From Amazonocrinis nigriterrae CENA67 (GTDB lineage: Bacteria > Cyanobacteriota > Cyanobacteriia > Cyanobacteriales > Nostocaceae), in contig NZ_JAECZC010000111.1 in the NCBI RefSeq assembly GCF_016056305.1, forward strand, positions 92,127 to 156,126: a stretch of DNA of 64,000 bases. Direction: 5' to 3'. The notes beneath the pieces were generated by a model. It searched no databases. It was not told the DNA's origin and worked only from the letters and a program-made list of their open reading frames with translations. Each line of letters begins with the position of its first letter. Positions within the stretch are counted from its first letter, which is position 1. The position numbers and the translations under genes were made by a program. Positions 1-64,000 of the stretch are shown piece after piece.

Positions 1-150
1 ATAGAGTTAGGTAGAGAGTTAGCTAACTTTCCCCAAGTGGTCAAGTTTATTCCATTAGAAGGTGTTGGTCATTGTCCTCAAGACGAAGCACCAGAGTTAG
101 TTAATCCAATAATCAAAGATTGGATTCAAAGCTCCATAAAGCAAAGTTAG
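1..150 (+). CDS. alpha/beta hydrolase, C-terminal fragment (cut by window edge)
   Basis: Frame 1 is open from the first base to TAG at 148-150 and encodes the last 49 residues of a protein that begins outside the window. The piece contains EGVGHCPQDEAPELV, the usual surroundings of the catalytic histidine in alpha/beta hydrolases of the haloalkane dehalogenase/epoxide hydrolase type, followed by the closing helix (NPIIKDWIQSS). The nucleophile and acid are outside the window, so the substrate cannot be named. A hairpin terminator follows directly. Confidence 0.75.
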   Translation: MELGRELANFPQVVKFIPLEGVGHCPQDEAPELVNPIIKDWIQSSIKQS

Positions 151-166
151 GAGTTAGGGATAGTAG

Positions 167-187
167 AGACGATTCGCCGAATCGTCT
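167..187 (+). terminator. hairpin after the hydrolase gene
   Basis: AGACGATTC and GAATCGTCT form a perfect 9-bp stem with a 3-nt loop, 17 bases after the hydrolase stop and followed by a T/C-rich stretch. Likely a terminator between the convergent hydrolase and rsh genes. Confidence 0.5.
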
Positions 188-238
188 GTACATTATTTCT
201 CCCTCATCCCCCTCATCTCCCCATCCCCCCTGCATCTA

Positions 239-2509
239 CTACTCGTCTATCTGCCCAACACGGCGTATATTCAAAATGTCGCTCATTTTCTTAATTTGGA
301 TGAATACTTGTTCTAGTTGAGAGCGATCGCGTATATCTATTCCTAAATCCATTAACGCTGGTTGACCTGTAGCGGTTTTTACCTGAGCATGACGCACATT
401 AATGCTTTGGTCGCTTAACCGTGACAAAATATCTTTTAACACTCCCACACGGTCAAGGGCTTCGATCTGAATTTCCACTGGGTAAGTGTGATGACAACCG
501 CTATTTTCCGCTGCTGGGTTCCATCTCACTGGTACTAAGCGCTCAAATTCCACATTCTCCAGATTATGACATCCTTGGCGATGAATCGAAATTCCCCTAC
601 CTCTGGTGACTACACCAATAATTGGTTCGCCAGGAATCGGAGTACAACATCCAGCAAGATGATACACCAAACCTTCTACTCCAATTATGGGCGAATCAGT
701 TGAGCGACAAGTACTTGGTGGTGCATCCCGCAAAGCTTTAAGTGAACTTCCTTCTTTGGGAAGAAATGGAGGCGCAATGGTAACGGGTTGTTGTCCTTTC
801 GCCACTTCTCGCCATCGATTTAGCACTAAATTCAGTGTGACTTCACCGTAACCCAATCCCGCAACTAAATCTTCGACACTGTGGTAATTACATTTTTCAG
901 CCACAGTCTGCATTGCTTCTGACTTCAACAAATTATCAAAACCAGTTTTACCCAGTTCTTTTTCTAACAATTCTCGTCCACGGATGACATTTTCTTCGCG
1001 GCGCGATCGCTTGTACCATTGCTTAATGCGATACTTGGCTGCTGAGGTTCTGACAAAGTTCAACCAATCTAAACTCGGATGGCTGTTCTTTTGGGTGATA
1101 ATATCTACAATATCCCCATTTTGCAGTCGCGTAGACAGCGGTACCATCCGTCCATTCACCCGCGCCCCTGCACAGTGGTTCCCCACTTCTGTATGAATCC
1201 GATAAGCAAAATCTATACTGGTAGAACCAGGGCTTAAGGGTACAACATCTCCCTTAGGGGTGAAGACATAAACATCATCTTCAAATAAATTATCTTTTAC
1301 ACTGTCGAGATATTCTTGAGCATCCTTGAGGTCGCTTTGCCATTCCAGCAGCTGGCGCAACCAAGTAAACTTTTCATCTGTTGCTGTCAAATGGCTGCTG
1401 GTAGAAGTGCCAGTTTCTTTATACTTCCAATGGGCTGCAATTCCATACTCAGCAATGTGATGCATTTCGATAGTGCGAATTTGCACCTCCAGAGGACGAC
1501 CTGTCAGCCCTATGACGCCGGTGTGCAATGATTGGTAACGGTTGGGCTTGGGCAAGCCAATGTAGTCTTTAAATCTGCCTGGGATCGGGCGAAAGGCATC
1601 GTGAACCACTGCCAAAGCACGATAACATTCCTCATTAGTCTGGACGATAATTCGCAGGGCTGCCAAATCATAAATTTCATGAAATTCCTTTTGCTGCCGC
1701 TGCATTTTTTGGTAAATGCTATAAAGGTGTTTGGGACGACCGCTGATATCCTGGCAGTGAATTCCGGCTTGCTGCAAGCGATCGCGCAAAATTTCAGTAG
1801 CTTTTGCCAATTTCTCTTCTCGTGCCGTGCGTTTTTCGGAAACAAGCTGCTGTATTTCCCGGTAAGCTTCAGGTTCCAGGTATTTAAAAGCTAAATCTTC
1901 CAGTTCCCATTTGATCCGCCAGATCCCCAAGCGATTGGCTAAAGGCGCAAAAATATCTCGCGTTTCCTGGGCACTGCGGCGGCGGCTGGACTCTGACATA
2001 TACTGTAGAGTTCGCATATTATGTAAACGGTCTGCCAGCTTGACCACAATTACCCTAATATCTTGCGCCATTGCCAAAAACATGCGGCGAAAGTTTTCCG
2101 CTTGGCTTTCGGTTTTACTTTTAAAATTGATTTTAGAAAGCTTGGTGACACCTTCGACTAATTGGCGGACTTCATGCCCAAAGCGCTCTTCTATTTCTTC
2201 AATTGTAATATCTGTATCTTCAACTACATCATGGAGAAATCCAGCTGCTATCATAGCAGGACTGCCCCCTAAATCACGTAGTAATCCAGCCACAGCAACG
2301 GGATGACTGATGTATAGTTCTCCTGATTTGCGGTATTGACCTTGATGCAGTTGGTAAGCAAACTCAAATGCACGACCAATCAAGACCATATCACTGTGTC
2401 TTCGGTCGTCCATTTCGCTGCTACTTGCCGCCGATGACTCCTTCAAACATTTCTTTAACCATTCTGGAAGGGCAAGATCAATTGAGGAATTTATAGCTAT
2501 GCTGCTCAT
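239..2509 (-). CDS. rsh: bifunctional (p)ppGpp synthetase/hydrolase (RelA/SpoT family)
   Basis: The 756-aa protein has the full long-RSH layout. The N-terminal HD hydrolase carries SGELYISHP and the metal-binding FLHDVVEDTD. The synthetase domain has RPKHLYSIYQKM and PKPNRYQSLHTG. A TGS domain starts near VYVFTPKGDVV, followed by a Cys/His-containing linker (HLAGCCTPIPG) and a C-terminal ACT domain (IEALDRVGVLKDILSRL). The RFKD tetrad before YIGLPKPN is the RXKD signature known for bifunctional enzymes, not the EXDD of synthetase-only RelA. It makes and degrades the stringent-response alarmone in the cytoplasm. Length and an intact HD box support an active enzyme. It is monocistronic, divergent from patD across a roughly 300-bp gap. 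Confidence 0.95.
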   Translation of the reverse strand: MSSIAINSSIDLALPEWLKKCLKESSAASSSEMDDRRHSDMVLIGRAFEFAYQLHQGQYRKSGELYISHPVAVAGLLRDLGGSPAMIAAGFLHDVVEDTDITIEEIEERFGHEVRQLVEGVTKLSKINFKSKTESQAENFRRMFLAMAQDIRVIVVKLADRLHNMRTLQYMSESSRRRSAQETRDIFAPLANRLGIWRIKWELEDLAFKYLEPEAYREIQQLVSEKRTAREEKLAKATEILRDRLQQAGIHCQDISGRPKHLYSIYQKMQRQQKEFHEIYDLAALRIIVQTNEECYRALAVVHDAFRPIPGRFKDYIGLPKPNRYQSLHTGVIGLTGRPLEVQIRTIEMHHIAEYGIAAHWKYKETGTSTSSHLTATDEKFTWLRQLLEWQSDLKDAQEYLDSVKDNLFEDDVYVFTPKGDVVPLSPGSTSIDFAYRIHTEVGNHCAGARVNGRMVPLSTRLQNGDIVDIITQKNSHPSLDWLNFVRTSAAKYRIKQWYKRSRREENVIRGRELLEKELGKTGFDNLLKSEAMQTVAEKCNYHSVEDLVAGLGYGEVTLNLVLNRWREVAKGQQPVTIAPPFLPKEGSSLKALRDAPPSTCRSTDSPIIGVEGLVYHLAGCCTPIPGEPIIGVVTRGRGISIHRQGCHNLENVEFERLVPVRWNPAAENSGCHHTYPVEIQIEALDRVGVLKDILSRLSDQSINVRHAQVKTATGQPALMDLGIDIRDRSQLEQVFIQIKKMSDILNIRRVGQIDE

Positions 2510-2701
2510 ACAATCGAGTCTAGGGGGATCGGTGTATAGGTTGAGATATGGATAAAACTGACAGCACTGCTGTTAGTAGATGCTGTTACCCAAAACAGGG
2601 GTAGAAAACAAGAGTATGAAGATGATTGCCCAATGGTCTATGGAAATCATCCTGCGTGGGGTTAAAGGATCATAATTCCGCCAATCCACGGATGGCAAAT
2701 A

Positions 2702-2727
2702 AAGCCTCAAAGCATGATTTGAGGCTT
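2702..2727. terminator. perfect hairpin in the rsh-patD gap
   Basis: AAGCCTCAAA and TTTGAGGCTT form a 10-bp stem with a 6-nt loop, about 80 bp before patD. It lies between divergent genes, so it is more likely a leader structure or mobile repeat than a terminator of either. Confidence 0.35.
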
Positions 2728-2806
2728 GTGGTTTTAAGAAGAAACTGAGAAGGTTTATTGTAGAAGATAAATTTCTTGACATTAATACTATCTTAACTAG
2801 CACTGG

Positions 2807-3160
2807 ATGTCTCTAAATCGTCAGAAATATCAGGACTTAGCAACCTTGCTAAAGGAACTACGTCTTGATGCCACCTCTACCCAAATAGATGCACCCCAGT
2901 TGCGGCAGCGGTTAGCTTCTTTGCAACAAATGTTTCAGCAGCAAATTATACCTTTGGCAGATGAAGACTCGCGGGTGCTGTCTTATCGAACCGAGATTAG
3001 TAAACAGTTGCGCTTGCTGGAAATAGATATCATGTTTTTCCAAGGGGCGCGTCAGTTAGCCACTGCAAAAACCAGACTTGAAACAATTGGCGATCGCCTG
3101 AGTACTCTCATCGGATACTGTGATGCCATCCTTCAACAAGAATATCAAGAAGAAAAATAG
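2807..3160 (+). CDS. patD: PatD-like heterocyst frequency control protein
   Basis: This 117-aa soluble, largely helical protein has no Cys and no membrane segment. Its central stretch SKQLRLLEIDIMFFQGARQ, followed by a KTRLETIGDRLSTLIGYC-type segment, matches what I remember of the small cyanobacterial PatD family. In Anabaena PatD is reported to be NtcA-regulated and to influence heterocyst frequency, apparently through cell division. The match is from memory of the family, not from a search. I found no clear GTA-N8-TAC NtcA box close upstream, so regulation cannot be confirmed here. The ATG at 2807 is the first start in the frame. Confidence 0.65.
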   Translation: MSLNRQKYQDLATLLKELRLDATSTQIDAPQLRQRLASLQQMFQQQIIPLADEDSRVLSYRTEISKQLRLLEIDIMFFQGARQLATAKTRLETIGDRLSTLIGYCDAILQQEYQEEK

Positions 3161-3295
3161 CTATTGTTCTCCTTTTTATTTGGTTATCCTATCATCCCAT
3201 CTACGTCTTTTGATAGATAGTTATTTCAATTACAAGTCCAATTGCCAAAGTCTCTGGATGACTACAGTCTTGCTACCCGAAGTTTTGTGACCAAC

Positions 3296-4197
3296 CTAGG
3301 AATATCTAATTTGCAGCAATAGTCTGTTTTGACTGGTTGGTGCTTTGACTTTGTGAAAACAGGATGGGTCTTGAAAAAAGCCAAATCCAGCCTTCCCTGT
3401 AATCTGAATTTCATTCTCTTGACCGTAGTAGGCATATACTGCTTCGTCACTATGCCGACCCGACTTTAACAGTATCCACAAAGGTTTTTTTTATGATAAC
3501 CCTTGACCATAATATGACATCCAGAGTATTCATTTAGCACAGAAGTTATATAAAAGTTCACTGTAGTAAAGTTATATCCTGCTATGTCGTAATGAAAGTT
3601 AGTCGCGGGATAACACTTCTTCAGTTCATCTTCCGTTAAATTAGATACAAGGCTCCAAGTTAAATGACTAGTAATTTGGGTAGGATAGTAGCGCAAATAA
3701 GCACTAGCAATTTGTAGAAGCCGAGAATCTTGAACAATTAAATTGATTGCCTGACATTTAGTCAGATCATCCACCAGTGCCCTGATCACGTGATGCCCAT
3801 CTGGCAAACAGTTATGCTCATCAAGTTCACTCATCAAGAAGGTTCTATGATACCCTGGCTCCATGCAAGCAGTGTGAATTGCATAGTCCAGAATCTCTTC
3901 AACCATTGCATCAGGCAAATGCAGCCCAAAACAGACAGCATCTTTATCCACTTCTTTGACAAGCTGATCAACTGCTGTGTCATAAATAACTTTATTAACT
4001 CCTGTACTTAAGTAGTCCTTGTAGTGACTCAAGTTAAATCTTTGCCTAAGATTTGTTAAATAACTATATGACTTGCGAACAAACAAAAACCGAGCGAGAC
4101 GTTGCGTAACATCTCCTGTTAATAGCCGTTTGAGCGAATTTGGAGATTGATTTAATCGCCCTTTGAGACGAATCATTATTCTATTTTGAGAGTGCAT
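3296..4197 (-). pseudogene. phytanoyl-CoA dioxygenase-like protein, frameshifted in a poly-A tract
   Basis: Two minus-strand frames make one protein. Frame A (4197 to 3466, 243 aa) has the HxD iron ligands in NFHYDIAGYNFTTVNFYIT and a degenerate second-His region, SGCHIMVKGYHKK. It then runs out of frame. Frame B (about 3481 to 3296) continues the same family: LWILLKSGRHSDEAVYAYY, then GFGFFQDPSCFHK, ending RLLLQIRYS, which holds the Arg expected to bind 2-oxoglutarate. The break is a run of eight A (T8 at 3485-3492 on the plus strand). Nine A would restore H-K-K-K-P-L-W. As written, the product lacks the 2-oxoglutarate-binding end. It could be a true pseudogene, a sequencing error or slippage. 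Confidence 0.75.
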
Positions 4198-4303
4198 TGC
4201 AGGTGCTTTCCCAACTGTAGAATTTGGATGAACATCTGAACTAAAGCCTTGAATGTAACTGTATCATTATGTACATCAAGTCGGTATACAGTTGATTAGC
4301 AAA

Positions 4304-4392
4304 AATGAGGGAGATGGGGGAGATGAGGGAGACAAGGTAAATAATTCTTTACTTCTGCCTCCTGACAACTGACAACTGACAAATAACAACTA
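4304..4392. repeat. G-rich and CTGACAA heptamer repeats
   Basis: A GGGAGAT/GGGGGAGATGAGGGAG purine-rich stretch is followed by CTGACAA repeated in tandem (4362-4384). This is the same word family as at 55991-56030, typical of Nostocales intergenic short tandem repeats. Confidence 0.6.
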
Positions 4393-4456
4393 ACTTCCAC
4401 CTAGCGGTATTAGTGCTGTTAGATTTGAGATTGGCAAGGATTTTAAGATCTACATA

Positions 4457-5638
4457 ATGCTATATAGACGATTTGGACGCACAGAATTACAAATGCCAGT
4501 GTTTTCATGCGGCGGCATGAGATACCAGTTCAAATGGCAAGATGTCCCACAGTCAGAAATTCCTGCGGACAATCAAAAAAATTTGGAAGCGACTATTCAA
4601 CGGGCAGTTGAGGTTGGTATAAACCATATTGAAACTGCTCGTGGTTATGGTAGCTCAGAAATGCAGTTGGGGAGAATATTACCTAAGTTTGAGCGAGAAA
4701 AGTTAATTGTTCAGACTAAAGTTGGCCCGGTTGCAGATGCAAAGGAATTTCGGCAGACTTTTGAACAATCATTGCGATATCTCCAGCTAGATTATGTTGA
4801 TCTGCTGGGGCTACACGGTATCAATGATGCTGAAACTTTAGACTACAGCATTCGTGCTGGGGGTTGCCTGGAAGTGGCACAACAGTTACGTTCAGAGGGA
4901 AAAGTCAGATTTATTGGCTTTTCTACCCACGGATCTACAGAGACAATTGTACAGACAATTAATACTAACCAATTTGATTATGTAAACCTGCATTGGTACT
5001 ACATTAATCAATGGAATTGGGCGGCAATTGAAGCTGCTACCCGTCATGATATGGGAGTGTTTATTATTAGCCCTTCAGATAAAGGAGGAAAGTTATATAA
5101 TCCACCAGAAAAATTAGTAAAGCTTTGCGCCCCGTTAAGTCCAATGGTATTTAATGACTTATTTTGTTTGAGCCATCCAAAAGTGCATACCTTGAGTTTA
5201 GGTACAGCAAAGCCCGAAGATTTTGATGAACACCTCAAGACTTTAGATTTATTAGATCGCTCATCAGAGATTTTGCCACCAATTTTGGCAAGGTTGGAAG
5301 AGGAAGCGATCGCCACTTTGGGAGAAGATTGGGTAAAAACCTGGGATATGAATTTACCTGGCTGGGAGGAAACGCCGGGACAGGTAAATATCCGAGTAAT
5401 TTTGTGGTTGTTGAATTTAGCGATCGCCTACGATTTAGTAGACTATGGCACAATGCGCTACAACCTGCTTGGCAATGGCAGTCACTGGTTTCCCGGTAAC
5501 AAAGCAGATCGCTTAGATGAATTAGACTTGCGGCAATGTCTAGCCCGCAGTCCCCATGCTGATAAAATCCCCCAGTTTCTAGCCAAAGCCCATCAGCTTT
5601 TAGCCGGTGAAGAAGTTAAACGTCTATCTCGAAGTTAG
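4457..5638 (+). CDS. aldo/keto reductase family oxidoreductase
   Basis: The 393-aa protein has an N-terminal AKR TIM-barrel: FGRTELQMPVFSCGGMRYQ at the start, HIETARGYGSSE with the catalytic Tyr, LIVQTKVGP with the Lys and DLLGLHGIND with the His. The usual catalytic Asp of the DTA motif reads Glu here (IETA). It would carry out NAD(P)H-dependent carbonyl reduction in the cytosol; the substrate is unknown. The C-terminal ~110 residues extend beyond the standard barrel (LNLPGWEETPGQVN-type region), as in the long AKR subgroup. It is monocistronic and flanked by repeat DNA on both sides. Confidence 0.88.
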   Translation: MLYRRFGRTELQMPVFSCGGMRYQFKWQDVPQSEIPADNQKNLEATIQRAVEVGINHIETARGYGSSEMQLGRILPKFEREKLIVQTKVGPVADAKEFRQTFEQSLRYLQLDYVDLLGLHGINDAETLDYSIRAGGCLEVAQQLRSEGKVRFIGFSTHGSTETIVQTINTNQFDYVNLHWYYINQWNWAAIEAATRHDMGVFIISPSDKGGKLYNPPEKLVKLCAPLSPMVFNDLFCLSHPKVHTLSLGTAKPEDFDEHLKTLDLLDRSSEILPPILARLEEEAIATLGEDWVKTWDMNLPGWEETPGQVNIRVILWLLNLAIAYDLVDYGTMRYNLLGNGSHWFPGNKADRLDELDLRQCLARSPHADKIPQFLAKAHQLLAGEEVKRLSRS

Positions 5639-5840
5639 GGAATGGGGGATGGGGGATGGGGAATGGGTAATGGGTAATAGGTAATGGGGAATGGGTAATG
5701 GGGAATGGGTAATGGGTAATAGGTAATGGGGAATGGGTAATGGGGAATGGGTAATGGGGAATGGGTAATAAGTCAGATGTGATGACTAATAGTCAAATCC
5801 AATTCCCAATTACCAATTCCCAATTACCAATTCCCAATTC
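5636..5840. repeat. tandem GGGTAATGGGGAAT repeat with complementary arm
   Basis: About 130 bp made of GGGTAAT, GGGGAAT and GGTAATA units is followed, after roughly 30 bp, by the complementary words (CAATTACC, CAATTCCC) at 5797-5840. The two arms could pair over most of their length, forming a large hairpin between the convergent genes at 5638 and 5845. Confidence 0.8.
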
Positions 5841-5844
5841 CCAG

Positions 5845-7173
5845 TTATTCCGATTTTGTTGTATCCACAGTTTGATTTGCCATTGGCACAACTAGCACTT
5901 TATCAACACGGTTGCCATCCATATCCATGACTTCAATACGCATACCTTGCCATTCAAAATGATCTGCTGCTGCGGGAATACGACCGAGATGGGTGATGAC
6001 AAAGCCTCCCAGGGTTTGATAGCTACCTCGTTCTTCTGATTCCCACTCTTCCATATCGAAAAGTTCAAAAAAATCTTCTACAGCCAACATGCCATCTAAC
6101 AGCCAAGAACCGTCCTCTCGCTGCACTGCTTGTGGTTCGTCCTGTCCAGGGCCAGCTGGCACATCACCCACGATTTCGCTCATAATGTCATTAAGAGTGA
6201 CCAATCCTTGAATTACGCCGTATTCATCCACTACCAACGCCATGTGAGTGACGGTTTGCTTGAATAGTTCTAAAACCTTTAAGCCACGGGTGCTTTCTGG
6301 CACAAATACAGGCTGTCGCAATCCCACTGTCAAGTCTAGGGGTTCACTTCGGAAACTCCGGGCTAATAAGTCGGTAACGGGGATCACGCCCAGCACATTG
6401 TCCAGTCCTGCTTGACAAACTGGATATCGGGAATAGGCACTCTCAACAATTTTCTGACGGTTTTCTTCAGCAGAGTCCTCTAAGTCCAGCCAGACAATAT
6501 CAGGACGGGGTGTCATTAAGTAGCTGACAGGGCGATCGCCTAAGCGAAATACTCGCTCTACCATATCCTGTTCAGCTTCCTCAAAAGTACCTGCCTCTGT
6601 GCCTTGTTCAATCAGGATTTTAATTTCTTCTTCGGTAACTTGTGGCTCTACAGAAGGTGTAATCCCTAACAGCCGCAACACCATTTCCGTAGAAGCACTT
6701 AAAAGGTAAACTGCTGGAGAAGCGATCGCTGCCAAGGCTCGCATGGGAATCGCAACAATCGCTGCAATCCGTTCTGGATTGTTCAATGCTAAACGCTTCG
6801 GTACTAATTCACCGATAATTAACGAAAAATAGGTAATCAGCAAAACCACAATCCCGAAAGAAATTGGTTCACTGTAAGATGCTAAAAAAGGTATAAGTCG
6901 TACATATACTGCCAATCTGTTGGCAATAGTCGCTCCTCCAAAAGCACCAGTGAGGATACCGATCAGTGAAATACCTACTTGCACAGTTGACAAAAAGTTA
7001 TTTGGCGACTCCGCTAGTTTCAATGCTACCCTCGCCTTAGCGTCCCCTTGATTGGCAAGCTGCTGTAGCCTGACTTTTCGCGCTGAGACAATCGCCATCT
7101 CAGACATCGAAAATACACCGTTGGCAATAATTAATACCAAAATGATTAAAATTTCAAAAGTGATGGAGGACAT
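5845..7173 (-). CDS. CNNM/CorC (hemolysin C) family membrane protein
   Basis: The 442-aa protein has the layout of the DUF21-CBS-CorC_HlyC family. An N-terminal membrane domain of about four helices covers residues 1-200 (EILIILVLIIANGVFSMSE; LLITYFSLIIGELVPKRLAL). A CBS pair lies at about 210-335 (VSYLMTPRPDIVWLD; HMALVVDEYGVIQGLVTLND). A C-terminal CorC domain (about 350-430) begins DGSWLLDGMLAVEDFFELF. Such proteins sit in the plasma membrane and are linked to Mg2+/Co2+ efflux or homeostasis; the old name hemolysin is misleading. It is divergent from mfd. Confidence 0.9.
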   Translation of the reverse strand: MSSITFEILIILVLIIANGVFSMSEMAIVSARKVRLQQLANQGDAKARVALKLAESPNNFLSTVQVGISLIGILTGAFGGATIANRLAVYVRLIPFLASYSEPISFGIVVLLITYFSLIIGELVPKRLALNNPERIAAIVAIPMRALAAIASPAVYLLSASTEMVLRLLGITPSVEPQVTEEEIKILIEQGTEAGTFEEAEQDMVERVFRLGDRPVSYLMTPRPDIVWLDLEDSAEENRQKIVESAYSRYPVCQAGLDNVLGVIPVTDLLARSFRSEPLDLTVGLRQPVFVPESTRGLKVLELFKQTVTHMALVVDEYGVIQGLVTLNDIMSEIVGDVPAGPGQDEPQAVQREDGSWLLDGMLAVEDFFELFDMEEWESEERGSYQTLGGFVITHLGRIPAAADHFEWQGMRIEVMDMDGNRVDKVLVVPMANQTVDTTKSE

Positions 7174-7416
7174 GTTTACAATTGCCGCTATTGAGAGCGA
7201 ACTTAGCTCAATCTCTAGTATCTAGTATTAAAGGTGCCGTCATAACTGCTTTGGCTATCTACAAAGTGACAGTTTGATTTTTCGTATCTTCCATATAGTA
7301 ATTAGCTATATTCTTCCACAGAAATAATAAGAGGGCGATGAACGCTTTTAAAATGGAGGACATAAACTGACTCTAGATTTTCTTATCTGCAACGACTTCC
7401 TCCTCTAGTAAAACTT

Positions 7417-10400
7417 ATGGCATTTTCTTCTATTGTGCGTGCCTTGGCGCGATCGCCGCTCACCACGGAATTGCTTTCTAAGCTAAATCGGCAACCAGAT
7501 TTGCGGTTAAATGGTATGCCTCGCCTACCCAAAGGCTTGGTAGCTTCGGCATTGGCGCAAAATTCAGCAAGAAATTTATTTGTAGTCTGTGCCACCCTAG
7601 AGGAAGCTGGACGCGTTTACGCGCAGTTAGAAGCGATGGGTTGGAAGACTGTACATTTTTACCCCACATCGGAAGCCTCTCCCTACGAACCCTTTGACCC
7701 CGAAACTGAGATGACTTGGGGACAAATGCAGGTGTTGGCGGATTTAGTCAACAGTCATCAGTCAACAGTCAATGGTCAACAGCCATCAGTCAACGGTCAT
7801 GAATCAACAGCCATTGTGGCTACTGTTGGGGCGCTACAACCCCACTTGCCACCTCCAGAAGCTTTTACACCTCTGTGCCTCACCCTGAAGCGGGGTATGG
7901 AATATGACCTTGATACTTTCAGCGAGAAGATAACCGTTTTGGGTTATGAACGTGTGCCTCTGGTGGAAACAGAAGGACAGTGGAGTCGGCGCGGTGATAT
8001 TGTTGATATCTTTCCCGTGGCGTCGGAATTGCCAGTACGGCTGGAATGGTTTGGTGATGAAATCGAGAAAATCCGGGAATTTGATGCTGCAACTCAGCGT
8101 TCTGCCCTTGACAAAATCGACCAGTTGATTCTTACACCTACTAGTTTTGCTCCCATTATTGTAGAAAAGCTGGAAAACAATCCTGATTTCCAAGCTTTAA
8201 TTGCTGAGTTAAATTCTGACTCAGAACTGACCACTCAGGACTCAGCATTCTTAGAAGGTAGCCGGCGCTTTTTGGGGTTAGCTTTTGAAAAACCAGCTTC
8301 TCTGTTAGATTATTTACCAGAAAATACTTTAATTGCTATTGATGAGCCAGAACAATGTCATGCTCATAGCGATCGCTGGGTAGAGAATTCGGAAGAACAG
8401 TGGTCAGTTGTCAGTAGTCAGTGGTCAGTTGTGAGTGGTTTACCGAAAATTCATCGGTCTTTTGATGAATGTTTGGCTGACTTGACTCAATTTAAAACGT
8501 TATATTTATCGGAACTGGCAGAGGAAAATAGCGGAATCAATATGGCTAGTCGGTCTGTGCCAGTGACGCCGCATCAGTTTGGTAAACTTGCAGAAACACT
8601 GAGAAAGGAACGCGATCGCAATTTCTCTATTTGGTTGATTTCGGCTCAACCTTCGCGTTCTGTTTCCTTATTGCAAGAACACGATTGTCCGGCTCAGTTT
8701 ATCCCTAATCCCAGAGACTACCAAGCCATTGATAAGCTGCAAATTAATCATACACCTGTAGCTCTGAAATATTCTGGTTTGGCTGAACTCGAAGGTTTTA
8801 TTCTGCCAACCTACCGCTTGATTGTCGTCACTGACCGCGAATTTTATGGTCAGCATTCTCTGGCGACTCCCGGCTATATCCGCAAACGCCGCAAAGCGAC
8901 TTCTAAACAAGTTGACCCCAATAAGCTGCGTCCGGGTGATTATGTTGTTCATCGCAGCCACGGTATTGGCAAATTTGTCAAGCTGGAAAGTTTAACGATT
9001 AACGATGAAACCCGTGATTACATAGTTATACAGTATGCTGACGGGTTACTCAGAGTTGCTGCTGACCAAGTAGGTTCTTTATCTCGGTTCCGCGCCACCG
9101 CCGATAAACCCCCAGAACTGCACAAGATGACTGGTAAAGCTTGGGACAACACTAAGAACCGCGTCCGCAAAGCTATTAAAAAGTTGGCGGTGGACTTGCT
9201 GAAACTGTATGCAGCAAGAACAAAACAAGAAGGTTTCGCCTTTCCTGCGGATATGCCTTGGCAAGAAGAACTAGAAGATTCTTTCCCTTATCAACCTACC
9301 ACGGATCAGCTCAAAGCTGTACAAGATGTCAAACGCGATATGGAAAGCGATCGCCCAATGGATCGTTTAGTTTGCGGTGATGTCGGTTTCGGAAAAACAG
9401 AAGTGGCGATTCGCGCTATTTTCAAAGCTGTCACCGCTGGTAAACAAGTCGCACTTTTAGCACCTACAACTATCCTTACCCAGCAACATTACCACACCCT
9501 CAAAGAACGCTTTGCTCCCTATCCTGTAAATATTGGTTTACTCAACCGTTTTCGCAGCGCTGAAGAACGTCGTAACATTCAAAAACGGCTAACCACAGGT
9601 GAATTAGATGTAGTCGTGGGTACGCACCAACTTTTAGGCAAAGGCGTGTCATTCAAAGATTTAGGACTGCTGGTGGTGGATGAAGAACAGCGATTTGGGG
9701 TTAACCAAAAAGAGAAAATTAAAAGCTTGAAAACTCAAGTTGATGTGCTGACTCTCTCGGCTACTCCCATTCCCCGCACCTTATATATGTCCTTGTCGGG
9801 GATTCGGGAAATGAGTTTGATTACCACACCACCCCCAACCAGACGACCAATTCAAACCCATCTTGCACCGCTGAACCCGGAAAGCGTGCGTAGTGCTATT
9901 CGCCAAGAATTAGACAGAGGTGGGCAGGTATTTTACGTAGTACCACGAGTAGAAGGAATTGAAGAGACAACGGCGAATTTGCGAGAAATGATACCTGGAG
10001 GAAGATTTGCGATCGCTCACGGTCAAATGGATGAAAGCGAGTTAGAATCAACCATGCTCACCTTTAGTAATGGTGAAGCAGATATTCTCGTTTGTACGAC
10101 AATTATTGAATCTGGTTTAGATATTCCGCGAGTCAACACGATTTTAATTGAAGATGCCCACCGCTTTGGTTTGGCACAGTTGTATCAATTACGCGGTCGT
10201 GTGGGACGTGCCGGCATTCAAGCCCATGCTTGGTTATTTTACCCCAAACAGCGGACATTATCTGATGCAGCCAGGCAGCGGTTACGAGCAATTCAGGAAT
10301 TTACTCAACTAGGTTCTGGCTATCAGTTGGCAATGCGCGACATGGAAATTCGGGGTGTGGGTAACTTGCTAGGTGCAGAACAATCCGGTCAAATGGAAGC

Positions 10401-10941
10401 GATCGGTTTTGATTTATATATGGAGATGTTAGAGGAATCAATTCGAGAAATTAGAGGTCAAGAAATTCCCAAAGTTGATGATACTCAAATTGACCTCAAC
10501 CTCACAGCATTTATTCCCGCAGACTACATCCCCGACTTGGATCAAAAGATGAGCGCGTATCGTGCCGTAGCTGGGGCAAAATCTAAAGAAGAATTAGCAG
10601 AAATTGCAGCCGATTGGGGCGATCGCTATGGTACTTTACCAGTACCAGCTAATCAACTTTTGCGTGTAATGGAACTCAAACAGTTAGCGAAAAAGTTAGG
10701 ATTTAGCCGCATTAAACCAGAGAATAAACAGCACATAATTTTAGAAACGCCAATGGAAGAACCTGCTTGGAATTTGTTAGCGGGAAATTTACCAGAACAT
10801 CTCAAAACCCGCTTTGTTTATTCACCTGGAAAAGTGACAGTGCGTGGTTTAGCAGTTCTCAAAGCAGACCAACAATTGCAGAGTTTAATTGATGCTCTGG
10901 GGAAAATGCAAGGTGCGATCGCAGAAGCAGTTGTGGTTTGA
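7417..10941 (+). CDS. mfd: transcription-repair coupling factor Mfd
   Basis: At 1174 aa the length fits the family. Domains in order: a UvrB-like N-terminal region ([13 protein letters not shown]), the RNA-polymerase-interacting CarD-like domain ([17 protein letters not shown]), then RecG-like helicase motors with Walker A ([12 protein letters not shown]), DEEQ (VVDEEQRFG), SATPIPRTL and [10 protein letters not shown], and the C-terminal TRCF domain. It displaces RNA polymerase stalled at lesions and recruits UvrA. Two N-terminal segments are low-complexity and repeat-derived: around residues 110-134 ([19 protein letters not shown]) and 327-341 ([15 protein letters not shown]). Both correspond to the CAGTCAACAG/CAGTGGTCAGTTG words otherwise found between genes. 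Start ATG 7417. Confidence 0.97.
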
Positions 10942-10984
10942 TTAGTAGTTGAACCTTAAAAAATTAATCATCAAGTCAAACCCT

Positions 10985-11548
10985 ATGTCAGACTTACTTA
11001 AATTAAAACTGGCTAGCAATCACCAAAGGTTGTTGCGACAAGAATACTTAGCTGCAGTTCCAGATTGTTTAGGCATCTATTTGGAACGCTGCCTCTATGT
11101 TCAGTCCCCTAAACGGGATGAAATTGTGTGGATGTTTTATATTGAACCTAACGGTATTGTGCGCGAACTTACAGAAGATGGTAAATTCGACTATCATGTA
11201 CCCGAAGGCTACAGTTACCAAGAGTTCAGTTGGACTGAACAGTTAATAGAGGCAGCAATATCAGTAGGAGATAAACACGACCAAGAAGAAGCGTTTTTAT
11301 ATCCATTTGCAGATAGTCCGCTTTATCAAGTTCCGTTCGGATGGGTTCGGCAGCATTTGTACGAGTTGTTTCAATGCAAGTGGAAAACAAACAGTTTCAA
11401 CCCCAAGGTTAAACACAATCCAAAATCTGTTGGAGTAGTTGCAGCAAACTTCAACGCAGGAATTGTGATCAACAATTATTCTGGTTATTTAGAAGTAGAT
11501 CCAAACCCTGATGAGGTGGTTTATCAACTAGCAGTGTGGGGCTTCTAA
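10985..11548 (+). CDS. conserved hypothetical protein, function unknown
   Basis: A 187-aa acidic soluble protein starting MSDLLKLKLASNHQRLL. An upstream in-frame TTG (10949) exists, but ATG 10985 gives the more natural N-terminus. No membrane segment or recognisable catalytic motif. It is rich in aromatic residues (IVWMFYIEPNG; YSYQEFSWTEQ), with a C-terminus ending EVVYQLAVWGF. It lies 43 bp after mfd, and a small DUF6887-like gene follows 17 bp later, so the pair is probably cotranscribed. I do not recognise the family. Confidence 0.6.
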   Translation: MSDLLKLKLASNHQRLLRQEYLAAVPDCLGIYLERCLYVQSPKRDEIVWMFYIEPNGIVRELTEDGKFDYHVPEGYSYQEFSWTEQLIEAAISVGDKHDQEEAFLYPFADSPLYQVPFGWVRQHLYELFQCKWKTNSFNPKVKHNPKSVGVVAANFNAGIVINNYSGYLEVDPNPDEVVYQLAVWGF

Positions 11549-11565
11549 CATTGAATCTATTTGAG

Positions 11566-11754
11566 ATGACAAATACTGAGTTAAAACAGTACCTTTCTGA
11601 ACACAGAAATGATCAGCAAGCTTTCCAGGCGGCATTAGAAGTCTTGATGAGTCGCCGTAATCCAGCCAATCGTCAACCATATCCTTTCGACCTTGCCGAT
11701 CCCAAAACTGAAGTCGAAGCAATTTTTAGAAAGAAGTTAAACCAAACTGAGTAA
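11566..11754 (+). CDS. small DUF6887-like protein
   Basis: A 62-aa protein starting MTNTELKQYLSEHRNDQQAF and ending in an EVEAIFRKKLNQ helix. The TELKxYLxxHRND opening with a PYPFD-type middle is the pattern of small cyanobacterial proteins grouped, as I recall, under DUF6887. The function is unknown. The ATG at 11566 is preferred over the upstream GTG (11536), which would overlap the previous gene. Such genes often sit beside small partner genes in accessory regions, as here. Confidence 0.55.
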   Translation: MTNTELKQYLSEHRNDQQAFQAALEVLMSRRNPANRQPYPFDLADPKTEVEAIFRKKLNQTE

Positions 11755-11820
11755 CAAGAACTATATCAACATTTAGCATGATGTATTATTTGTCATTAGT
11801 GGGAGTATAAGTAGTTACCA

Positions 11821-12384
11821 ATGGTACAGATACCATCTAAAACTTTGACATTAGAGGAGTTTCTCAAACTACCAGAAACTAAACCTGCCAGTGAGTACAT
11901 TGATGGTCATATTATTCAGAAATCCATGCCACAGGGTGAACACAGTACAATTCAAGGTGAACTAATTATTACCATCAATGGAGTTACTAAGCCGCAGAAA
12001 ATTGCGCGGGCTTTTCCAGAGTTACGCTGCATTTTTGCAGGGCTTGTGATTGTTCCAGATGTATCTGTGTTTCTCTGGGAGAGAATTCCTCGAAATGAAA
12101 ATGGGGGTATTGCTAATATTTTTGCACTAGCACCCGATTGGATTATTGAAATCCTTTCTCCTGAGCAAAGCCAAAGTAAGGTTATTGCTAAAATATTGCA
12201 TTCTTTGAAGCATGGCACTCAAATGGTTTGGTTAATTGACCCAAGTGAAAGAGTAGTATTTGTATATTTTTCAAACCAGCCACCAGAGTTGTTTGATGAG
12301 GCAGAGCAGGTAATTCCTGTGCCATCTTTTGCCAGTGATTTACAGCTTACGGTGGGTAATTTATTCGGTTGGCTATTAGAGTAG
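11821..12384 (+). CDS. Uma2 family (DUF820) putative endonuclease
   Basis: This 187-aa protein has the PD-(D/E)XK fold markers of Uma2 proteins: LTLEEFLKLPETKPASEYIDG at the start, the acidic residue in IVPDVSVFLW, then DWIIEILSPEQSQSK as the E-x-S-P block, and MVWLIDPSERVVFVY. The family is hugely expanded in filamentous cyanobacteria and its role is unproven; a mobile-DNA or restriction-like role has been proposed. It sits immediately before a toxin-antitoxin-like pair (10 bp to the next start). Confidence 0.85.
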   Translation: MVQIPSKTLTLEEFLKLPETKPASEYIDGHIIQKSMPQGEHSTIQGELIITINGVTKPQKIARAFPELRCIFAGLVIVPDVSVFLWERIPRNENGGIANIFALAPDWIIEILSPEQSQSKVIAKILHSLKHGTQMVWLIDPSERVVFVYFSNQPPELFDEAEQVIPVPSFASDLQLTVGNLFGWLLE

Positions 12385-12393
12385 AAAGTTAAA

Positions 12394-12654
12394 ATGAGTA
12401 TTAATCTTGATTTGCCCCCAGAGCTAGAAAACCAGCTTTGTAATGAAGCTTCTCAGCTAAACTTGACTCTTTCTGAATACATTCTCCGTATTCTTTCTAT
12501 AAGGCAGGTTATAGGAAATCCACCCAAAACAGGAGCCGAACTAGTCGCTTATTGGCAAAGCGAAGGTGTGATCAACTCACGACCTGATATTACAGACAGT
12601 CAAGCCTACGCTCGCAAGTTACGTCATGAAGCGGAAACCCGTGAGAGAGCATAG
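12394..12654 (+). CDS. VapB-like antitoxin (ribbon-helix-helix type)
   Basis: An 86-aa protein. The N-terminal ~30 residues (INLDLPPELENQLCNEA, then LTLSEYILRIL) fit a ribbon-helix-helix DNA-binding dimer. The C-terminal half (ELVAYWQSEGVI through ARKLRHEAETRE) is the charged tail that in such antitoxins wraps a PIN toxin. The toxin gene begins 10 bp downstream, the standard antitoxin-first order. Confidence 0.75.
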   Translation: MSINLDLPPELENQLCNEASQLNLTLSEYILRILSIRQVIGNPPKTGAELVAYWQSEGVINSRPDITDSQAYARKLRHEAETRERA

Positions 12655-12663
12655 GTAAAGTTA

Positions 12664-13044
12664 ATGTATCTATTAGATACTGACGTTTTGATTGATATTC
12701 AACGAGGTCATGCTCCTGCTATAACTTGGTTTGCCAGTCTACCAGAATTGCCCAGTGTGCCAGGCTTTGTGGTCATGGAACTGATCCAAGACGCTCAAAA
12801 CAAGCAACAGCTGCGTAATGCCCTCAAACTTGTTGCCCCGTTACCGATAGTATGGGCAACTGAGGCTGATTTGACTCGCGCCTTGTCAGACTTCACAGCC
12901 TACCATTTGTTACACAGTCTAGGTTTGTTAGATGCCTTGATAGGTGCTTGTGCTGTTGGCCGAGGCGCAACACTTTGTACATTTAATATCAAACATTACT
13001 GTGTTATTCCTGGTCTGATTATGGTAAAGCCTTATACACGCTAA
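12664..13044 (+). CDS. VapC-like PIN-domain ribonuclease toxin
   Basis: A 126-aa PIN-domain protein. MYLLDTDVLIDIQRG supplies the first acidic residues (Asp5, Asp7), VVMELIQDA the glutamate, and GLLDALIGACAVGRG the second Asp cluster; TFNIKHY is the closing motif. These are the metal-binding residues of VapC-type RNases, so it should cleave RNA when not held by the product of the gene just upstream. The full catalytic set appears present. Confidence 0.85.
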   Translation: MYLLDTDVLIDIQRGHAPAITWFASLPELPSVPGFVVMELIQDAQNKQQLRNALKLVAPLPIVWATEADLTRALSDFTAYHLLHSLGLLDALIGACAVGRGATLCTFNIKHYCVIPGLIMVKPYTR

Positions 13045-13251
13045 CAGTGACCCAACACTGCGAAGTTTTAAGTAAAAACAAGATATAAACCCCGTACTGC
13101 AACCGGCTGAACATCTACGTTGAGTAGCTGTGGTTTGATTAGTCCTCTAACTAACAAATTTGTTTAATTCAGTAAACTTTGACATACCTATTTTGTTTTT
13201 TATTTGTTATGCTTGTTTTTACAAGTTGTATATTTGTTTAGGGGCAAGCTT

Positions 13252-13860
13252 ATGAGTTACGATACTGCCCGTCAACAACACATTAGGTGGTTACACAAGC
13301 AAATAGAAGAGAAGATGTCTGCCTTGACTGAAGCTGAAGTACGCGTATCTCAGCTACGAGCCGACATTGAATATTTTAAGTTGATGTTAAACATACACGA
13401 GAAGGCTAATACCGATGCCCTGAGTCAAGATACCTCTATAATGCTTAACTCTGATCAAAGTTCTAACGGAGAGTCTAACCAAAGTCAAACAAACAATCTA
13501 ATATTTGCCGACAATACCAAATATGGGGTAGGAGATGATAACAAGCGTTCTCCGAAAGAAATGCTACGCGCCGAATTTGCAAACAAAACGTTAGCAGAGG
13601 TAGCTGAAATTGTTTTGAATAGACGTAATGAGGCTCTGACTGCTGATGAAATTGCACGAGCAATATTTATTACACAGGACAATGATGAGTATGTGCGTGC
13701 GAGAAATTCGTTATCTACTGAATTGCGTCGAGGGGCTAGAGAAGGGAGATGGCAACAAATAGGACGCGGTTCTTTCGCTTCAACCCAAGTAGCATATTTG
13801 AGGGATAAAAATGTAGTTACCCCACATTTTTCAACCAATGGAAACCGCACAAACAATTAA
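13252..13860 (+). CDS. coiled-coil protein with C-terminal HARE-HTH-like winged helix
   Basis: A 202-aa protein; ATG 13252 preferred over an upstream in-frame start at 13204. Residues ~5-50 form a coiled coil (HKQIEEKMSALTEAEVRVSQ), ~55-95 are a Ser/Asn/Gln-rich linker, and ~105-180 look like a winged helix: AEVAEIVLNRRNEALTADEI, then SLSTELRRGAREGRWQQIG, ending RGSFAST. That pattern resembles HARE-HTH domains, which occur in chromatin proteins and restriction endonucleases. Probably DNA-binding. An HTH gene follows 54 bp later. Confidence 0.6.
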   Translation: MSYDTARQQHIRWLHKQIEEKMSALTEAEVRVSQLRADIEYFKLMLNIHEKANTDALSQDTSIMLNSDQSSNGESNQSQTNNLIFADNTKYGVGDDNKRSPKEMLRAEFANKTLAEVAEIVLNRRNEALTADEIARAIFITQDNDEYVRARNSLSTELRRGAREGRWQQIGRGSFASTQVAYLRDKNVVTPHFSTNGNRTNN

Positions 13861-13914
13861 GGTTTAGCTACCCGTGTCATAAATCAAAGTTAATCAAATA
13901 CAAGGAGAATTTTT

Positions 13915-14904
13915 ATGCCTCAACTTGCAGCACGACTCGGTGGTAGAGATAGTTACTCAGATGACCTACTGCGCCATGTCGATCCTGATGGTGCAGAGTA
14001 CTTCACCGTCAAAGCCACAGGACAATCTGGAATGTCTCATTCTGGATTAGCTAGATTTCTGGGAGTGACACACCAAAGAGTCTCAAAATGGGTCAAAAGA
14101 GTGCAGCAAGCTGATCCAGCTGAAAATTCTTTACCAGAGTGCTTGAAACCTTTTGCCGGTTGTGATCTTGTTCTAACAGGATACTTTGATATTGAAGGCA
14201 GAAATATTCTGGCGGATGGTTTTTGTGCAGCTATGATTGAATACTATGCCTCATACTCAAAGCAAGTAAACAAAGAAAGTCAAGCCAAGGCTCAACAAAC
14301 TTTGGATCTGATCAAACATTTGGGGATGCGACTTTTCATCCACAAAAAAACTGGATGGAAATCTAGCTCTCGCTCTTCGTCCTCAGTAGAAGATAACTTT
14401 GAGCTTGAATTTGAGGCACATAGAGTGCGTTTCAGCGTTAGAGAAATTCTACGGCTTGAGAAATATCCTGAACTAAAATTAGCTATTAAAGAATATGGTC
14501 AAAAGCATCATTGTTTGTGTCCGAAGCTTTTTTCTGATACTCATGATGCAATGAACAAGCTTTTGCAAGGTTTAAAAGCAAGAGAGATCCGAGAGCAAAA
14601 CAAATTATCTCGAAGTGTATCGCTTCGAGATCACTATGATACTCATCCGTTGATCGATTACTCAACCCTCAGCCGGCTAACAACTAATCAGATTCGTCAT
14701 AAGGATAAGCACCCAGTAGAAGCTGTTCGTATTGCTTTTGAGCTTTATCTTCCTGAACACATACCGCAACCAGTACCCATTATTGAGAATGTGTACACAG
14801 CAGATAAGCGACTTAGAAAAGTAGCAAAACAGAGAAGGCTTAAGGCAGGAGTTCAACTGTCTTTATTCACTGATGATCTTAAAATCAATCCTCAACTTTT
14901 GTAA
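13915..14904 (+). CDS. predicted HTH DNA-binding protein of unknown function
   Basis: A 329-aa protein. Near residues 42-63, HSGLARFLGVTHQRVSKWVK is a clear helix-turn-helix. The middle contains ILADGFCAAMIEYYASYSK, reminiscent of cyanobacterial plasmid or phage regulators, and the C-terminus is basic (RLRKVAKQRRLKAGVQLSLF). An RBS (AAGGAG) precedes the ATG. Position next to a HARE-HTH-like gene and several toxin-antitoxin genes suggests an accessory or mobile-DNA regulator. I do not recognise a named family. Confidence 0.55.
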   Translation: MPQLAARLGGRDSYSDDLLRHVDPDGAEYFTVKATGQSGMSHSGLARFLGVTHQRVSKWVKRVQQADPAENSLPECLKPFAGCDLVLTGYFDIEGRNILADGFCAAMIEYYASYSKQVNKESQAKAQQTLDLIKHLGMRLFIHKKTGWKSSSRSSSSVEDNFELEFEAHRVRFSVREILRLEKYPELKLAIKEYGQKHHCLCPKLFSDTHDAMNKLLQGLKAREIREQNKLSRSVSLRDHYDTHPLIDYSTLSRLTTNQIRHKDKHPVEAVRIAFELYLPEHIPQPVPIIENVYTADKRLRKVAKQRRLKAGVQLSLFTDDLKINPQLL

Positions 14905-15091
14905 TAATTAGTGCGATCGCCTTCAACTTAATTTGTTTTAACACCAACAAACCCAAAAGTTGCTTCTACTCAAACTTTAATACTTTTGCTAGTGAAAGCG
15001 ATCGCTCTCGATATCTATTGTTTGATCAGTAATATCAAAAAAGTTAAGCGATGATAACTTTATAGTATGACTTTCGTAACCATTGATAGCA

Positions 15092-15496
15092 ATGACTGAG
15101 CTACTAGAACAAGCGATCGCCAAACTAAAAACTTTACCTGCCACTGAACAAGATGCGATCGCGGCGATGATTTTGGCAGAACTAGAAGATGAACGCCGTT
15201 GGGATGAAGCTTTTGCCCGTTCTCCAGATATACTTGCTAAACTTGCAGCCGACGCAATGGCTGAATACCGCGCAGGTAAAACCCATGTAAGCATGAGCCA
15301 GAATTTGAGGCAAGTAATCATGTATCGGGATGAAGATGGCTACTGGATTGTGGAATGTCCAAGCCTCAAAGGTTGTATTAGTCAAGGCAATACTAAAGAA
15401 GAAGCTCTCTTAAACATTAAGGAGGCTATTTCAGGTTATGTTACTGTCCTTAAAGAAGATGGCTTACTTGTCCCAGAAAATAACTTTGACAGATAA
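15092..15496 (+). CDS. fused antitoxin-like helix module plus HicB-like domain
   Basis: A 134-aa protein from ATG 15092. Residues 1-66 (MTELLEQAIAKLKTLPATEQ through LAADAMAEYRAGKT) match the small helical antitoxin-type proteins common in cyanobacteria. Residues 68-134 (MSQNLRQVIMYRDEDGYWIV, then CPSLKGCISQGNTKEEAL) are a HicB-type partial RNase-H-fold antitoxin domain. The two are normally separate genes. The HicB part has its own in-frame ATG at 15293, so internal initiation is possible. No HicA toxin is visible on either side. Confidence 0.7.
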   Translation: MTELLEQAIAKLKTLPATEQDAIAAMILAELEDERRWDEAFARSPDILAKLAADAMAEYRAGKTHVSMSQNLRQVIMYRDEDGYWIVECPSLKGCISQGNTKEEALLNIKEAISGYVTVLKEDGLLVPENNFDR

Positions 15497-15602
15497 AATG
15501 TAACTTTATAATTACCAATTAAAGGATTGCTAAAAAATAAATTCTTCAATCAATGTAGACTATATTAGCTATAGCATATTCTACTATCTTACCAAGATTG
15601 AT

Positions 15603-15630
15603 GGTGCGTTGCGCTTCGCAACAACGCACC
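15603..15630. repeat. inverted repeat GGTGCGTTG...CAACGCACC
   Basis: Nine-bp arms flank a short loop in the gap between convergent genes. It has the composition of dispersed Nostocales palindromes and could also act as a terminator for the catalase gene. Confidence 0.6.
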
Positions 15631-15662
15631 CTACAAATGGTGACTTTTTTAATTGGAAGTCT

Positions 15663-17159
15663 CTAAGCTGTTACAGGCTGAGGATTGTTCTGTTGGTTCT
15701 GTTGTAAGAAACTCGGATCAATGTCAATGTTCAATGCCTTAGCCACACGCTGTCCGTAATCCATATCAGCCCGGAAGAAGTGGCAAAGTTGCCGCATTTG
15801 AATATCTTGTCGCGCTCCACTTAGCGCTCCTGCGATCGCTTTGGCTGTGCGATTTTTCTCATCTTCAGAGAATATTCGCCAGAGATTACCTGCTTGGGTA
15901 TAATCATCCTGATCGCGGGAGTCATAGCGATCAGCAACTACATCACCAAGAGCTAAGCCAGGTTCCCGATATTCAGGTGCTTCTTTGGGGGTGCTGCTGT
16001 CGCTGTTGGGATAATAATTAGGGCTGCTGCCACCGTAGCCTGTAGATAAAGCACCATCTCTTTGATAATGATAGACTGGACAGCGAGGCTGATTAACAGG
16101 CAATTGCTGGTAGTTGGTGCCGATACGGTAACGCTGAGCATCTGGATAGGACATCAGCCGCGCTTGTAACACTTTGTCAGGGCTGGGGCCAATACCTGGT
16201 ACAAATACGGAAGGACTAAATGCTGCTTGCTCGACTTCAGCAAAATAGTTTACAGGATTGCGGTTTAGCTCCAAAATGCCAATTTCCATCAAGGGATATT
16301 CTTTGTGAGGCCAGACCTTAGTTAAGTCGAACGGGTTCCACTTAAAGGTTTTAGCTTGTTCATCAGTCATGATTTGGACTTTAACTGTCCAACTGGGATA
16401 CTCGCCGCGTTCAATTGCCTGAAATAAATCCCGTTGGTGTGATTCGCGGTCAATGCCGATGAGATTGGCAGATTCTTCTCCTGTAATATTTTTAACGCCC
16501 TGACGGGTTTTGAAATGGAATTTGCACCAGAATCTTTCACCTGCTGCATTCACAAAGGACAATGTGTGGCTACCATAGCCATTCATGTGACGATAACTAG
16601 CAGGCAAACCGCGATCGCTAAATAATATTGTCACCTGGTGCAGCGATTCCGGGTTCAATGACCAAAAATCCCACTGCATGTTAGCGTCCCGTAGGTTGGT
16701 TTGTGGATGACGCTTTTGTGTGTGAATGAAATTAGCAAATTTATACGGGTCGCGGATGAAGAAAACCGGTGTGTTGTTACCCACCAAATCCCAGTTACCT
16801 TCTTCGGTGTAAAATTTCACTGCAAAGCCACGCACATCGCGTTCAGCATCAGCGGCCCCTCTTTCCCCAGCCACAGTAGAGAAACGCAAAAACACTTCTG
16901 TTTGCTTGCCTACTTCTGAGAGAAACTTGGCTTTGGTGTATTCAGGAATAGCACGAGTGACTGTGAATGTTCCATAAGCACCAGAACCTTTAGCATGAAC
17001 TACTCTTTCTGGAATCCGTTCTCTGTTGAACTGCTGCATCTGCTCCAACAGTTGCACATCTTGCATCAGCAGCGGCCCACGCGGCCCAGCTGTGATTGAG
17101 TTCTGGTTATCAAAAATTGGACACCCTGTTGCCGTAGTTAACTTCTTATCTTCACTCAT
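15663..17159 (-). CDS. monofunctional haem catalase
   Basis: A 498-aa protein from the ATG at 17159; an in-frame start 48 bp upstream (17207) is less likely. Catalase marks: [21 protein letters not shown] near the start, [15 protein letters not shown] with the distal His, [14 protein letters not shown] with the distal Asn, and [17 protein letters not shown] with the proximal haem-ligand Tyr. Length fits small-subunit (clade 3) catalases. It dismutates H2O2 in the cytoplasm. The C-terminus ends in a Gln/Asn-rich tail. Standalone gene. Confidence 0.93.
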
Positions 17160-17305
17160 ACCGTCAATCATTCCTTTGGTCGAGGTTATTAAATACTTAC
17201 CATCCATAAGTTATTTTATCGTAGTCATAACGACTATGACTTGACAAGGGTAATTTGAATATCTTTTGAATATTTTTAGAATTTGGGTATTGTCGATGAC
17301 TGATG

Positions 17306-17352
17306 GACGCCAGTCGCCTCAACGGGGGGAACCCCCGCACAGCGCTGGCTCC
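17306..17352. repeat. GC-rich dispersed palindrome
   Basis: Nested dyads GCCAG...CTGGC (17309-17313 and 17345-17349) and GGGGG AA CCCCC at the centre. This high-GC block in a low-GC intergenic region is typical of dispersed cyanobacterial repeats. The rest of the 17160-17456 gap is T/C-rich filler with no gene seen. Confidence 0.6.
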
Positions 17353-17456
17353 TGATGACTGTGAGCAGGGAGATATTTTTTATTTGTTATACTAAGTTGC
17401 TGTTTAACGTAGTAGGTTTTCCTCCCCTCTGCTCCCTTGCTCCCCTGCTCCGTCGC

Positions 17457-17756
17457 TTATTCGTTGGTATTAGTCTGTTGTGTTGTATTTTTCTCAGAAT
17501 CTAAGTGAATGTGAGTGCAACATGAATTAGTAGCTTTTGCTACAACCTCTGGCACTGGGTCGTAACCACCCGGATGAAATGGATGACAACGCAAGATGCG
17601 CCACACCGCCATCCACCCACCGCGCCATGCACCAAATCTTTCAATTGCTTGGATAGCATACATAGAACAAGTTGGTTGAAAGCGACAAGTAGGGGGAAAC
17701 AATGGCGAAATAAACATTCTGTAGCCCCGAATCAACCAAATGAATAATAGTTTCAT
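17457..17756 (-). CDS. yidD: membrane protein insertion efficiency factor YidD
   Basis: From ATG 17756 the product is 99 aa: [20 protein letters not shown], then [19 protein letters not shown], then [14 protein letters not shown]. This is the classic YidD/DUF37 pattern, with three cysteines and the amphipathic N-terminus. A longer frame reaches 17936 but would overlap the divergent gene at 17818 and adds nothing conserved. YidD assists YidC/Oxa1 membrane insertion. The tail after VPEVVAKA is lineage-specific and contains a CC pair. Confidence 0.93.
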
Positions 17757-17817
17757 TACAGTAGTCCAAATCTTATAAATTAGTAACAGAGCTAAAAATT
17801 TCCATCCCCTAACATCT

Positions 17818-18525
17818 TTGTTGACTTCAGTTGCTGACTTAATCCCAATTCCAGCTTTGTGGCAGCAAATTGCTATAGTTGCAGTTTGGGTATTACTCAT
17901 TCTCCTAATCGCATGGGTAATCAAGCGCTTTGCCACCGATGATCCAGAAGTAGTACGAAAGATAGTTCATATTGGCACTGGCAACGTCATAATGCTTGCT
18001 TGGTGGCTGGATGTACCTGCGAGTGTAGGCATTACGGCTTCAATTGTCGCCAGTGCCATCACTTTGTTATCATATCGATTTCCTATTCTCCCTGGCATTA
18101 ACAGCGTGGGTCGCCAAAGCTTAGGGACATTTTTCTATGCTGTTAGTATTGGCATTTTAATTGCTTGGTTTTGGCACTTACAACAGCCCCAGTACGCAGC
18201 CATCGGGATTATGGTGATGGCATGGGGAGATGGACTAGCGGCTCTGATTGGGCAAAATTTTGGTAAACATAAGTATAAAGTTTTTGGTAGCCAAAAAAGC
18301 TGGGAAGGCTCGTTAACTATGACCTTGGTTAGCTACTTGGTCAGTAGTTTGATTTTACTGAGTGTAGAAGGTAACATTTGGCAGACATGGGTCGTATCGT
18401 TAGCGATCGCTCTAGTGGCTACTGGCTTAGAAGCTATATCTTTATGGGGTGTAGATAATTTAACAGTACCTTTAGGCAGTGCAGCTATTGCCTTTACATT
18501 GATTCAGCTATTGTCACTCAACTAA
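17818..18525 (+). CDS. diacylglycerol/polyprenol kinase family protein, phytol-kinase-like
   Basis: A 235-aa protein with about six to seven membrane helices. Family marks: [18 protein letters not shown] near residue 45, [19 protein letters not shown], then [18 protein letters not shown] and [11 protein letters not shown]. These match the CTP-dependent phytol/dolichol kinase family (VTE5-like). In cyanobacteria the homologue recycles phytol from chlorophyll for tocopherol synthesis; that role is inferred from family. There is no ATG near the N-terminus, so TTG 17818 is the likely start, 61 bp from the divergent yidD. Confidence 0.8.
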
Positions 18526-18548
18526 ATAGGCATCAATAAATACGAAGG

Positions 18549-18665
18549 AATTGGGAATTGGGCATGGGGCATTGGGCATTGGGAATTAGTTATTTCTCCC
18601 CTGCTTCCCCTGCTCTGTTCTCTCCCTCATCCTCCTCATCTCCCCATCTTCCTACTCTCTACTCC
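18549..18665. repeat. GGGCATT and CTCCCC low-complexity repeats
   Basis: Tandem GGGAATTGGGCATGGGGCATT words, then a pyrimidine tract of CCCCTG/CTCATC units. Fills the gap after the phytol-kinase gene; no ORF. Confidence 0.6.
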
Positions 18666-18814
18666 CTTTAAAGATAGTGCGATCGCGCTTCAAGAATATT
18701 TACTTACCCATTTTTGAAAAATCTTGGGTAAATTGCTTGATTATTTGTTAGCATTTCTCAAGCATTACATCAAAATTGTTCATAAACACAACTATCTTAA
18801 GACATAAAATTTAG

Positions 18815-19525
18815 ATGACTGTTTCACCTTTTTCTCAACCCCTGTTGCGCGATAAACAGGAAGCTTTAGATATTCAAGACTTGCAAGGTTTAGTATGTCT
18901 GAATTTGAAAGTTGGCAGTATTAGAGTATTTTCAGGGTTTTACACTCGAATAGATCAGGTTTTTATCCTTTGGGGTTTAATATGTGCAGGTATATTTCTC
19001 ACAGCCCAGTTTCTAGCGATTAGCTGGGATACACAAGCAATTTGGTGGTCAACCCTTACCTTAGTCGGTTCCATTGCTATGGTAGTTTTGACTTGGTTTT
19101 GGGCGAGTGTAGAAAAGGTGCGTTGGCTAGTGTATTGTTGGGTGATTTTGATGCTAGGAGGTGTTGTTCTAACCGACTTGAGCATTTTTCTAGGTTGGGG
19201 AGAAGTGTTGATGCGTCTGTGTCCCCTATGGTTAGGATTGACTAGTATTGGCTATTTGTGTACAGTATTAGCCTTGCGATCGCGGGCGTTTTTACTAATG
19301 GCGCTTATTCACCTGCTGGGAATGGCAATTATTCCCTATTTTAGTGAATGGCAGTTTTTCACTACTGGCCTAGTAATGATGATCAGTTTATTGATCATGG
19401 CAGAATTGCAATGGGATATGCGCCCCCCAATAGACTCAGATTTATTAACCCCAGAACAAAAGTTGTTTAATCAACACCAGAACCAGCGGCGACAATTAGC
19501 TGATCTTCAGCGAGTTAAGAATTAG
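18815..19525 (+). CDS. conserved cyanobacterial membrane protein, function unknown
   Basis: A 236-aa protein with a soluble ~45-residue N-terminus, then about six hydrophobic helices (FILWGLICAGIFLTAQFLAI; LVGSIAMVVLTWFWA; WVILMLGGVVLTDLSIFLGW; LWLGLTSIGYLCTVLAL; FLLMALIHLLGMAIIPYF; FTTGLVMMISLLIMAELQW) and a charged tail (EQKLFNQHQNQRRQLADLQR). No catalytic motif or named family recognised. Monocistronic; repeat DNA follows the stop. Confidence 0.6.
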   Translation: MTVSPFSQPLLRDKQEALDIQDLQGLVCLNLKVGSIRVFSGFYTRIDQVFILWGLICAGIFLTAQFLAISWDTQAIWWSTLTLVGSIAMVVLTWFWASVEKVRWLVYCWVILMLGGVVLTDLSIFLGWGEVLMRLCPLWLGLTSIGYLCTVLALRSRAFLLMALIHLLGMAIIPYFSEWQFFTTGLVMMISLLIMAELQWDMRPPIDSDLLTPEQKLFNQHQNQRRQLADLQRVKN

Positions 19526-19600
19526 GAGTTAGGAATTGGGAGTTAGGAGTTAAGAGTTAGGAGTTAGGAGTTAGGAGTTAAGAGTTAAGAGTTTTAATCT
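19525..19600. repeat. tandem TTAGGAG heptamers
   Basis: Starting at the stop of the previous gene, TTAGGAG/TTAAGAG units recur about ten times, then a pyrimidine-rich CTCATCT tract runs to about 19650. Short-tandem-repeat type of Nostocales. Confidence 0.75.
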
Positions 19601-19896
19601 CCCTCATCTTCCTCATCTCCCCCATCTCCTCTATCTCCCCCATTTCCTTTACTACCTAAAATTGGTGAATATCTATCTAAATTCTTTAGATAGTTTCAAA
19701 AACATTAATTACTGACCATACCTACTCTAAGGGTATTCGTATATCTACAAAAAATAGCAGATTTAATATCTACTTTGAGAAGTAAATCTAGATGTTGAAT
19801 TTCTACCTCTAGATTTATGAAATCCTGACAAACAGTGCTTATAGTTGGGTACTTAAGGTGGTCTACTCACCTAATTGCGTAGTGAGGCAAAAAATC

Positions 19897-20004
19897 ATGT
19901 CACATCGAATAATTGCATATGTGTTGTTAATCACATTATCTGATAAACAACAAAAACTTCTAGCGACTAATTTCGATTTTAAGATGATTCCCTTAAACGG
20001 CTAG
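19897..20004 (+). CDS. short precursor-like peptide lacking the Gly-Gly site
   Basis: A 35-aa ORF: MSHRIIAYVLLITLSDKQQK, then LLATNFDFKMIPLNG. LSDKQQKLLA lines up with LSTEQQQLLAGG and LSTEQQQLLSGG of the two precursors at 25149 and 25879, but the Gly-Gly is replaced and the core is 12 residues. Upstream it shares their leader: a CACCTA hairpin arm (AGGTG...CACCT, 19857-19872) and AGTGAGG nine bases before the ATG. It may be a decayed or very short member of the same family. Too short for routine ORF calling. Confidence 0.4.
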   Translation: MSHRIIAYVLLITLSDKQQKLLATNFDFKMIPLNG

Positions 20005-20351
20005 TACCGCTTTGCGTGATTCGTAATTACCGAACGGTAATAGTTTTAGACATTATTAGATAATTTCTGATGCTTGCCTAGAGCCGTTGTTACAAGCATT
20101 AGAGGCTTAGATTATGCAACTATTCTAGGGAACTCCTAGAAATAAATTATGCCGCTTGAAGTTGTTGATTGTTCACATTTAACGGTCAACACTCAACAGC
20201 CATTTGTTTTTTTATTTCCTCTTGATTTTTCTACCGAAAATTTACAAATTATTTGTGTCTGCTTTGCCTTTGTATACTGAAGAGGCTGTCTAAATGGTGA
20301 GTAAAATGCTAAGTTCTGCGAATAAATCGTAGGAATTGCTTTATGGCATAT

Positions 20352-20511
20352 AAAAAGGGGGTGGAGGAAGTTATTACTACTCGCTCAACGTAAGTGAGGA
20401 CTTTGAGGGAGTTTGAGCGTTTTCCTCCGTTTTTTCAACGTGTTGCCCACGTTTAAAGCTTGAGAAAGATAATTTTTGGATGTCGTACATACCCTTCTCG
20501 TCCCCCTTTTT
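20352..20511. ncRNA. candidate structured RNA upstream of the secretion operon
   Basis: Outer stem AAAAAGGGGG (20352-20361) with CCCCCTTTTT (20502-20511). Inside, GGAGGAA (20363-20369) pairs with TTCCTCC (20422-20428), enclosing CGCTCAA (20382-20388) with TTGAGCG (20413-20419), and AACGTG (20437-20442) pairs with CACGTT (20448-20453) over a TTGCC loop. All four helices are compatible and give a branched ~160-nt fold. It contains ACGTAAGTGAGG, also found before the precursor at 25149. Could be an independent RNA or the hlyD leader. Strand unknown. Confidence 0.35.
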
Positions 20512-20611
20512 CGATTATAGACCATCATCAAGCATGATTGTGGCTAGTGTTAGCCATATATGTCAGCATTTCACCATTTAGGAAAATACATCGTCAACAA
20601 GAAAATTGGGA

Positions 20612-20700
20612 GTTAGTTGTCATTTGTCATTTGTCATTTGTCATTTTCAGGAGTTCTCCCCTGCTCCTCATCTCCCCTTCTTCCCTTCTCCTTCTAAAAA
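20612..20700. repeat. TTGTCAT tandem repeat and pyrimidine tract
   Basis: TTGTCAT repeats several times (20614-20645), then a CTCCCCT/CTTCTCC tract runs up to the hlyD start. Remaining 19600-20350 sequence holds a 16-bp dyad ATTACCG-AA-CGGTAAT at 20026-20041, possibly an operator, and no other gene that I can support. Confidence 0.55.
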
Positions 20701-20712
20701 AGGTGCAGTGCC

Positions 20713-22530
20713 GTGAACACCCTAAATCAAGATGAAAACAATTTTTGGCATAGGTTAAATGAACCGATTTTAGAGCAACTGCCAGAAATTGAAACTCATG
20801 AATTTCTCCCCCATATCGGTAAATGGACAAATATTGGCGGAGGTGTACTGCTAACTATCTTTGTGGTAGGAATTAGCCTGACATCAATTCTGAATTACAA
20901 AGTTACAGTCAAAGTCCCTGCAACTATCCGACCTGTAGGAGAACTGCGGGTTGTTGAGTCTGCCATTACTGGGAGTGTTCAAAAAATTGAGGCTAAAGAC
21001 AATCAAATAGTAACCCAAGGAGAAGCTATTGCTTATGTTGATGATTCGCGGCTTCGGACTCAAAAAAGCCAATTAGAAAGCAATATTCAGCAGAGTCAAT
21101 TGCAGCTAAATCAAATTGATGCTCAAATCAGTGAAATTAATACTCAGATTGCAGCTCAGACAAATTTAATTAACCGCACGATTATAGCTGCACAAGCTCA
21201 GCTACGTGGTAATCAACGCAACCATGAAGATGAGCAAATTAAAGCTACAGCAGATATGACACAAGCACAAGCAGCTTTGACCTTAGCCAGAGTGCAACGA
21301 GAACGATTACAGCGAGAAAAAGTCTTAACAGCAACCGTAGAAGAAACAGAAGCAGCTTTGACTTTAGCGAAGGTACAACGCGATCGCTTGCAGCGAGAAA
21401 AAGCCTTAATAGCAAGCTTGCAAGAAGCACAAGCAGCTTTTAACTTAGCAAAGGTGCAACGCGATCGCTTACGGCAAGACAAACTCTTAACGGCAACTGT
21501 GCAAGAAGCACAAGCAGCTTTTACCTTAGCAAAAGTACAACGAAATCGATTGCAGCCAATAGTAGCATCGGGAGCAATTTCTCGTAATTTATTTGAAGAA
21601 AAAGAACAAGCGGTGAAATCTGCATATACAAAGCTAGAACAAGCTAAAGCTAATGCTAAAAACCTCTTAGAAGAAAAAGACCAAGCGGTGAAAGCTGCAT
21701 ATACAAAACTAGAACAAGCTAAAGCTAACGCTAAAAATCTCACAGAAGAAAAAGACCAAACAGTGAAATCTGCATATGCAAAGCTAGAACAAGCTAAAGC
21801 TAACGCTAAAAACCTCATAGAAGAAAAAGACCAAGCCTTGCAAATCGCCCAAACTAACCTAGAAAAGGCGAAAACAGCTATCAATCCTAATGATGCTTCC
21901 GTCATTGTGGCATTTGAACGGATTAGGCAAGAACAGGCACAAGGTGAGGCTACTCTAGCCGCTTTGAAAAAAGAAAGAGAAACTCTCTTGCAGCAACGTC
22001 TAGAATTTTTCAAGCAACTTGATAGCACTCGCAAAGAACTACAACAAATAGAAAATGATTTGAGTAAGAGTGTAATTCGCTCTCCAATCACGGGTACTTT
22101 ATTACAACTCAAACTTCGTAATCCTGGGCAAGTAGTACAACCAACAGAAGCTATTGCTCAGATTGCTCCTTTCAATGCGCCGATGTTAATCAAGACCCTA
22201 GTGCCAGCTCAAGATATTGACAAAGTAAAAGCAGGTCAACAAGTGCAGATGCAGGTTTCTGCTTGCCCCTATCCAGACTACGGCACCCTTAAGGGAACAG
22301 TTAAAACAGTTGCACCAGATGCCTTACCTATGGAAAAAAATAACGCAATTGCAAGTGTTCCACTTCAAGCCTACGAGGTAACAATTGAGCCACAAAGTAC
22401 GTATGTAGGTAGAAGCGATCGCCAGTGTGATCTCAAACCTGGAATGGAAGGTAGAGCTGATATTATTTCCCATCAGGAAACAGTACTTCACTTCATTCTG
22501 CGAAAAGCGAGATTAATCACAGATATTTAG
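20713..22530 (+). CDS. HlyD-family secretion adaptor with expanded coiled coil
   Basis: A 605-aa membrane-fusion protein with GTG start at 20713. One membrane segment near residues 38-57 ([19 protein letters not shown]) is followed by a lipoyl half-domain ([20 protein letters not shown]). A very long periplasmic coiled coil follows, and the second lipoyl/beta-barrel part starts at [17 protein letters not shown]. The coiled coil contains about four copies of an [17 protein letters not shown] unit and four of an [19 protein letters not shown] unit. Partner of the PCAT exporter 120 bp downstream; a TolC-type outer channel is not in the window. Confidence 0.92.
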
Positions 22531-22648
22531 GGGACTAGGGACTGGGGACTGGGGAAAGATTTTCCAAATACCCAATCCCCAATACCCAATACCCAATCCC
22601 CAATTCCCAATACCCAATCCCCAATTCCCAATACCCAATTCCCATTTA
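22531..22648. repeat. CCCAATAC/CCCAATTC tandem repeats
   Basis: GGGACTGGGGACTGGGG then many CCCAATACCCAATCCCCAATTCC units fill the whole gap between the adaptor and exporter genes, so the operon spacer consists of repeat DNA. Confidence 0.75.
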
Positions 22649-22650
22649 AT

Positions 22651-24816
22651 ATGTTTGGTCTATTCAAACTTAAAAATTACCAGTGTGTTTTACAGTTGAG
22701 TGAAGAAGACTGTGGGGCTGCTTGTCTAGCTTCAATTTGCAAATATTATGGACGGTTCTTAAGTATTAATCGCAGCCGAGAAGCAGTAGGGACTGGACAG
22801 CTAGGAACAACTTTGTTAGGGCTAAAACGTGGTTCTGAAGCTTTGGGTTTTAATACTAGAGCAGTTAAAGCTTCGGCGGCGATTATGGACAGAATCAAAG
22901 AAGTGCAGCTGCCTGCAATCATACATTGGAAAGGTTATCACTGGGTTGTTTTATACGGTAAAAAGGGCAAAAAGTACATAATTGCAGATCCAGCGGTGGG
23001 ACTTCGTTATGTCAACCGACAAGAGTTAGCGATCGCTTGGAATGGAGTCATGCTCTTAATAGAGCCAGATCCAGACCGCTTTTCTGATCAGCCTCAAGAA
23101 GAACCAAAGGGTGGCTTAGGACGCTTTTTTAAGCGCATCTGGCCTTATCGTGGTTTGCTGACTCATGTTTTAATGATTAACGCTGTGTTGGGTTTACTCG
23201 GTTTGGGTACTCCCATCTTGATCCAAATACTCACAGATGATGTCTTGGTACGTGGAGACACACAGTTACTCACTGTTGTGGTGGCAGCTGTTGTGGTTAT
23301 GACGTTATTCAGCAGTAGTCTGCGAGTACTGCAAGGCATTATGATTGCTCACTTTGGGCAACGGTTGCAATTAGGATTAGTCTTGGAGTTTGGACGGAAA
23401 ATTTTGCACTTACCCTTAAATTTCTACGAGGGACGGCGTAGTGGCGAAATCACCAGCCGGCTGCGAGATATCAATGAAATCAATCAGTTGGTATCGCAGA
23501 TTGTGGTGCTTTTACCCAGTCAGTTTTTTGTTGCAGTAGTTTCTTTCAGCTTCATGTTGTTTTATAGCTGGAAGTTGACACTAGCGGTTGTCTTATTCGG
23601 GGCTTTAATCACTTTATCCACCCTACCTTTTTTACCCATTCTTCGACAAAAAACCCGTAATCTTTTAGTGTTGGGAGCAGAAAATCAAGGTGTTTTAGTA
23701 GAAACTTTTAAGGGCGCACAGGTACTGAAAACCACAAATGCAGCTCCTCAATTTTGGGATGAATTTCAAAGTCGTTTTGGCCGCCTTGCCAATCTCAATT
23801 TCAGTACTATCCAAATTGGAATTATCAATAATACTATTGCTAACTTTCTAACTACTATTGGTGGTGTCATTTTACTAGGATTAGGCAGTATTTTGGTGAT
23901 TAAGGGGGAATTAAGCATTGGTCAAATGCTGGCTTTTAATACTTTACAAGTGAATGTTTTAAATTTAATTGATTCACTAGTTGGCTTAACAGATGAGTAT
24001 TTTCGCTCTCAAACAGCAATCTCGCGCTTACTAGAAATTATTGATGCTACACCAGAAGTAGTTGGAGGTAGTCAAAAGCCGATCGCACAAATTCCAACTG
24101 ATGCAGATATCTGTTGTTTTCATGTAACGTTTCACCATCCTGGTAGAGTTGACCTACTAGAAGATTTTTCTATCAATCTTCCTGGAGGAAAAGTTATTGC
24201 TTTGATTGGTAAATCTGGCTGTGGTAAAAGTACCTTAGCAAAATTGATAGCAGGTTTATATCAACCTAACTCTGGCAATATCCGTATTGGTGTTTATAAT
24301 AGTCAAGACCTTTCCTTAGATTGTCTGCGACAACAAGTAGTTTATGTACCCCAAGAACCTCATTTCTGGAGTCGCTCGATTGTAGATAATTTTCGCTTAG
24401 GAACGCCTTATATTTCTTTTGAGGAAATAGTCAAAGCTTGCCATATTGCTGATGCAGATGGATTTATCAGTCAACTGCCTAATAACTATCAAACTGTTTT
24501 GGGAGAATTTGGGGCAAATCTTTCTGGTGGACAAAGACAAAGATTAGCGATCGCTAGAGGAATCCTTACCGATCCACCTATACTGATTTTAGATGAGGCA
24601 ACTGCGGGATTAGACCCAGTTAGTGAATCTCAAGTGATGGATCGGCTCTTGGAATATCGAAAAGGTAAAACTACAATTTTGATCACCCATCGTCCTAGTG
24701 TAGTCAACCGGGCTGATTGGATCGTGTTAATAGACAAAGGCCAAGTGCAAATGCAAGGTACGATTGAGACTTTTTTTGCACAACAAGGAGAGCATTTGAA
24801 GTTTTTATCAGTGTGA
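22651..24816 (+). CDS. peptidase-containing ABC exporter (PCAT, C39 family)
   Basis: A 721-aa protein with three domains. Residues 1-140 are a C39 double-glycine peptidase: Cys21 in [13 protein letters not shown], the His in GYHWVVLYG and the Asp in IADPAVG. Residues ~165-450 are six membrane helices ([18 protein letters not shown] onward). Residues ~490-721 are the ATPase: [42 protein letters not shown] and a switch His in LITHRP. It should cut the leader after Gly-Gly and export the core peptide with the HlyD protein. Substrates are probably the peptides at 25149 and 25879. Confidence 0.95.
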
Positions 24817-24911
24817 AAATTTGGCTTTAATTATTGTAATAATTGCTTAATCACTCATAAACAAATAACAGATTTAGTTGCAATTAACTATTAAACTGTT
24901 AATATCAATAT

Positions 24912-24945
24912 AAAATCCAGTTTGTTTAAAAACAAACTGGATTTT
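24912..24945 (+). terminator. rho-independent terminator after the exporter gene
   Basis: AAAATCCAGTTTGTTT pairs with AAACAAACTGGATTTT across a minimal loop, followed by ATTTATAT. It lies 96 bp after the PCAT stop and separates the exporter transcript from the precursor genes. Confidence 0.8.
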
Positions 24946-25103
24946 ATTTATATAGAAATATAAAAGACGATTTTTACAGGGCTGTTTTTGAAAAATTATT
25001 TAATTTATTTTTATTATATTCATGAGTCAAAAGAAAGATATTTATCATATTTTTTTCTAACTTGAGAATAATTTATTAATTATGGTTATAGCTAATAATA
25101 AAA

Positions 25104-25138
25104 ACATAGGTGATTAACACCTATGTACGTAAGTGAGG
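25104..25138 (+). promoter_or_regulatory. 5' leader hairpin and RBS of the first precursor gene
   Basis: ACATAGGTG (25104-25112) and CACCTATGT (25118-25126) form a perfect 9-bp stem, followed by ACGTAAGTGAGG with the ribosome-binding AGTGAGG ten bases before ATG 25149. A similar arrangement occurs before 19897, and the TGTAAGTAATCGAGG part recurs before 25879. Confidence 0.6.
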
Positions 25139-25148
25139 TTAATGATTT

Positions 25149-25361
25149 ATGCCAACACAAATGATGTCTGATTTACTTGCAGATTTATCCACAGAGCAAC
25201 AACAACTTCTAGCTGGTGGAATTAAACCTGGTGATGAAGAAGGCACTGATGAGCAAGGTGAAGATCGCGGTGACGAGGGTACGCCTTGGGTCGGAGGTAG
25301 AGGTGTTCGCCTTTACAGGATTAGAAGCAGAAGCCTCGTTCGTGTCCAAAGAATATCATAA
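25149..25361 (+). CDS. double-glycine leader precursor peptide 1
   Basis: A 70-aa peptide. Leader MPTQMMSDLLADLSTEQQQL, then LAGG, with cleavage predicted after Gly-Gly (residues 25-26). The 44-residue core starts IKPGDEEGTDEQGEDRG, strongly acidic, and ends very basic (RLYRIRSRSLVRVQRIS), with no Cys, so lanthionine or disulfide chemistry is unlikely. The leader form (hydrophobic D/E-L-S-T-E-Q-Q-Q-L-L-x-G-G) is what C39 exporters recognise, and such an exporter lies 333 bp upstream. The product may be a bacteriocin-like or signalling peptide; its activity is unknown. Confidence 0.8.
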   Translation: MPTQMMSDLLADLSTEQQQLLAGGIKPGDEEGTDEQGEDRGDEGTPWVGGRGVRLYRIRSRSLVRVQRIS

Positions 25362-25571
25362 ACTTTGTGGCTAGAAGGAAGAGAAGAAGAGCCACATAAC
25401 TTGCTCAATATCAATCAGGTTTTGAGAAAGTTAGAAAGGTCTTCTATGTTCTCTTAAGATATTAAATCTATAACTAAGAGACCAGAAATAAAAGTGCTAA
25501 CTATAGCGCTTATCTTTCTGCTCTTCCCTAAATCTAGACGCAAATAGTTTTGGTTATTTGATGGATACTTA

Positions 25572-25600
25572 TTACGGGATCATATTGAATGATCCCGTAA
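25572..25600 (+). terminator. hairpin terminator after precursor 1
   Basis: TTACGGGATCAT and ATGATCCCGTAA form a perfect 12-bp stem with a 5-nt loop. There is no strong T run, so termination is inferred from position. Confidence 0.55.
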
Positions 25601-25658
25601 CTTCACAAACCTCAAGGTATCCTTCTCTGCTGAATTAAAGTCATCTGTTCTATCAAAT

Positions 25659-25834
25659 CAAATCATTGCATCTAATTTGCTTGTGACATTATCCATAGAG
25701 TAACAATCACTCTAGCTTAAGGTTACATTAGTAGCTTTAATGAAAGTGGATTTGATGAGATTAACTTTGATGATAGTGGCTTCGGGCATCCCAGGATACT
25801 TAACTACTTGAAAGTTCGATTTTTTTCAACCTAA
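25659..25834 (+). pseudogene. degenerate third precursor peptide
   Basis: Reading NQIIASNLLVTLSIE-stop-QSL-stop-L reproduces the leader frame of precursor 1 (SDLLADLSTEQQQLLAGG), with stops where Gln and Leu codons stood. At DNA level TTATCCATAGAGTAACAATC aligns with TTATCCACAGAGCAACAACA. After a one-base shift the frame continues GYISSFNESGFDEINFDDSG, then FGHPRILNYLKVRFFST and TAA at 25832. The start codon is lost. This is a decayed family copy between the two intact ones. Confidence 0.6.
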
Positions 25835-25878
25835 ATTAGTCCAATCATCATTCATGTAAGTAATCGAGGCAATCAACT

Positions 25879-26115
25879 ATGTTAGTTCAAACCATCCAAT
25901 CTGAGATATTTGTAGAACTGTCTACAGAACAACAACAGCTTCTCTCTGGCGGACAATTTGGCGGATTTCCTCCTAGACAATCTGGGGGTGGGGGACAAGG
26001 AGGACAACTAAGTTTTCCAGGTAACAGACCTGATATTAGTGTTCGTGGTATTCTCACTACTGCTGATGGTCAAAGTTTCCCTATACGGCTTTTAGGCTTT
26101 AGGGAAGATTTTTAA
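25879..26115 (+). CDS. double-glycine leader precursor peptide 2
   Basis: A 78-aa peptide. Leader MLVQTIQSEIFVELSTEQQQ, then LLSGG; cleavage predicted after residues 24-25. The 53-residue core is Gly/Gln-rich at first (QFGGFPPRQSGGGGQGGQ), then a mixed segment (PDISVRGILTTADGQSF) ending LLGFREDF. No Cys. The leader is nearly identical at its distal part to precursor 1 while the cores are unrelated, the usual pattern for paralogous exported peptides sharing one PCAT. GAGG lies nine bases before the ATG. Confidence 0.8.
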   Translation: MLVQTIQSEIFVELSTEQQQLLSGGQFGGFPPRQSGGGGQGGQLSFPGNRPDISVRGILTTADGQSFPIRLLGFREDF

Positions 26116-26218
26116 TCATAGGGCTTACCTTTCTATTATCTCCTGGCTCTAAATACAAATAGCTTCGACTATTTGACAGACACATTGTATATAGTATCAA
26201 TGAATCTGTTGTGAACTC

Positions 26219-26249
26219 GTACCTATGAAGTATTTTACTTCATAGGTAC
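26219..26249 (+). terminator. hairpin after precursor 2
   Basis: GTACCTATGAAGTA and TACTTCATAGGTAC form a perfect 14-bp stem with a TTT loop about 100 bp after the stop; probable end of the peptide transcript. Confidence 0.55.
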
Positions 26250-27004
26250 ATGATATATTTATAGCCAAAAATCCACTATATAATAGTATTGATTATATTA
26301 ATATAAAAACATCAATAAATATTTATTTACTAAAAGTACTATTTGAAAATAAAACTTATAATGATAAATTTAGTGATTTGACTGTTTTTTATTTAGGTTT
26401 AAATTTATTTTTAATATTAATTTATTTTTATTGATAGGTCAAAGATAGACACGTTTAATTAAGGCTAAAAGTGTTTTTCAAAGACATTTTTTTAACAAGC
26501 TAACAATCTTGAGCTTTTTATAATAAAAAATTATATTTATAATAACACAAAATATATTTATTTATGTAAAAAATAACAGTATATATTCAAATACAAGTCT
26601 ATCTTTATTAGGATTAAAAAATTGCTGTAATTTTACTATAGGATTATTTTTGTTTTTAAAGATGGAACTTAGAATTTCATTGCTACGGCGAGAAAGTCAT
26701 ATGAAGCTTATATTTATTAGTTGATGATGGCTCAGACTAAAAATGCCAGAAAAACTAGTATCAAACAGTTTCAATCTTAAAGCTTACACATGAGCCAATT
26801 AAAACCAATTGATTACGGCGTCGGTAGTTTAGCAAATCATGTAGATTTTTCTGATTCAACAACTTACTCGATCTTTTTAATGCAATCACTAATTATTTTA
26901 CTACTATTCGTAATCTCTACTCAAAGTCATCTATCTAAAGATTGAAACTTTTTGATAATAATTGAACCCATAGCTAGTTGTGTAAATCAAGCAATAATTT
27001 AAAA

Positions 27005-27260
27005 ATGTTACCAAGACCTTGATTGACAGATGAACTCGTTCAAAGAATGCTAGATGTTATGCTGACCTAACTTCATCATATCCACCTTTTTCTAGATTTA
27101 TGAAGAAATGGCTATCCAATACCCATTCTTCTAGTAACCCCCAAGATGGTGGAACAAATAAAGTTATGTATCCATCTGACAGTAAGAGCAAGTGATTATG
27201 TGATCAAAAATGTTGAATTACAAAAATTATTTAACAGGTCACATATATGCTTTTGATGTG
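27005..27260 (+). pseudogene. possible response-regulator receiver relic
   Basis: One frame, interrupted by three stops, reads LTDELVQRMLDVMLT, later NGYPIPILLVTPKMVEQIK, then RASDYVIKNVELQKLFNRS. The order P-I-L-x-x-T-x-K followed by A-S-D-Y-V-I-K resembles strand 4, the Thr and the Lys loop of CheY-like receivers (ILMLTAK...ADDYVVKPF). The N-terminal acidic pocket is not recognisable. The rest of 26250-27387 is very AT-rich and contains nothing else I can name. Confidence 0.3.
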
Positions 27261-27387
27261 GAGATGAGACCAAAAAATATTTGTAAATTTTTGCCTATTC
27301 AGCCTTGCATCATGCAGAGTTTCTCAAATAGTCAATCAATTTAGTTGTACTTGCATAAATTGCTCTAATTTTTTAGGAGATATTTTC

Positions 27388-29064
27388 ATGGGTAGTTTCT
27401 TTCGTTGGTCTTCAGCAAGCGCAACTTTGCTAGCTTTGGGAATGCTGGCAGCAACAGTTACTCCCATAACAGTTGCTTCTGTAGCCATAGCGCAAACCAC
27501 ACCACCAAGCACAACTCCATCAACAACATCAACTTCTAACTTTAGTGATGTCAGTTCAGATTATTGGGCGCTTCCGTTTATCCAAGCCTTAGCCGAAAGA
27601 AACATCATTACAGGCTTTCCTGATGGCACATTTAAGCCGAATCAATCTGTGACTCGCGCTGAATTTGCTACGCTAATTAAAAAAGCCTTTAACCAAAGCC
27701 CTGTTCGCCAGTTAAGTTCCAGTGGATTTAGAGATGTTCCTGCTAACTACTGGGCAGCAGATGCAATTAGAGAAGCCTATGAAACTGGATTTTTAACAGG
27801 CTATCCAGGAGACTTGTTTCAACCAAATCAGCAAATTCCCAAAGTGCAGGCGTTGGTTGCTTTAACAAATGGTTTGGGTTTGAGTAGCAGTGATAATACA
27901 TCAACTGTTAACAGTACTTATTACACAGATGCTTCAGCCATTCCCAACTACGCCGTTAATAATGTCGCAGCAGCAACGCAAGCCAATCTTGTTGTTAACT
28001 ACCCCAATGTCAATCAACTTAATCCGCAAGTGTCGCTGACTCGTGCCGAAGCAGCAGCAATTTTGTATCAAGCTTTAGTTAAGCAGGGACAGTTACAAGC
28101 CCTTGGTAGTAATGTACCAGCTACTAGCTATATAGTAGCCAGTAATGCAGCCAGTAATACTGGCAGTGCTCAAACCAATAACAATATTGTTTCCCTGGCT
28201 GCGTCTAGTAATTCTTTTTCAACCCTGACTTCTTTATTGCAGACAGCAGGTCTAACAGATGTCTTACAACAACCAGGCCCTTACACAGTTTTTGCTCCTA
28301 CTAATGAGGCATTTGCTGCTTTACCTGCTAGCACTTTAGAACAGTTACAGCGACCAGAGAACAGAGAAGTCTTGATTAAGATTTTGAGATATCATGTGGT
28401 TCCTGGAGCTATAACTTCTAGTCAACTTTCTACGGGAGAAGTCAAGACGGCTGAGGATGCATCTGTCAACATTAAAGTTGATAGCGCCACTAATCAAGTT
28501 TCGGTAAACGAAGCCAGAGTTATCCAGCCTGGTGTCCAAGCTAGCAACGGCATTATTTATCCAATTAATGCAGTTCTGATACCACCAAATCTTACTGTTA
28601 GTCAGCAGCCACAAAATGGAACTGGTACTAGTGATGTAACGCCAGGTAGAGCTACTCGTGGAGGCTCCAGTTATGTAGGGGTTGCTGGTAACATTGGTTT
28701 AACCGGTGATACCGCGCTGGGCGACACTAACTTTTCCGTTATTAGCAAAATCGGGTTGACACGGTTTTTATCAGTGCGACCTTCAGCTGTTTTTGGGGAT
28801 GATACAGTTGTTCTAGTTCCCGTGACTTTTGATTTGGCCCCACGTGCAGTAAATCCCACAGGTGACCGGACATTTCCTGTATCTCCCTACTTAGGCGCAG
28901 GCGTAGCTATTGACACGGAAAATGACGCTGATGTGGGATTATTGCTAACTGGCGGTATAGATGTTCCTTTAGGTTCTCGTTTTACAGCCACAGGTGCTGT
29001 GAATGCAGCTTTTTTGGATGACACTAATGTTGGGTTGGTACTGGGAGTTGGCTTGAACTTTTAG
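27388..29064 (+). CDS. SLH - fasciclin (FAS1) - outer-membrane beta-barrel protein
   Basis: A 558-aa exported protein. A signal peptide covers residues 1 to ~36 (ending VASVAIAQT) with a Thr/Ser-rich linker. Three SLH repeats follow (SSDYWALPFIQALAERNIIT; ANYWAADAIREAYETGFLTG; third at NYAVNNVAAATQANLVVNYP). A FAS1 domain spans ~268-400 (LTSLLQTAGLTDVLQQPGPY, VFAPTNEAFAALP, LIKILRYHVVPG). The ~130-residue C-terminus (GVAGNIGLTGDTALGD onward) has alternating beta pattern and ends in Phe (GVGLNF), as outer-membrane proteins do. It probably links the outer membrane to peptidoglycan. A strong AGGAG RBS precedes the ATG. Confidence 0.8.
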   Translation: MGSFFRWSSASATLLALGMLAATVTPITVASVAIAQTTPPSTTPSTTSTSNFSDVSSDYWALPFIQALAERNIITGFPDGTFKPNQSVTRAEFATLIKKAFNQSPVRQLSSSGFRDVPANYWAADAIREAYETGFLTGYPGDLFQPNQQIPKVQALVALTNGLGLSSSDNTSTVNSTYYTDASAIPNYAVNNVAAATQANLVVNYPNVNQLNPQVSLTRAEAAAILYQALVKQGQLQALGSNVPATSYIVASNAASNTGSAQTNNNIVSLAASSNSFSTLTSLLQTAGLTDVLQQPGPYTVFAPTNEAFAALPASTLEQLQRPENREVLIKILRYHVVPGAITSSQLSTGEVKTAEDASVNIKVDSATNQVSVNEARVIQPGVQASNGIIYPINAVLIPPNLTVSQQPQNGTGTSDVTPGRATRGGSSYVGVAGNIGLTGDTALGDTNFSVISKIGLTRFLSVRPSAVFGDDTVVLVPVTFDLAPRAVNPTGDRTFPVSPYLGAGVAIDTENDADVGLLLTGGIDVPLGSRFTATGAVNAAFLDDTNVGLVLGVGLNF

Positions 29065-29158
29065 AGACTGAAGGAGTCACTAAGAGGCTACAACAGCGAA
29101 TTAATTAAATATTTTAAGCTGTTCCGCATTGAAGTTGCAGAGCTAATTGTGTAGACCC

Positions 29159-29197
29159 ATGACCGATAACTAGTGACTGTCATCAGTTATCGGTCAT
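29159..29197. terminator. shared hairpin between convergent genes
   Basis: ATGACCGATAACT and AGTTATCGGTCAT form a perfect 13-bp stem with a 13-nt loop between the SLH-FAS1 and WD40 genes. Could serve both. Confidence 0.6.
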
Positions 29198-29262
29198 CGA
29201 CTATTATGAATAATTATGCTATTTAACTGCTATAACTTAAGTTTTATTTGATGCGATCGCTC

Positions 29263-30336
29263 TTAATTACGTTTTACAGGAGTTCCCCAAATATTAATTA
29301 TTCGGTCAAATCCACCACTAGCCAGGGTTTGTCCGTCTGGACTAAATGCGAGCGCACTTACCCAATCCTTATGACCATTAAGTGTATATAATAACTCGCC
29401 TGTAGTTAAATTCCACAATTTAATTCCATCTCTGCCACCACTAGCAAGGGTTTGTCCATCGGGGTTAATGGCGATGGCATTTACCCAATTGTTGTGTCCT
29501 GTGAGAGTACGGACTAATTGGAAAGAAGTGATATTCCAAATTTTAATGGTGCGATCGCGGCTAGCACTAACTAAATTCTCTCCATTTGGTGTAAAAGCTA
29601 CTTCACTGACTGCATTAGAATGTGCTGCCAATTCCCGAATTAATTTACCAGTACTTAAGTTCCACAGTTTAATCACACCCTTGTAGTCACCACTAGCCAG
29701 AGTCTGGCCATCGGGACTGATTGCCACTGTAAAGATTGAATTATCAAAGCGTACCAGAGTACCTAGTGGACGCTGTTGTTGCAAATCCCACAAGCGAATC
29801 CCATCTAATGCACCACTGACAAGAATCTTACTATCAGGAGATACAGCTAAAGACAATACATTACTAGTATGTCCTACAAAAGAGCGAGTAAAACTATTAT
29901 TTCTCAGATCCCAAAGATTTATTGTGTGGTCATTGCTACAGCTTGCTAGGGTTTGGCCATTTGGCGAAATCACCAAAGATTCCACAGATGTTTTTTGGGC
30001 TTTGTTGATAGTAGCCAATTTTTTGCCCTTTTCCAGGTTCCACAAGCGGATAACCCCGTCGCTGTCAGCACCACCACTAGCCAAAACTTTGCCACTGGGA
30101 CTAAAAGCTAATGATTTAATGGTTCCTGTATGTCCAGTTAAGGTATAAAGTAACTGAGGATTGGCAAAACTAGTTGGAGTTTGGGAGTTTGGTGTTACTT
30201 GGGCAGCAGCTTGTGCAACATAAGTATAGAACCCTTGAACACTAGTTAATCCAAGGGCAATAGTTGCCATAAAAGCCAAAATCATAGATTGGCGCACTAC
30301 AGAATTACTTGCACCACCTCTTCCCTGACTATTCAC
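29263..30336 (-). CDS. membrane-anchored or exported WD40 repeat protein
   Basis: A 357-aa protein. A hydrophobic N-terminus (SMILAFMATIALGLTSVQGF, about residues 16-36) is a signal anchor or signal peptide. Seven WD40 blades then follow from ~65 to the end, each with SPDGQTLASG and IKLWNL-type closures; blade 1 is TLTGHTGTIKSLAFSPSG and the last ends IINIWGTPVKRN. Seven blades make one closed propeller, a protein-binding scaffold, here outside the cytoplasmic face. The partner is unknown. Confidence 0.88.
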   Translation of the reverse strand: MNSQGRGGASNSVVRQSMILAFMATIALGLTSVQGFYTYVAQAAAQVTPNSQTPTSFANPQLLYTLTGHTGTIKSLAFSPSGKVLASGGADSDGVIRLWNLEKGKKLATINKAQKTSVESLVISPNGQTLASCSNDHTINLWDLRNNSFTRSFVGHTSNVLSLAVSPDSKILVSGALDGIRLWDLQQQRPLGTLVRFDNSIFTVAISPDGQTLASGDYKGVIKLWNLSTGKLIRELAAHSNAVSEVAFTPNGENLVSASRDRTIKIWNITSFQLVRTLTGHNNWVNAIAINPDGQTLASGGRDGIKLWNLTTGELLYTLNGHKDWVSALAFSPDGQTLASGGFDRIINIWGTPVKRN

Positions 30337-30432
30337 TAATTTTTCCTCACTATATTAAATACTTCTATTAGTCATAGCATCGAGAAATGGGTAAGTAACA
30401 TCTCCCTCATCCCCCTTATCTCCCTTATCTCC

Positions 30433-30744
30433 TTACTGGGGTGGTTTTTTCTTAGAAACGGTCAATGTAGGTAGAGTCGGACTAGATGAGCGAGAGGGCA
30501 AGTAATGTTGTACTACAGGCTCCTCTGGGATAGAACGGCGTTGCTGGACACGCCATAACTTAAAGGCGAGGGCTACACCTGCTGTCCCCAAGCCAAAGGC
30601 AAACAATGACCAGCTATCATCAAATCCACCAATCAGCGCATCTACTACACCTACAGTTATCAATACACTGACTAGCGGGTCTTTCCTGTAGGTTGACTTC
30701 AAAAAACGAGGTAATACAGCATTCATCACAGCTTGGTTTATCAA
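30433..30744 (-). CDS. small membrane protein, function unknown
   Basis: A 103-aa protein with one or two membrane segments (DPLVSVLITVGVVDALIGGF; WSLFAFGLGTAGVALAFKLW) and a Pro/Ser-rich tail ending KKKPPQ. Resembles uncharacterised cyanobacterial proteins. It lies upstream of the WD40 gene on the same strand, separated by ~97 bp of repeat-containing sequence, so cotranscription is uncertain. Confidence 0.6.
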   Translation of the reverse strand: MINQAVMNAVLPRFLKSTYRKDPLVSVLITVGVVDALIGGFDDSWSLFAFGLGTAGVALAFKLWRVQQRRSIPEEPVVQHYLPSRSSSPTLPTLTVSKKKPPQ

Positions 30745-30971
30745 GTTTACCTTTTATGTAAAGTTACCGAGAATACCTCACCTAAGAGTTATCCTGCTGA
30801 TAAGAAGCATCTAAGATATTAGAATTTTCTTCAGTAAGGTCACAAGTGTAGTAATTAACTAGCTTGCGTGTATGATTTGCATTTGGTAGCTAAGACTGAC
30901 ACTTTTGGGTGTGCTTCATAGTTATAGACGGCAAATCATGGGAGGTAGTTCACTTTTGATCGATATAGTCA

Positions 30972-30998
30972 AAACCAGCTAGATATTCCAGCTGGTTT
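30972..30998. terminator. hairpin AAACCAGCT...AGCTGGTTT
   Basis: Perfect 9-bp stem with a 9-nt loop followed by a T/C-rich run, between the HLIP gene and the upstream region of the small membrane protein gene. Probably ends the HLIP transcript from the right, or is a repeat. Confidence 0.45.
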
Positions 30999-31110
30999 CA
31001 ACTCTTCTAATTACTAGCTTACAACTTACTGAAACAGCACAGGGGTGCAAGGGTGCAGGGGAGATAAGGGAGAAATAACTTCTAACTCTTAACTCCTAAC
31101 TCCTAACTTT

Positions 31111-31176
31111 TGTAGGGGCGGGTTTACCTGGCATATCTTGTTGCTACTTGAATTTCGGGCTTAACCCGCCCCTACA
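31111..31176. repeat. TGTAGGGGCGGGTT inverted repeat
   Basis: TGTAGGGGCGGGTTTA (31111-31126) is nearly the exact reverse complement of TTAACCCGCCCCTACA (31161-31176). Preceded by CTAACTC heptamers. This is a MITE-like dispersed repeat; TGTAGGGGCG also opens the palindrome at 45667. Confidence 0.7.
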
Positions 31177-31199
31177 ACTTTGTGCCTCAGCACTCAGCA

Positions 31200-31370
31200 C
31201 TATTTCAGTCCGAGCCATGATAGCACGCCTTGATTGGTGACGTACTCAATCAACACCATCAAGCCGAAACCAATCATTGCGGCTCGACCATTCAATCGTT
31301 CAGCATATTCATTAAAGCCAAATTTAGGCTCTTCCAGTTTGGGGGTAACTGTTGGTTGTGGTTGTGTCAT
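31200..31370 (-). CDS. high-light-inducible chlorophyll-binding protein (HLIP)
   Basis: A 56-aa ORF on the minus strand, too short for routine calling: MTQPQPTVTPKLEEPKFGFN, then EYAERLNGRAAMIGFGLMVL, then IEYVTNQGVLSWLGLK. The helix AERLNGRAAMIGF is the ELNGR-A-M chlorophyll-binding signature of single-helix HLIP/SCP proteins, with Glu and Asn as pigment ligands. These proteins protect photosystems and chlorophyll intermediates in thylakoid membranes under high light. ATG 31370, stop TAG at 31200. Confidence 0.93.
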   Translation of the reverse strand: MTQPQPTVTPKLEEPKFGFNEYAERLNGRAAMIGFGLMVLIEYVTNQGVLSWLGLK

Positions 31371-31720
31371 GTTCTGTGAAACCTCTTTTTGGCAAACGGG
31401 ATTTGATAGCGAGAAGTCTAGGCGGAGGTTGACTCCAAGCAGGACTTTGGTGATTTTGAGCTAATACAGCACCTGAACCCCAAGATAGCTTTTTCAAGCT
31501 AGCTGTTTCCTGGGAGGAAGCTCTGCAACAGCTATCTTAACAAATTGTAATTATTCTTTATATATTGTAGAAATGTGACGTTAATAGTCAAGAGTAAGAC
31601 TTTGCAGCTTCTATAGTCGGTTTGAGAACGTTAGGGTGGTATGTAGTTAAGCAGAATACGGAAGTGCTTGTCTCTTACTGGCAGGCTAAAGTGGAACAAA
31701 AAATTTATTAGAGGCGGTAT
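31371..31720. other. intergenic region between HLIP and ald, with bistable hairpin
   Basis: No ORF. AAGATAGCT (31482-31490) pairs with AGCTATCTT (31530-31538), or alternatively AGCTGTT (31501-31507) with AACAGCT (31527-31533); the two 3' arms overlap, so the pairings compete. It must contain promoters for the divergent HLIP and ald genes. No confident -10 box assigned. Confidence 0.3.
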
Positions 31721-32812
31721 ATGGAAATAGGCGTTCCCAAGGAAACCAAGGATCAGGAATTTCGGGTAGGTTTGAGTCCTTCTAGCGTGCGGGTGTTGCG
31801 AGAAAATGGTCATACCATCTTTGTCCAGACACAAGCAGGTGATGGTGCTGGATTCACAGATGATGATTATGCAAGTGCTGGGGCGGAGATTGTCTCTACA
31901 CCAGAAGCGGCTTGGAATCGGGAGTTAGTGATCAAAGTTAAAGAACCACTGGTAAGTGAATATAAATTTTTGCAAAAGGGACAGATATTATTTACTTATC
32001 TGCATTTGGCTGCCGATCGCAAATTAACCGAGAGTCTAATTGATTGTGGCATTTGTGCGATCGCCTACGAAACTGTAGAGTTACCTGGTGCTAACAAGTT
32101 ACCTCTACTTACCCCCATGAGCGTGATTGCTGGTCGGCTATCAGTACAATTTGGGGCGAGGTTCCTAGAACGCCAACAAGGTGGTAGAGGCGTTCTTTTG
32201 GGCGGCGTTCCTGGAGTCAAACCGGGTAAAGTAGTGATTTTAGGTGGGGGTGTTGTCGGCACAGAAGCAGCTAAAATTGCCGTGGGCATGGGTGCGATCG
32301 TGCAAATTTTAGATGTAAATGTCGAGCGTTTATCCTACCTAGAAACTTTATTTGGTTCTAGAGTCGAATTGCTTTACAGCAACTCTGCCCATATCGAAGC
32401 CGCCGTGAAAGAAGCTGACTTACTGATTGGTGCTGTTTTAGTCCTTGGACGTAGGGCACCAATACTAGTATCCCGCGAATTGGTCAAACAAATGCATCCT
32501 GGTTCTGTAATTGTTGATGTCGCCGTTGACCAAGGCGGTTGTGTAGAAACTTTACACGCCACATCCCATACAAATCCAGTGTACTTAGAAGAAGGTGTAG
32601 TACATTATGGTGTACCTAATATGCCAGGAGCAGTACCTTGGACAGCAACTCAAGCACTTAATAACAGTACACTGCCTTACGTCGTCCAATTGGCAAATTT
32701 GGGCATCAAGGCACTAGAAGTTAACCCAGCATTAGCCAAGGGTGTGAATGTACAAAATCATCGCTTAGTGCATCCTGCTGTGCAAGAAGTGTTCCCTGAT
32801 TTAGTCAGTTAG
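31721..32812 (+). CDS. ald: alanine dehydrogenase
   Basis: A 363-aa protein, standard length. N-terminal MEIGVPKETKDQEFRVGLSP with substrate-binding Arg/Lys, KVKEPLVSEYKFL with the second Lys, and FTYLHLAAD with the catalytic His. The Rossmann fold shows VVILGGGVVGTEAAKIAVGM; later VAVDQGGCVETLHATSHTNP and HYGVPNMPGAVPWTATQALN. It catalyses reversible NAD-dependent deamination of L-alanine to pyruvate and ammonia. In diazotrophic Anabaena it contributes to nitrogen-fixing growth. Monocistronic. Confidence 0.96.
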   Translation: MEIGVPKETKDQEFRVGLSPSSVRVLRENGHTIFVQTQAGDGAGFTDDDYASAGAEIVSTPEAAWNRELVIKVKEPLVSEYKFLQKGQILFTYLHLAADRKLTESLIDCGICAIAYETVELPGANKLPLLTPMSVIAGRLSVQFGARFLERQQGGRGVLLGGVPGVKPGKVVILGGGVVGTEAAKIAVGMGAIVQILDVNVERLSYLETLFGSRVELLYSNSAHIEAAVKEADLLIGAVLVLGRRAPILVSRELVKQMHPGSVIVDVAVDQGGCVETLHATSHTNPVYLEEGVVHYGVPNMPGAVPWTATQALNNSTLPYVVQLANLGIKALEVNPALAKGVNVQNHRLVHPAVQEVFPDLVS

Positions 32813-33122
32813 ATTTTAGTAAATTTAGATTACTCATAGTTCCTGTAAAACACCGTCTCTAACCCCTCCTCGTTTGTGAGGCTACAGGGTGGTTTCATAC
32901 GAAAAAAGAAAAATATGAAAGCCTCGATTTCTCGTTTTGAACCATAGATTTTGACCTTTCTCCAAACCTCTCCCACGGGGGAGAGGCTTTGATACCTGGT
33001 TTTAATTTTTCTCTGATGGAATGAAACCACCCTGTTCTTCATTTGAGGACTGACGCAAAAATTGCCAAAAAGCTTAATTTATCGAACCGCCAAGACGCCA
33101 AGAAAGCCAAGAGTTCGTAGTA

Positions 33123-34333
33123 GCGCGACCGGGCTAAAATAGTGCATTAGATGTAGCAGAAACAGACAAAGAAAATGGGACGTGGACGAACAAACAAGAT
33201 TCGCTTAAGTGCAGAACAAAGACAACACTTGGAAGCGCTCAGCCGTAATGGTCATGCACCAGTGAAAAAAATTCTGCACGCACGTGTACTGATCATGTCG
33301 GATGAGGGTGAATATGGGCAGCAACGCTGGAATGACCAGCAGATAGGGGCAGCACTAGGATTACATCGTAATAGCGTTGCCCGCATCCGCTCATCATTTT
33401 TAGAGCAAGGAGAACAAGCAGCCCTCAACCGCAAGCCGCGTCAGACACCACCCGTGCCACAGAAATTAGATGGAGAAAAACAGGCGCATCTGATAGCTAT
33501 ATGCTGTTCACCACCGCCGGATGGTAGGACTCGTTGGACGATGAAGTTATTAGTAGACGAACTCAAAGCGCGAAGTATCGTCACGCAAATAGGTCGTGAG
33601 ACTGTGCGATGTACACTCAAAAAAACGAATTGCGCCCGTGGAAAAAGCAGCGTTACTGTATTCCCGAACGCGATGCGGCACGCTTTGTAGCACAGATGGA
33701 AGAAGTCTTAGACATTTATACCAGCCAGCACACAGAAGATGAACCACTCATCTGCATGGATGAAGCGGCTTACGAGTTAAAAGCGGACGTGTTTGAGCCA
33801 ATACCAATGACACCCGCAAGCGATCGCAAAGAAGATTACCATTATGAACGGCATGGTGTGCGTGCGTTATTTATATTTTTTGACCCCTTGAGAGGATGGC
33901 GGCGCGTGAGTAGTCGTGAGCATCGTACTCGCGTCGATTGGGCACTGGAAGTTCGCCAACTTCTAGATGTAGACTATCCCCACGCGCGCAAAGTCAAGTT
34001 AGTTTGTGACAATCTCAATACTCATCACATTGCCTCACTGTATGAAGCTTTTCCTGCAACTGTTGCTCATCGATTAGCTCGCCGCTTAGAAATTCACTAT
34101 ACCCCTCGTAACGGTAGTTGGTTGAATGTTGCCGAGATTGAGTTAAGTGTCCTTTCTCAACAATGTCTTGACCGTCGTATTTCCTCTGCCACCGAGTTAG
34201 AAAAGGAGTTATCTGCCTGGCAGAACCAGCGTAATCGCACGAATAGCCAAGTTCAATGGCGCTTCACAACAGAGGATGCCCGTATTAAACTCAAACACCT
34301 CTATCCTATTGCACTATTTTAGCCCGGTCGCGC
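33123..34333 (+). mobile_element. IS630-family insertion sequence
   Basis: Terminal inverted repeats: left GCGCGACCGGGCTAAAATAG from 33123, and right CTATTTTAGCCCGGTCGCGC ending 34333, continuing inward to TGCA. Each end is flanked by TA (33121-33122 and 34334-34335), the target duplicated by IS630/Tc1-type elements. The 1.2-kb size and a DDE transposase in two overlapping frames fit. Ends are perfect, so the copy is recent and may be mobile. Confidence 0.88.
33175..34322 (+). CDS. IS630-type transposase, made by -1 frameshift
   Basis: Two overlapping frames. Frame 0 from ATG 33175 gives an HTH domain (DQQIGAALGLHRNSVARIRS) and runs to TVRCTLKK. At the seven-A run 33619-33625, a -1 shift continues NELRPWKKQRYCIPERDAA in the second frame (ending 34322), which holds the DDE residues: Asp in CMDEAAYELKAD, Asp in VCDNLNTHH and Glu in NVAEIELSVL. 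The joined protein is about 380 aa. IS630-type elements commonly use such slippage. Without it the two parts have separate binding and catalytic domains. Confidence 0.85.
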
Positions 34334-34422
34334 TAGTAGAGTGTGCGTAAGTCCTACATTTGTGAGGCTACGGTATACATACAAGTCAAAAAAAACCATT
34401 GCCATAAAAGATTTGAGTTTGG

Positions 34423-34455
34423 TAGTGGCGTGGCAAGCTTAAAATAGTGCATTAG
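34423..34455. mobile_element. degenerate IS630-type terminal repeat
   Basis: TAGTGGCGTGGCAAGCTTAA then AATAGTGCATTAG resembles the left end of the intact IS (TAGCGCGACCGGGCTAAAAT then AGTGCATTAG). No transposase is attached, so it is a solo end or relic of an earlier insertion next to cydB. Confidence 0.5.
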
Positions 34456-34664
34456 GAAAAAAGGCAATCATCTTTCAGGGCGATGGCATCTTTTACTTTA
34501 CTGAGTGATAGGTGCGATCGCCTGAAGCTTTCGAGCAAGGGAATCTGCTGTGGCTGTTCCTCCATCATGGGCAATCTTAGAAAAAAGTAATATATGTAAC
34601 TTTTGGTCTATTTGCACCAGTCGTGGAACGTTTATCCTAAAAAAGCACAACATGAGGAGGTTGT

Positions 34665-35678
34665 ATGGAGACGCTAAAGTATTTTCTGCCACAGGTATGG
34701 TTTGTGATTTTAGCTCTCTTTCTCTTCCTGTATGTAATGCTTGATGGGTTTGATTTAGGAGTAGGTATATTGTCTCTTACCTCCTCTGATGAAAAACGCC
34801 GTAGCGTTTTAATGACCAGCTTAAGCAACATTTGGGATGCTAATGAAACCTGGCTGGTACTGATGGGGGGAGGTTTATTTGGTGCGTTTCCCTTAGCCTA
34901 CAGCACAATTTTAAATGCTTTGTATATCCCAATTATCATCATGATATTTGGGTTCATATTTCGTGCTGTGGCATTTGAATTTCGGGAGTTAGCAACGCGA
35001 AAATTATTTTGGAATTTTGCTTTTGGTGCTGGAAGTTTTACCGCTGCACTCGGTCAAGGATTTGCTCTGGGTGCTGTGTTAAAAGGTATTTCTGTTGATG
35101 AGCAAGGACACTTTATTGGCACAACTTGGGACTGGTTAAGTATTCCAACAGTATTGGTGGCTTTGACGTTGATTCAAGGATATGTGTTGATTGGCTCAAC
35201 TTATCTGATTTGGAAAACCACAGGAGAGTTACAAGAAACCCATTATCAGACTGCAAAAATTGCTGCTTGGACAACATTACTTGGGGCAATTTTCATCACG
35301 ATTACCACACCAATATTTTATGAAAGTGCAAGGTCACGCTTATTTGCACCACCCCTAGTTTTTATCTTTGCACTCATTCCACTGCTGGGAGTAATATTAA
35401 TTTCTCAACTGCTTACTAGTCTGACTCGAAAACAAGAAAGAGCGCCTTTGATCTGGACTATTCTGTTGTTCGTGTTGTCGTTTTTTGGCTTAGGATTAGT
35501 TGTATTTCCTTACATCATTCCCCCTCAGATTACCATCTATGAAGCATCTGCTGATCCTAGTTCGTTGGTAATCATGTTGATATTTATTGGTTTCCTCATT
35601 CCCGTGATGCTGTTTTATAACCTTTATCAATACATTGTCTTCCGAGGTAAGGTGACTGGTGGTCACTACGGAGAATAA
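34665..35678 (+). CDS. cydB: cytochrome bd-type quinol oxidase subunit II
   Basis: A 337-aa protein with about eight to nine membrane helices. Starts LPQVWFVILALFLFLYVMLD, then GFDLGVGILSL, ANETWLVLMGGGLFGAFPLA and FRAVAFEFRELATRKLFWN, all hallmark CydB/AppB stretches. An excellent RBS (AGGAGG at 34654-34659) precedes ATG 34665. CydB pairs with CydA, which carries all the haems; CydA is not adjacent here. Upstream instead are an IS relic and an intact IS630-type element. It functions only if a CydA is made from elsewhere. Confidence 0.92.
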   Translation: METLKYFLPQVWFVILALFLFLYVMLDGFDLGVGILSLTSSDEKRRSVLMTSLSNIWDANETWLVLMGGGLFGAFPLAYSTILNALYIPIIIMIFGFIFRAVAFEFRELATRKLFWNFAFGAGSFTAALGQGFALGAVLKGISVDEQGHFIGTTWDWLSIPTVLVALTLIQGYVLIGSTYLIWKTTGELQETHYQTAKIAAWTTLLGAIFITITTPIFYESARSRLFAPPLVFIFALIPLLGVILISQLLTSLTRKQERAPLIWTILLFVLSFFGLGLVVFPYIIPPQITIYEASADPSSLVIMLIFIGFLIPVMLFYNLYQYIVFRGKVTGGHYGE

Positions 35679-35725
35679 AGATAAATAGCCGTCATCAATT
35701 GCCTATACTAAAACAAATTAAAATT

Positions 35726-35779
35726 CTTTGTGTCTTGGTGTCTTTGTGGTTCAATATTTTTTCCCACCAAGACACAAAG
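35726..35779. repeat. long inverted repeat after cydB
   Basis: CTTTGTGTCTTGGTG (35726-35740) and CACCAAGACACAAAG (35765-35779) form a perfect 15-bp stem with a 24-nt loop. Could be the cydB terminator or a MITE-like repeat. The rest of the 403-bp gap shows no gene. Confidence 0.6.
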
Positions 35780-36080
35780 GCACAAAATATATCAGGGTAC
35801 GTTAGGTTACAATTAGGATTTGCGTGCTAACTGCTATGTGTGATTATATATACTCATTTTAGTTCGGTTGCCATGCATAGAAGTGGTATTATTTGAATTT
35901 TCGCCTAAAGCTTGAAACTTCTCCCCTGCTCTATCAAGTCGAGTACTAAAGGGTGGTGACATACCATAACAGTCTTGACTATATCTATGTAACTATATTT
36001 TAGTGGCTAAAATAATCAAGCCTTAACAATTTCCAATCATCAGGCAGTCCATTGCCTTCTCAAACAGATAACATTTAAAT

Positions 36081-37847
36081 ATGAACGCTACACAAGAACA
36101 ACTAAGAGTAAAATTTGAGCAGGCTTTGGTCGCGGCTTTTGGCGCTGAATACGCTGGCGTAGATCCCATTTTGGTTACTGCTAGCAATCCTAAATTTGGT
36201 GATTATCAGGCGAATGTGGCTTTATCCTTAAGTGGAAGGTTAGGAAAGCAACCAAGAGCGATCGCAGCTGCTATTGTTGAGAAGCTAGATGTATCAGAAA
36301 TCTGCAAACCGCCAGAAATAGCCGGGCCTGGTTTTATCAATCTCAAGCTGAAAACAGAATATTTAGAAGCGCAACTACAAGCTATTCAAGCAGATTCCAG
36401 GCTAGGAATTCCAGCGACAAAAACGCCTCAGCGGGAAGTTGTAGATTTTTCTAGCCCGAATATTGCTAAAGAAATGCACGTCGGACACTTGCGTTCTACA
36501 ATTATTGGCGATTCTATCGCCCGTGTTCTGGAATTTCAAGGACATGATGTCCTACGGTTAAATCATGTAGGTGATTGGGGTACGCAGTTTGGTATGTTAA
36601 TTGCCTACTTGCGGGAAGTTTACCCCGAAGCGCTGACTACTGCTAATGCTTTAGATATTGGAGATTTAGTTACTTTTTATCGCAAAGCTAAATTGCGGTT
36701 TGACGCAGATGAAGCTTTCCAAGAGACTGCACGGCAAGAAGTGGTAAGATTACAAGCCGGTGCGGAAGATACACTTCATGCTTGGAAACTATTGTGTGAA
36801 CAATCACGCCAAGAGTTTCAAGTAATTTATGATTTACTAGATGTCAGTGTTATAGAAAGAGGAGAATCTTTCTACAATCCTTTACTGCCAACAGTGGTAG
36901 AAGATTTAGAAAAATCCGGTTTACTAGTAGAAAATCAAGGTGCGAAATGTGTTTTTGTAGAAGGGTTTACTAACAGAGAAGGTGAGCCTTTACCCTTGAT
37001 TGTGCAAAAATCTGATGGCGGTTATAACTACGCTACAACAGATTTAGCAGCTCTACGCTACCGGATTCAAAAAGATGAGGCAAAACGCATAATTTATGTA
37101 ACAGATGCAGGACAAGCAAACCACTTTGCCCAATTCTTTAAAGTAGCAGGCAAAGCAGGATGGATTCCTGAAGATGTGGAACTTGTGCATGTACCTTTTG
37201 GTTTGGTGTTAGGAGAAGATGGTAAGAAATTCAAAACTCGTTCTGGAGACACAGTACGGTTGCGGGATTTGTTAGATGAAGCAATTACTCGTGCGCGTGC
37301 AGACTTAGAAATTAGATTAAAAGAAGAAGAACGCGAAGAAACTGAAGAATTTATCAATAAAGTTGCTGAAGTAGTTGGTATTAGCGCAGTTAAATATGCG
37401 GACTTAAGCCAAAACCGCACGAGTAACTACATCTTTAGTTACGACAAAATGTTGGATCTCAAAGGCAATACAGCACCCTATATGCTATATGCTTATGCAC
37501 GAATTCAAGGTATTAGCCGTAAGGGGGAAATTAACTTTGAGGAGTTGGGAGATCATGCCAAAATTCTGTTGCAACATGAAACAGAATTGGCTTTGGCAAA
37601 GTACTTGCTTCAACTAGATGAGGTAATTAATACTGTAGAGCAAGATTTATTGCCTCATCGTTTATGTGAGTATTTGTATGAACTGAGTAAAAAATTTAAT
37701 CAGTTTTACGATCGCAATCAAGGAGTTCGGGTGCTGGACGCAGAAGAACCGTACCGTACATCCCGCTTAGTTTTATGTGATTTGACTGCGAGAACCCTGA
37801 AATTGGGACTATCTTTGCTAGGAATTCAAGTCCTAGAAAGGATGTAG
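36081..37847 (+). CDS. argS: arginyl-tRNA synthetase
   Basis: A 588-aa class I synthetase. The N-terminal Arg-tRNA-specific additional domain has [17 protein letters not shown]. The HIGH-type motif is HVGHLRST in [20 protein letters not shown]. Further marks are [18 protein letters not shown] and [17 protein letters not shown] in the KMSKS-equivalent region. The DALR anticodon-binding domain is at the C-terminus ([14 protein letters not shown], ending GIQVLERM). Charges tRNA-Arg in the cytosol. A hairpin terminator follows. Confidence 0.97.
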
Positions 37848-37877
37848 AAAGCTATTGATTGATAACTGATGACTCTC

Positions 37878-37911
37878 AAACCCTTGTGGTTACTTCAACC
37901 AACAAGGGTTT
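37878..37911 (+). terminator. terminator hairpin after argS
   Basis: AAACCCTTGTGGTT pairs with AACCAACAAGGGTTT (one bulge) 30 bp after the stop; T-rich sequence follows. Confidence 0.65.
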
Positions 37912-37929
37912 CAGTTGTTCTACGGCTTG

Positions 37930-38064
37930 TCCTCTAACAATTAGTACTTGTCTCGATGCATATTTGACTTCTAGTAAGCGATCGCGCTATCCATGTTAGT
38001 ACTTTTTCAACCAGCGATCGATAGTTGCTTTATCATACCTTAAAGGTTCTGCCAGTTTGTGTTT
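37930..38064 (-). pseudogene. transposase N-terminal (HTH) relic
   Basis: The reverse frame reads KHKLAEPLRYDKATIDRWLK, KY-stop-HG-stop-RDRLLEVKYASRQVL, then IVRGQAV. RYDKATIDRWLKKY...LLEVK fits the recognition helix and following loop of IS630-type transposases (HRxTVQRWLxxY...GLLEIK). Two stops and missing flanks show a decayed piece. The remaining 38065-38523 region is AT-rich with no gene seen. Confidence 0.4.
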
Positions 38065-38523
38065 GCTGGTCACTTGACCGCTTTTAAGCTAGTAAAGCAT
38101 GTGTTACTTTTCTTTACTGCTTGCACTTACAGCACATTGGAGTGCTTTTCCCAATTCTTCTTGAATTTCTGAAATGTCGGTTTCAAATGGACAGCTGGTC
38201 AATGTCCTAAATCTAACTATTTATAGTTTGACGTAGTTTAGCGTAACTTCACACAGAAGTGATCTATCTCCGTGTAATAACCCATGACAATAGATAATAA
38301 AAATACGTATTATAAAAATAATCACTCATCTATCTCTAAGCACCAGAAGTAATAGACACATTACAAGAGGTTATTGAGTATGATGCTATGGATTTTATTG
38401 AGGTAAATACTGCATTAGCAGAACATACTGTCTAGATAATCAATCAAAAAAATTTTGATTGATTCCAATTTTCAATTTTTTAAATATTTTCCTAAATAAC
38501 CTAAGCCAAAACAGAGAATAGTT

Positions 38524-39606
38524 ATGAATAATAACTTTAATAAGTTAGCTGAATCTGTATTACAGATAAAAATAGGCTCAACAGTACAAGCTAAAAATAA
38601 TTTAAAGGATTTAATTAAATCTTTACAAAATATAGATAATGATTTCTTAGATTTACAGTATTTTCTTTTCTCCTCAGCTTTACTTAAACGAATTGACGGT
38701 TACACTGCTGAGAATATTTATTTGCAAAACTATGATGAAATTTCACAGATTGACCTTTTTCAGTTACTTTCTACACATGTTCCTTTCGTTTCGTTGACAC
38801 ATCCCATAGCAAATGAGTTGATTTGTCAAATTTTAAGTCAATTAACTACTGTTACACTATTAAATATAGGTATAGGTAAAGGTTTACAAGAAGTTGATTT
38901 GCTGAAGCGTTTAGTCAAAAAGGGGATAAAACTTCAACAATTGACTATTGTAGGTATAGAACCTTCTCAAGAAAATTTATTAGAAGCTGAATCTAATATT
39001 TTAAAAGCATCTGAAGAACTTGATTTCGATTTAAAATTTATTCCATTTCCAAAGCTAGTTGAAGATTTAAGTGAACGGGAGTGGTTATTTTTAGCTAGTT
39101 TAAATGGAGATATAATCATTAATGAAGCATTTTCTTTACACCACATAGTTGACAGAAAACAAGGATATGATACTCGTCAAGAGGTGATTTTAAAAATTTC
39201 TCGATTAAATCCTATGGCATTTATTCTTGTTGAGCCTAATTGGGATCATAACATTTCTGACTTATGGTATCGTTTCAAAAATGCTTGGATAAATTACCGA
39301 TTATTGTTTGAAGCTCTTTCCCAAGTAGATATGCCCAAAAAAATGAAATTTTTGATAATTAACAATTTTTTTGGCAGAGAGATTGAAGATGTATTAGGTA
39401 ATTGTGAAGAAACTCGTTGTGAAAGACATGAATCAGTGGATATCTGGTTACAGAGGCTTTATAAGGAAGGTTTTAAGCCTTTTGATTTAAGTACTATCAA
39501 TTTAACTAATTTTTCTCATCCAGTGGGTAATGTTGTCACCAGAGATAGTTACATAGGAATAGAATGTAACAATACTGCATTAATAGCTATTATCGCTGTT
39601 CAATAA
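38524..39606 (+). CDS. bacterial GRAS-domain (Rossmann methyltransferase-like) protein
   Basis: A 360-aa protein. Motifs match the GRAS fold known from plant DELLA/SCARECROW proteins and a few bacteria. At ~108-130, TVTLLNIGIGKGLQEVDLLK is the SAM-type loop. At ~199-208, IINEAFSLHHIVD is the VNxxFxLHHL motif. Then NPMAFILVEPNWDHNISD, RFKNAWINYRLLFEALSQ, FFGREIEDVLGNCEETR, and ERHESVDIWLQRLYKEGFKP, the plant RHExxxxWxxRxxxAGF block. Bacterial GRAS proteins are thought to be methyltransferases acting on small molecules; the substrate is unknown. Asn/Lys-rich coding suggests foreign origin or fast evolution. A multidomain kinase follows 456 bp later. Confidence 0.8.
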   Translation: MNNNFNKLAESVLQIKIGSTVQAKNNLKDLIKSLQNIDNDFLDLQYFLFSSALLKRIDGYTAENIYLQNYDEISQIDLFQLLSTHVPFVSLTHPIANELICQILSQLTTVTLLNIGIGKGLQEVDLLKRLVKKGIKLQQLTIVGIEPSQENLLEAESNILKASEELDFDLKFIPFPKLVEDLSEREWLFLASLNGDIIINEAFSLHHIVDRKQGYDTRQEVILKISRLNPMAFILVEPNWDHNISDLWYRFKNAWINYRLLFEALSQVDMPKKMKFLIINNFFGREIEDVLGNCEETRCERHESVDIWLQRLYKEGFKPFDLSTINLTNFSHPVGNVVTRDSYIGIECNNTALIAIIAVQ

Positions 39607-40062
39607 AAACACAAAAATAATCTGCATATCTATGATAATTCGTGTTTAATTAAAATCCAAATACCTGTAATCAAAAAATCTACTTTGTCTATGTTACTAG
39701 ATATGCTTGATAAATTTCAATATAACCGCTATTTTTAACTCGCAAAATTTGGATATAAAGTAGCATATCAATACTAATACCTGTAATTTCAATTTATCTA
39801 TGACTATATTCAACAAGCTATCTACTCCATAATGACGATGGGAGGAAATAAACCAATCACTCTAAAATGGCAATTTTCTCTTAGCGAATATACCAAAACA
39901 AGAGTAAAATTATAAAATTTTTGAGAATTTTATCTAAACTTATTCATCAAACAACTGGCGTTAATCAATAACTATGTATAATCTTAAAAACAGTGATAAT
40001 TAATGAATTTTAATAAATATAAATTATCAATAATCTAAATAAAAATTATTTAATTTGGAAAT
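39607..40062. other. AT-rich gap before the kinase gene
   Basis: 456 bp, rich in A and T; I see no ORF, strong hairpin or RNA gene. It presumably holds the promoter of the giant kinase gene. Confidence 0.4.
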
Positions 40063-43000
40063 ATGATACTTTCTTCTAGCAGCTTACCTGGCTATCAATT
40101 GAGCGAATTACTTTACGAAAGCTCTAGAACATTAGTATATAGAGGAAAGCGGAAAATTGATGACCTACCTGTAGCAATCAAGCTGCTAAAAGGTTTTTAT
40201 CCCACCTTTACGGAACTAATACGGTTTCGTAACCAATATACAATTGCCAAAAATTTTAAAATATCAGGAATTATTGAGATATATTGCTTAGAATCTTACC
40301 ATAATAGTTATGTCTTAGTAATGGAATACTTTGGTGGAATATCCTTGGCAGAGTATATTTATACTCATAAACTGGAACTCAAGGAGTTTTTTTCCATAGC
40401 CTTGCAACTAACAGAAATTTTAGAGAATCTCTACCTTGCCAAAGTTATTCATAAAGATATTAAACCTGCAAATATTCTGATTAATCCAGATACAAAAAAA
40501 ATTAAACTTATTGATTTTAGTATTGCTTCATTACTACCTAAAGAAACACAAAATATTCAAAATCCCGGTGTATTGGAGGGTACATTAGCTTATTTAGCAC
40601 CAGAACAAACTGGACGGATGAACCGGGGAATTGACTATAGAGTAGACTTTTACGCATTGGGAGCTACATTTTTTGAATTGCTGACGGGACAACTACCTTT
40701 TATCAGCAATGACCCTATGGAATTGGTACATTACCACATTGCTAAAGAACCACCTTTAGTTTGTGCGTTAAATTTAGATATTCCTTTAGTATTAGCGCAG
40801 ATAATTAAGAAACTATTAGCAAAGAATGCTGAAGACCGTTATCAAAGCGCATCGGGTCTGAAATATGATTTAGAAATTTGTCTAAATCAATTACAGAATT
40901 TAGGCAAAATTAAGGAGTTTAAAATTGGACAACGAGATTTATGTGAACAATTTCTCATTCCAGAAAAGTTATACGGACGAGAAAATGAAGTTCAGCAACT
41001 AATCTCAGCATTTGAACGCATTTCGTATGGATACAGCGAACTTATCTTAGTGGCTGGGTTTTCTGGTATTGGTAAGACTGCGGTAGTTAACGAAGTACAT
41101 AAACCCATTGTTAAGCAACGGGGCTATTTCATTAAAGGTAAGTTTGATCAATTCAATCGTAATGTTCCTTTTTCTGCCTTTGTGCAAGCCTTTCGTGATT
41201 TAATGATGCAATTGTTAACTGAAAGTGACCAGCAACTACAACATTGGAAGTCAAAAATTCTCAAAGCTGTAGCTGAAAGTGGACAAGTTTTGATTGAGGT
41301 AATTCCTGAATTAGAACAAATTATTGGTCAACAACCACCCTTAGCAGAACTTTCAGGAACTGCTGCACAAAATCGATTTAATTTAATTTTTCAAAAATTC
41401 ATTCAAGTATTTACTACAAAAGAACATCCCTTAGTAATATTTTTAGATGATTTGCAATGGGCTGATTCAGGCTCATTGCAACTCGTACAATTATTAATGA
41501 ATGAATCGAATCAAAGTTATTTATTATTGATTGGAGCATATCGACATAATGAAGTTTCACCAGTTCATCCTTTAATTTTAACGTTAGATAAAATTAGTAA
41601 ACTAACTGGAAGAGTTAACAGTATAAATTTATTACCGCTCAGCCTATTTTTCTTAAATCAATTAGTTGCTGATACTTTATGTTGTGCGGAACACATAGCA
41701 CAAAACCTCTCACAATTAGTATATCAAAAAACTAAAGGTAATCCATTTTTTACAACGCAACTGCTCAAGAGATTACATCAAGATGGGTTGATTGAGTTTA
41801 ACTTTCAGGAACGCTGTTGGCAATGTGATATTACACAAGTTAACCAGCAAACCTTAACTGATGACATTGTTAAATTCATGGTATCCCAATTAACAATGTT
41901 ACCTCAAGCAACTCAGAATGTGTTGCAGTTAGCAGCTTGTATTGGTAATCAGTTTGATTTAGCAACATTAGCAATTATTTCCAAGCGATCGCAAATAGAA
42001 ACAGCAGCTGATTTATGGAAAGCATTGCAGTCAGGATTGATTTTACCTCTGAATGAAAATTATAAATTTTATGTAGGGCAAGAACATCAAGCACTTACCT
42101 CAAAAACCTCAGAGATTGTTGTATATAAATTTCTGCATGATCGTGTCCAACAAGCCGCTTATTCCCTAATTCCTGAACAAGAGCGATCGCTCGTTCACTA
42201 TCAAATTGGAAAATTGCTACTCCAGCAACTTTCACCTAAAGCTATAGAAGAGAAAATCTTTGCAGTAGTCAATCAGTTAAATTATGGTATTGAACTAATT
42301 ACCGACCAAACCGAACATGATGCACTAGCAGAACTTAACCTGTGTGCTTGTCGCAAAGCTAAAACTTCTACTGCTTATCGAGCTGCTTACGAGTATGCCA
42401 CAGTTGGTCTTAATCTGATGGAAAGCAAAGCTTGGCAACAACAATACCAAATGTCTTTGACTTTTCACGAACTCGCCACAGCAGTAGCTGCACTCTGCGG
42501 TGAATTTGAGCAGATGAATCAATGGATTGATATTGTGATTCATCATGCCAAAATGCCTTTAGATCAAGTAGGCGTTTACATCATTAAAATACAAGCATTA
42601 ACTTCTCAAAATCAGCTTTTAGAAGCAATATCTAGCGGTCAGGCAATTCTTCAAGAATTGGGTGTACAGTTTCCTGAACATCTTACTTTAGAATATATTC
42701 AGCAGGCAGTAAAGGAAATTAACTCCTTGCTAGGCGAGCGACCCATTGAGGATTTATTTTACTTAAAACCAATGGTAGATGCTGAAAAGCTGGCAATGAT
42801 ACAAATCGCTGCAAGTATCATGACAGCTTGTTATGTAAGTGGTTCGCCTGTATTTCCATTACTAAACACATTACAGGTAAATTTATCGCTCCAGTATGGC
42901 AACAGTCTTACTTCAGCTTATAGTTATGCATGTTATGGGGTTTTTCTCAACATATTTCTACAGAATGTCACAGCAGCCACTCAATTTGGTCGATTAGCTT

Positions 43001-45483
43001 ACCGTCTGGCTTTAGAAGCAGAAGCCAAAAACATTCGCCCTGAAACTTTTATTCCCATTGCCTTGTTTTTGCACCATCGTCAGTCTCATTTGCGAGAAAC
43101 CTTGCCCATTTCACAACAAGGCTATCAAGCAGGATTAGAAACAGGTAAATTAAAGGATGCCGCACAAAATGCGAATATATTTTGTCTTAATTCCTACTGG
43201 TGCGGTCAACTTTTAGTGGAATTAGAATCCCAAATTTTTGCTTATCGTCAACAATTACTCAAACTTAATCAGCTGACAGCAGCTAACTATTGTTCAATCT
43301 ATTGGGAAACAACGCTCTTTCTATTGGGAAATCCAGACAAAATCGAAATCTCATTTGAAAATCCCTTAAATGAAGAAAAGCTAGTTTCTCAAGCACTACT
43401 TTCTAACGATCTGTGGCGAATATTTATTTTCAGCGTGCATCAAGCAATGTTGAGATTTCTGCTGGGAGACATTGACGGAGCCAGTATAGATGCTCTTCGA
43501 GCCAGGAAGTATATAGCCGCAGGCAAAGGAACTATTGCTGAAGCTGGTTTAAATTTTTATGACTCTTTGATTATCCTGGCGACAGTGCCTAATTCTCAGG
43601 CTGAGTTGGAAACTCAACTGCAACGAGTTCAGGAAAATCAAGCCAGGTTGCAATATTGGGCAGAGTACGCCCCGATGAACTATTTGCATAAGTGGCAGTT
43701 AGTAGAAGCTGAACGCCATCGTATATTAGATCAAAAGATTGAAGCAATTGATCTGTATGATCGCTCTATTTCTCTGGCTCAAGAAAACGGTTATATTCAA
43801 GAACAAGCGATCGCCAACGAAGTAGCAGCTAAATTTTATCTAGACTGGGGCAAAGAAAAAATAGCTCAAGCATATATGCAGGAAGCTTATTACTGTTATG
43901 CTCGATGGGGAGCCAAAGCAAAAACAGATGATTTGGAAAAACTTTATCCCCATCTACTGCAACCGATCCTGCAACAACAAAAGCTCAACAATATAGAAGC
44001 TATAAATTCGCTTACTCACACTTCAAATCAAAATTACACACTCAATTCTAGTACTAACAGCACTATTATTTCTGATGCCCTAGATTTTGCCTCTGTCCTC
44101 AAAGCAGCACAAATCATTTCTAGCAACATCCAATTAGATGAATTAATTACTAGCTTCACTAAAATTATCTTAGAAAATGCTGTGGCAAAAAAATGTGTGC
44201 TAATTTTACCTCATCAAGGTGAATGGCAAGTTAGAGCCATTACCTCTATCAACTCTCAAGATAATCTCACTACAGAAATTCTTGATTCACTACCATTAGA
44301 TGCTTGCCAAGAGGTTCCTATAAAACTCATTCAATATGTTAAACGAACATTAGGAACTGTTGTCCTTGACAATTGTCAAACTGAAATTAATGGTGTAATT
44401 GATGATTATCTGCTCCAGCATCAACCGCAGAGTGCTTTGTGTACCCCAATTCTCAATCAAGGTAATTTAGTTGGCATTCTTTATTTAGAAAATTCTTTAA
44501 TTCAAAGTGTATTTACACCTGAGCGGCTAGTAATTATTAACTTACTTTGTAGCCAAGTTTCAATTTCTCTAGAAAATACTCGACTTTATCAACAGGCTCA
44601 ACAAACACAATTACAACTTGTCCAAAATGAAAAAATGTCAGCTTTGGGTAATTTAGTTGCGGGTGTTGCTCATGAAATGAATAATCCTTTGGGTTTTATT
44701 TTTTCTAGCCTGAAACAAGCTCAACCTAACTTCTCTGATTTAATTGCTCACTTAGAATATTATCGTCAACGTTTCCCCAATCCAGGTGATGATATTATTA
44801 AGCATGGCGAGGAAATCGAGATAGATTATCTTGTCGAAGATTTACCACAGATGCTTTCATCAATGGAAGTAGCCTGTGAACACCTGAGAAATATCAGCAC
44901 TTCGCTCAGAATTTTTTCACGAGCAGATTTAGAGTACAAAGTTGCTTGTAATATTCATGAAGGTATTGATAGTACTATTTTAATTCTCAAACATCGACTC
45001 AAAGCAAATCAGCATCGTCCAGCAATTGAGATTATTACCAATTATGGAAATTTACCTCTAGTTGAATGCTTTCTTGGGCAACTGAATCAGGTATTTATGA
45101 ATCTGTTAGCTAATGCTATTGATGCTTTAGAAGAATCAAATGATCAACGTAGTTATCAAGAAATTAAAAGTAACCCTAATCGCATTCAAATTGCGACATA
45201 CTTAGAAGCTAATTACGCCAAAATATCTATTGCTGATAATGCGAAGGGAATGACTAAAGAAGTAAAACAGAAAATTTTCGACCATTCATTTACTACAAAA
45301 GGCGTGGGTAAAGGTACAGGATTAGGATTAGCGATCGCTCGTCAAATTATAGTAGAAAAACACAACGGAACGATTCAAGTTAACTCAAATTTAGGTGAGG
45401 GAACTGAGTTTATAATTACTCTTCCAGTAAAAGCAAAATTTTCACCAACAGCCATAACAAAAGCATCGCCACTAGCAAGCTAG
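40063..45483 (+). CDS. giant Ser/Thr kinase - AAA ATPase - GAF - histidine kinase
   Basis: An 1806-aa multidomain signalling protein. Residues 1-270 are a Hanks-type kinase: AIKLLKG Lys, catalytic loop HKDIKPANILI (usual Arg replaced by Lys), then IDFS in place of DFG and LAPEQTGRMNRGIDYR. Residues ~300-600 are an AAA/NACHT-like ATPase with Walker A (AGFSGIGKTAVV) and Walker B (VIFLDDLQWAD). A long helical TPR-like region extends to ~1340. A GAF domain lies at ~1345-1510. The histidine kinase starts with H-box VAGVAHEMNNPLGF (~1530), then NLLANAIDALEE and GKGTGLGLAIARQI. This architecture is that of the HstK family in Anabaena. No membrane segment, so cytoplasmic. Confidence 0.93.
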   Translation: MILSSSSLPGYQLSELLYESSRTLVYRGKRKIDDLPVAIKLLKGFYPTFTELIRFRNQYTIAKNFKISGIIEIYCLESYHNSYVLVMEYFGGISLAEYIYTHKLELKEFFSIALQLTEILENLYLAKVIHKDIKPANILINPDTKKIKLIDFSIASLLPKETQNIQNPGVLEGTLAYLAPEQTGRMNRGIDYRVDFYALGATFFELLTGQLPFISNDPMELVHYHIAKEPPLVCALNLDIPLVLAQIIKKLLAKNAEDRYQSASGLKYDLEICLNQLQNLGKIKEFKIGQRDLCEQFLIPEKLYGRENEVQQLISAFERISYGYSELILVAGFSGIGKTAVVNEVHKPIVKQRGYFIKGKFDQFNRNVPFSAFVQAFRDLMMQLLTESDQQLQHWKSKILKAVAESGQVLIEVIPELEQIIGQQPPLAELSGTAAQNRFNLIFQKFIQVFTTKEHPLVIFLDDLQWADSGSLQLVQLLMNESNQSYLLLIGAYRHNEVSPVHPLILTLDKISKLTGRVNSINLLPLSLFFLNQLVADTLCCAEHIAQNLSQLVYQKTKGNPFFTTQLLKRLHQDGLIEFNFQERCWQCDITQVNQQTLTDDIVKFMVSQLTMLPQATQNVLQLAACIGNQFDLATLAIISKRSQIETAADLWKALQSGLILPLNENYKFYVGQEHQALTSKTSEIVVYKFLHDRVQQAAYSLIPEQERSLVHYQIGKLLLQQLSPKAIEEKIFAVVNQLNYGIELITDQTEHDALAELNLCACRKAKTSTAYRAAYEYATVGLNLMESKAWQQQYQMSLTFHELATAVAALCGEFEQMNQWIDIVIHHAKMPLDQVGVYIIKIQALTSQNQLLEAISSGQAILQELGVQFPEHLTLEYIQQAVKEINSLLGERPIEDLFYLKPMVDAEKLAMIQIAASIMTACYVSGSPVFPLLNTLQVNLSLQYGNSLTSAYSYACYGVFLNIFLQNVTAATQFGRLAYRLALEAEAKNIRPETFIPIALFLHHRQSHLRETLPISQQGYQAGLETGKLKDAAQNANIFCLNSYWCGQLLVELESQIFAYRQQLLKLNQLTAANYCSIYWETTLFLLGNPDKIEISFENPLNEEKLVSQALLSNDLWRIFIFSVHQAMLRFLLGDIDGASIDALRARKYIAAGKGTIAEAGLNFYDSLIILATVPNSQAELETQLQRVQENQARLQYWAEYAPMNYLHKWQLVEAERHRILDQKIEAIDLYDRSISLAQENGYIQEQAIANEVAAKFYLDWGKEKIAQAYMQEAYYCYARWGAKAKTDDLEKLYPHLLQPILQQQKLNNIEAINSLTHTSNQNYTLNSSTNSTIISDALDFASVLKAAQIISSNIQLDELITSFTKIILENAVAKKCVLILPHQGEWQVRAITSINSQDNLTTEILDSLPLDACQEVPIKLIQYVKRTLGTVVLDNCQTEINGVIDDYLLQHQPQSALCTPILNQGNLVGILYLENSLIQSVFTPERLVIINLLCSQVSISLENTRLYQQAQQTQLQLVQNEKMSALGNLVAGVAHEMNNPLGFIFSSLKQAQPNFSDLIAHLEYYRQRFPNPGDDIIKHGEEIEIDYLVEDLPQMLSSMEVACEHLRNISTSLRIFSRADLEYKVACNIHEGIDSTILILKHRLKANQHRPAIEIITNYGNLPLVECFLGQLNQVFMNLLANAIDALEESNDQRSYQEIKSNPNRIQIATYLEANYAKISIADNAKGMTKEVKQKIFDHSFTTKGVGKGTGLGLAIARQIIVEKHNGTIQVNSNLGEGTEFIITLPVKAKFSPTAITKASPLAS

Positions 45484-45666
45484 AGTAATCAGCTGTTAAG
45501 CACTTAATTTACATGTTGATACCGCAGGGGAGCAGAGGTGCAGAGTATAAATTATTTGTATCACGAATTTAGTGAAATAGTATTAAATGTGTAACAGCTT
45601 AGAAGTTGGAGTTCTTCAGTTTTAACTAATACCATTTCCAAAATATTTGGAACACATGAATCGACT

Positions 45667-45694
45667 GTAGGGGCGTACAGCTGTACGCCCCTAC
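45667..45694. repeat. perfect 28-bp palindrome
   Basis: GTAGGGGCGTACAG followed directly by its reverse complement CTGTACGCCCCTAC. Lies 24 bp before the CRISPR array; shares TGTAGGGGCG with the repeat at 31111. Confidence 0.7.
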
Positions 45695-45718
45695 GAGAGT
45701 ATCTGTTTCCATTCGATT

Positions 45719-46988
45719 GTTTCAATCCCCTTGCAGGGTATTAGAAAGATGAAACGTGTTTATATTTCATCATTGACTCGGCGGCTGGGCGTTTCAATCC
45801 CCTTGCGGGGTATTAGAAAGATGAAACTTTAATTACACCATTAGGTATAGAACATCGCACAGTTTCAATCCCCTTGCGGGGTATTAGAAAGATGAAACCA
45901 GTAACGAATTATAGGTAATTTGTCCAGTTAAAAGTTTCAATCCCCTTGCGGGGTATTAGAAAGATGAAACTTCGTCCAAGCAAATCTCTACCCGTGCAAA
46001 TAATTGGTTTCAATCCCCTTGCGGGGTATTAGAAAGATGAAACTCCTTAATTTTTGCCATATACAAAATAGTTACAAAGTTTCAATCCCCTTGCGGGGTA
46101 TTAGAAAGATGAAACAACAGCTTTAGAACAACAGGAAGCAAAATTTAATAAGTTTCAATCCCCTTGCGGGGTATTAGAAAGATGAAACTTAAAATAATGG
46201 ATTCTAACAATTAGATAGCGATGTTTCAATCCCCTTGCGGGGTATTAGAAAGATGAAACTCAGTGACAGCATTAACTACATCAATTGGCGCTTGCGTGTT
46301 TCAATCCCCTTGCGGGGTATTAGAAAGATGAAACTTGTATTTTAATACTTTAATTTCACGTCTCATCGTGGTTTCAATCCCCTTGCGGGGTATTAGAAAG
46401 ATGAAACGTGTCACAATTGATAGTTTAAGAAATTATTATATGTTTCAATCCCCTTGCGGGGTATTAGAAAGATGAAACATAATATTAGTGTCGAGAATAT
46501 TGCAAAAAAGCAACAGTTTCAATCCCCTTGCGGGGTATTAGAAAGATGAAACTTAATGAATCGTTAAAATCTTCATTGTATTTTGGGTGTTTCAATCCCC
46601 TTGCGGGGTATTAGAAAGATGAAACTTTGATGTGGCATCGCTTTATCCATCAATATGTTGTTTCAATCCCCTTGCGGGGTATTAGAAAGATGAAACCTCT
46701 TGGTTTCATCATCAAAGGGCAAGTAAAACTGGTTTCAATCCCCTTGCGGGGTATTAGAAAGATGAAACGACTTGGGCTAAGAAAGCTGAGTTCTATAATG
46801 CAGGTTTCAATCCCCTTGCGGGGTATTAGAAAGATGAAACCTAAACCTGGTTGTACTTCCCCAAAACCTATCACCAGTTTCAATCCCCTTGCGGGGTATT
46901 AGAAAGATGAAACGTCTAACGCAGGTATTCCACTACTAACACCCTTAAGCTGTTTCAATCCCCTTGCGGGGTATTAGAAAGATGAAAC
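45719..46988 (-). CRISPR. CRISPR array, 18 repeats and 17 spacers
   Basis: Eighteen 37-nt repeats beginning GTTTCAATCCCCTTGCGGGG and ending AAAGATGAAAC on the plus strand. Starts: 45719, 45791, 45862, 45934, 46007, 46079, 46152, 46223, 46298, 46371, 46442, 46516, 46589, 46660, 46732, 46804, 46877 and 46952. Spacers are 34-38 nt and all different. Repeats are identical except the first (GCAGGG for GCGGGG). On the minus strand the repeat ends ATTGAAAC, the usual cyanobacterial 8-nt crRNA handle, and the variant repeat is then leader-distal, so transcription is leftward. CCCCGCAAGGGG forms the repeat hairpin. No cas gene in the window; subtype cannot be fixed. Confidence 0.97.
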
Positions 46989-47350
46989 TCTGCCCTCTGA
47001 AATCATTACTAAACAAGCTTCCTGTTAGGGTTTTTGGCAGGGAAGAAATTTTGGTTATTTTCAACCGCTCTTATTGCAAAACACTTGGAGTTATCCTAAC
47101 TTTTGAAACGCTGTAATTATTGCTTTGTCAAGGTTCTGGCGATTTTGGCGGGACTCCAGGGATTTTGCCCCCGCTTTCCCCTGCCAAACATCAAGCTGCT
47201 TACAACATCATAAAATGATTATTCGTTATTGTCGAGCTTTTATGAACTAATGTAGCGGCAATTCATAACTAGTCTCGAAGTTAATCAAGCGAAACCTCAC
47301 ATAAAATGAGTATAAAGACGCAACTCGCACTTTCATAGGAGTATCCAGCT
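46989..47350 (-). promoter_or_regulatory. probable CRISPR leader (right flank)
   Basis: Non-coding DNA between the leader-proximal repeat and the GTG of the next gene. Leftward orientation inferred from the array places the leader and new-spacer end here. Contains T-rich stretches and no ORF. The promoter of the gene at 47351 must also lie here. Confidence 0.45.
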
Positions 47351-48010
47351 GTGCAGCCGGACTTAATAGGCTTGGAAATTAGCAAGGGAGAATTGAGACG
47401 TTTGACTGGATTCGATCCAGATGATGTATTTCGACCTTCTATTATCAAAGACCGTGAAAAACGATTAGGGTTTTTGATCAATGAAATGTTTTTGTCGCTA
47501 GCCCTAACTCCAATTATTGTTGGTGCTATTTATGCGTTTATTATTCTACCAACAATTGGTTCTTCTATTAAACTAGGAATTCTCTTACTAATTATAGTGC
47601 CCATTGCTGTGGTCGTGGGGCGATCGCTATGGCGGCGGTTCACTTGTCCCAAAGCACTGACAATACTTTTAGATGAAGTCGATAAATATCATCACGTCAT
47701 CAAAGCCATAGATATTAATGACCAATTGGCAATATCCACAAACTCCCAAAACAGTATAAATGAGCGAGAGCAAATCATCGCCGCCTTACAACTGATTCGG
47801 GAAAATTTAGTACTAGCTTTAAAAAGTGAACGAATTTTGCGAGATAATAAACAACTACTTGCTAATAACCAAGAGTTATTTGTGAATAATTTAGCTAGCC
47901 TGCAAGCTTTGCAAGCTAGCAGCCAAGCCAGCGAATATAGTCAACTTTTAAATCAATCTTTACAAATTGCCCTTGATGTGCAGGCAGAAATCAAAAAATT
48001 ACAGCATTGA
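47351..48010 (+). CDS. membrane protein with coiled-coil tail, function unknown
   Basis: A 219-aa protein with GTG start. Residues ~48-95 contain two membrane helices (LALTPIIVGAIYAFIILPTI; GILLLIIVPIAVVVG). The C-terminal half is a helical, Leu/Asn/Gln-rich coiled coil (ALQLIRENLVLALKSERILR; LASLQALQASSQASEYSQLL). The N-terminus ELRRLTGFDPDDVFR is soluble. Resembles uncharacterised cyanobacterial proteins. It is next to the CRISPR leader but is not a recognisable Cas protein. Confidence 0.6.
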   Translation: MQPDLIGLEISKGELRRLTGFDPDDVFRPSIIKDREKRLGFLINEMFLSLALTPIIVGAIYAFIILPTIGSSIKLGILLLIIVPIAVVVGRSLWRRFTCPKALTILLDEVDKYHHVIKAIDINDQLAISTNSQNSINEREQIIAALQLIRENLVLALKSERILRDNKQLLANNQELFVNNLASLQALQASSQASEYSQLLNQSLQIALDVQAEIKKLQH

Positions 48011-48131
48011 ACCACAGTAGTGTACTGATTTTCGGTGCGTTAGAACTAACGTTCATAACGCACTCTACTATATTAAAGTCAAAGAAGTAATATCAAGTCC
48101 GGTTTATTTAGTTATGATTCCCACAGTCATT

Positions 48132-48200
48132 GCACCCCACCCCTAACCCCTCCCCGTGAACGGGGAGGGGAAACAAAGCGTAGCTTTGATGGGGTGGGGT
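48132..48200. repeat. nested inverted repeat of CCCCTCCCC type
   Basis: The inner stem is CCCCTCCCCG with CGGGGAGGGG over a 4-nt loop (48147-48170). The outer stem is ACCCCACCCC (48134-48143) with GGGGTGGGGT (48191-48200). A dispersed cyanobacterial repeat. Confidence 0.65.
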
Positions 48201-48280
48201 TCTTAGGGTTTAAATAGGTAATAAGCAAAGGACTTGATATAACTCCAAAACATAAAATCCCAAATCTAAAATCCTATTAA

Positions 48281-49609
48281 ATGAGTAACAAACCAAAAAT
48301 AATTGTCCTAGATGATGATCCTACCGGTTCTCAAACAGTCCATAGCTGCTTGCTGCTAATGCACTGGGATGTGGACACTTTACGCACTGGCTTACGAGAT
48401 GATTCGCCGATTTTTTTTGTGCTAACCAATACTAGAGCAATGACACCAGAGTCAGCAACGGCTGTCACTAAAGAAGTTTGTCAGAACTTGAAATTGGCAT
48501 TAGCTGCTGAAGGAATTACCGATTTTCTCATTGTCAGCCGTTCTGATTCTACCTTGCGGGGACATTACCCAATTGAAACCGATGCGATCGCTACTGAACT
48601 CGGCCCATTTGATGCTCATTTTCTTGTCCCGGCATTTTTTGAAGGCGGACGCATCACCCGCGATAGCATACATTACTTGATTATTGATGGTACACCTACC
48701 CCAGTCCATGAAACTGAGTTTGCCAAAGATTCAGTCTTTAGCTACCATCACAGTTACTTGCCTAAGTACGTAGAAGAAAAAACTCAAGGACAAATCACTG
48801 CGGAAACAGTAGAAAGATTTTTACTTGCAGATATTCGTGCTGGTAGTCTAGAACGCTTACTGAAACTCAGTAATAATCAGTGCGCTGTTGTCGATGGTGA
48901 AACACAAGCTGATCTCAACTCGTTTGCTGTAGATATATTAGCCGCAGCCAGTCAAGGAAAACGCTTTTTATTTCGCAGTGCTGCCAGTATCTTAACAGCT
49001 TTGGCTGCCTTGCCTCCCCAACCCATTGCCGCAGAAAACATGGCAAAGTACGTTAGGCAAGGTAAACCAGGTGCAATTATTGTGGGTTCCCATGTCAAAA
49101 AGACGACTCAGCAATTAGCAACGCTATTGCAAGCAGAGGGAACATCAGGAATTGAAGTGAATGTTAAACAATTGCTTGATGACGGAGAAAATCAATCTGC
49201 TGAACTGTTAAGCGAATCCAGTGAAAAAATAAAAGTGGTACATAACGCTGGTAAAACACCAGTGATTTATACCAGCCGCCAGGAACTTACTTTTAAGGAT
49301 GCTAAAACACGGTTAGACTTTGGGGTGAAAGTTTCAGGTCTATTAATGGATATTGTGCGCGGTTTACCATCTGATATAGGATTCTTAATCAGCAAGGGTG
49401 GCATTACCTCCAACGATGTTTTAAGTACTGGTCTTTCCTTAAGATCAGCTCGATTGCTTGGTCAAATTTTACCTGGTTGTTCGATGGTGATTACCAACTC
49501 TGACCATCCGCAGTTTCCCAATTTGCCAGTGGTGCTGTTTCCTGGTAATGTTGGCGATGCTGATGCTTTGGAGACAGTTTACAAAAGATTAAGTAAAAAT
49601 ACTAAGTGA
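48281..49609 (+). CDS. four-carbon acid sugar kinase family protein (DUF1537/OtnK-like)
   Basis: A 442-aa protein. N-terminal domain: IIVLDDDPTGSQTVHSCLLL, FFVLTNTRAMTPESA and FLIVSRSDSTLRGHYPIETD are the DDxTG and SRxDSTLRGH motifs of the family. C-terminal nucleotide-binding domain: AIIVGSHVKKTTQQLATLL, then GFLISKGGITSNDVLSTGLS and NLPVVLFPGNVGDADALE. These enzymes phosphorylate C4 sugar acids such as erythronate or threonate in carbohydrate catabolism. Partner dehydrogenase, isomerase or aldolase genes are absent, so the substrate is uncertain. Confidence 0.88.
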   Translation: MSNKPKIIVLDDDPTGSQTVHSCLLLMHWDVDTLRTGLRDDSPIFFVLTNTRAMTPESATAVTKEVCQNLKLALAAEGITDFLIVSRSDSTLRGHYPIETDAIATELGPFDAHFLVPAFFEGGRITRDSIHYLIIDGTPTPVHETEFAKDSVFSYHHSYLPKYVEEKTQGQITAETVERFLLADIRAGSLERLLKLSNNQCAVVDGETQADLNSFAVDILAAASQGKRFLFRSAASILTALAALPPQPIAAENMAKYVRQGKPGAIIVGSHVKKTTQQLATLLQAEGTSGIEVNVKQLLDDGENQSAELLSESSEKIKVVHNAGKTPVIYTSRQELTFKDAKTRLDFGVKVSGLLMDIVRGLPSDIGFLISKGGITSNDVLSTGLSLRSARLLGQILPGCSMVITNSDHPQFPNLPVVLFPGNVGDADALETVYKRLSKNTK

Positions 49610-49767
49610 GGATGTTGTAGCAACATACAACTAATATTATTAAAGTAATTTAGAGTTGTTGACTGATGACTCATGACAGTCATCAATAAACAATTACAAT
49701 GGGAGAGTTTTTATTTGTCAGTCCCTAAAAATTACTCGGTGTGTCTTTGTCTTTTGGCTGGTGCTAC

Positions 49768-50820
49768 ATGACTTCTGATTTTACTGTCCCCGATATAGAG
49801 CCAAATTCCGCACTTTCTCATGCAGAATCAATCTCTCATCTTTCGGATATAGAGGTCAATTCTACCGTTGCTGATGGAGATTCTAATCCTATTATCCCTG
49901 ATGCAGAACTAAATTCTGTCCTGCTTTATTTAAAGTCAAATTCTGACTCTATTGATATCGAGTTAGACTCTGCAATCCCAAATGTAGAGTTAAATCACCC
50001 TGCCTCCAGCGATGTAGAGTTAGATGTTAATTTTTGGGATATCAATCTCACTGAATCATCAATAGCAGTAAATAAGGGAAAAAATAATACTCAAGTCCAG
50101 TTAAAAACTGAGGGGGGACGACTACTAGTAATCTTACCAACAGAAATTCAAGTACCTGCCTCAGAAGTTAGTTGGTCTGAAATTTGGCAACAATTGAAAT
50201 TACGATTAATGGCAGGCGATCGCCACCGTATACAGAATACAGCAGTGCATCTGGTAGCACAAGACCGCTTACTTGATGGCAGACAACTGCAAGAACTCGC
50301 CGAAGCATTCAGCCAAGTGCAATTACAACTCAAATCAGTAGCCACAAGTCGCCGTCAAACTGCGATCGCAGCTGTCACATCCGGCTATTCTGTAGAACAA
50401 CTACAGCCACAAACCTCCCTCATTTCCGAGATTAAAGGCAACTCTACACCCCAAGCAGATGCCCTTTATCTAGAAATGACAATACGTTCTGGAGTAGAAA
50501 TTCGCCATCCCGGTACAGTAATTTTATTGGGGGATGTCAATCCCGGTGGTATTGTAATTGCAGAAGGAGATATTTTAGTTTGGGGGCGTCTAAGAGGAAT
50601 TGCTCATGCTGGTGCAGCAGGCAATCGTGACTGTCTCATAATGGCCCTGCAAATGGAACCAACTCAATTGCGAATAGCCGATGCTGTGGCCAGGGCACCA
50701 GAAAAGTCGCCGATGCAGTTTTTCCCAGAAGTGGCACATATCACACCCCAAGGAATTCGTATCGCCAGGGCCAACGATTTTTCCCGAAATCAATTTAACA
50801 GGATCAATCAAGCTACATAA
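49768..50820 (+). CDS. minC: septum site-determining protein MinC with acidic repetitive N-terminus
   Basis: A 350-aa protein from ATG 49768. The conserved parts are an N-domain (VQLKTEGGRLLVILPTEIQV onward) and a C-terminal beta-helix (YLEMTIRSGVEIRHPGTVIL, GDVNPGGIVIAEGDILVWGR, LRGIAHAGAAGNRDCLIMAL) that binds MinD and FtsZ. They are preceded by ~95 residues of imperfect repeats such as PDIEPNSAL, SDIEVNST, PDAELNSVL, IDIELDSAI and SDVELD. MinC blocks FtsZ assembly away from mid-cell. First gene of minCDE. Confidence 0.93.
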   Translation: MTSDFTVPDIEPNSALSHAESISHLSDIEVNSTVADGDSNPIIPDAELNSVLLYLKSNSDSIDIELDSAIPNVELNHPASSDVELDVNFWDINLTESSIAVNKGKNNTQVQLKTEGGRLLVILPTEIQVPASEVSWSEIWQQLKLRLMAGDRHRIQNTAVHLVAQDRLLDGRQLQELAEAFSQVQLQLKSVATSRRQTAIAAVTSGYSVEQLQPQTSLISEIKGNSTPQADALYLEMTIRSGVEIRHPGTVILLGDVNPGGIVIAEGDILVWGRLRGIAHAGAAGNRDCLIMALQMEPTQLRIADAVARAPEKSPMQFFPEVAHITPQGIRIARANDFSRNQFNRINQAT

Positions 50821-51034
50821 CTATTAACTTGAAACATGAAAAAGGTAGACCCATAAGGCTTGCCGCAAGCTAGGATAAAAACTAAAGGATGAAATAAAAA
50901 TATTCATACCTCAGTTTGTCAACAAGATCAGATATTTATTTATCTGATACGATACTTCATACTTTATACTTCAATTTACATACTTCAATTTACTGTTCTA
51001 TATCTCCTGAACGCCAATCAAGCGCATTCATATC

Positions 51035-51841
51035 ATGACTCGCATTATTGTCATAACCTCCGGTAAAGGAGGGGTGGGTAAAACCACAGTTTCAGCAAAT
51101 CTGGGCATGGCTTTAGCTAAAAAAGGGCGGCAAATTGCCCTAGTTGATGCTGATTTTGGTCTGAGAAATTTAGATTTGCTCCTCGGACTGGAAAATCGCA
51201 TCGTTTATACTGCCGTAGAAGTCCTATCTAGAGAGTGTCGTTTAGAACAAGCTTTAGTCAAAGATAAGCGACTACCCAACCTCGTACTTCTGCCAGCAGC
51301 GCAAAATCGCTCTAAAGATGCAGTCAATCCCGAACAGATGAAGTTATTGGTGAATGCACTGGCACAAAAGTATCAGTATGTGATCATCGATAGCCCCGCT
51401 GGCATTGAAAATGGATTTAAAAATGCGATCGCACCTGCTAAAGAAGCCTTAATTGTCACCACACCAGAAATTTCCGCCGTTCGTGATGCTGATCGGGTAG
51501 TCGGGTTACTAGAAGCACAAGGTATCAAGCGCGTTCATCTCATAATTAACCGCATTAGACCCGCAATGGTACGAGCAAATGATATGATGTCAGTGCAGGA
51601 TGTTCAGGAACTTCTCGCAATACCCCTCATTGGAGTCATCCCTGACGATGAGCGTGTGATCGTCTCTACCAATCGTGGTGAACCTTTGGTATTAAATGAA
51701 ACTCCATCTATAGCTGCTTTAGCCTTTGATAACATTGCTCGTAGATTGGAAGGGGAAACGGTAGAATTTCTGGATTTCGACTCAAACCAAGACAACATCT
51801 TCGCTCGTTTGCGAAAATTGTTGTGGACTAAAATAGTTTAA
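51035..51841 (+). CDS. minD: septum site-determining ATPase MinD
   Basis: A 268-aa P-loop ATPase. Deviant Walker [56 protein letters not shown], and a C-terminal amphipathic membrane helix ([16 protein letters not shown]). It binds membrane with ATP and recruits MinC. 214 bp after minC and 35 bp before minE. Confidence 0.97.
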
Positions 51842-51876
51842 CTGATTTTCCAGTCTCCGCCCCACATCTATTTGCA

Positions 51877-52233
51877 ATGATTGAACTTTTAGAAAGACTT
51901 TTTTCTCGCAGTCCTGACGACAGCCGCGCCCAAGTCAAACGTCGCCTACAATTGGTGATAGCCCACGATCGCGCCGCCCTAGAACCTCAGATATTAGAAA
52001 AAATGCGGCAAGAAATCTTAGAGATAGTCTGTCGCTACGTCGAAGTGGAAACCAAAGGGTTAGAATTTTCTCTAGAAAGTAACCAACGGACAACAGCTTT
52101 AATTGCCAACTTACCTATCCGTCGGGTGAAAGAAGGTTTGCCTGAAACACCTGAATTAGAAAGCAGCCAGCAATCTCCTCAAAATAAGGAGTCAGCAGGA
52201 AACAATACATTGGGTGGCTTGGCTGACTTGTAG
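51877..52233 (+). CDS. minE: cell division topological specificity factor MinE
   Basis: A 118-aa protein. N-terminal [20 protein letters not shown] and [10 protein letters not shown] form the MinD-binding anti-MinCD region; [20 protein letters not shown] is the dimerisation part. The C-terminal ~35 residues ([14 protein letters not shown]) are a Ser/Gln-rich extension beyond the usual ~90-aa MinE. It stimulates the MinD ATPase and drives Min oscillation. Confidence 0.96.
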
Positions 52234-52268
52234 TAACTGTCCTATCACTTGCTATTCACGTTCAAAAA

Positions 52269-52679
52269 TTAAAGAATTCCACAGGGTTTGTATTGAGAAA
52301 AACTATTGCTTTTTTTTAGCCAAATAATATAATTTTCACCTGGTAGCAGCACTTGATTTACAACTACTTTTTGATATCCTGGTGCTGTTCCAGTCATGCT
52401 TACAGGCATCCAAAGACCAGTAGGCCGATATAAAAACTTACCAGTACCACAAGTTCCAGGAGATGCAATTACATCAAGTTCAGGTTTAACACCAATTGAT
52501 GCACCTGGAATAGATTTTTTTGTTTCTGCATCTCTTAACTCAATTGTTACAGTTTCATTAGCTCTATATATCACTAAAACCCAGCTGAACAGCAAAAAAA
52601 GGACACTGATGCTTAAAAGTATAGGCAACTTATTTTTGTACATGCCCTTACTGTGTGTCATGACATAGAACTCTTGCAT
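52269..52679 (-). CDS. single-pass membrane protein, function unknown
   Basis: A 136-aa protein (130 if the ATG at 52661 is used). One N-terminal membrane helix (LPILLSISVLFLLFSWVLVI) precedes a ~90-residue extracytoplasmic domain (TVTIELRDAETKKSIPGASI through PGYQKVVVNQVLLPGENYII). The domain looks like a small beta-sandwich of the carboxypeptidase-regulatory type, with two Cys. Convergent with minE, 35 bp apart. Confidence 0.55.
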   Translation of the reverse strand: MQEFYVMTHSKGMYKNKLPILLSISVLFLLFSWVLVIYRANETVTIELRDAETKKSIPGASIGVKPELDVIASPGTCGTGKFLYRPTGLWMPVSMTGTAPGYQKVVVNQVLLPGENYIIWLKKSNSFSQYKPCGIL

Positions 52680-52741
52680 AAATATTTTTTTGCCTCACAC
52701 AAAGGCGCATTCAATATTTTCAATTAGCAACGCCAAAAAAA

Positions 52742-52772
52742 TTCCCGTTATCACCAAAACTGACAACGGGAG
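52742..52772 (-). terminator. rho-independent terminator of the 440-aa protein gene
   Basis: On the minus strand CCCGTT...AACGGG with an inner TC/GA extension is followed by a run of T (plus-strand GCCAAAAAAATTCCCG). It lies 21 bp after the stop at 52793. Confidence 0.8.
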
Positions 52773-52792
52773 TTCATAAAATTTGCGATAAA

Positions 52793-54115
52793 TTATCTGG
52801 AAGCAACTTGTGGCCCAGCCCAAATTTCTGTAAGTTTTTGACCGAAAGTAATAGGCTGATCTGCATCTGTTGTATTTACTGTCTTACCATCACTAGCAAC
52901 TTGTACTAAGGGCCAGTTTTCTTCTCCCATTTCACCGGCACGGAACAGTACATTATTTGGTTGGTTTTTACTCCAACCTAACAGCACTGCAATCTTCTCA
53001 TGCTCATCTTCTTTATGAGCGGGAGCAACAGTATTAGTTTGATTTTTTTGCCGATCCCAAATCACAGCATGGTCTGTAGCATCACCTGTATTAAATACTC
53101 CTTCAAACTTGCGTGCTAAAAAGCGATCGCTTTTTTCTGACCAGCTAACAGGAACTAACACCCCTATTTTACCGTTGTTTTCGTCTGATTCTGACGCAGA
53201 AACATTTGTCTTTAACAAAGGATCGCTGATAGTAGCAGTGGAAGCCATTACCCGTAACTTCTTAGTTTGTTTATCTTCAACAAATAGAACACTGGTAACT
53301 CTGCTGTTGTACATCTGGGGTTTTACTTCCATTTGTACCCTGCTATAAACCACATATCTACCATCAGGAGACAGCACAGGCACACTCCGGTAATAGCGCA
53401 CTCCAGAACCTTTGGAACCAACTGTTTCTTGAGTTGCTAAAATCCATTTCCAAGGTATAGGATGAGGACTGCCGATAGGGTCTGCTTGTGCTGTTTCTGG
53501 TTCGTCAGGTTGTTCAGCAGGTGTTTCCGTTGTGGAGTCTGGTTGTGATTCTGTAATAATTGGTAGAACTGGCGCAGTTTGAGTTGCTGTTAATGTTTTA
53601 ACAACAGGCATCTTTGTCGCCAAAGAATTATCTTCTCCTCTCAAAGATTGGATATTAGCAGCTTGGTTTTTTGCTGCTAAATTCAATTTATCAACAAGCT
53701 TCTCTGGCATTGGTGCGAGTTCCACTGCTGCCAAGGATTTGTTGTCAGGTACATCACTACCTGACAGAGAATAATCTTTAGCTATCAAAGACTCAATTTT
53801 ATCCCCTTGAGATGTTGTCTGCTGTCTAACAGCATCCATCGGCGATATTACAGAGTCAGATTCTTGAGTGCTGGAGTTGGCTAGTGATGGTTTTAACACT
53901 TCAGCTAAATCTGATTCACTAACAGCAGCTACTTCCTGTGGTATTGAGTCAGAGTCTTTAGTTTCAGAAGCAACTTTTGGTACTGTTTTCGATTGTTTCG
54001 CTGAGGAAGAGTGACCCGATGCCACAACTAAGGGGGCAATCAACATCACTACGACAACATAATTGAGAAATGGTTGAGCGCGGAACCATCCTGACAGCAA
54101 GAGGGATTTAAGCAT
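52793..54115 (-). CDS. exported or anchored protein with low-complexity middle, function unknown
   Basis: A 440-aa protein. An N-terminal hydrophobic segment (FLNYVVVVMLIAPLVVASG, ~17-35) acts as signal or anchor. Residues ~40-215 are disordered (Ser/Glu/Pro/Thr). The C-terminal ~220 residues form a folded domain starting PIPWKWILATQETVGSKGSG, containing RSVPVLSPDGRYVVYSRVQM and GVLVPVSWSEKSDRFLARKF. The SPDGRYVVYS stretch is like TolB/WD-type propeller strands, but only one clear blade is visible. I do not recognise the family. Confidence 0.65.
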   Translation of the reverse strand: MLKSLLLSGWFRAQPFLNYVVVVMLIAPLVVASGHSSSAKQSKTVPKVASETKDSDSIPQEVAAVSESDLAEVLKPSLANSSTQESDSVISPMDAVRQQTTSQGDKIESLIAKDYSLSGSDVPDNKSLAAVELAPMPEKLVDKLNLAAKNQAANIQSLRGEDNSLATKMPVVKTLTATQTAPVLPIITESQPDSTTETPAEQPDEPETAQADPIGSPHPIPWKWILATQETVGSKGSGVRYYRSVPVLSPDGRYVVYSRVQMEVKPQMYNSRVTSVLFVEDKQTKKLRVMASTATISDPLLKTNVSASESDENNGKIGVLVPVSWSEKSDRFLARKFEGVFNTGDATDHAVIWDRQKNQTNTVAPAHKEDEHEKIAVLLGWSKNQPNNVLFRAGEMGEENWPLVQVASDGKTVNTTDADQPITFGQKLTEIWAGPQVASR

Positions 54116-54945
54116 GTGTAGACTCTCTAGAGGCGTGGTTGCTGTGTGAGGAGCAATGATGATGTAGTCGAGAAGCAGGAATTGATTATATGTATAACAA
54201 CAAACTCACGAGATTAACGAGTTTGAAGAAATAATTTCCTTAAAGTTTGCAGATTTTTACAAACATTCAATCAATATCATTATTGACACCCTTTACTAGC
54301 AAATTACTGGTTTTTACGGCAATGTTGCCAGCACAAAAATAACGCAGTTTAACTAAGTAATTACTGCATAAAATCAATAGATTTTTGCCACCTTTAATAT
54401 CTCAATAACACCAGAAAACTAGTATTAGTTTCAAGAGTATTAACCGTATCATGTAAACTACAGATACTGGTGGCACGGAGGTAGAGCAGAACGGCTGAGC
54501 TGTTGAGAGTGGCGTTAGCAATGGCTAAGTCGCAGGAGGCTCCCCTAATTATGTCCTGCTACAACAGCCCAAACCCCGATAACGGTGGAAGTGAGGCGTT
54601 ACTTTAAAAGCTGGGAAAGATGACGCACAACATATAATACTCGAAAAACACCTTTATCAACCACCCTCAGTGAGAAATTTAATTAGAAGTGTAATCATTG
54701 CGAAAATGCAATCCTAGACTGAGCTATTATTTGTCAGTAATTAGCTACGAACGTACCATTAATTAATGACAAATGATTTAGGACTTTTGCAACTGGCACA
54801 CTCAATAAAGATTAGGGTTGTCAACAGTCCACAGTCAATAGTTCAAAAAAGCTTGATTTTGGACTATTGACTGTGGACTGCCTCAAGTAAAAATTTATGG
54901 CAACGCGCTTAAGTCCTGTGATTAATAACCAACGACTAAAAACTA
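54116..54945. other. 830-bp gap with two structured segments
   Basis: No ORF. At 54499-54568, GCTGTTG pairs with CAACAGC, enclosing TTAGC/GCTAA (54515-54528) and GCAGGA/TCCTGC (54532-54559): a three-helix fold, but possibly a dispersed repeat. At 54825-54880, an 18-bp perfect inverted repeat CAGTCCACAGTCAATAGT has a 20-nt loop. The rest is AT-rich with nothing seen. Confidence 0.5.
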
Positions 54946-55950
54946 ATGAAAATCATATTCTTTGGTACTCCTCAATTTGCCGTTCCCACCTTAGAAAAGT
55001 TGCTGAATCAACCAGAGTTGGAAGTTTTGGGAGTTGTGACCCAGCCAGATAAACGTCGGGAACGGGGAAATAAACTAACCCCTTCGCCAGTAAAAAGCGT
55101 TGCGATCGCTCATAATTTACCAGTATGGCAACCCCAGCGGGTAAAAAAACACACTAAAACTTTAACCCAACTCCAAAAATTAGACGCAGATGTGTTTGTA
55201 GTTGTTGCCTACGGACAGATTTTATCGCCACAAATCCTAAATATGCCAAAATTGGGCTGTATTAACGTACATGGCTCAATTTTACCTAAATATCGAGGTG
55301 CTGCTCCCATTCAGTGGTGTCTGTATAACGGTGAAAAAGAAACAGGCATCACCACCATGTTAATGGATGCTGGCATGGATACCGGGGCAATGCTACTGAA
55401 AGCGACTACGCCCATTGGATTGCTGGATAATGCTGAAGATTTAGCCCAGAGGTTATCTATAATTGGTGGAGATTTATTACTAGAAACCCTTTTTAAGCTG
55501 GAACGTCAGGAAATTGAACCAATTCCACAAGATAATTCCGAAGCGACTTATGCACCTTTGATTCAAAAACAAGACTATCAGGTAGATTGGTCAAAAAGTG
55601 CTATTCAACTACATAATCAAATTAGAGCCTTTCACCCAAACTGTATTGCTAGCTTTCGCAGCCAACCATTGAAAATCACAGCTACCATTCCCCTTGGTTG
55701 TGCTTACGATGGCGAGCTACCAATAGAATTAGAGAAAATTCAAAAGAAATTGCCTGATTTATCAAATATATCTGGTAGCCCAGGAGAAGTAGTAAGCATC
55801 GCCAAGGGAATAGGAGCGATCGTCCAAACTGGTGAAGGTTTGTTACTATTACAAAAAGTTCAACCAGCCGGCAAACGTCCCCAATCGGGATGGGATTTTG
55901 TTAATGGTACTCGCCTAACTGTTGGGGAAGTATTTAGTCTTGGTATTTAG
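54946..55950 (+). CDS. fmt: methionyl-tRNA formyltransferase
   Basis: A 334-aa protein. [20 protein letters not shown], then [20 protein letters not shown], the formyl-transfer site [20 protein letters not shown] (Asn, His) and [16 protein letters not shown] with the Asp. C-terminal OB-like domain ([31 protein letters not shown]). It formylates initiator Met-tRNA using 10-formyl-tetrahydrofolate. Monocistronic, with repeat-rich flanks. Confidence 0.97.
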
Positions 55951-55990
55951 TTAAAGCCGATAAGGGGGATGAGGGGGATGAGGAGAATAA

Positions 55991-56030
55991 CAACTGACAA
56001 CTGACAACTGACAACTGACAACTGACAACT
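55991..56030. repeat. CTGACAA heptamer, five tandem copies
   Basis: Five perfect CTGACAA units between fmt and the convergent gene, preceded by GGGGGATGAGGGGGATGAGG. Confidence 0.85.
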
Positions 56031-56035
56031 AACTC

Positions 56036-56401
56036 TCAACTCCTAACTTCCAGCTTTTCATAAAAGCGGCAAGACTCACAAGGCCCCTCTGGGTTGACTG
56101 CACAGCGAATAATTTCCGAATGAGCATTATAACAACAGGTGGCATCACCAATTACCCAACGTCCCTCGACTAAAGTTTTTTCTGCTGGTCTTTTAGCAGA
56201 CTGGACGTAAATGGCTATATTATTCAAGCGGTAACGCCCTGATTTAAATTGATATCTATGGCGGCGTTCTAGAACCGCGTAGGTTTTACCTTCAAAATCT
56301 AGATAGTTTCCAGGTTGAGGTGTCCAATCAAGTTGGACTTTACCGAGTGACTGACGCGGGTGCGTCAGAATTACCTCGGTTGGTAAAGAGTCTGGCTCCA
56401 T
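56036..56401 (-). CDS. DUF6464-like conserved cyanobacterial protein
   Basis: A 121-aa protein. It starts MEPDSLPTEVILTHPRQSLG, then NYLDFEGKTYAVLERRHRYQ, and has a Cys cluster GDATCCYNAHSEIIRCAVNP then GPCESCRFYEKL. I recall this form as DUF6464. The CC...C...CxxC pattern suggests a metal-binding site; no function is known to me. The stop lies inside the repeat-rich end of the fmt intergenic region. Confidence 0.65.
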   Translation of the reverse strand: MEPDSLPTEVILTHPRQSLGKVQLDWTPQPGNYLDFEGKTYAVLERRHRYQFKSGRYRLNNIAIYVQSAKRPAEKTLVEGRWVIGDATCCYNAHSEIIRCAVNPEGPCESCRFYEKLEVRS

Positions 56402-56915
56402 AAGCTGATGTGATGTGATTTACATTATAAAAATGGTATCGCAGTAGCCTACTCTAGCTTACTCAATTAAGAATATAATTGACGATTTGGTGTGAATTGG
56501 GCATGGGGAATGGGGGAGCCACTGCGGTCTTGGGCTTTGCCCAAGTGGAGCATGTGGCGTCATTGGGCATTGGGCATCAGTCAACAGTCATCAGTTATTA
56601 TTTCCTAGAGTTAGCTAATAGCAATTAATGAATTCAATCTAAAATAAATATAAATATTGACTGTAAGTTTCAAATTATGTGTATTGAAATATGAAAAGCT
56701 AGAAAATAATTAAATTTTAATATACTAAGTACATCCCCTAAATGCACGCATAGGTCTAGAAAGACCCTTGGTGTAAACTTTAGCAGCGAAGGCTACAATT
56801 GTTTTCAATCCTTAACAAAGTCATAGCATTTTTACAAACACAGTATAAAGAATTGGCAACATTGGGTAAAGACAGTCAACAATAGCCATAGCTAGACTAG
56901 GAGTTTTGCCAACCT
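56402..56915. other. 514-bp gap before glgP
   Basis: Contains GGGCATGGGGAATGGGGGAG and GGGCATTGGGCATCAG repeats at about 56500-56585, with a GGGCTTTGCCC dyad. The remaining AT-rich sequence holds the glgP promoter; no gene seen. Confidence 0.5.
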
Positions 56916-59480
56916 ATGCAGCCTATTCGCACATTCAACGTATCCCCCTCACTACCGCCGCGACTCGAACCGCTGCGGCGGCTGGCATATAACTTGCACT
57001 GGGATTGGAACGTTGAGACTAAAGATTTATTTCGTCGCTTAGACCCCGACTTGTGGGAATCCAGCCATCATAATCCGGTTTTGATGCTAGGTACCATCTC
57101 TCAAGTACGACTTTTGGAAGTTGTCGAGGACGAGGGCTTCCTCGCCCAAATGGATCGAGCTAATCGCCAATTAGAAGATTATTTGCAGGAGCGTAGCTGG
57201 TATCAAAAACAACGCAACCAGAAGCCAAAAGAATGCTATGCTTATTTTTCGGCTGAATTTGGGCTGGTAGATTGTTTACCTATCTATTCTGGCGGTTTGG
57301 GAGTTCTGGCAGGAGATCACCTCAAATCTGCTAGTGATTTAGGGCTACCACTTGTGGGTGTGGGCTTACTGTATCAGCAAGGATACTTTGCCCAGTACCT
57401 CAACGCCGATGGTTGGCAGCAAGAACGCTACCCAATCAACGATTTCTATAATATGCCCTTGCACCTAGAACGTAATCCCGATGGCTCAGAATTACGGATT
57501 GCGGTAGACTATCCAGGACGCAAGGTGTATGCGCGAGTGTGGCGTGTACAGGTGGGAACAGTACCACTTTACATGTTAGACACCAACATTGAGCCTAATA
57601 ACCCTTACGACCACGACATCACCGATCAATTGTACGGTGGTGACATCGATATGCGTATCCACCAAGAAATGATGCTGGGTATCGGTGGTGTGCAGATGTT
57701 GAAAGCGCTGGGATATAACGTCACCGCTTACCATATGAATGAAGGTCATGCGGCATTCTCAGCTTTAGAACGTATCCGCATCCTGATTCAGGAAGAGGGG
57801 TTAGATTATGCCCAAGCTAAACAAGTTGTGGCTTCCAGCAACATCTTTACTACCCATACACCAGTGCCAGCAGGAATTGACTTGTTCGCACCGGACAAAA
57901 TCTTGTACTATTTAGGGTACTATGCAGAAATCTTTGGCTTACCCAAAGAGCAATTTTTAGGACTGGGGCGTGAGAATACAGGTGATTTATCTGCACCTTT
58001 CAGCATGGCGGTGTTGGCGTTGAAGATGGCAACATTTTCTAACGGTGTAGCGCAGTTGCATGGTGTGGTATCCCGGCAAATGTTCCAGGGTTTGTGGAAG
58101 AAAGTGCCGGTAGAAGAAGTACCCATTGCAGCGATTACTAACGGTGTCCATGCCCGTAGTTGTGTTGCTAAATCAACTCAGGAGTTGTACGATCGCTATC
58201 TCGGCCCGAATTGGTCATCAGCACCACCCGATAGCCAATTGTGGGAACGGATGGACGCGATTCCTGATGAAGAGTTGTGGCGCAACCATGAACGCTGCCG
58301 CTTAGATATGATATTGTATGTGCGCGATCATCTAGTCAAGCACTTGCGCGATCGCGGCGCTTCCGCCTCAGAAATTGCCCAAGCTCAAGAAGTTTTAGAT
58401 CCCAACGTTTTAACCATCGGCTTTGCCCGTCGCTTTGCCACTTACAAACGCGCTACTCTGTGGATGCGTGATATTGAAAGAATCAAACGGATTTTACTCG
58501 GTAACAAAGGCCGAAAAGTACAATTCGTGATTGCAGGTAAAGCACATCCTAAAGATATTCCTGGTAAAGAACTGATCCGCGAGATCAATCACTTTATCCG
58601 CGAACAACATTTAGAAAAACAAGTGGTGTTTGTTCCCAATTACGACATTCACATATCTCGGTTGATGGTGGCGGGTTGCGATATCTGGTTAAATACACCA
58701 CGTCGTCCACGAGAAGCTTCGGGTACTAGTGGGATGAAAGCTGCAATGAATGGGTTGCTAAATCTCAGTGTCCTCGATGGCTGGTGGGATGAAGCTGATT
58801 ATGTCCGCACAGGTTGGGCCATTGGACATGGCGAGAATTACGATGATCCCAATTACCAAGATGAAGTAGAAGCTAATGCTCTCTACGAATTGCTAGAAAA
58901 GGAAGTAGTACCGCTATTTTACGACCACCGCGATGTTGATGGCTTGCCGCGTCCGTGGGTAGCCAAAATGAAAGATGCAATTCGCTTGAATTGTCCATTT
59001 TTCAATACAGCGCGGATGGTGGGAGAATATGCACTCAGGGCTTATTTCCCAGCTAGCGATCGCTGTCATATCCTCACTGCTGATAACTTCGTCCCAGCTA
59101 AAGAATTAGCACAGTGGAAAGCGAAACTCAGTGAAAACTGGTTTAACATCAAAATCAAAGATGTTGATGTATCCTCAGCTGCGGATATTGAGGTCAACCA
59201 AACCGTTGGTGTGAAAGCCAAAATTGACTTGTCAACTTTAACCAATGATGATGTACAGGTAGAACTCTACCAAGGTGCGATCGATGCCAATGGTGAAATC
59301 GTCAACGCTATACCAGTAGTGATGGATTTCCAAGGACAAGATGACCAAAAATTGAGTGTTTACACGGCTGACATCACTTATACTACCTCTGGTTTGCAAG
59401 GCTTGTCTTTGCGGGTGTTGCCGAAACATCAATATTTGTCTAGTCCTTATGAACCAAGGTTGATTGCTTGGGCGGAGTAA
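56916..59480 (+). CDS. glgP: alpha-glucan phosphorylase
   Basis: An 854-aa protein of the actinobacterial/cyanobacterial alpha-glucan phosphorylase branch. N-terminal LRRLAYNLHWDWNVETKDLF, then CYAYFSAEFGLVDCLPIYSG and GLGVLAGDHLKSASDLGLPL. YHMNEGHAAF and TTHTPVPAGIDLF form the catalytic core, and REASGTSGMKAAMNGLLNLS binds phosphate and PLP. The C-terminal ~100 residues are a beta-rich extension. It releases glucose-1-phosphate from glycogen. Not in an operon with other glg genes here. Confidence 0.95.
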   Translation: MQPIRTFNVSPSLPPRLEPLRRLAYNLHWDWNVETKDLFRRLDPDLWESSHHNPVLMLGTISQVRLLEVVEDEGFLAQMDRANRQLEDYLQERSWYQKQRNQKPKECYAYFSAEFGLVDCLPIYSGGLGVLAGDHLKSASDLGLPLVGVGLLYQQGYFAQYLNADGWQQERYPINDFYNMPLHLERNPDGSELRIAVDYPGRKVYARVWRVQVGTVPLYMLDTNIEPNNPYDHDITDQLYGGDIDMRIHQEMMLGIGGVQMLKALGYNVTAYHMNEGHAAFSALERIRILIQEEGLDYAQAKQVVASSNIFTTHTPVPAGIDLFAPDKILYYLGYYAEIFGLPKEQFLGLGRENTGDLSAPFSMAVLALKMATFSNGVAQLHGVVSRQMFQGLWKKVPVEEVPIAAITNGVHARSCVAKSTQELYDRYLGPNWSSAPPDSQLWERMDAIPDEELWRNHERCRLDMILYVRDHLVKHLRDRGASASEIAQAQEVLDPNVLTIGFARRFATYKRATLWMRDIERIKRILLGNKGRKVQFVIAGKAHPKDIPGKELIREINHFIREQHLEKQVVFVPNYDIHISRLMVAGCDIWLNTPRRPREASGTSGMKAAMNGLLNLSVLDGWWDEADYVRTGWAIGHGENYDDPNYQDEVEANALYELLEKEVVPLFYDHRDVDGLPRPWVAKMKDAIRLNCPFFNTARMVGEYALRAYFPASDRCHILTADNFVPAKELAQWKAKLSENWFNIKIKDVDVSSAADIEVNQTVGVKAKIDLSTLTNDDVQVELYQGAIDANGEIVNAIPVVMDFQGQDDQKLSVYTADITYTTSGLQGLSLRVLPKHQYLSSPYEPRLIAWAE

Positions 59481-59526
59481 AAGTTAGGAGTTAATAGTGA
59501 GGAGTTAGGAGTTTTTAATTAATAAC

Positions 59527-60267
59527 TCATAACTCATAACTCCTAACTTTCTTGGGGATGACAATGTAACCTGTAGTGCGATCGCCTAGTACTAGGTTAC
59601 GTTGTTCGCCCCAATACCACCAGTGTGCTGCGATATAAGCGCAGATTAGGCTATCTAGTTTGTCTTCGGTTTCTTTGAGGGCTGCGCCAGTGGTAGGAAT
59701 TTCTAGAACAAAGGAATCGCCCAAGTGCAGTGGAGGCGAGAGATTAGGTAGGATATCAAGTATATATTGATGGAGTTTGATTAATTCTAAGCGACGCTCA
59801 CTGAGGCGTCCTTTTTTATATTTGAGGATGCGTTCTAAGCCAAATAAATGCACTATTGCTGGATGGGGAAAAACTTCGATTTGATATCTGCTGAGTTTTT
59901 GCGGTTCAATGGTGGGTGCATGTGCAAAACCTCGCAGTTCTAATGCTAAGCCAAAGTTGACGGTGCGTTCTGCAAAGGGTAAGTTCATGTTAGCTGGGTA
60001 GCAACCAGCGTGATATTTACCAAAGTATTTGTGGCTGAGTTTGTCGGGTAAGCGACTACCCGTGGCGTTGGGGATGAGGGTGGGTGCATCTACAGCAATA
60101 ATCGCTGGTTCGTTTGGTTGTACGCTTTGATCTATCCAACTGAGGATGTCTGCAATGGCTTCTTTACGGTCTAAATCGAGTAGTTGCAGTTGTTGATCTG
60201 TCCATTCTAAGCAGCATAAGCCGCTTGGTTGGGATTTCCAGCCTAAATCAATGCCGATAAATTTCAT
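59527..60267 (-). CDS. DUF429 domain protein (RNase H-like fold)
   Basis: A 246-aa protein. MKFIGIDLGWKSQPSGLCCL is the first acidic strand; EPAIIAVDAPTLIPN is the second Asp. Then YPANMNLPF, YQIEVFPHPAIVHLFGLERI and a C-terminal DSLICAYIAAHWWYWG. This is the DUF429 pattern, predicted to be a nuclease-like fold with a metal site; biological role unknown. Divergent from cbiET by 59 bp. Confidence 0.85.
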   Translation of the reverse strand: MKFIGIDLGWKSQPSGLCCLEWTDQQLQLLDLDRKEAIADILSWIDQSVQPNEPAIIAVDAPTLIPNATGSRLPDKLSHKYFGKYHAGCYPANMNLPFAERTVNFGLALELRGFAHAPTIEPQKLSRYQIEVFPHPAIVHLFGLERILKYKKGRLSERRLELIKLHQYILDILPNLSPPLHLGDSFVLEIPTTGAALKETEDKLDSLICAYIAAHWWYWGEQRNLVLGDRTTGYIVIPKKVRSYEL

Positions 60268-60326
60268 GGAGATGCAAAGCTAATTATTAAAATACTTACT
60301 AGATTAATATTTTCTGATAATTTTGT

Positions 60327-61538
60327 ATGACACGAAAATGGCTTTCTATTGTGGGTATTGGCGAAGACGGGTTACAGGGATTAAGTGCGATCGCTCGTTC
60401 TATTGTCAATGAAGCTGAAGTTATTGTAGGCGGCGATCGCCATTTGGCAATGTTGCCGATAGATGATCAACGTGAGAAACTCAGTTGGACATCTCCGATT
60501 AGCGCCTCAGTAGAAGCAATTATCCAACGTCGCGGTCAGTCAATTTGTGTGTTAGCCAGTGGCGACCCGATGTGTTACGGCATTGGCGTAACTCTGACGC
60601 GGCGTATTCCTGTGTCGGAAATGACGATTATCCCTGCACCTTCAACCTTTAGCCTCGCTTGTGCCAGGCTGGGATGGTCTTTAACTGAGGTAGAAACTTT
60701 AAGTTTAAATGCCCGTCCACCTTCGCTACTCCAATCTTACATCTATCCTGGGGCACGGCTGTTAATTTTGAGCGAGGGTAAGGATACACCTGCAATTGTT
60801 GCCAAGATATTGACAAAACGCGGTTATGGTGGTAGTAAAATTACAGTCTTGGAGCGTATGGGTAGTAGCCACGAACGAATTGTAGAAGCTACGGCTGCCT
60901 CTTGGAGTGAAACCGAAATCGCTGCTTTGAATGCGATCGCAGTTGATTGTATTGTTGACGCTGGGGTTGTACCTTTGCCGAGGTTGCCTGGGCTACCAGA
61001 TAACGCCTATCACCATGATGGACAGTTGACGAAGCATGAAGTCAGGGCGATAACTCTTGCAGCTTTGGCCCCCACACCGGGAGAGTTGTTGTGGGATGTC
61101 GGCGCGGGTTGCGGTTCAATTTCTATTGAATGGATGCGGAGTCATTCTCGATGTGGGGCGATCGCAATTGAACAAAATTCTTCTAGACTAAATTATATTG
61201 CTGATAATGCCGCCGCCCTCGGTACCCCAAACCTGCAAATTGTTGAAGGTAAAGCGCCTCATGCCCTCAAAGACTTGCCTGCACCTGATGCCATCTTCAT
61301 CGGTGGAGGGGCGACAGCAGAGGGACTCTTCAATGTTTGCTGGTCAGCATTGCGTCCAGGCGGACGTTTGGTAGCAAATGTGGTGACTATTGAAGGTGAG
61401 CAAACCTTATTTCAATGGTATCAACAAGTTGGTGGTAATTTGACTCGCATTGCTATTCAGAGGGCAGAACCCATTGGTAAATTTTTGGGCTGGCGAGCAA
61501 TGGCACCTGTTACACAATGGGTAGTAATCAAGTCTTGA
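60327..61538 (+). CDS. cbiET: bifunctional precorrin-6Y C5,15-methyltransferase/decarboxylase CbiET
   Basis: A 403-aa fusion. Residues 1-200, CbiE (tetrapyrrole methylase): WLSIVGIGEDGLQGLSAIAR, VIVGGDRHLAML and VLASGDPMCYGIGVTL. Residues ~215-400, CbiT (class I SAM methyltransferase): GELLWDVGAGCGSISIEWMR, DAIFIGGGATAEGLFNV and LRPGGRLVANVVTIEGEQTL. Together they methylate C5 and C15 and decarboxylate C12 of the corrin ring. The downstream convergent Uma2 gene begins at the next base after its stop. Confidence 0.95.
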   Translation: MTRKWLSIVGIGEDGLQGLSAIARSIVNEAEVIVGGDRHLAMLPIDDQREKLSWTSPISASVEAIIQRRGQSICVLASGDPMCYGIGVTLTRRIPVSEMTIIPAPSTFSLACARLGWSLTEVETLSLNARPPSLLQSYIYPGARLLILSEGKDTPAIVAKILTKRGYGGSKITVLERMGSSHERIVEATAASWSETEIAALNAIAVDCIVDAGVVPLPRLPGLPDNAYHHDGQLTKHEVRAITLAALAPTPGELLWDVGAGCGSISIEWMRSHSRCGAIAIEQNSSRLNYIADNAAALGTPNLQIVEGKAPHALKDLPAPDAIFIGGGATAEGLFNVCWSALRPGGRLVANVVTIEGEQTLFQWYQQVGGNLTRIAIQRAEPIGKFLGWRAMAPVTQWVVIKS

Positions 61539-62228
61539 TTATTTATGTTCTGATAACTGCTTGACAAAATTTTGATGTTCTGGTGAATTTAATCCTTCTT
61601 GTAATACTGCTAAAACTCTTACCATATCACCTGTCAATAAGGCTGATACTGCTAACCACAAACCAGGCATTACCTGACTTTTAATCATTCCATTAGCATC
61701 TGGTTCCAGAGGCACATACTCACTTTCACTCAAACAGAACCAATCCAGACGATTTTCTAAAATTTGCCAAACAATGTATTCTTGAATGCCATTACGGCGA
61801 TAAGCCTTTTTTTTATCGTGCAAATCATAAGCTGCACTGCTAGCGGCAATTTCTGCGGCTAACTCTGGTGCGCCTTCAATGTAATCATCCTCTGTTAAGC
61901 GTGACTGTCCCCCCAGTTGATGATCAATTAACAAAACTCCATCTGGTTGGGGTTCATTATCTTGATCTAGGCGCACTGTTGGATCAATTCCTAACTTGAC
62001 ACCTGGTGTAGCAATTCGGTAAGTCCATAGCCAACCCACCAAATTACCATGTGGTTCAGCATGACGTTCAAAACGTAGGGGAGATGCCACGTAGACGATT
62101 CCTTCAATTAGTTCAGCTTTTTTAATATCGGGTTTTGCAGTGTAACGACGCTCAAATTCGTGGCGAGATAAGCGATCGCCATTTTCCAACGGTGGAGTCT
62201 GGTTGGTGTGTGGTTGCTGTCTCACCAT
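61539..62228 (-). CDS. Uma2 family (DUF820) putative endonuclease
   Basis: A 229-aa protein. LSRHEFERRYTAKPDIKKAE and LIEGIVYVASP at the N-terminus, then DNEPQPDGVLLID with the acidic metal ligand, APELAAEIAASSAAYDLHDK with E-x-x-S, and KKKAYRRNGIQEYIVW. These match the PD-(D/E)XK Uma2 fold. It lies between cbiET and the cobK operon in a cobalamin cluster. The role of Uma2 proteins is unproven. Confidence 0.88.
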   Translation of the reverse strand: MVRQQPHTNQTPPLENGDRLSRHEFERRYTAKPDIKKAELIEGIVYVASPLRFERHAEPHGNLVGWLWTYRIATPGVKLGIDPTVRLDQDNEPQPDGVLLIDHQLGGQSRLTEDDYIEGAPELAAEIAASSAAYDLHDKKKAYRRNGIQEYIVWQILENRLDWFCLSESEYVPLEPDANGMIKSQVMPGLWLAVSALLTGDMVRVLAVLQEGLNSPEHQNFVKQLSEHK

Positions 62229-62267
62229 ATATGCAGCATTCCTCTGGTAAGTCCTAGCACCTTTATC

Positions 62268-63044
62268 TTATATCGATTTAAATAATCTTTGTGAAAGCCA
62301 TGCTATTGCACCATCAACATCTGCAACCTGTTCCCCTGGTGGTATGGCTGGACGATTTACCATCACAACCTTTAATCCTAATTCCCGCGCGGCAATAATT
62401 TTGGCGTAGGTGGCATCACCACCGCTATTTTTGCTCACAATAGTATCGATGTTGTGGTGAATCAGGATTTCTCTTTCGTTGTCCAAGGCAAACGGCCCGC
62501 GATCACACAATATCATCCCTGGCGGTACTACAGCATCAGCAGTAGGCGGGTCAATCATCCGCATCAGAAACCAAATATCCTGCAAGTGAGCAAAGGCAGC
62601 TAATTCTTGTCTGCCGACAGTTAAAAATACCCTCTGTGCTTGATTGTTCAAAGCAGCCGCCGCCGCCTCAGTATTTTCAACTTCCAACCAGCGATCGCCA
62701 CTTAATTTTTCCCAAGGGAAACGAATCAACATCAGACGCGGAATACCCACTTCAGTGGCAGCAGTTGCTGCATTCCAAGAAATTTGAGCAGCGAAGGGAT
62801 GGGTAGCATCAATGAGCAAATCGATATGCATTTCCCGCAAATAGCCAGCCAAACCAAGCGCACCACCAAAGCCGCCAATCCGCACACTGCCAACTAAAGT
62901 TGATGGTTCACGGGTGCGACCGGCTAGAGATGCGATCGCCTCAATTCCTGGGATAGTCGCAACTCTAGCAACTAGTTCAGCAGCATCTCCCGTTCCACCC
63001 AAAATCAAAACGCGCCTCATATGTGGTTCGCTAAATCCTCTCAT
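62268..63044 (-). CDS. cobK: precorrin-6A reductase
   Basis: A 258-aa protein. RRVLILGGTGDAAELVARVA is the NADPH loop; GRTREPSTLVGSVRIGGFGG, LLIDATHPFAAQISWNAATA, VFLTVGRQELAAF and VSKNSGGDATYAKIIAAREL are the CobK/CbiJ marks. It reduces the macrocycle double bond before the CbiET step. The ATG at 63044 overlaps the preceding stop by four bases (ATGA), suggesting translational coupling with the DUF1636 gene. Cobalt-first or late insertion cannot be told from sequence. Confidence 0.93.
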   Translation of the reverse strand: MRGFSEPHMRRVLILGGTGDAAELVARVATIPGIEAIASLAGRTREPSTLVGSVRIGGFGGALGLAGYLREMHIDLLIDATHPFAAQISWNAATAATEVGIPRLMLIRFPWEKLSGDRWLEVENTEAAAAALNNQAQRVFLTVGRQELAAFAHLQDIWFLMRMIDPPTADAVVPPGMILCDRGPFALDNEREILIHHNIDTIVSKNSGGDATYAKIIAARELGLKVVMVNRPAIPPGEQVADVDGAIAWLSQRLFKSI

Positions 63045-63457
63045 GAACCCAAGGGTGGAATCCTTGCCAGAATACCCTTTTTCAAAGCTTCAGGTCGCTC
63101 CGACCAAGGCAATAAACCATCAGGCTTAGCATAGTATTGACTAGCACATTCCAGTACAGCAGATGCGCTACCATCAGCAGTTAAATCACCAAACAAATAT
63201 GTTAACTTGCCACCAGCAGCAAAAGCCACCACACAGGAACGGTTACAAGCACTCATGCATTCCACTTCTTGGATGGGGAAATCATCCCGTAAATCCCAAT
63301 TTTGTGCAAGGTGCTGAAGCTGCCGTAGGAGTTTTTCACCTCCACTCTCACCTTGACGTTTTCCGTCTTGCCAAACACTGGCACAGGTTTTACACACAAA
63401 TAAAATGTGAGCAATACCAGAAGAATTATTAGTAGAAATATTTGCAGTGGCAGTCAT
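63041..63457 (-). CDS. DUF1636 ferredoxin-like protein
   Basis: A 138-aa protein from ATG 63457. Cys motifs are HILFVCKTCASVWQDGKRQG and QEVECMSACNRSCVVAFAAG, followed by KLTYLFGDL. This is the DUF1636 pattern, a thioredoxin-like [2Fe-2S] ferredoxin relative often near cobalamin genes. It could supply electrons or sense metal; unproven. First gene after a cobalamin riboswitch and coupled to cobK. Confidence 0.85.
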   Translation of the reverse strand: MTATANISTNNSSGIAHILFVCKTCASVWQDGKRQGESGGEKLLRQLQHLAQNWDLRDDFPIQEVECMSACNRSCVVAFAAGGKLTYLFGDLTADGSASAVLECASQYYAKPDGLLPWSERPEALKKGILARIPPLGS

Positions 63458-63499
63458 CCGTACCTCGCAGATGTGTAGAACTGATAAATAGACTTCGGC

Positions 63500-63645
63500 G
63501 GGCATTCTGACTCACTTGATTTTGGATTTATCTAGAATCACAAACTAGTTCACAGTTGCGGGACAGCGCCGGATTTACACCGAACTTTCCCCGTTACCTC
63601 TGGTGACTGACCCCCACCAGAACCGAATAGCCAATACATCATACC
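63500..63645 (-). promoter_or_regulatory. cobalamin riboswitch
   Basis: On the minus strand the order is GGTTCTGGTGGG, then GGGGAAAGTTCGGTGTAAAT, CCGGCGCTGTCCCGCAACTG, and near the 3' end GAGTCAGAATGCCCGCCG. These are the conserved core and the B12-box-like elements of AdoCbl riboswitches. It lies 43 bp upstream of the DUF1636 start, so cobalamin should repress the DUF1636-cobK operon. A canonical terminator is not obvious; control may be translational. Confidence 0.9.
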
Positions 63646-64000
63646 ACCAGTATTCACAATGGAAACAACCAATAGTAGAGGCTTGCAACTTGCCATAAAC
63701 GCTGCTAGTGAGGTCGCAAAACAGCAAGGACTGGCATTTTAGCAGGCGATCGCGCAGAACGATCGCAGCAATGTGCTTTTACATCTGTAGCCAAACCCTA
63801 AAGGATACCAGCGTATTCAGACACATCTGCAATGGTTTCGCGATCGCGAGGGAAACAGGGGCGATCGGGGAATAAGGCATGTGTAATTAGATTTTCTTTA
63901 CGAATCAGATCTTAAATCAAGCAATAAGTTGCTATATGACATTCAATCTGCTGTATTCTAAACAGTAGATTTTCCAAAAATCGTCATCATTTTGTAATTT
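63646..64000. other. non-coding right end
   Basis: No ORF or RNA gene seen. HIP1-type sites (GCGATCGCG) cluster at 63746-63865. The sequence presumably holds the promoter of the riboswitch-controlled operon. Confidence 0.4.

Follow-up and report, generated by a model that had tools for sequence, protein, structure and literature searches.

A rare cyanobacterial relative of the plant GRAS regulators retains a complete SAM-binding motif and is a predicted small-molecule methyltransferase

We conclude that the protein encoded at positions 38524..39606 (+) of the window (the whole 64,000-nucleotide stretch of Amazonocrinis nigriterrae CENA67 DNA that was analyzed) genuinely belongs among the rare bacterial relatives of the plant GRAS regulators. 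This protein, P0001, is a further member of a known category, bacterial GRAS proteins having been known since 2012. It is probably a stand-alone class I SAM methyltransferase whose N-terminal part is helical; the predicted substrate is a small carboxylate metabolite, possibly an amino acid or the matching alpha-keto acid. Plant GRAS proteins run gibberellin signaling, root patterning and nodulation, and to our knowledge no bacterial member has a demonstrated function. The intact SAM motif of P0001 makes it an assayable candidate enzyme.

The open reading frame occupies exactly 38524-39606 (+), starts with ATG, contains no internal stops and encodes 360 residues; because Scytonema sp. NIES-4073 carries an intact version of it at 57% identity, we exclude a chance ORF. 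A single Pfam-A family (E ≤ 0.001) was returned for P0001, GRAS (PF03514; E 3.1e-36, 125.5 bits against a cut-off of 27), with residues 22-338 aligned to profile positions 19-345 of 374, while NCBIfam gave no family up to E 1. Searching PDB sequences with phmmer (up to E 1) recovered 12 distinct sequences, all of them plant GRAS proteins by name (DELLA, SCL3, SCL7, SCARECROW and NSP2), the best being the DELLA protein RGA (1.4e-11). The GRAS profile found P0001 as the sole match in its own genome and had no match in 14 control genomes. A first-pass annotation of this DNA had proposed a bacterial GRAS protein and had named the Pfam GRAS profile search and structure prediction as checks; the proposal is borne out by the sole Pfam family, the PDB matches and, as described below, the fold, the residue alignment and the trees, and Pfam assigned P0001 to GRAS only, with no other methyltransferase family.

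Structure prediction gave the same answer. The AlphaFold model of P0001 (m620aa5719d18), built from seven sequences, has a pLDDT of 85.4 and a pTM of 0.86. In VIA-align, the eight plant GRAS entries listed match the model over the whole chain (Z 34.6-37.3, 337-351 residues at 2.2-2.8 Å, 18-20% identity), among them SCL3 (37.3), RGA (36.6), SCL7 (36.2) and a SHORT-ROOT/SCARECROW entry (35.0). The remaining 42 of the 50 matches shown have Z values from 18.2 to 15.7 and include many SAM- or SAH-bound methyltransferases, such as CmoA, YecO, CysG, BelI, EgtD, SxtA, SgvM and histamine methyltransferase. Foldseek returned 12 GRAS rows (TM 0.76-0.84 by query length), followed by HEN1 and a methyltransferase with bound phenylpyruvic acid.

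To compare individual residues, we aligned 28 bacterial and four plant rows, with the divergent L003 protein of genome G037 (30.5 bits) excluded and L004, a sub-cut-off match with stops in frame, dropped. SAM-binding motif I of P0001 (GxGxG; residues 114-120, NIGIGKG, 38863..38883, +) has each of its glycines in 28/28 bacterial rows; the central Gly is present in none of the four plant rows, which have K, S, V and N there instead. Position 114, Asn in P0001, is Asp in 16 and Asn in two of the first 18 rows. The acidic residue E146 (38959..38961, +), located where beta-2 ends, would by analogy with class I methyltransferases be the SAM ribose ligand; this position is E or D in 28/28 bacterial rows and G, H, P and G in the four plant rows. 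The complete SAM set (GxGxG plus the acidic residue) is therefore found in all 28 bacterial rows and in none of the plant rows. Judged by sequence, the SAM motif is kept in the compared bacteria and lost in the four plant proteins compared, and the plant-type loss is not seen in P0001, whose motif is complete.

The other conserved positions divide differently between bacteria and plants. In the motif IV region, residues 200-207 (NEAFSLHH, 39121..39144, +) contain a His-His pair, H206 and H207, that is invariant in the bacteria (28/28), with N200 kept in 23/28; none of the four plant rows retains more than one of these His. Residues 236-243, after beta-5 (VEPNWDHN, 39229..39252, +), include E237, present in 28/28 bacterial and 4/4 plant rows, as is R250. 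Residues 282-289 (FFGREIED, 39367..39390, +), which we take to be the plant PFYRE region, include E286 (28/28 bacterial rows, 1/4 plant rows). Residues 301-319 (RHESVDIWLQRLYKEGFKP, 39424..39480, +) presumably correspond to the plant SAW region; W308 and the neighboring R298 and E300 are found in 28/28 bacterial and 4/4 plant rows, so that the C-terminal R-x-E ... W signature of P0001 is common to all four plant proteins. NEAFSLHH, VEPNWDHN and RHESVDIWLQRLYKEGFKP, picked out in the first-pass annotation as GRAS landmarks, are all three in the translation. Plant GRAS proteins (DELLA/RGA, SCL3, SCL7, SCR and SHR) thus share with P0001 the whole-length fold and E237, R250, R298, E300 and W308, but in all four compared, unlike in P0001, the central Gly and the acidic residue of the ribose site are missing, and no plant row has both His.

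Bacterial GRAS proteins were reportedly predicted to be small-molecule methylases with an intact SAM motif by Zhang, Iyer and Aravind (Bioinformatics, 2012). P0001, with its Rossmann methyltransferase fold and SAM motif, shows no difference in kind from the proteins of that study, in which, as stated in PMC4279901, Rossmann methyltransferase hits were found in bacterial GRAS. The first-pass annotation had taken up the same methyltransferase prediction, and the kept SAM motif and the Rossmann methyltransferases among the fold matches of the model both point to it. We have good confidence in predicted SAM binding and catalysis by P0001 and, at a slightly lower level, consider it rather likely that the substrate would be a small molecule and not a macromolecule. 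In the proposed mechanism, P0001 would bind SAM in its Rossmann domain and transfer the methyl group to a small carboxylate-bearing molecule.

Strong structural similarity to plant regulators would also suit a different role, in which P0001 serves as a regulator or adaptor like its plant counterparts, binding a ligand or partner proteins and acting with a neighboring giant kinase without methyl transfer. The four plant GRAS proteins are known regulators that lack the SAM site, and non-enzymatic ligand binding is possible in bacteria as well. A pure adaptor would not need a SAM motif, which is complete in 28/28 bacterial rows, and Pfam finds no DNA-binding domain in P0001; we regard this role as unlikely. 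In 9 of 28 loci (L005, L009, L011, L012, L025, L028, L040, L102 and the window), two-component genes are found no more than two genes away from GRAS, and on both Skermanella plasmids a PAS-domain sensor gene adjoins GRAS (the one scanned is a histidine kinase by Pfam), although genes of the two-component type are widespread in genomes of this kind and 9/28 is a raw count.

The giant kinase itself is real. The gene adjoining that of P0001 (40063..45483, +) encodes an 1806-aa hybrid kinase with Pkinase, AAA_16, GAF and HATPase_c domains, so the adjacency to a giant kinase described in the first-pass annotation holds. A functional link does not gain support: tblastn with the kinase gave no matches in the stretches around the GRAS genes of four cyanobacterial relatives (L005 to L008, the L008 stretch ending 1.4 kb after GRAS). 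In G037, a smaller gene beside the divergent GRAS-like gene matches the Ser/Thr-kinase part at 31%, and G004 has a kinase homologue (50%) near ArgS. We considered the giant kinase as a conserved GRAS partner and found no support for it: it is unmatched in L005 to L008, and the G004 homologue occurs in a genome with no GRAS match. The giant kinase lies in the same segment as GRAS, and a part for it in the mechanism is not supported.

Returning to P0001 as a methyltransferase, CysG, BelI and SgvM are among the closest known enzymes and share its Rossmann methyltransferase fold (Z 16.2-17.6) at only 12-18% identity. According to PMC11408123, CysG and BelI are metal-dependent carboxylate O-methyltransferases whose metal is held by His-His-Asp, and SgvM is described in PMC10502145 as an alpha-keto-acid C-methyltransferase. 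By analogy with CysG and BelI, the His-His pair of P0001 together with E237 or E286 could hold a metal. Equivalence between the metal-binding His-His and the invariant His-His of bacterial GRAS is putative, and many class I methyltransferases have an LHH following beta-4. Other structural matches (HEN1, TrmR and CmoA) are RNA-acting enzymes, which would fit an alternative in which P0001 methylates a macromolecule, RNA or protein, and not a metabolite. Many of the other structural matches are small-molecule enzymes, P0001 has no further RNA- or protein-binding domain in Pfam and its relatives are paired with PLP enzymes of metabolism, as detailed next, and we judge a macromolecular substrate quite improbable.

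The gene neighborhoods of relatives bear on the substrate of the predicted methyltransferase. Across 28 loci (five cyanobacterial, two from Skermanella and 21 from the Bacteroidota phylum), a HisC-like aminotransferase adjoins or is fused to GRAS in 10/21 Bacteroidota-phylum loci, 0/5 cyanobacterial loci and 0/2 Skermanella loci. Nine of the first 11 Bacteroidota-phylum loci (L009, L010, L025, L026, L027, L028, L029, L040 and L034/L039) have a same-strand HisC-like PLP aminotransferase next to GRAS, and two (L030 and L041) are unlinked; in a second batch of 10 further unselected loci, the partner was present in one, as a fusion. In L034 the start codon of GRAS overlaps with the stop of the aminotransferase gene, and the aminotransferase frame of L010 is apparently split over two ORFs. 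The fusion is a single 719-aa ORF on a 453-kb contig (L093 6851-9010) with HisC-like Aminotran_1_2 at residues 12-326 and plant-like GRAS at 356-713 (315.6 bits). When the whole fused protein was compared with plasmid records, the matches in the best 30 of 815 records were all aminotransferases.

We characterized the partner enzymes with two kinds of profile. Of the ten enzymes linked or fused to GRAS, six were compared with NCBIfam, which gave hisC as the best family in 6/6, at 217-244 bits where true HisC requires 276.55. A second profile, A3, was built from the nine linked enzymes (L034 among them, fused L093 excluded), so that their own high scores arise partly by construction: eight enzymes of the linked clade, themselves members of the profile, score 597-687 bits, partly for that reason, and the L093 enzyme scores 213.6 bits. 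The linked enzyme of G422 is distinct from a second HisC in that genome (667, partly by construction, versus 200 bits). An FSK stretch, which we assume holds the catalytic lysine, is kept in all nine A3 rows and in L093. In a tree of HisC-like enzymes (10 linked, 25 others), eight of the linked enzymes form one clade (100/100) and L039 and L093 fall elsewhere; a single clade of all ten was not recovered but is not rejected by the AU test (p-AU 0.195), so that the HisC-GRAS coupling may have had one origin or may have arisen repeatedly.

By analogy with this partner in relatives, the substrate of P0001 would be an amino acid or the matching keto acid, which we put forward tentatively, at somewhat less than an even chance. 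The pairing of a SAM methyltransferase with a PLP aminotransferase in the linked Bacteroidota-phylum loci resembles MrsA/MrsB, whose like make beta-methyl amino acids; the families are different, and the window has no such partner. No HisC-like partner was found at window positions 30000-49000, and no partner-type paralogue was seen in the five cyanobacterial carriers, in which the best A3 scores (158-183 bits) are similar in size to those of the GRAS non-carriers G001 (167) and G002 (178). Three A3 matches elsewhere in the window genome (177, 172 and 119 bits) were considered as a candidate partner and set aside, having counterparts in GRAS-less G001. Since no HisC-like partner of this type was seen in the window genome, substrate supply there would have to differ. 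The substrate class is uncertain because the partner is not adjacent to P0001, no partner-type paralogue was seen and the second batch had the partner in only 1/10 loci.

The coupling could therefore be limited to some Bacteroidota-phylum lineages and be uninformative on the cyanobacterial substrate, a serious possibility that we rate just short of even. Its absence from the cyanobacterial (0/5) and Skermanella (0/2) loci, the single PLP clade holding 8 of the 10 linked cases and the different neighbors at other GRAS loci are as expected from such a limit. The coupling nevertheless recurs in two GRAS clades separated by the tree, once as a fusion, and pairs of linked GRAS proteins are as little as 24% identical and their PLP partners as little as 20%. 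One of the other neighbors is a phosphotriesterase-like cluster in three loci (one member scanned with Pfam). We also observed a family of ~130 aa beside GRAS in L094, L096, L097, L099, L100 and L101 (one member scanned, with no Pfam match), and a pyridoxal-dependent decarboxylase two genes from GRAS in L096 (3626-5161, by Pfam) and L097 (4264-5799, by clustering). The L003 contig of G037 contains no HisC-like gene. Its GRAS-like protein (L003 943-2040) scores 30.6 bits for GRAS, has further sub-cut-off matches to Methyltransf_28, 12, 25 and 31, and may form a bridge from GRAS to ordinary methyltransferases.

GRAS is thought in the literature to have reached plants from bacteria. We built a GRAS tree from the same 28 bacterial and four plant rows; the plants are all flowering plants, and the tool flagged long branches where they join. 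The plants group with fused L093 and stop-start-coupled L039 at 100/99, and the grouping persists at 100/99 when SCL7 and SCL3 are dropped. Without L093 the plants join L039 (100/99), and without L039 they join L093 (100/100). L093 alone is the plant sister at 95/84 in the full tree, but L039 alone as plant sister is not rejected (p-AU 0.145); the order of L093 and L039 collapses without SCL7 and SCL3. The window protein pairs with that of Scytonema (100/99); support for a grouping of the five cyanobacterial rows reaches only 75/74. We rejected a topology forcing the plants together with the window and Scytonema proteins (p-AU 1.6e-6); by this test, P0001 is not the sister of plant GRAS.

A fusion and operons of HisC and GRAS near plant GRAS in the tree offer a concrete substrate class and a route to the ligand that plants inherited, if any, and the coupling in relatives hints at a role for the family before plants acquired GRAS. 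We infer that the ancestral bacterial GRAS was an amino- or keto-acid methyltransferase module. Going further, GRAS may have begun as the methyltransferase half of a module shared with a HisC-like aminotransferase, the two enzymes together producing or recycling a methylated amino or keto acid; plants would have received a fused or directly coupled form, keeping the substrate pocket and losing the SAM site, and P0001 would be a stand-alone survivor that spread horizontally. We hold this scenario as a doubtful but real possibility; if it is true, the ligand ancestral to plant GRAS resembled an amino acid. We found no printed account of the HisC-GRAS fusion and operons or of their placement beside plant GRAS: a literature search, which did not cover Zhang et al. 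2012, returned no paper on GRAS with an aminotransferase or histidinol-phosphate aminotransferase, and we regard the observation as new unless that study reports the coupling.

Bacterial GRAS is rare, as the first-pass annotation had stated. GRAS matches occur in 3/60 relatives and 4/388 genomes of the order (both counts including the window genome and divergent G037) and in 2/386 genomes of the cyanobacterial phylum sample, its own genome included and one match below the cut-off; that sample has no match over the cut-off outside the window genome. The order, phylum and relative samples overlap. For the Bacteroidota phylum, we counted 7/298 in the order of G422, 4/375 phylum-wide, 1/244 in the class of G1113 and 11/208 in the order of G1164, each count including a center genome picked for having a GRAS match. 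Named relatives of P0001 come from Scytonema sp. NIES-4073, Symploca, a Nostocaceae MAG, Microseira wollei, a Chitinophagales MAG and a Saprospirales MAG; the contig-wide scan for relatives used two narrow patterns, so that phyla beyond those sampled are under-represented. Only two plasmid records, both Skermanella, were found, with P0001 as well as with the plant-like GRAS half of L093. A single pattern-based scan found no relatives of P0001 in IMG/VR, and none were present in phage records.

The GRAS gene has the lowest GC (0.296) and GC3 (0.205) among the 30 window ORFs compared (55 listed), and the giant kinase gene the second lowest of each. Both lie on a low-GC segment of ~7.8 kb (37875..45710, ends approximate, no strand assigned) that is absent from G001, a genome of the same genus (ArgS 96%). 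In G001, ArgS is followed by ~0.5 kb and then by a CRISPR array of 24 repeats, whereas in the window ~7.9 kb with GRAS and the kinase lies between ArgS and the window's own CRISPR array. From the rarity (4/388), the lowest GC and GC3 and the absence of the segment in G001, we conclude that the GRAS gene was probably gained by horizontal transfer, gain by transfer being likelier than loss in G001.

We made three further observations on the surrounding DNA. Directly downstream of the GRAS-kinase segment, the CRISPR array of the window (45719-46988) has 18 copies of a 37-nt repeat, from which the repeat of the 24-copy array after ArgS in G001 differs slightly. A promoter and terminator scan gave 10 promoter-like sites, compared with 12.1 in shuffles, and no terminator-like sites. 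Finally, two overlapping ORFs at 33175-34322 carry HTH and DDE_3 domains and are probably a single transposase in two frames.
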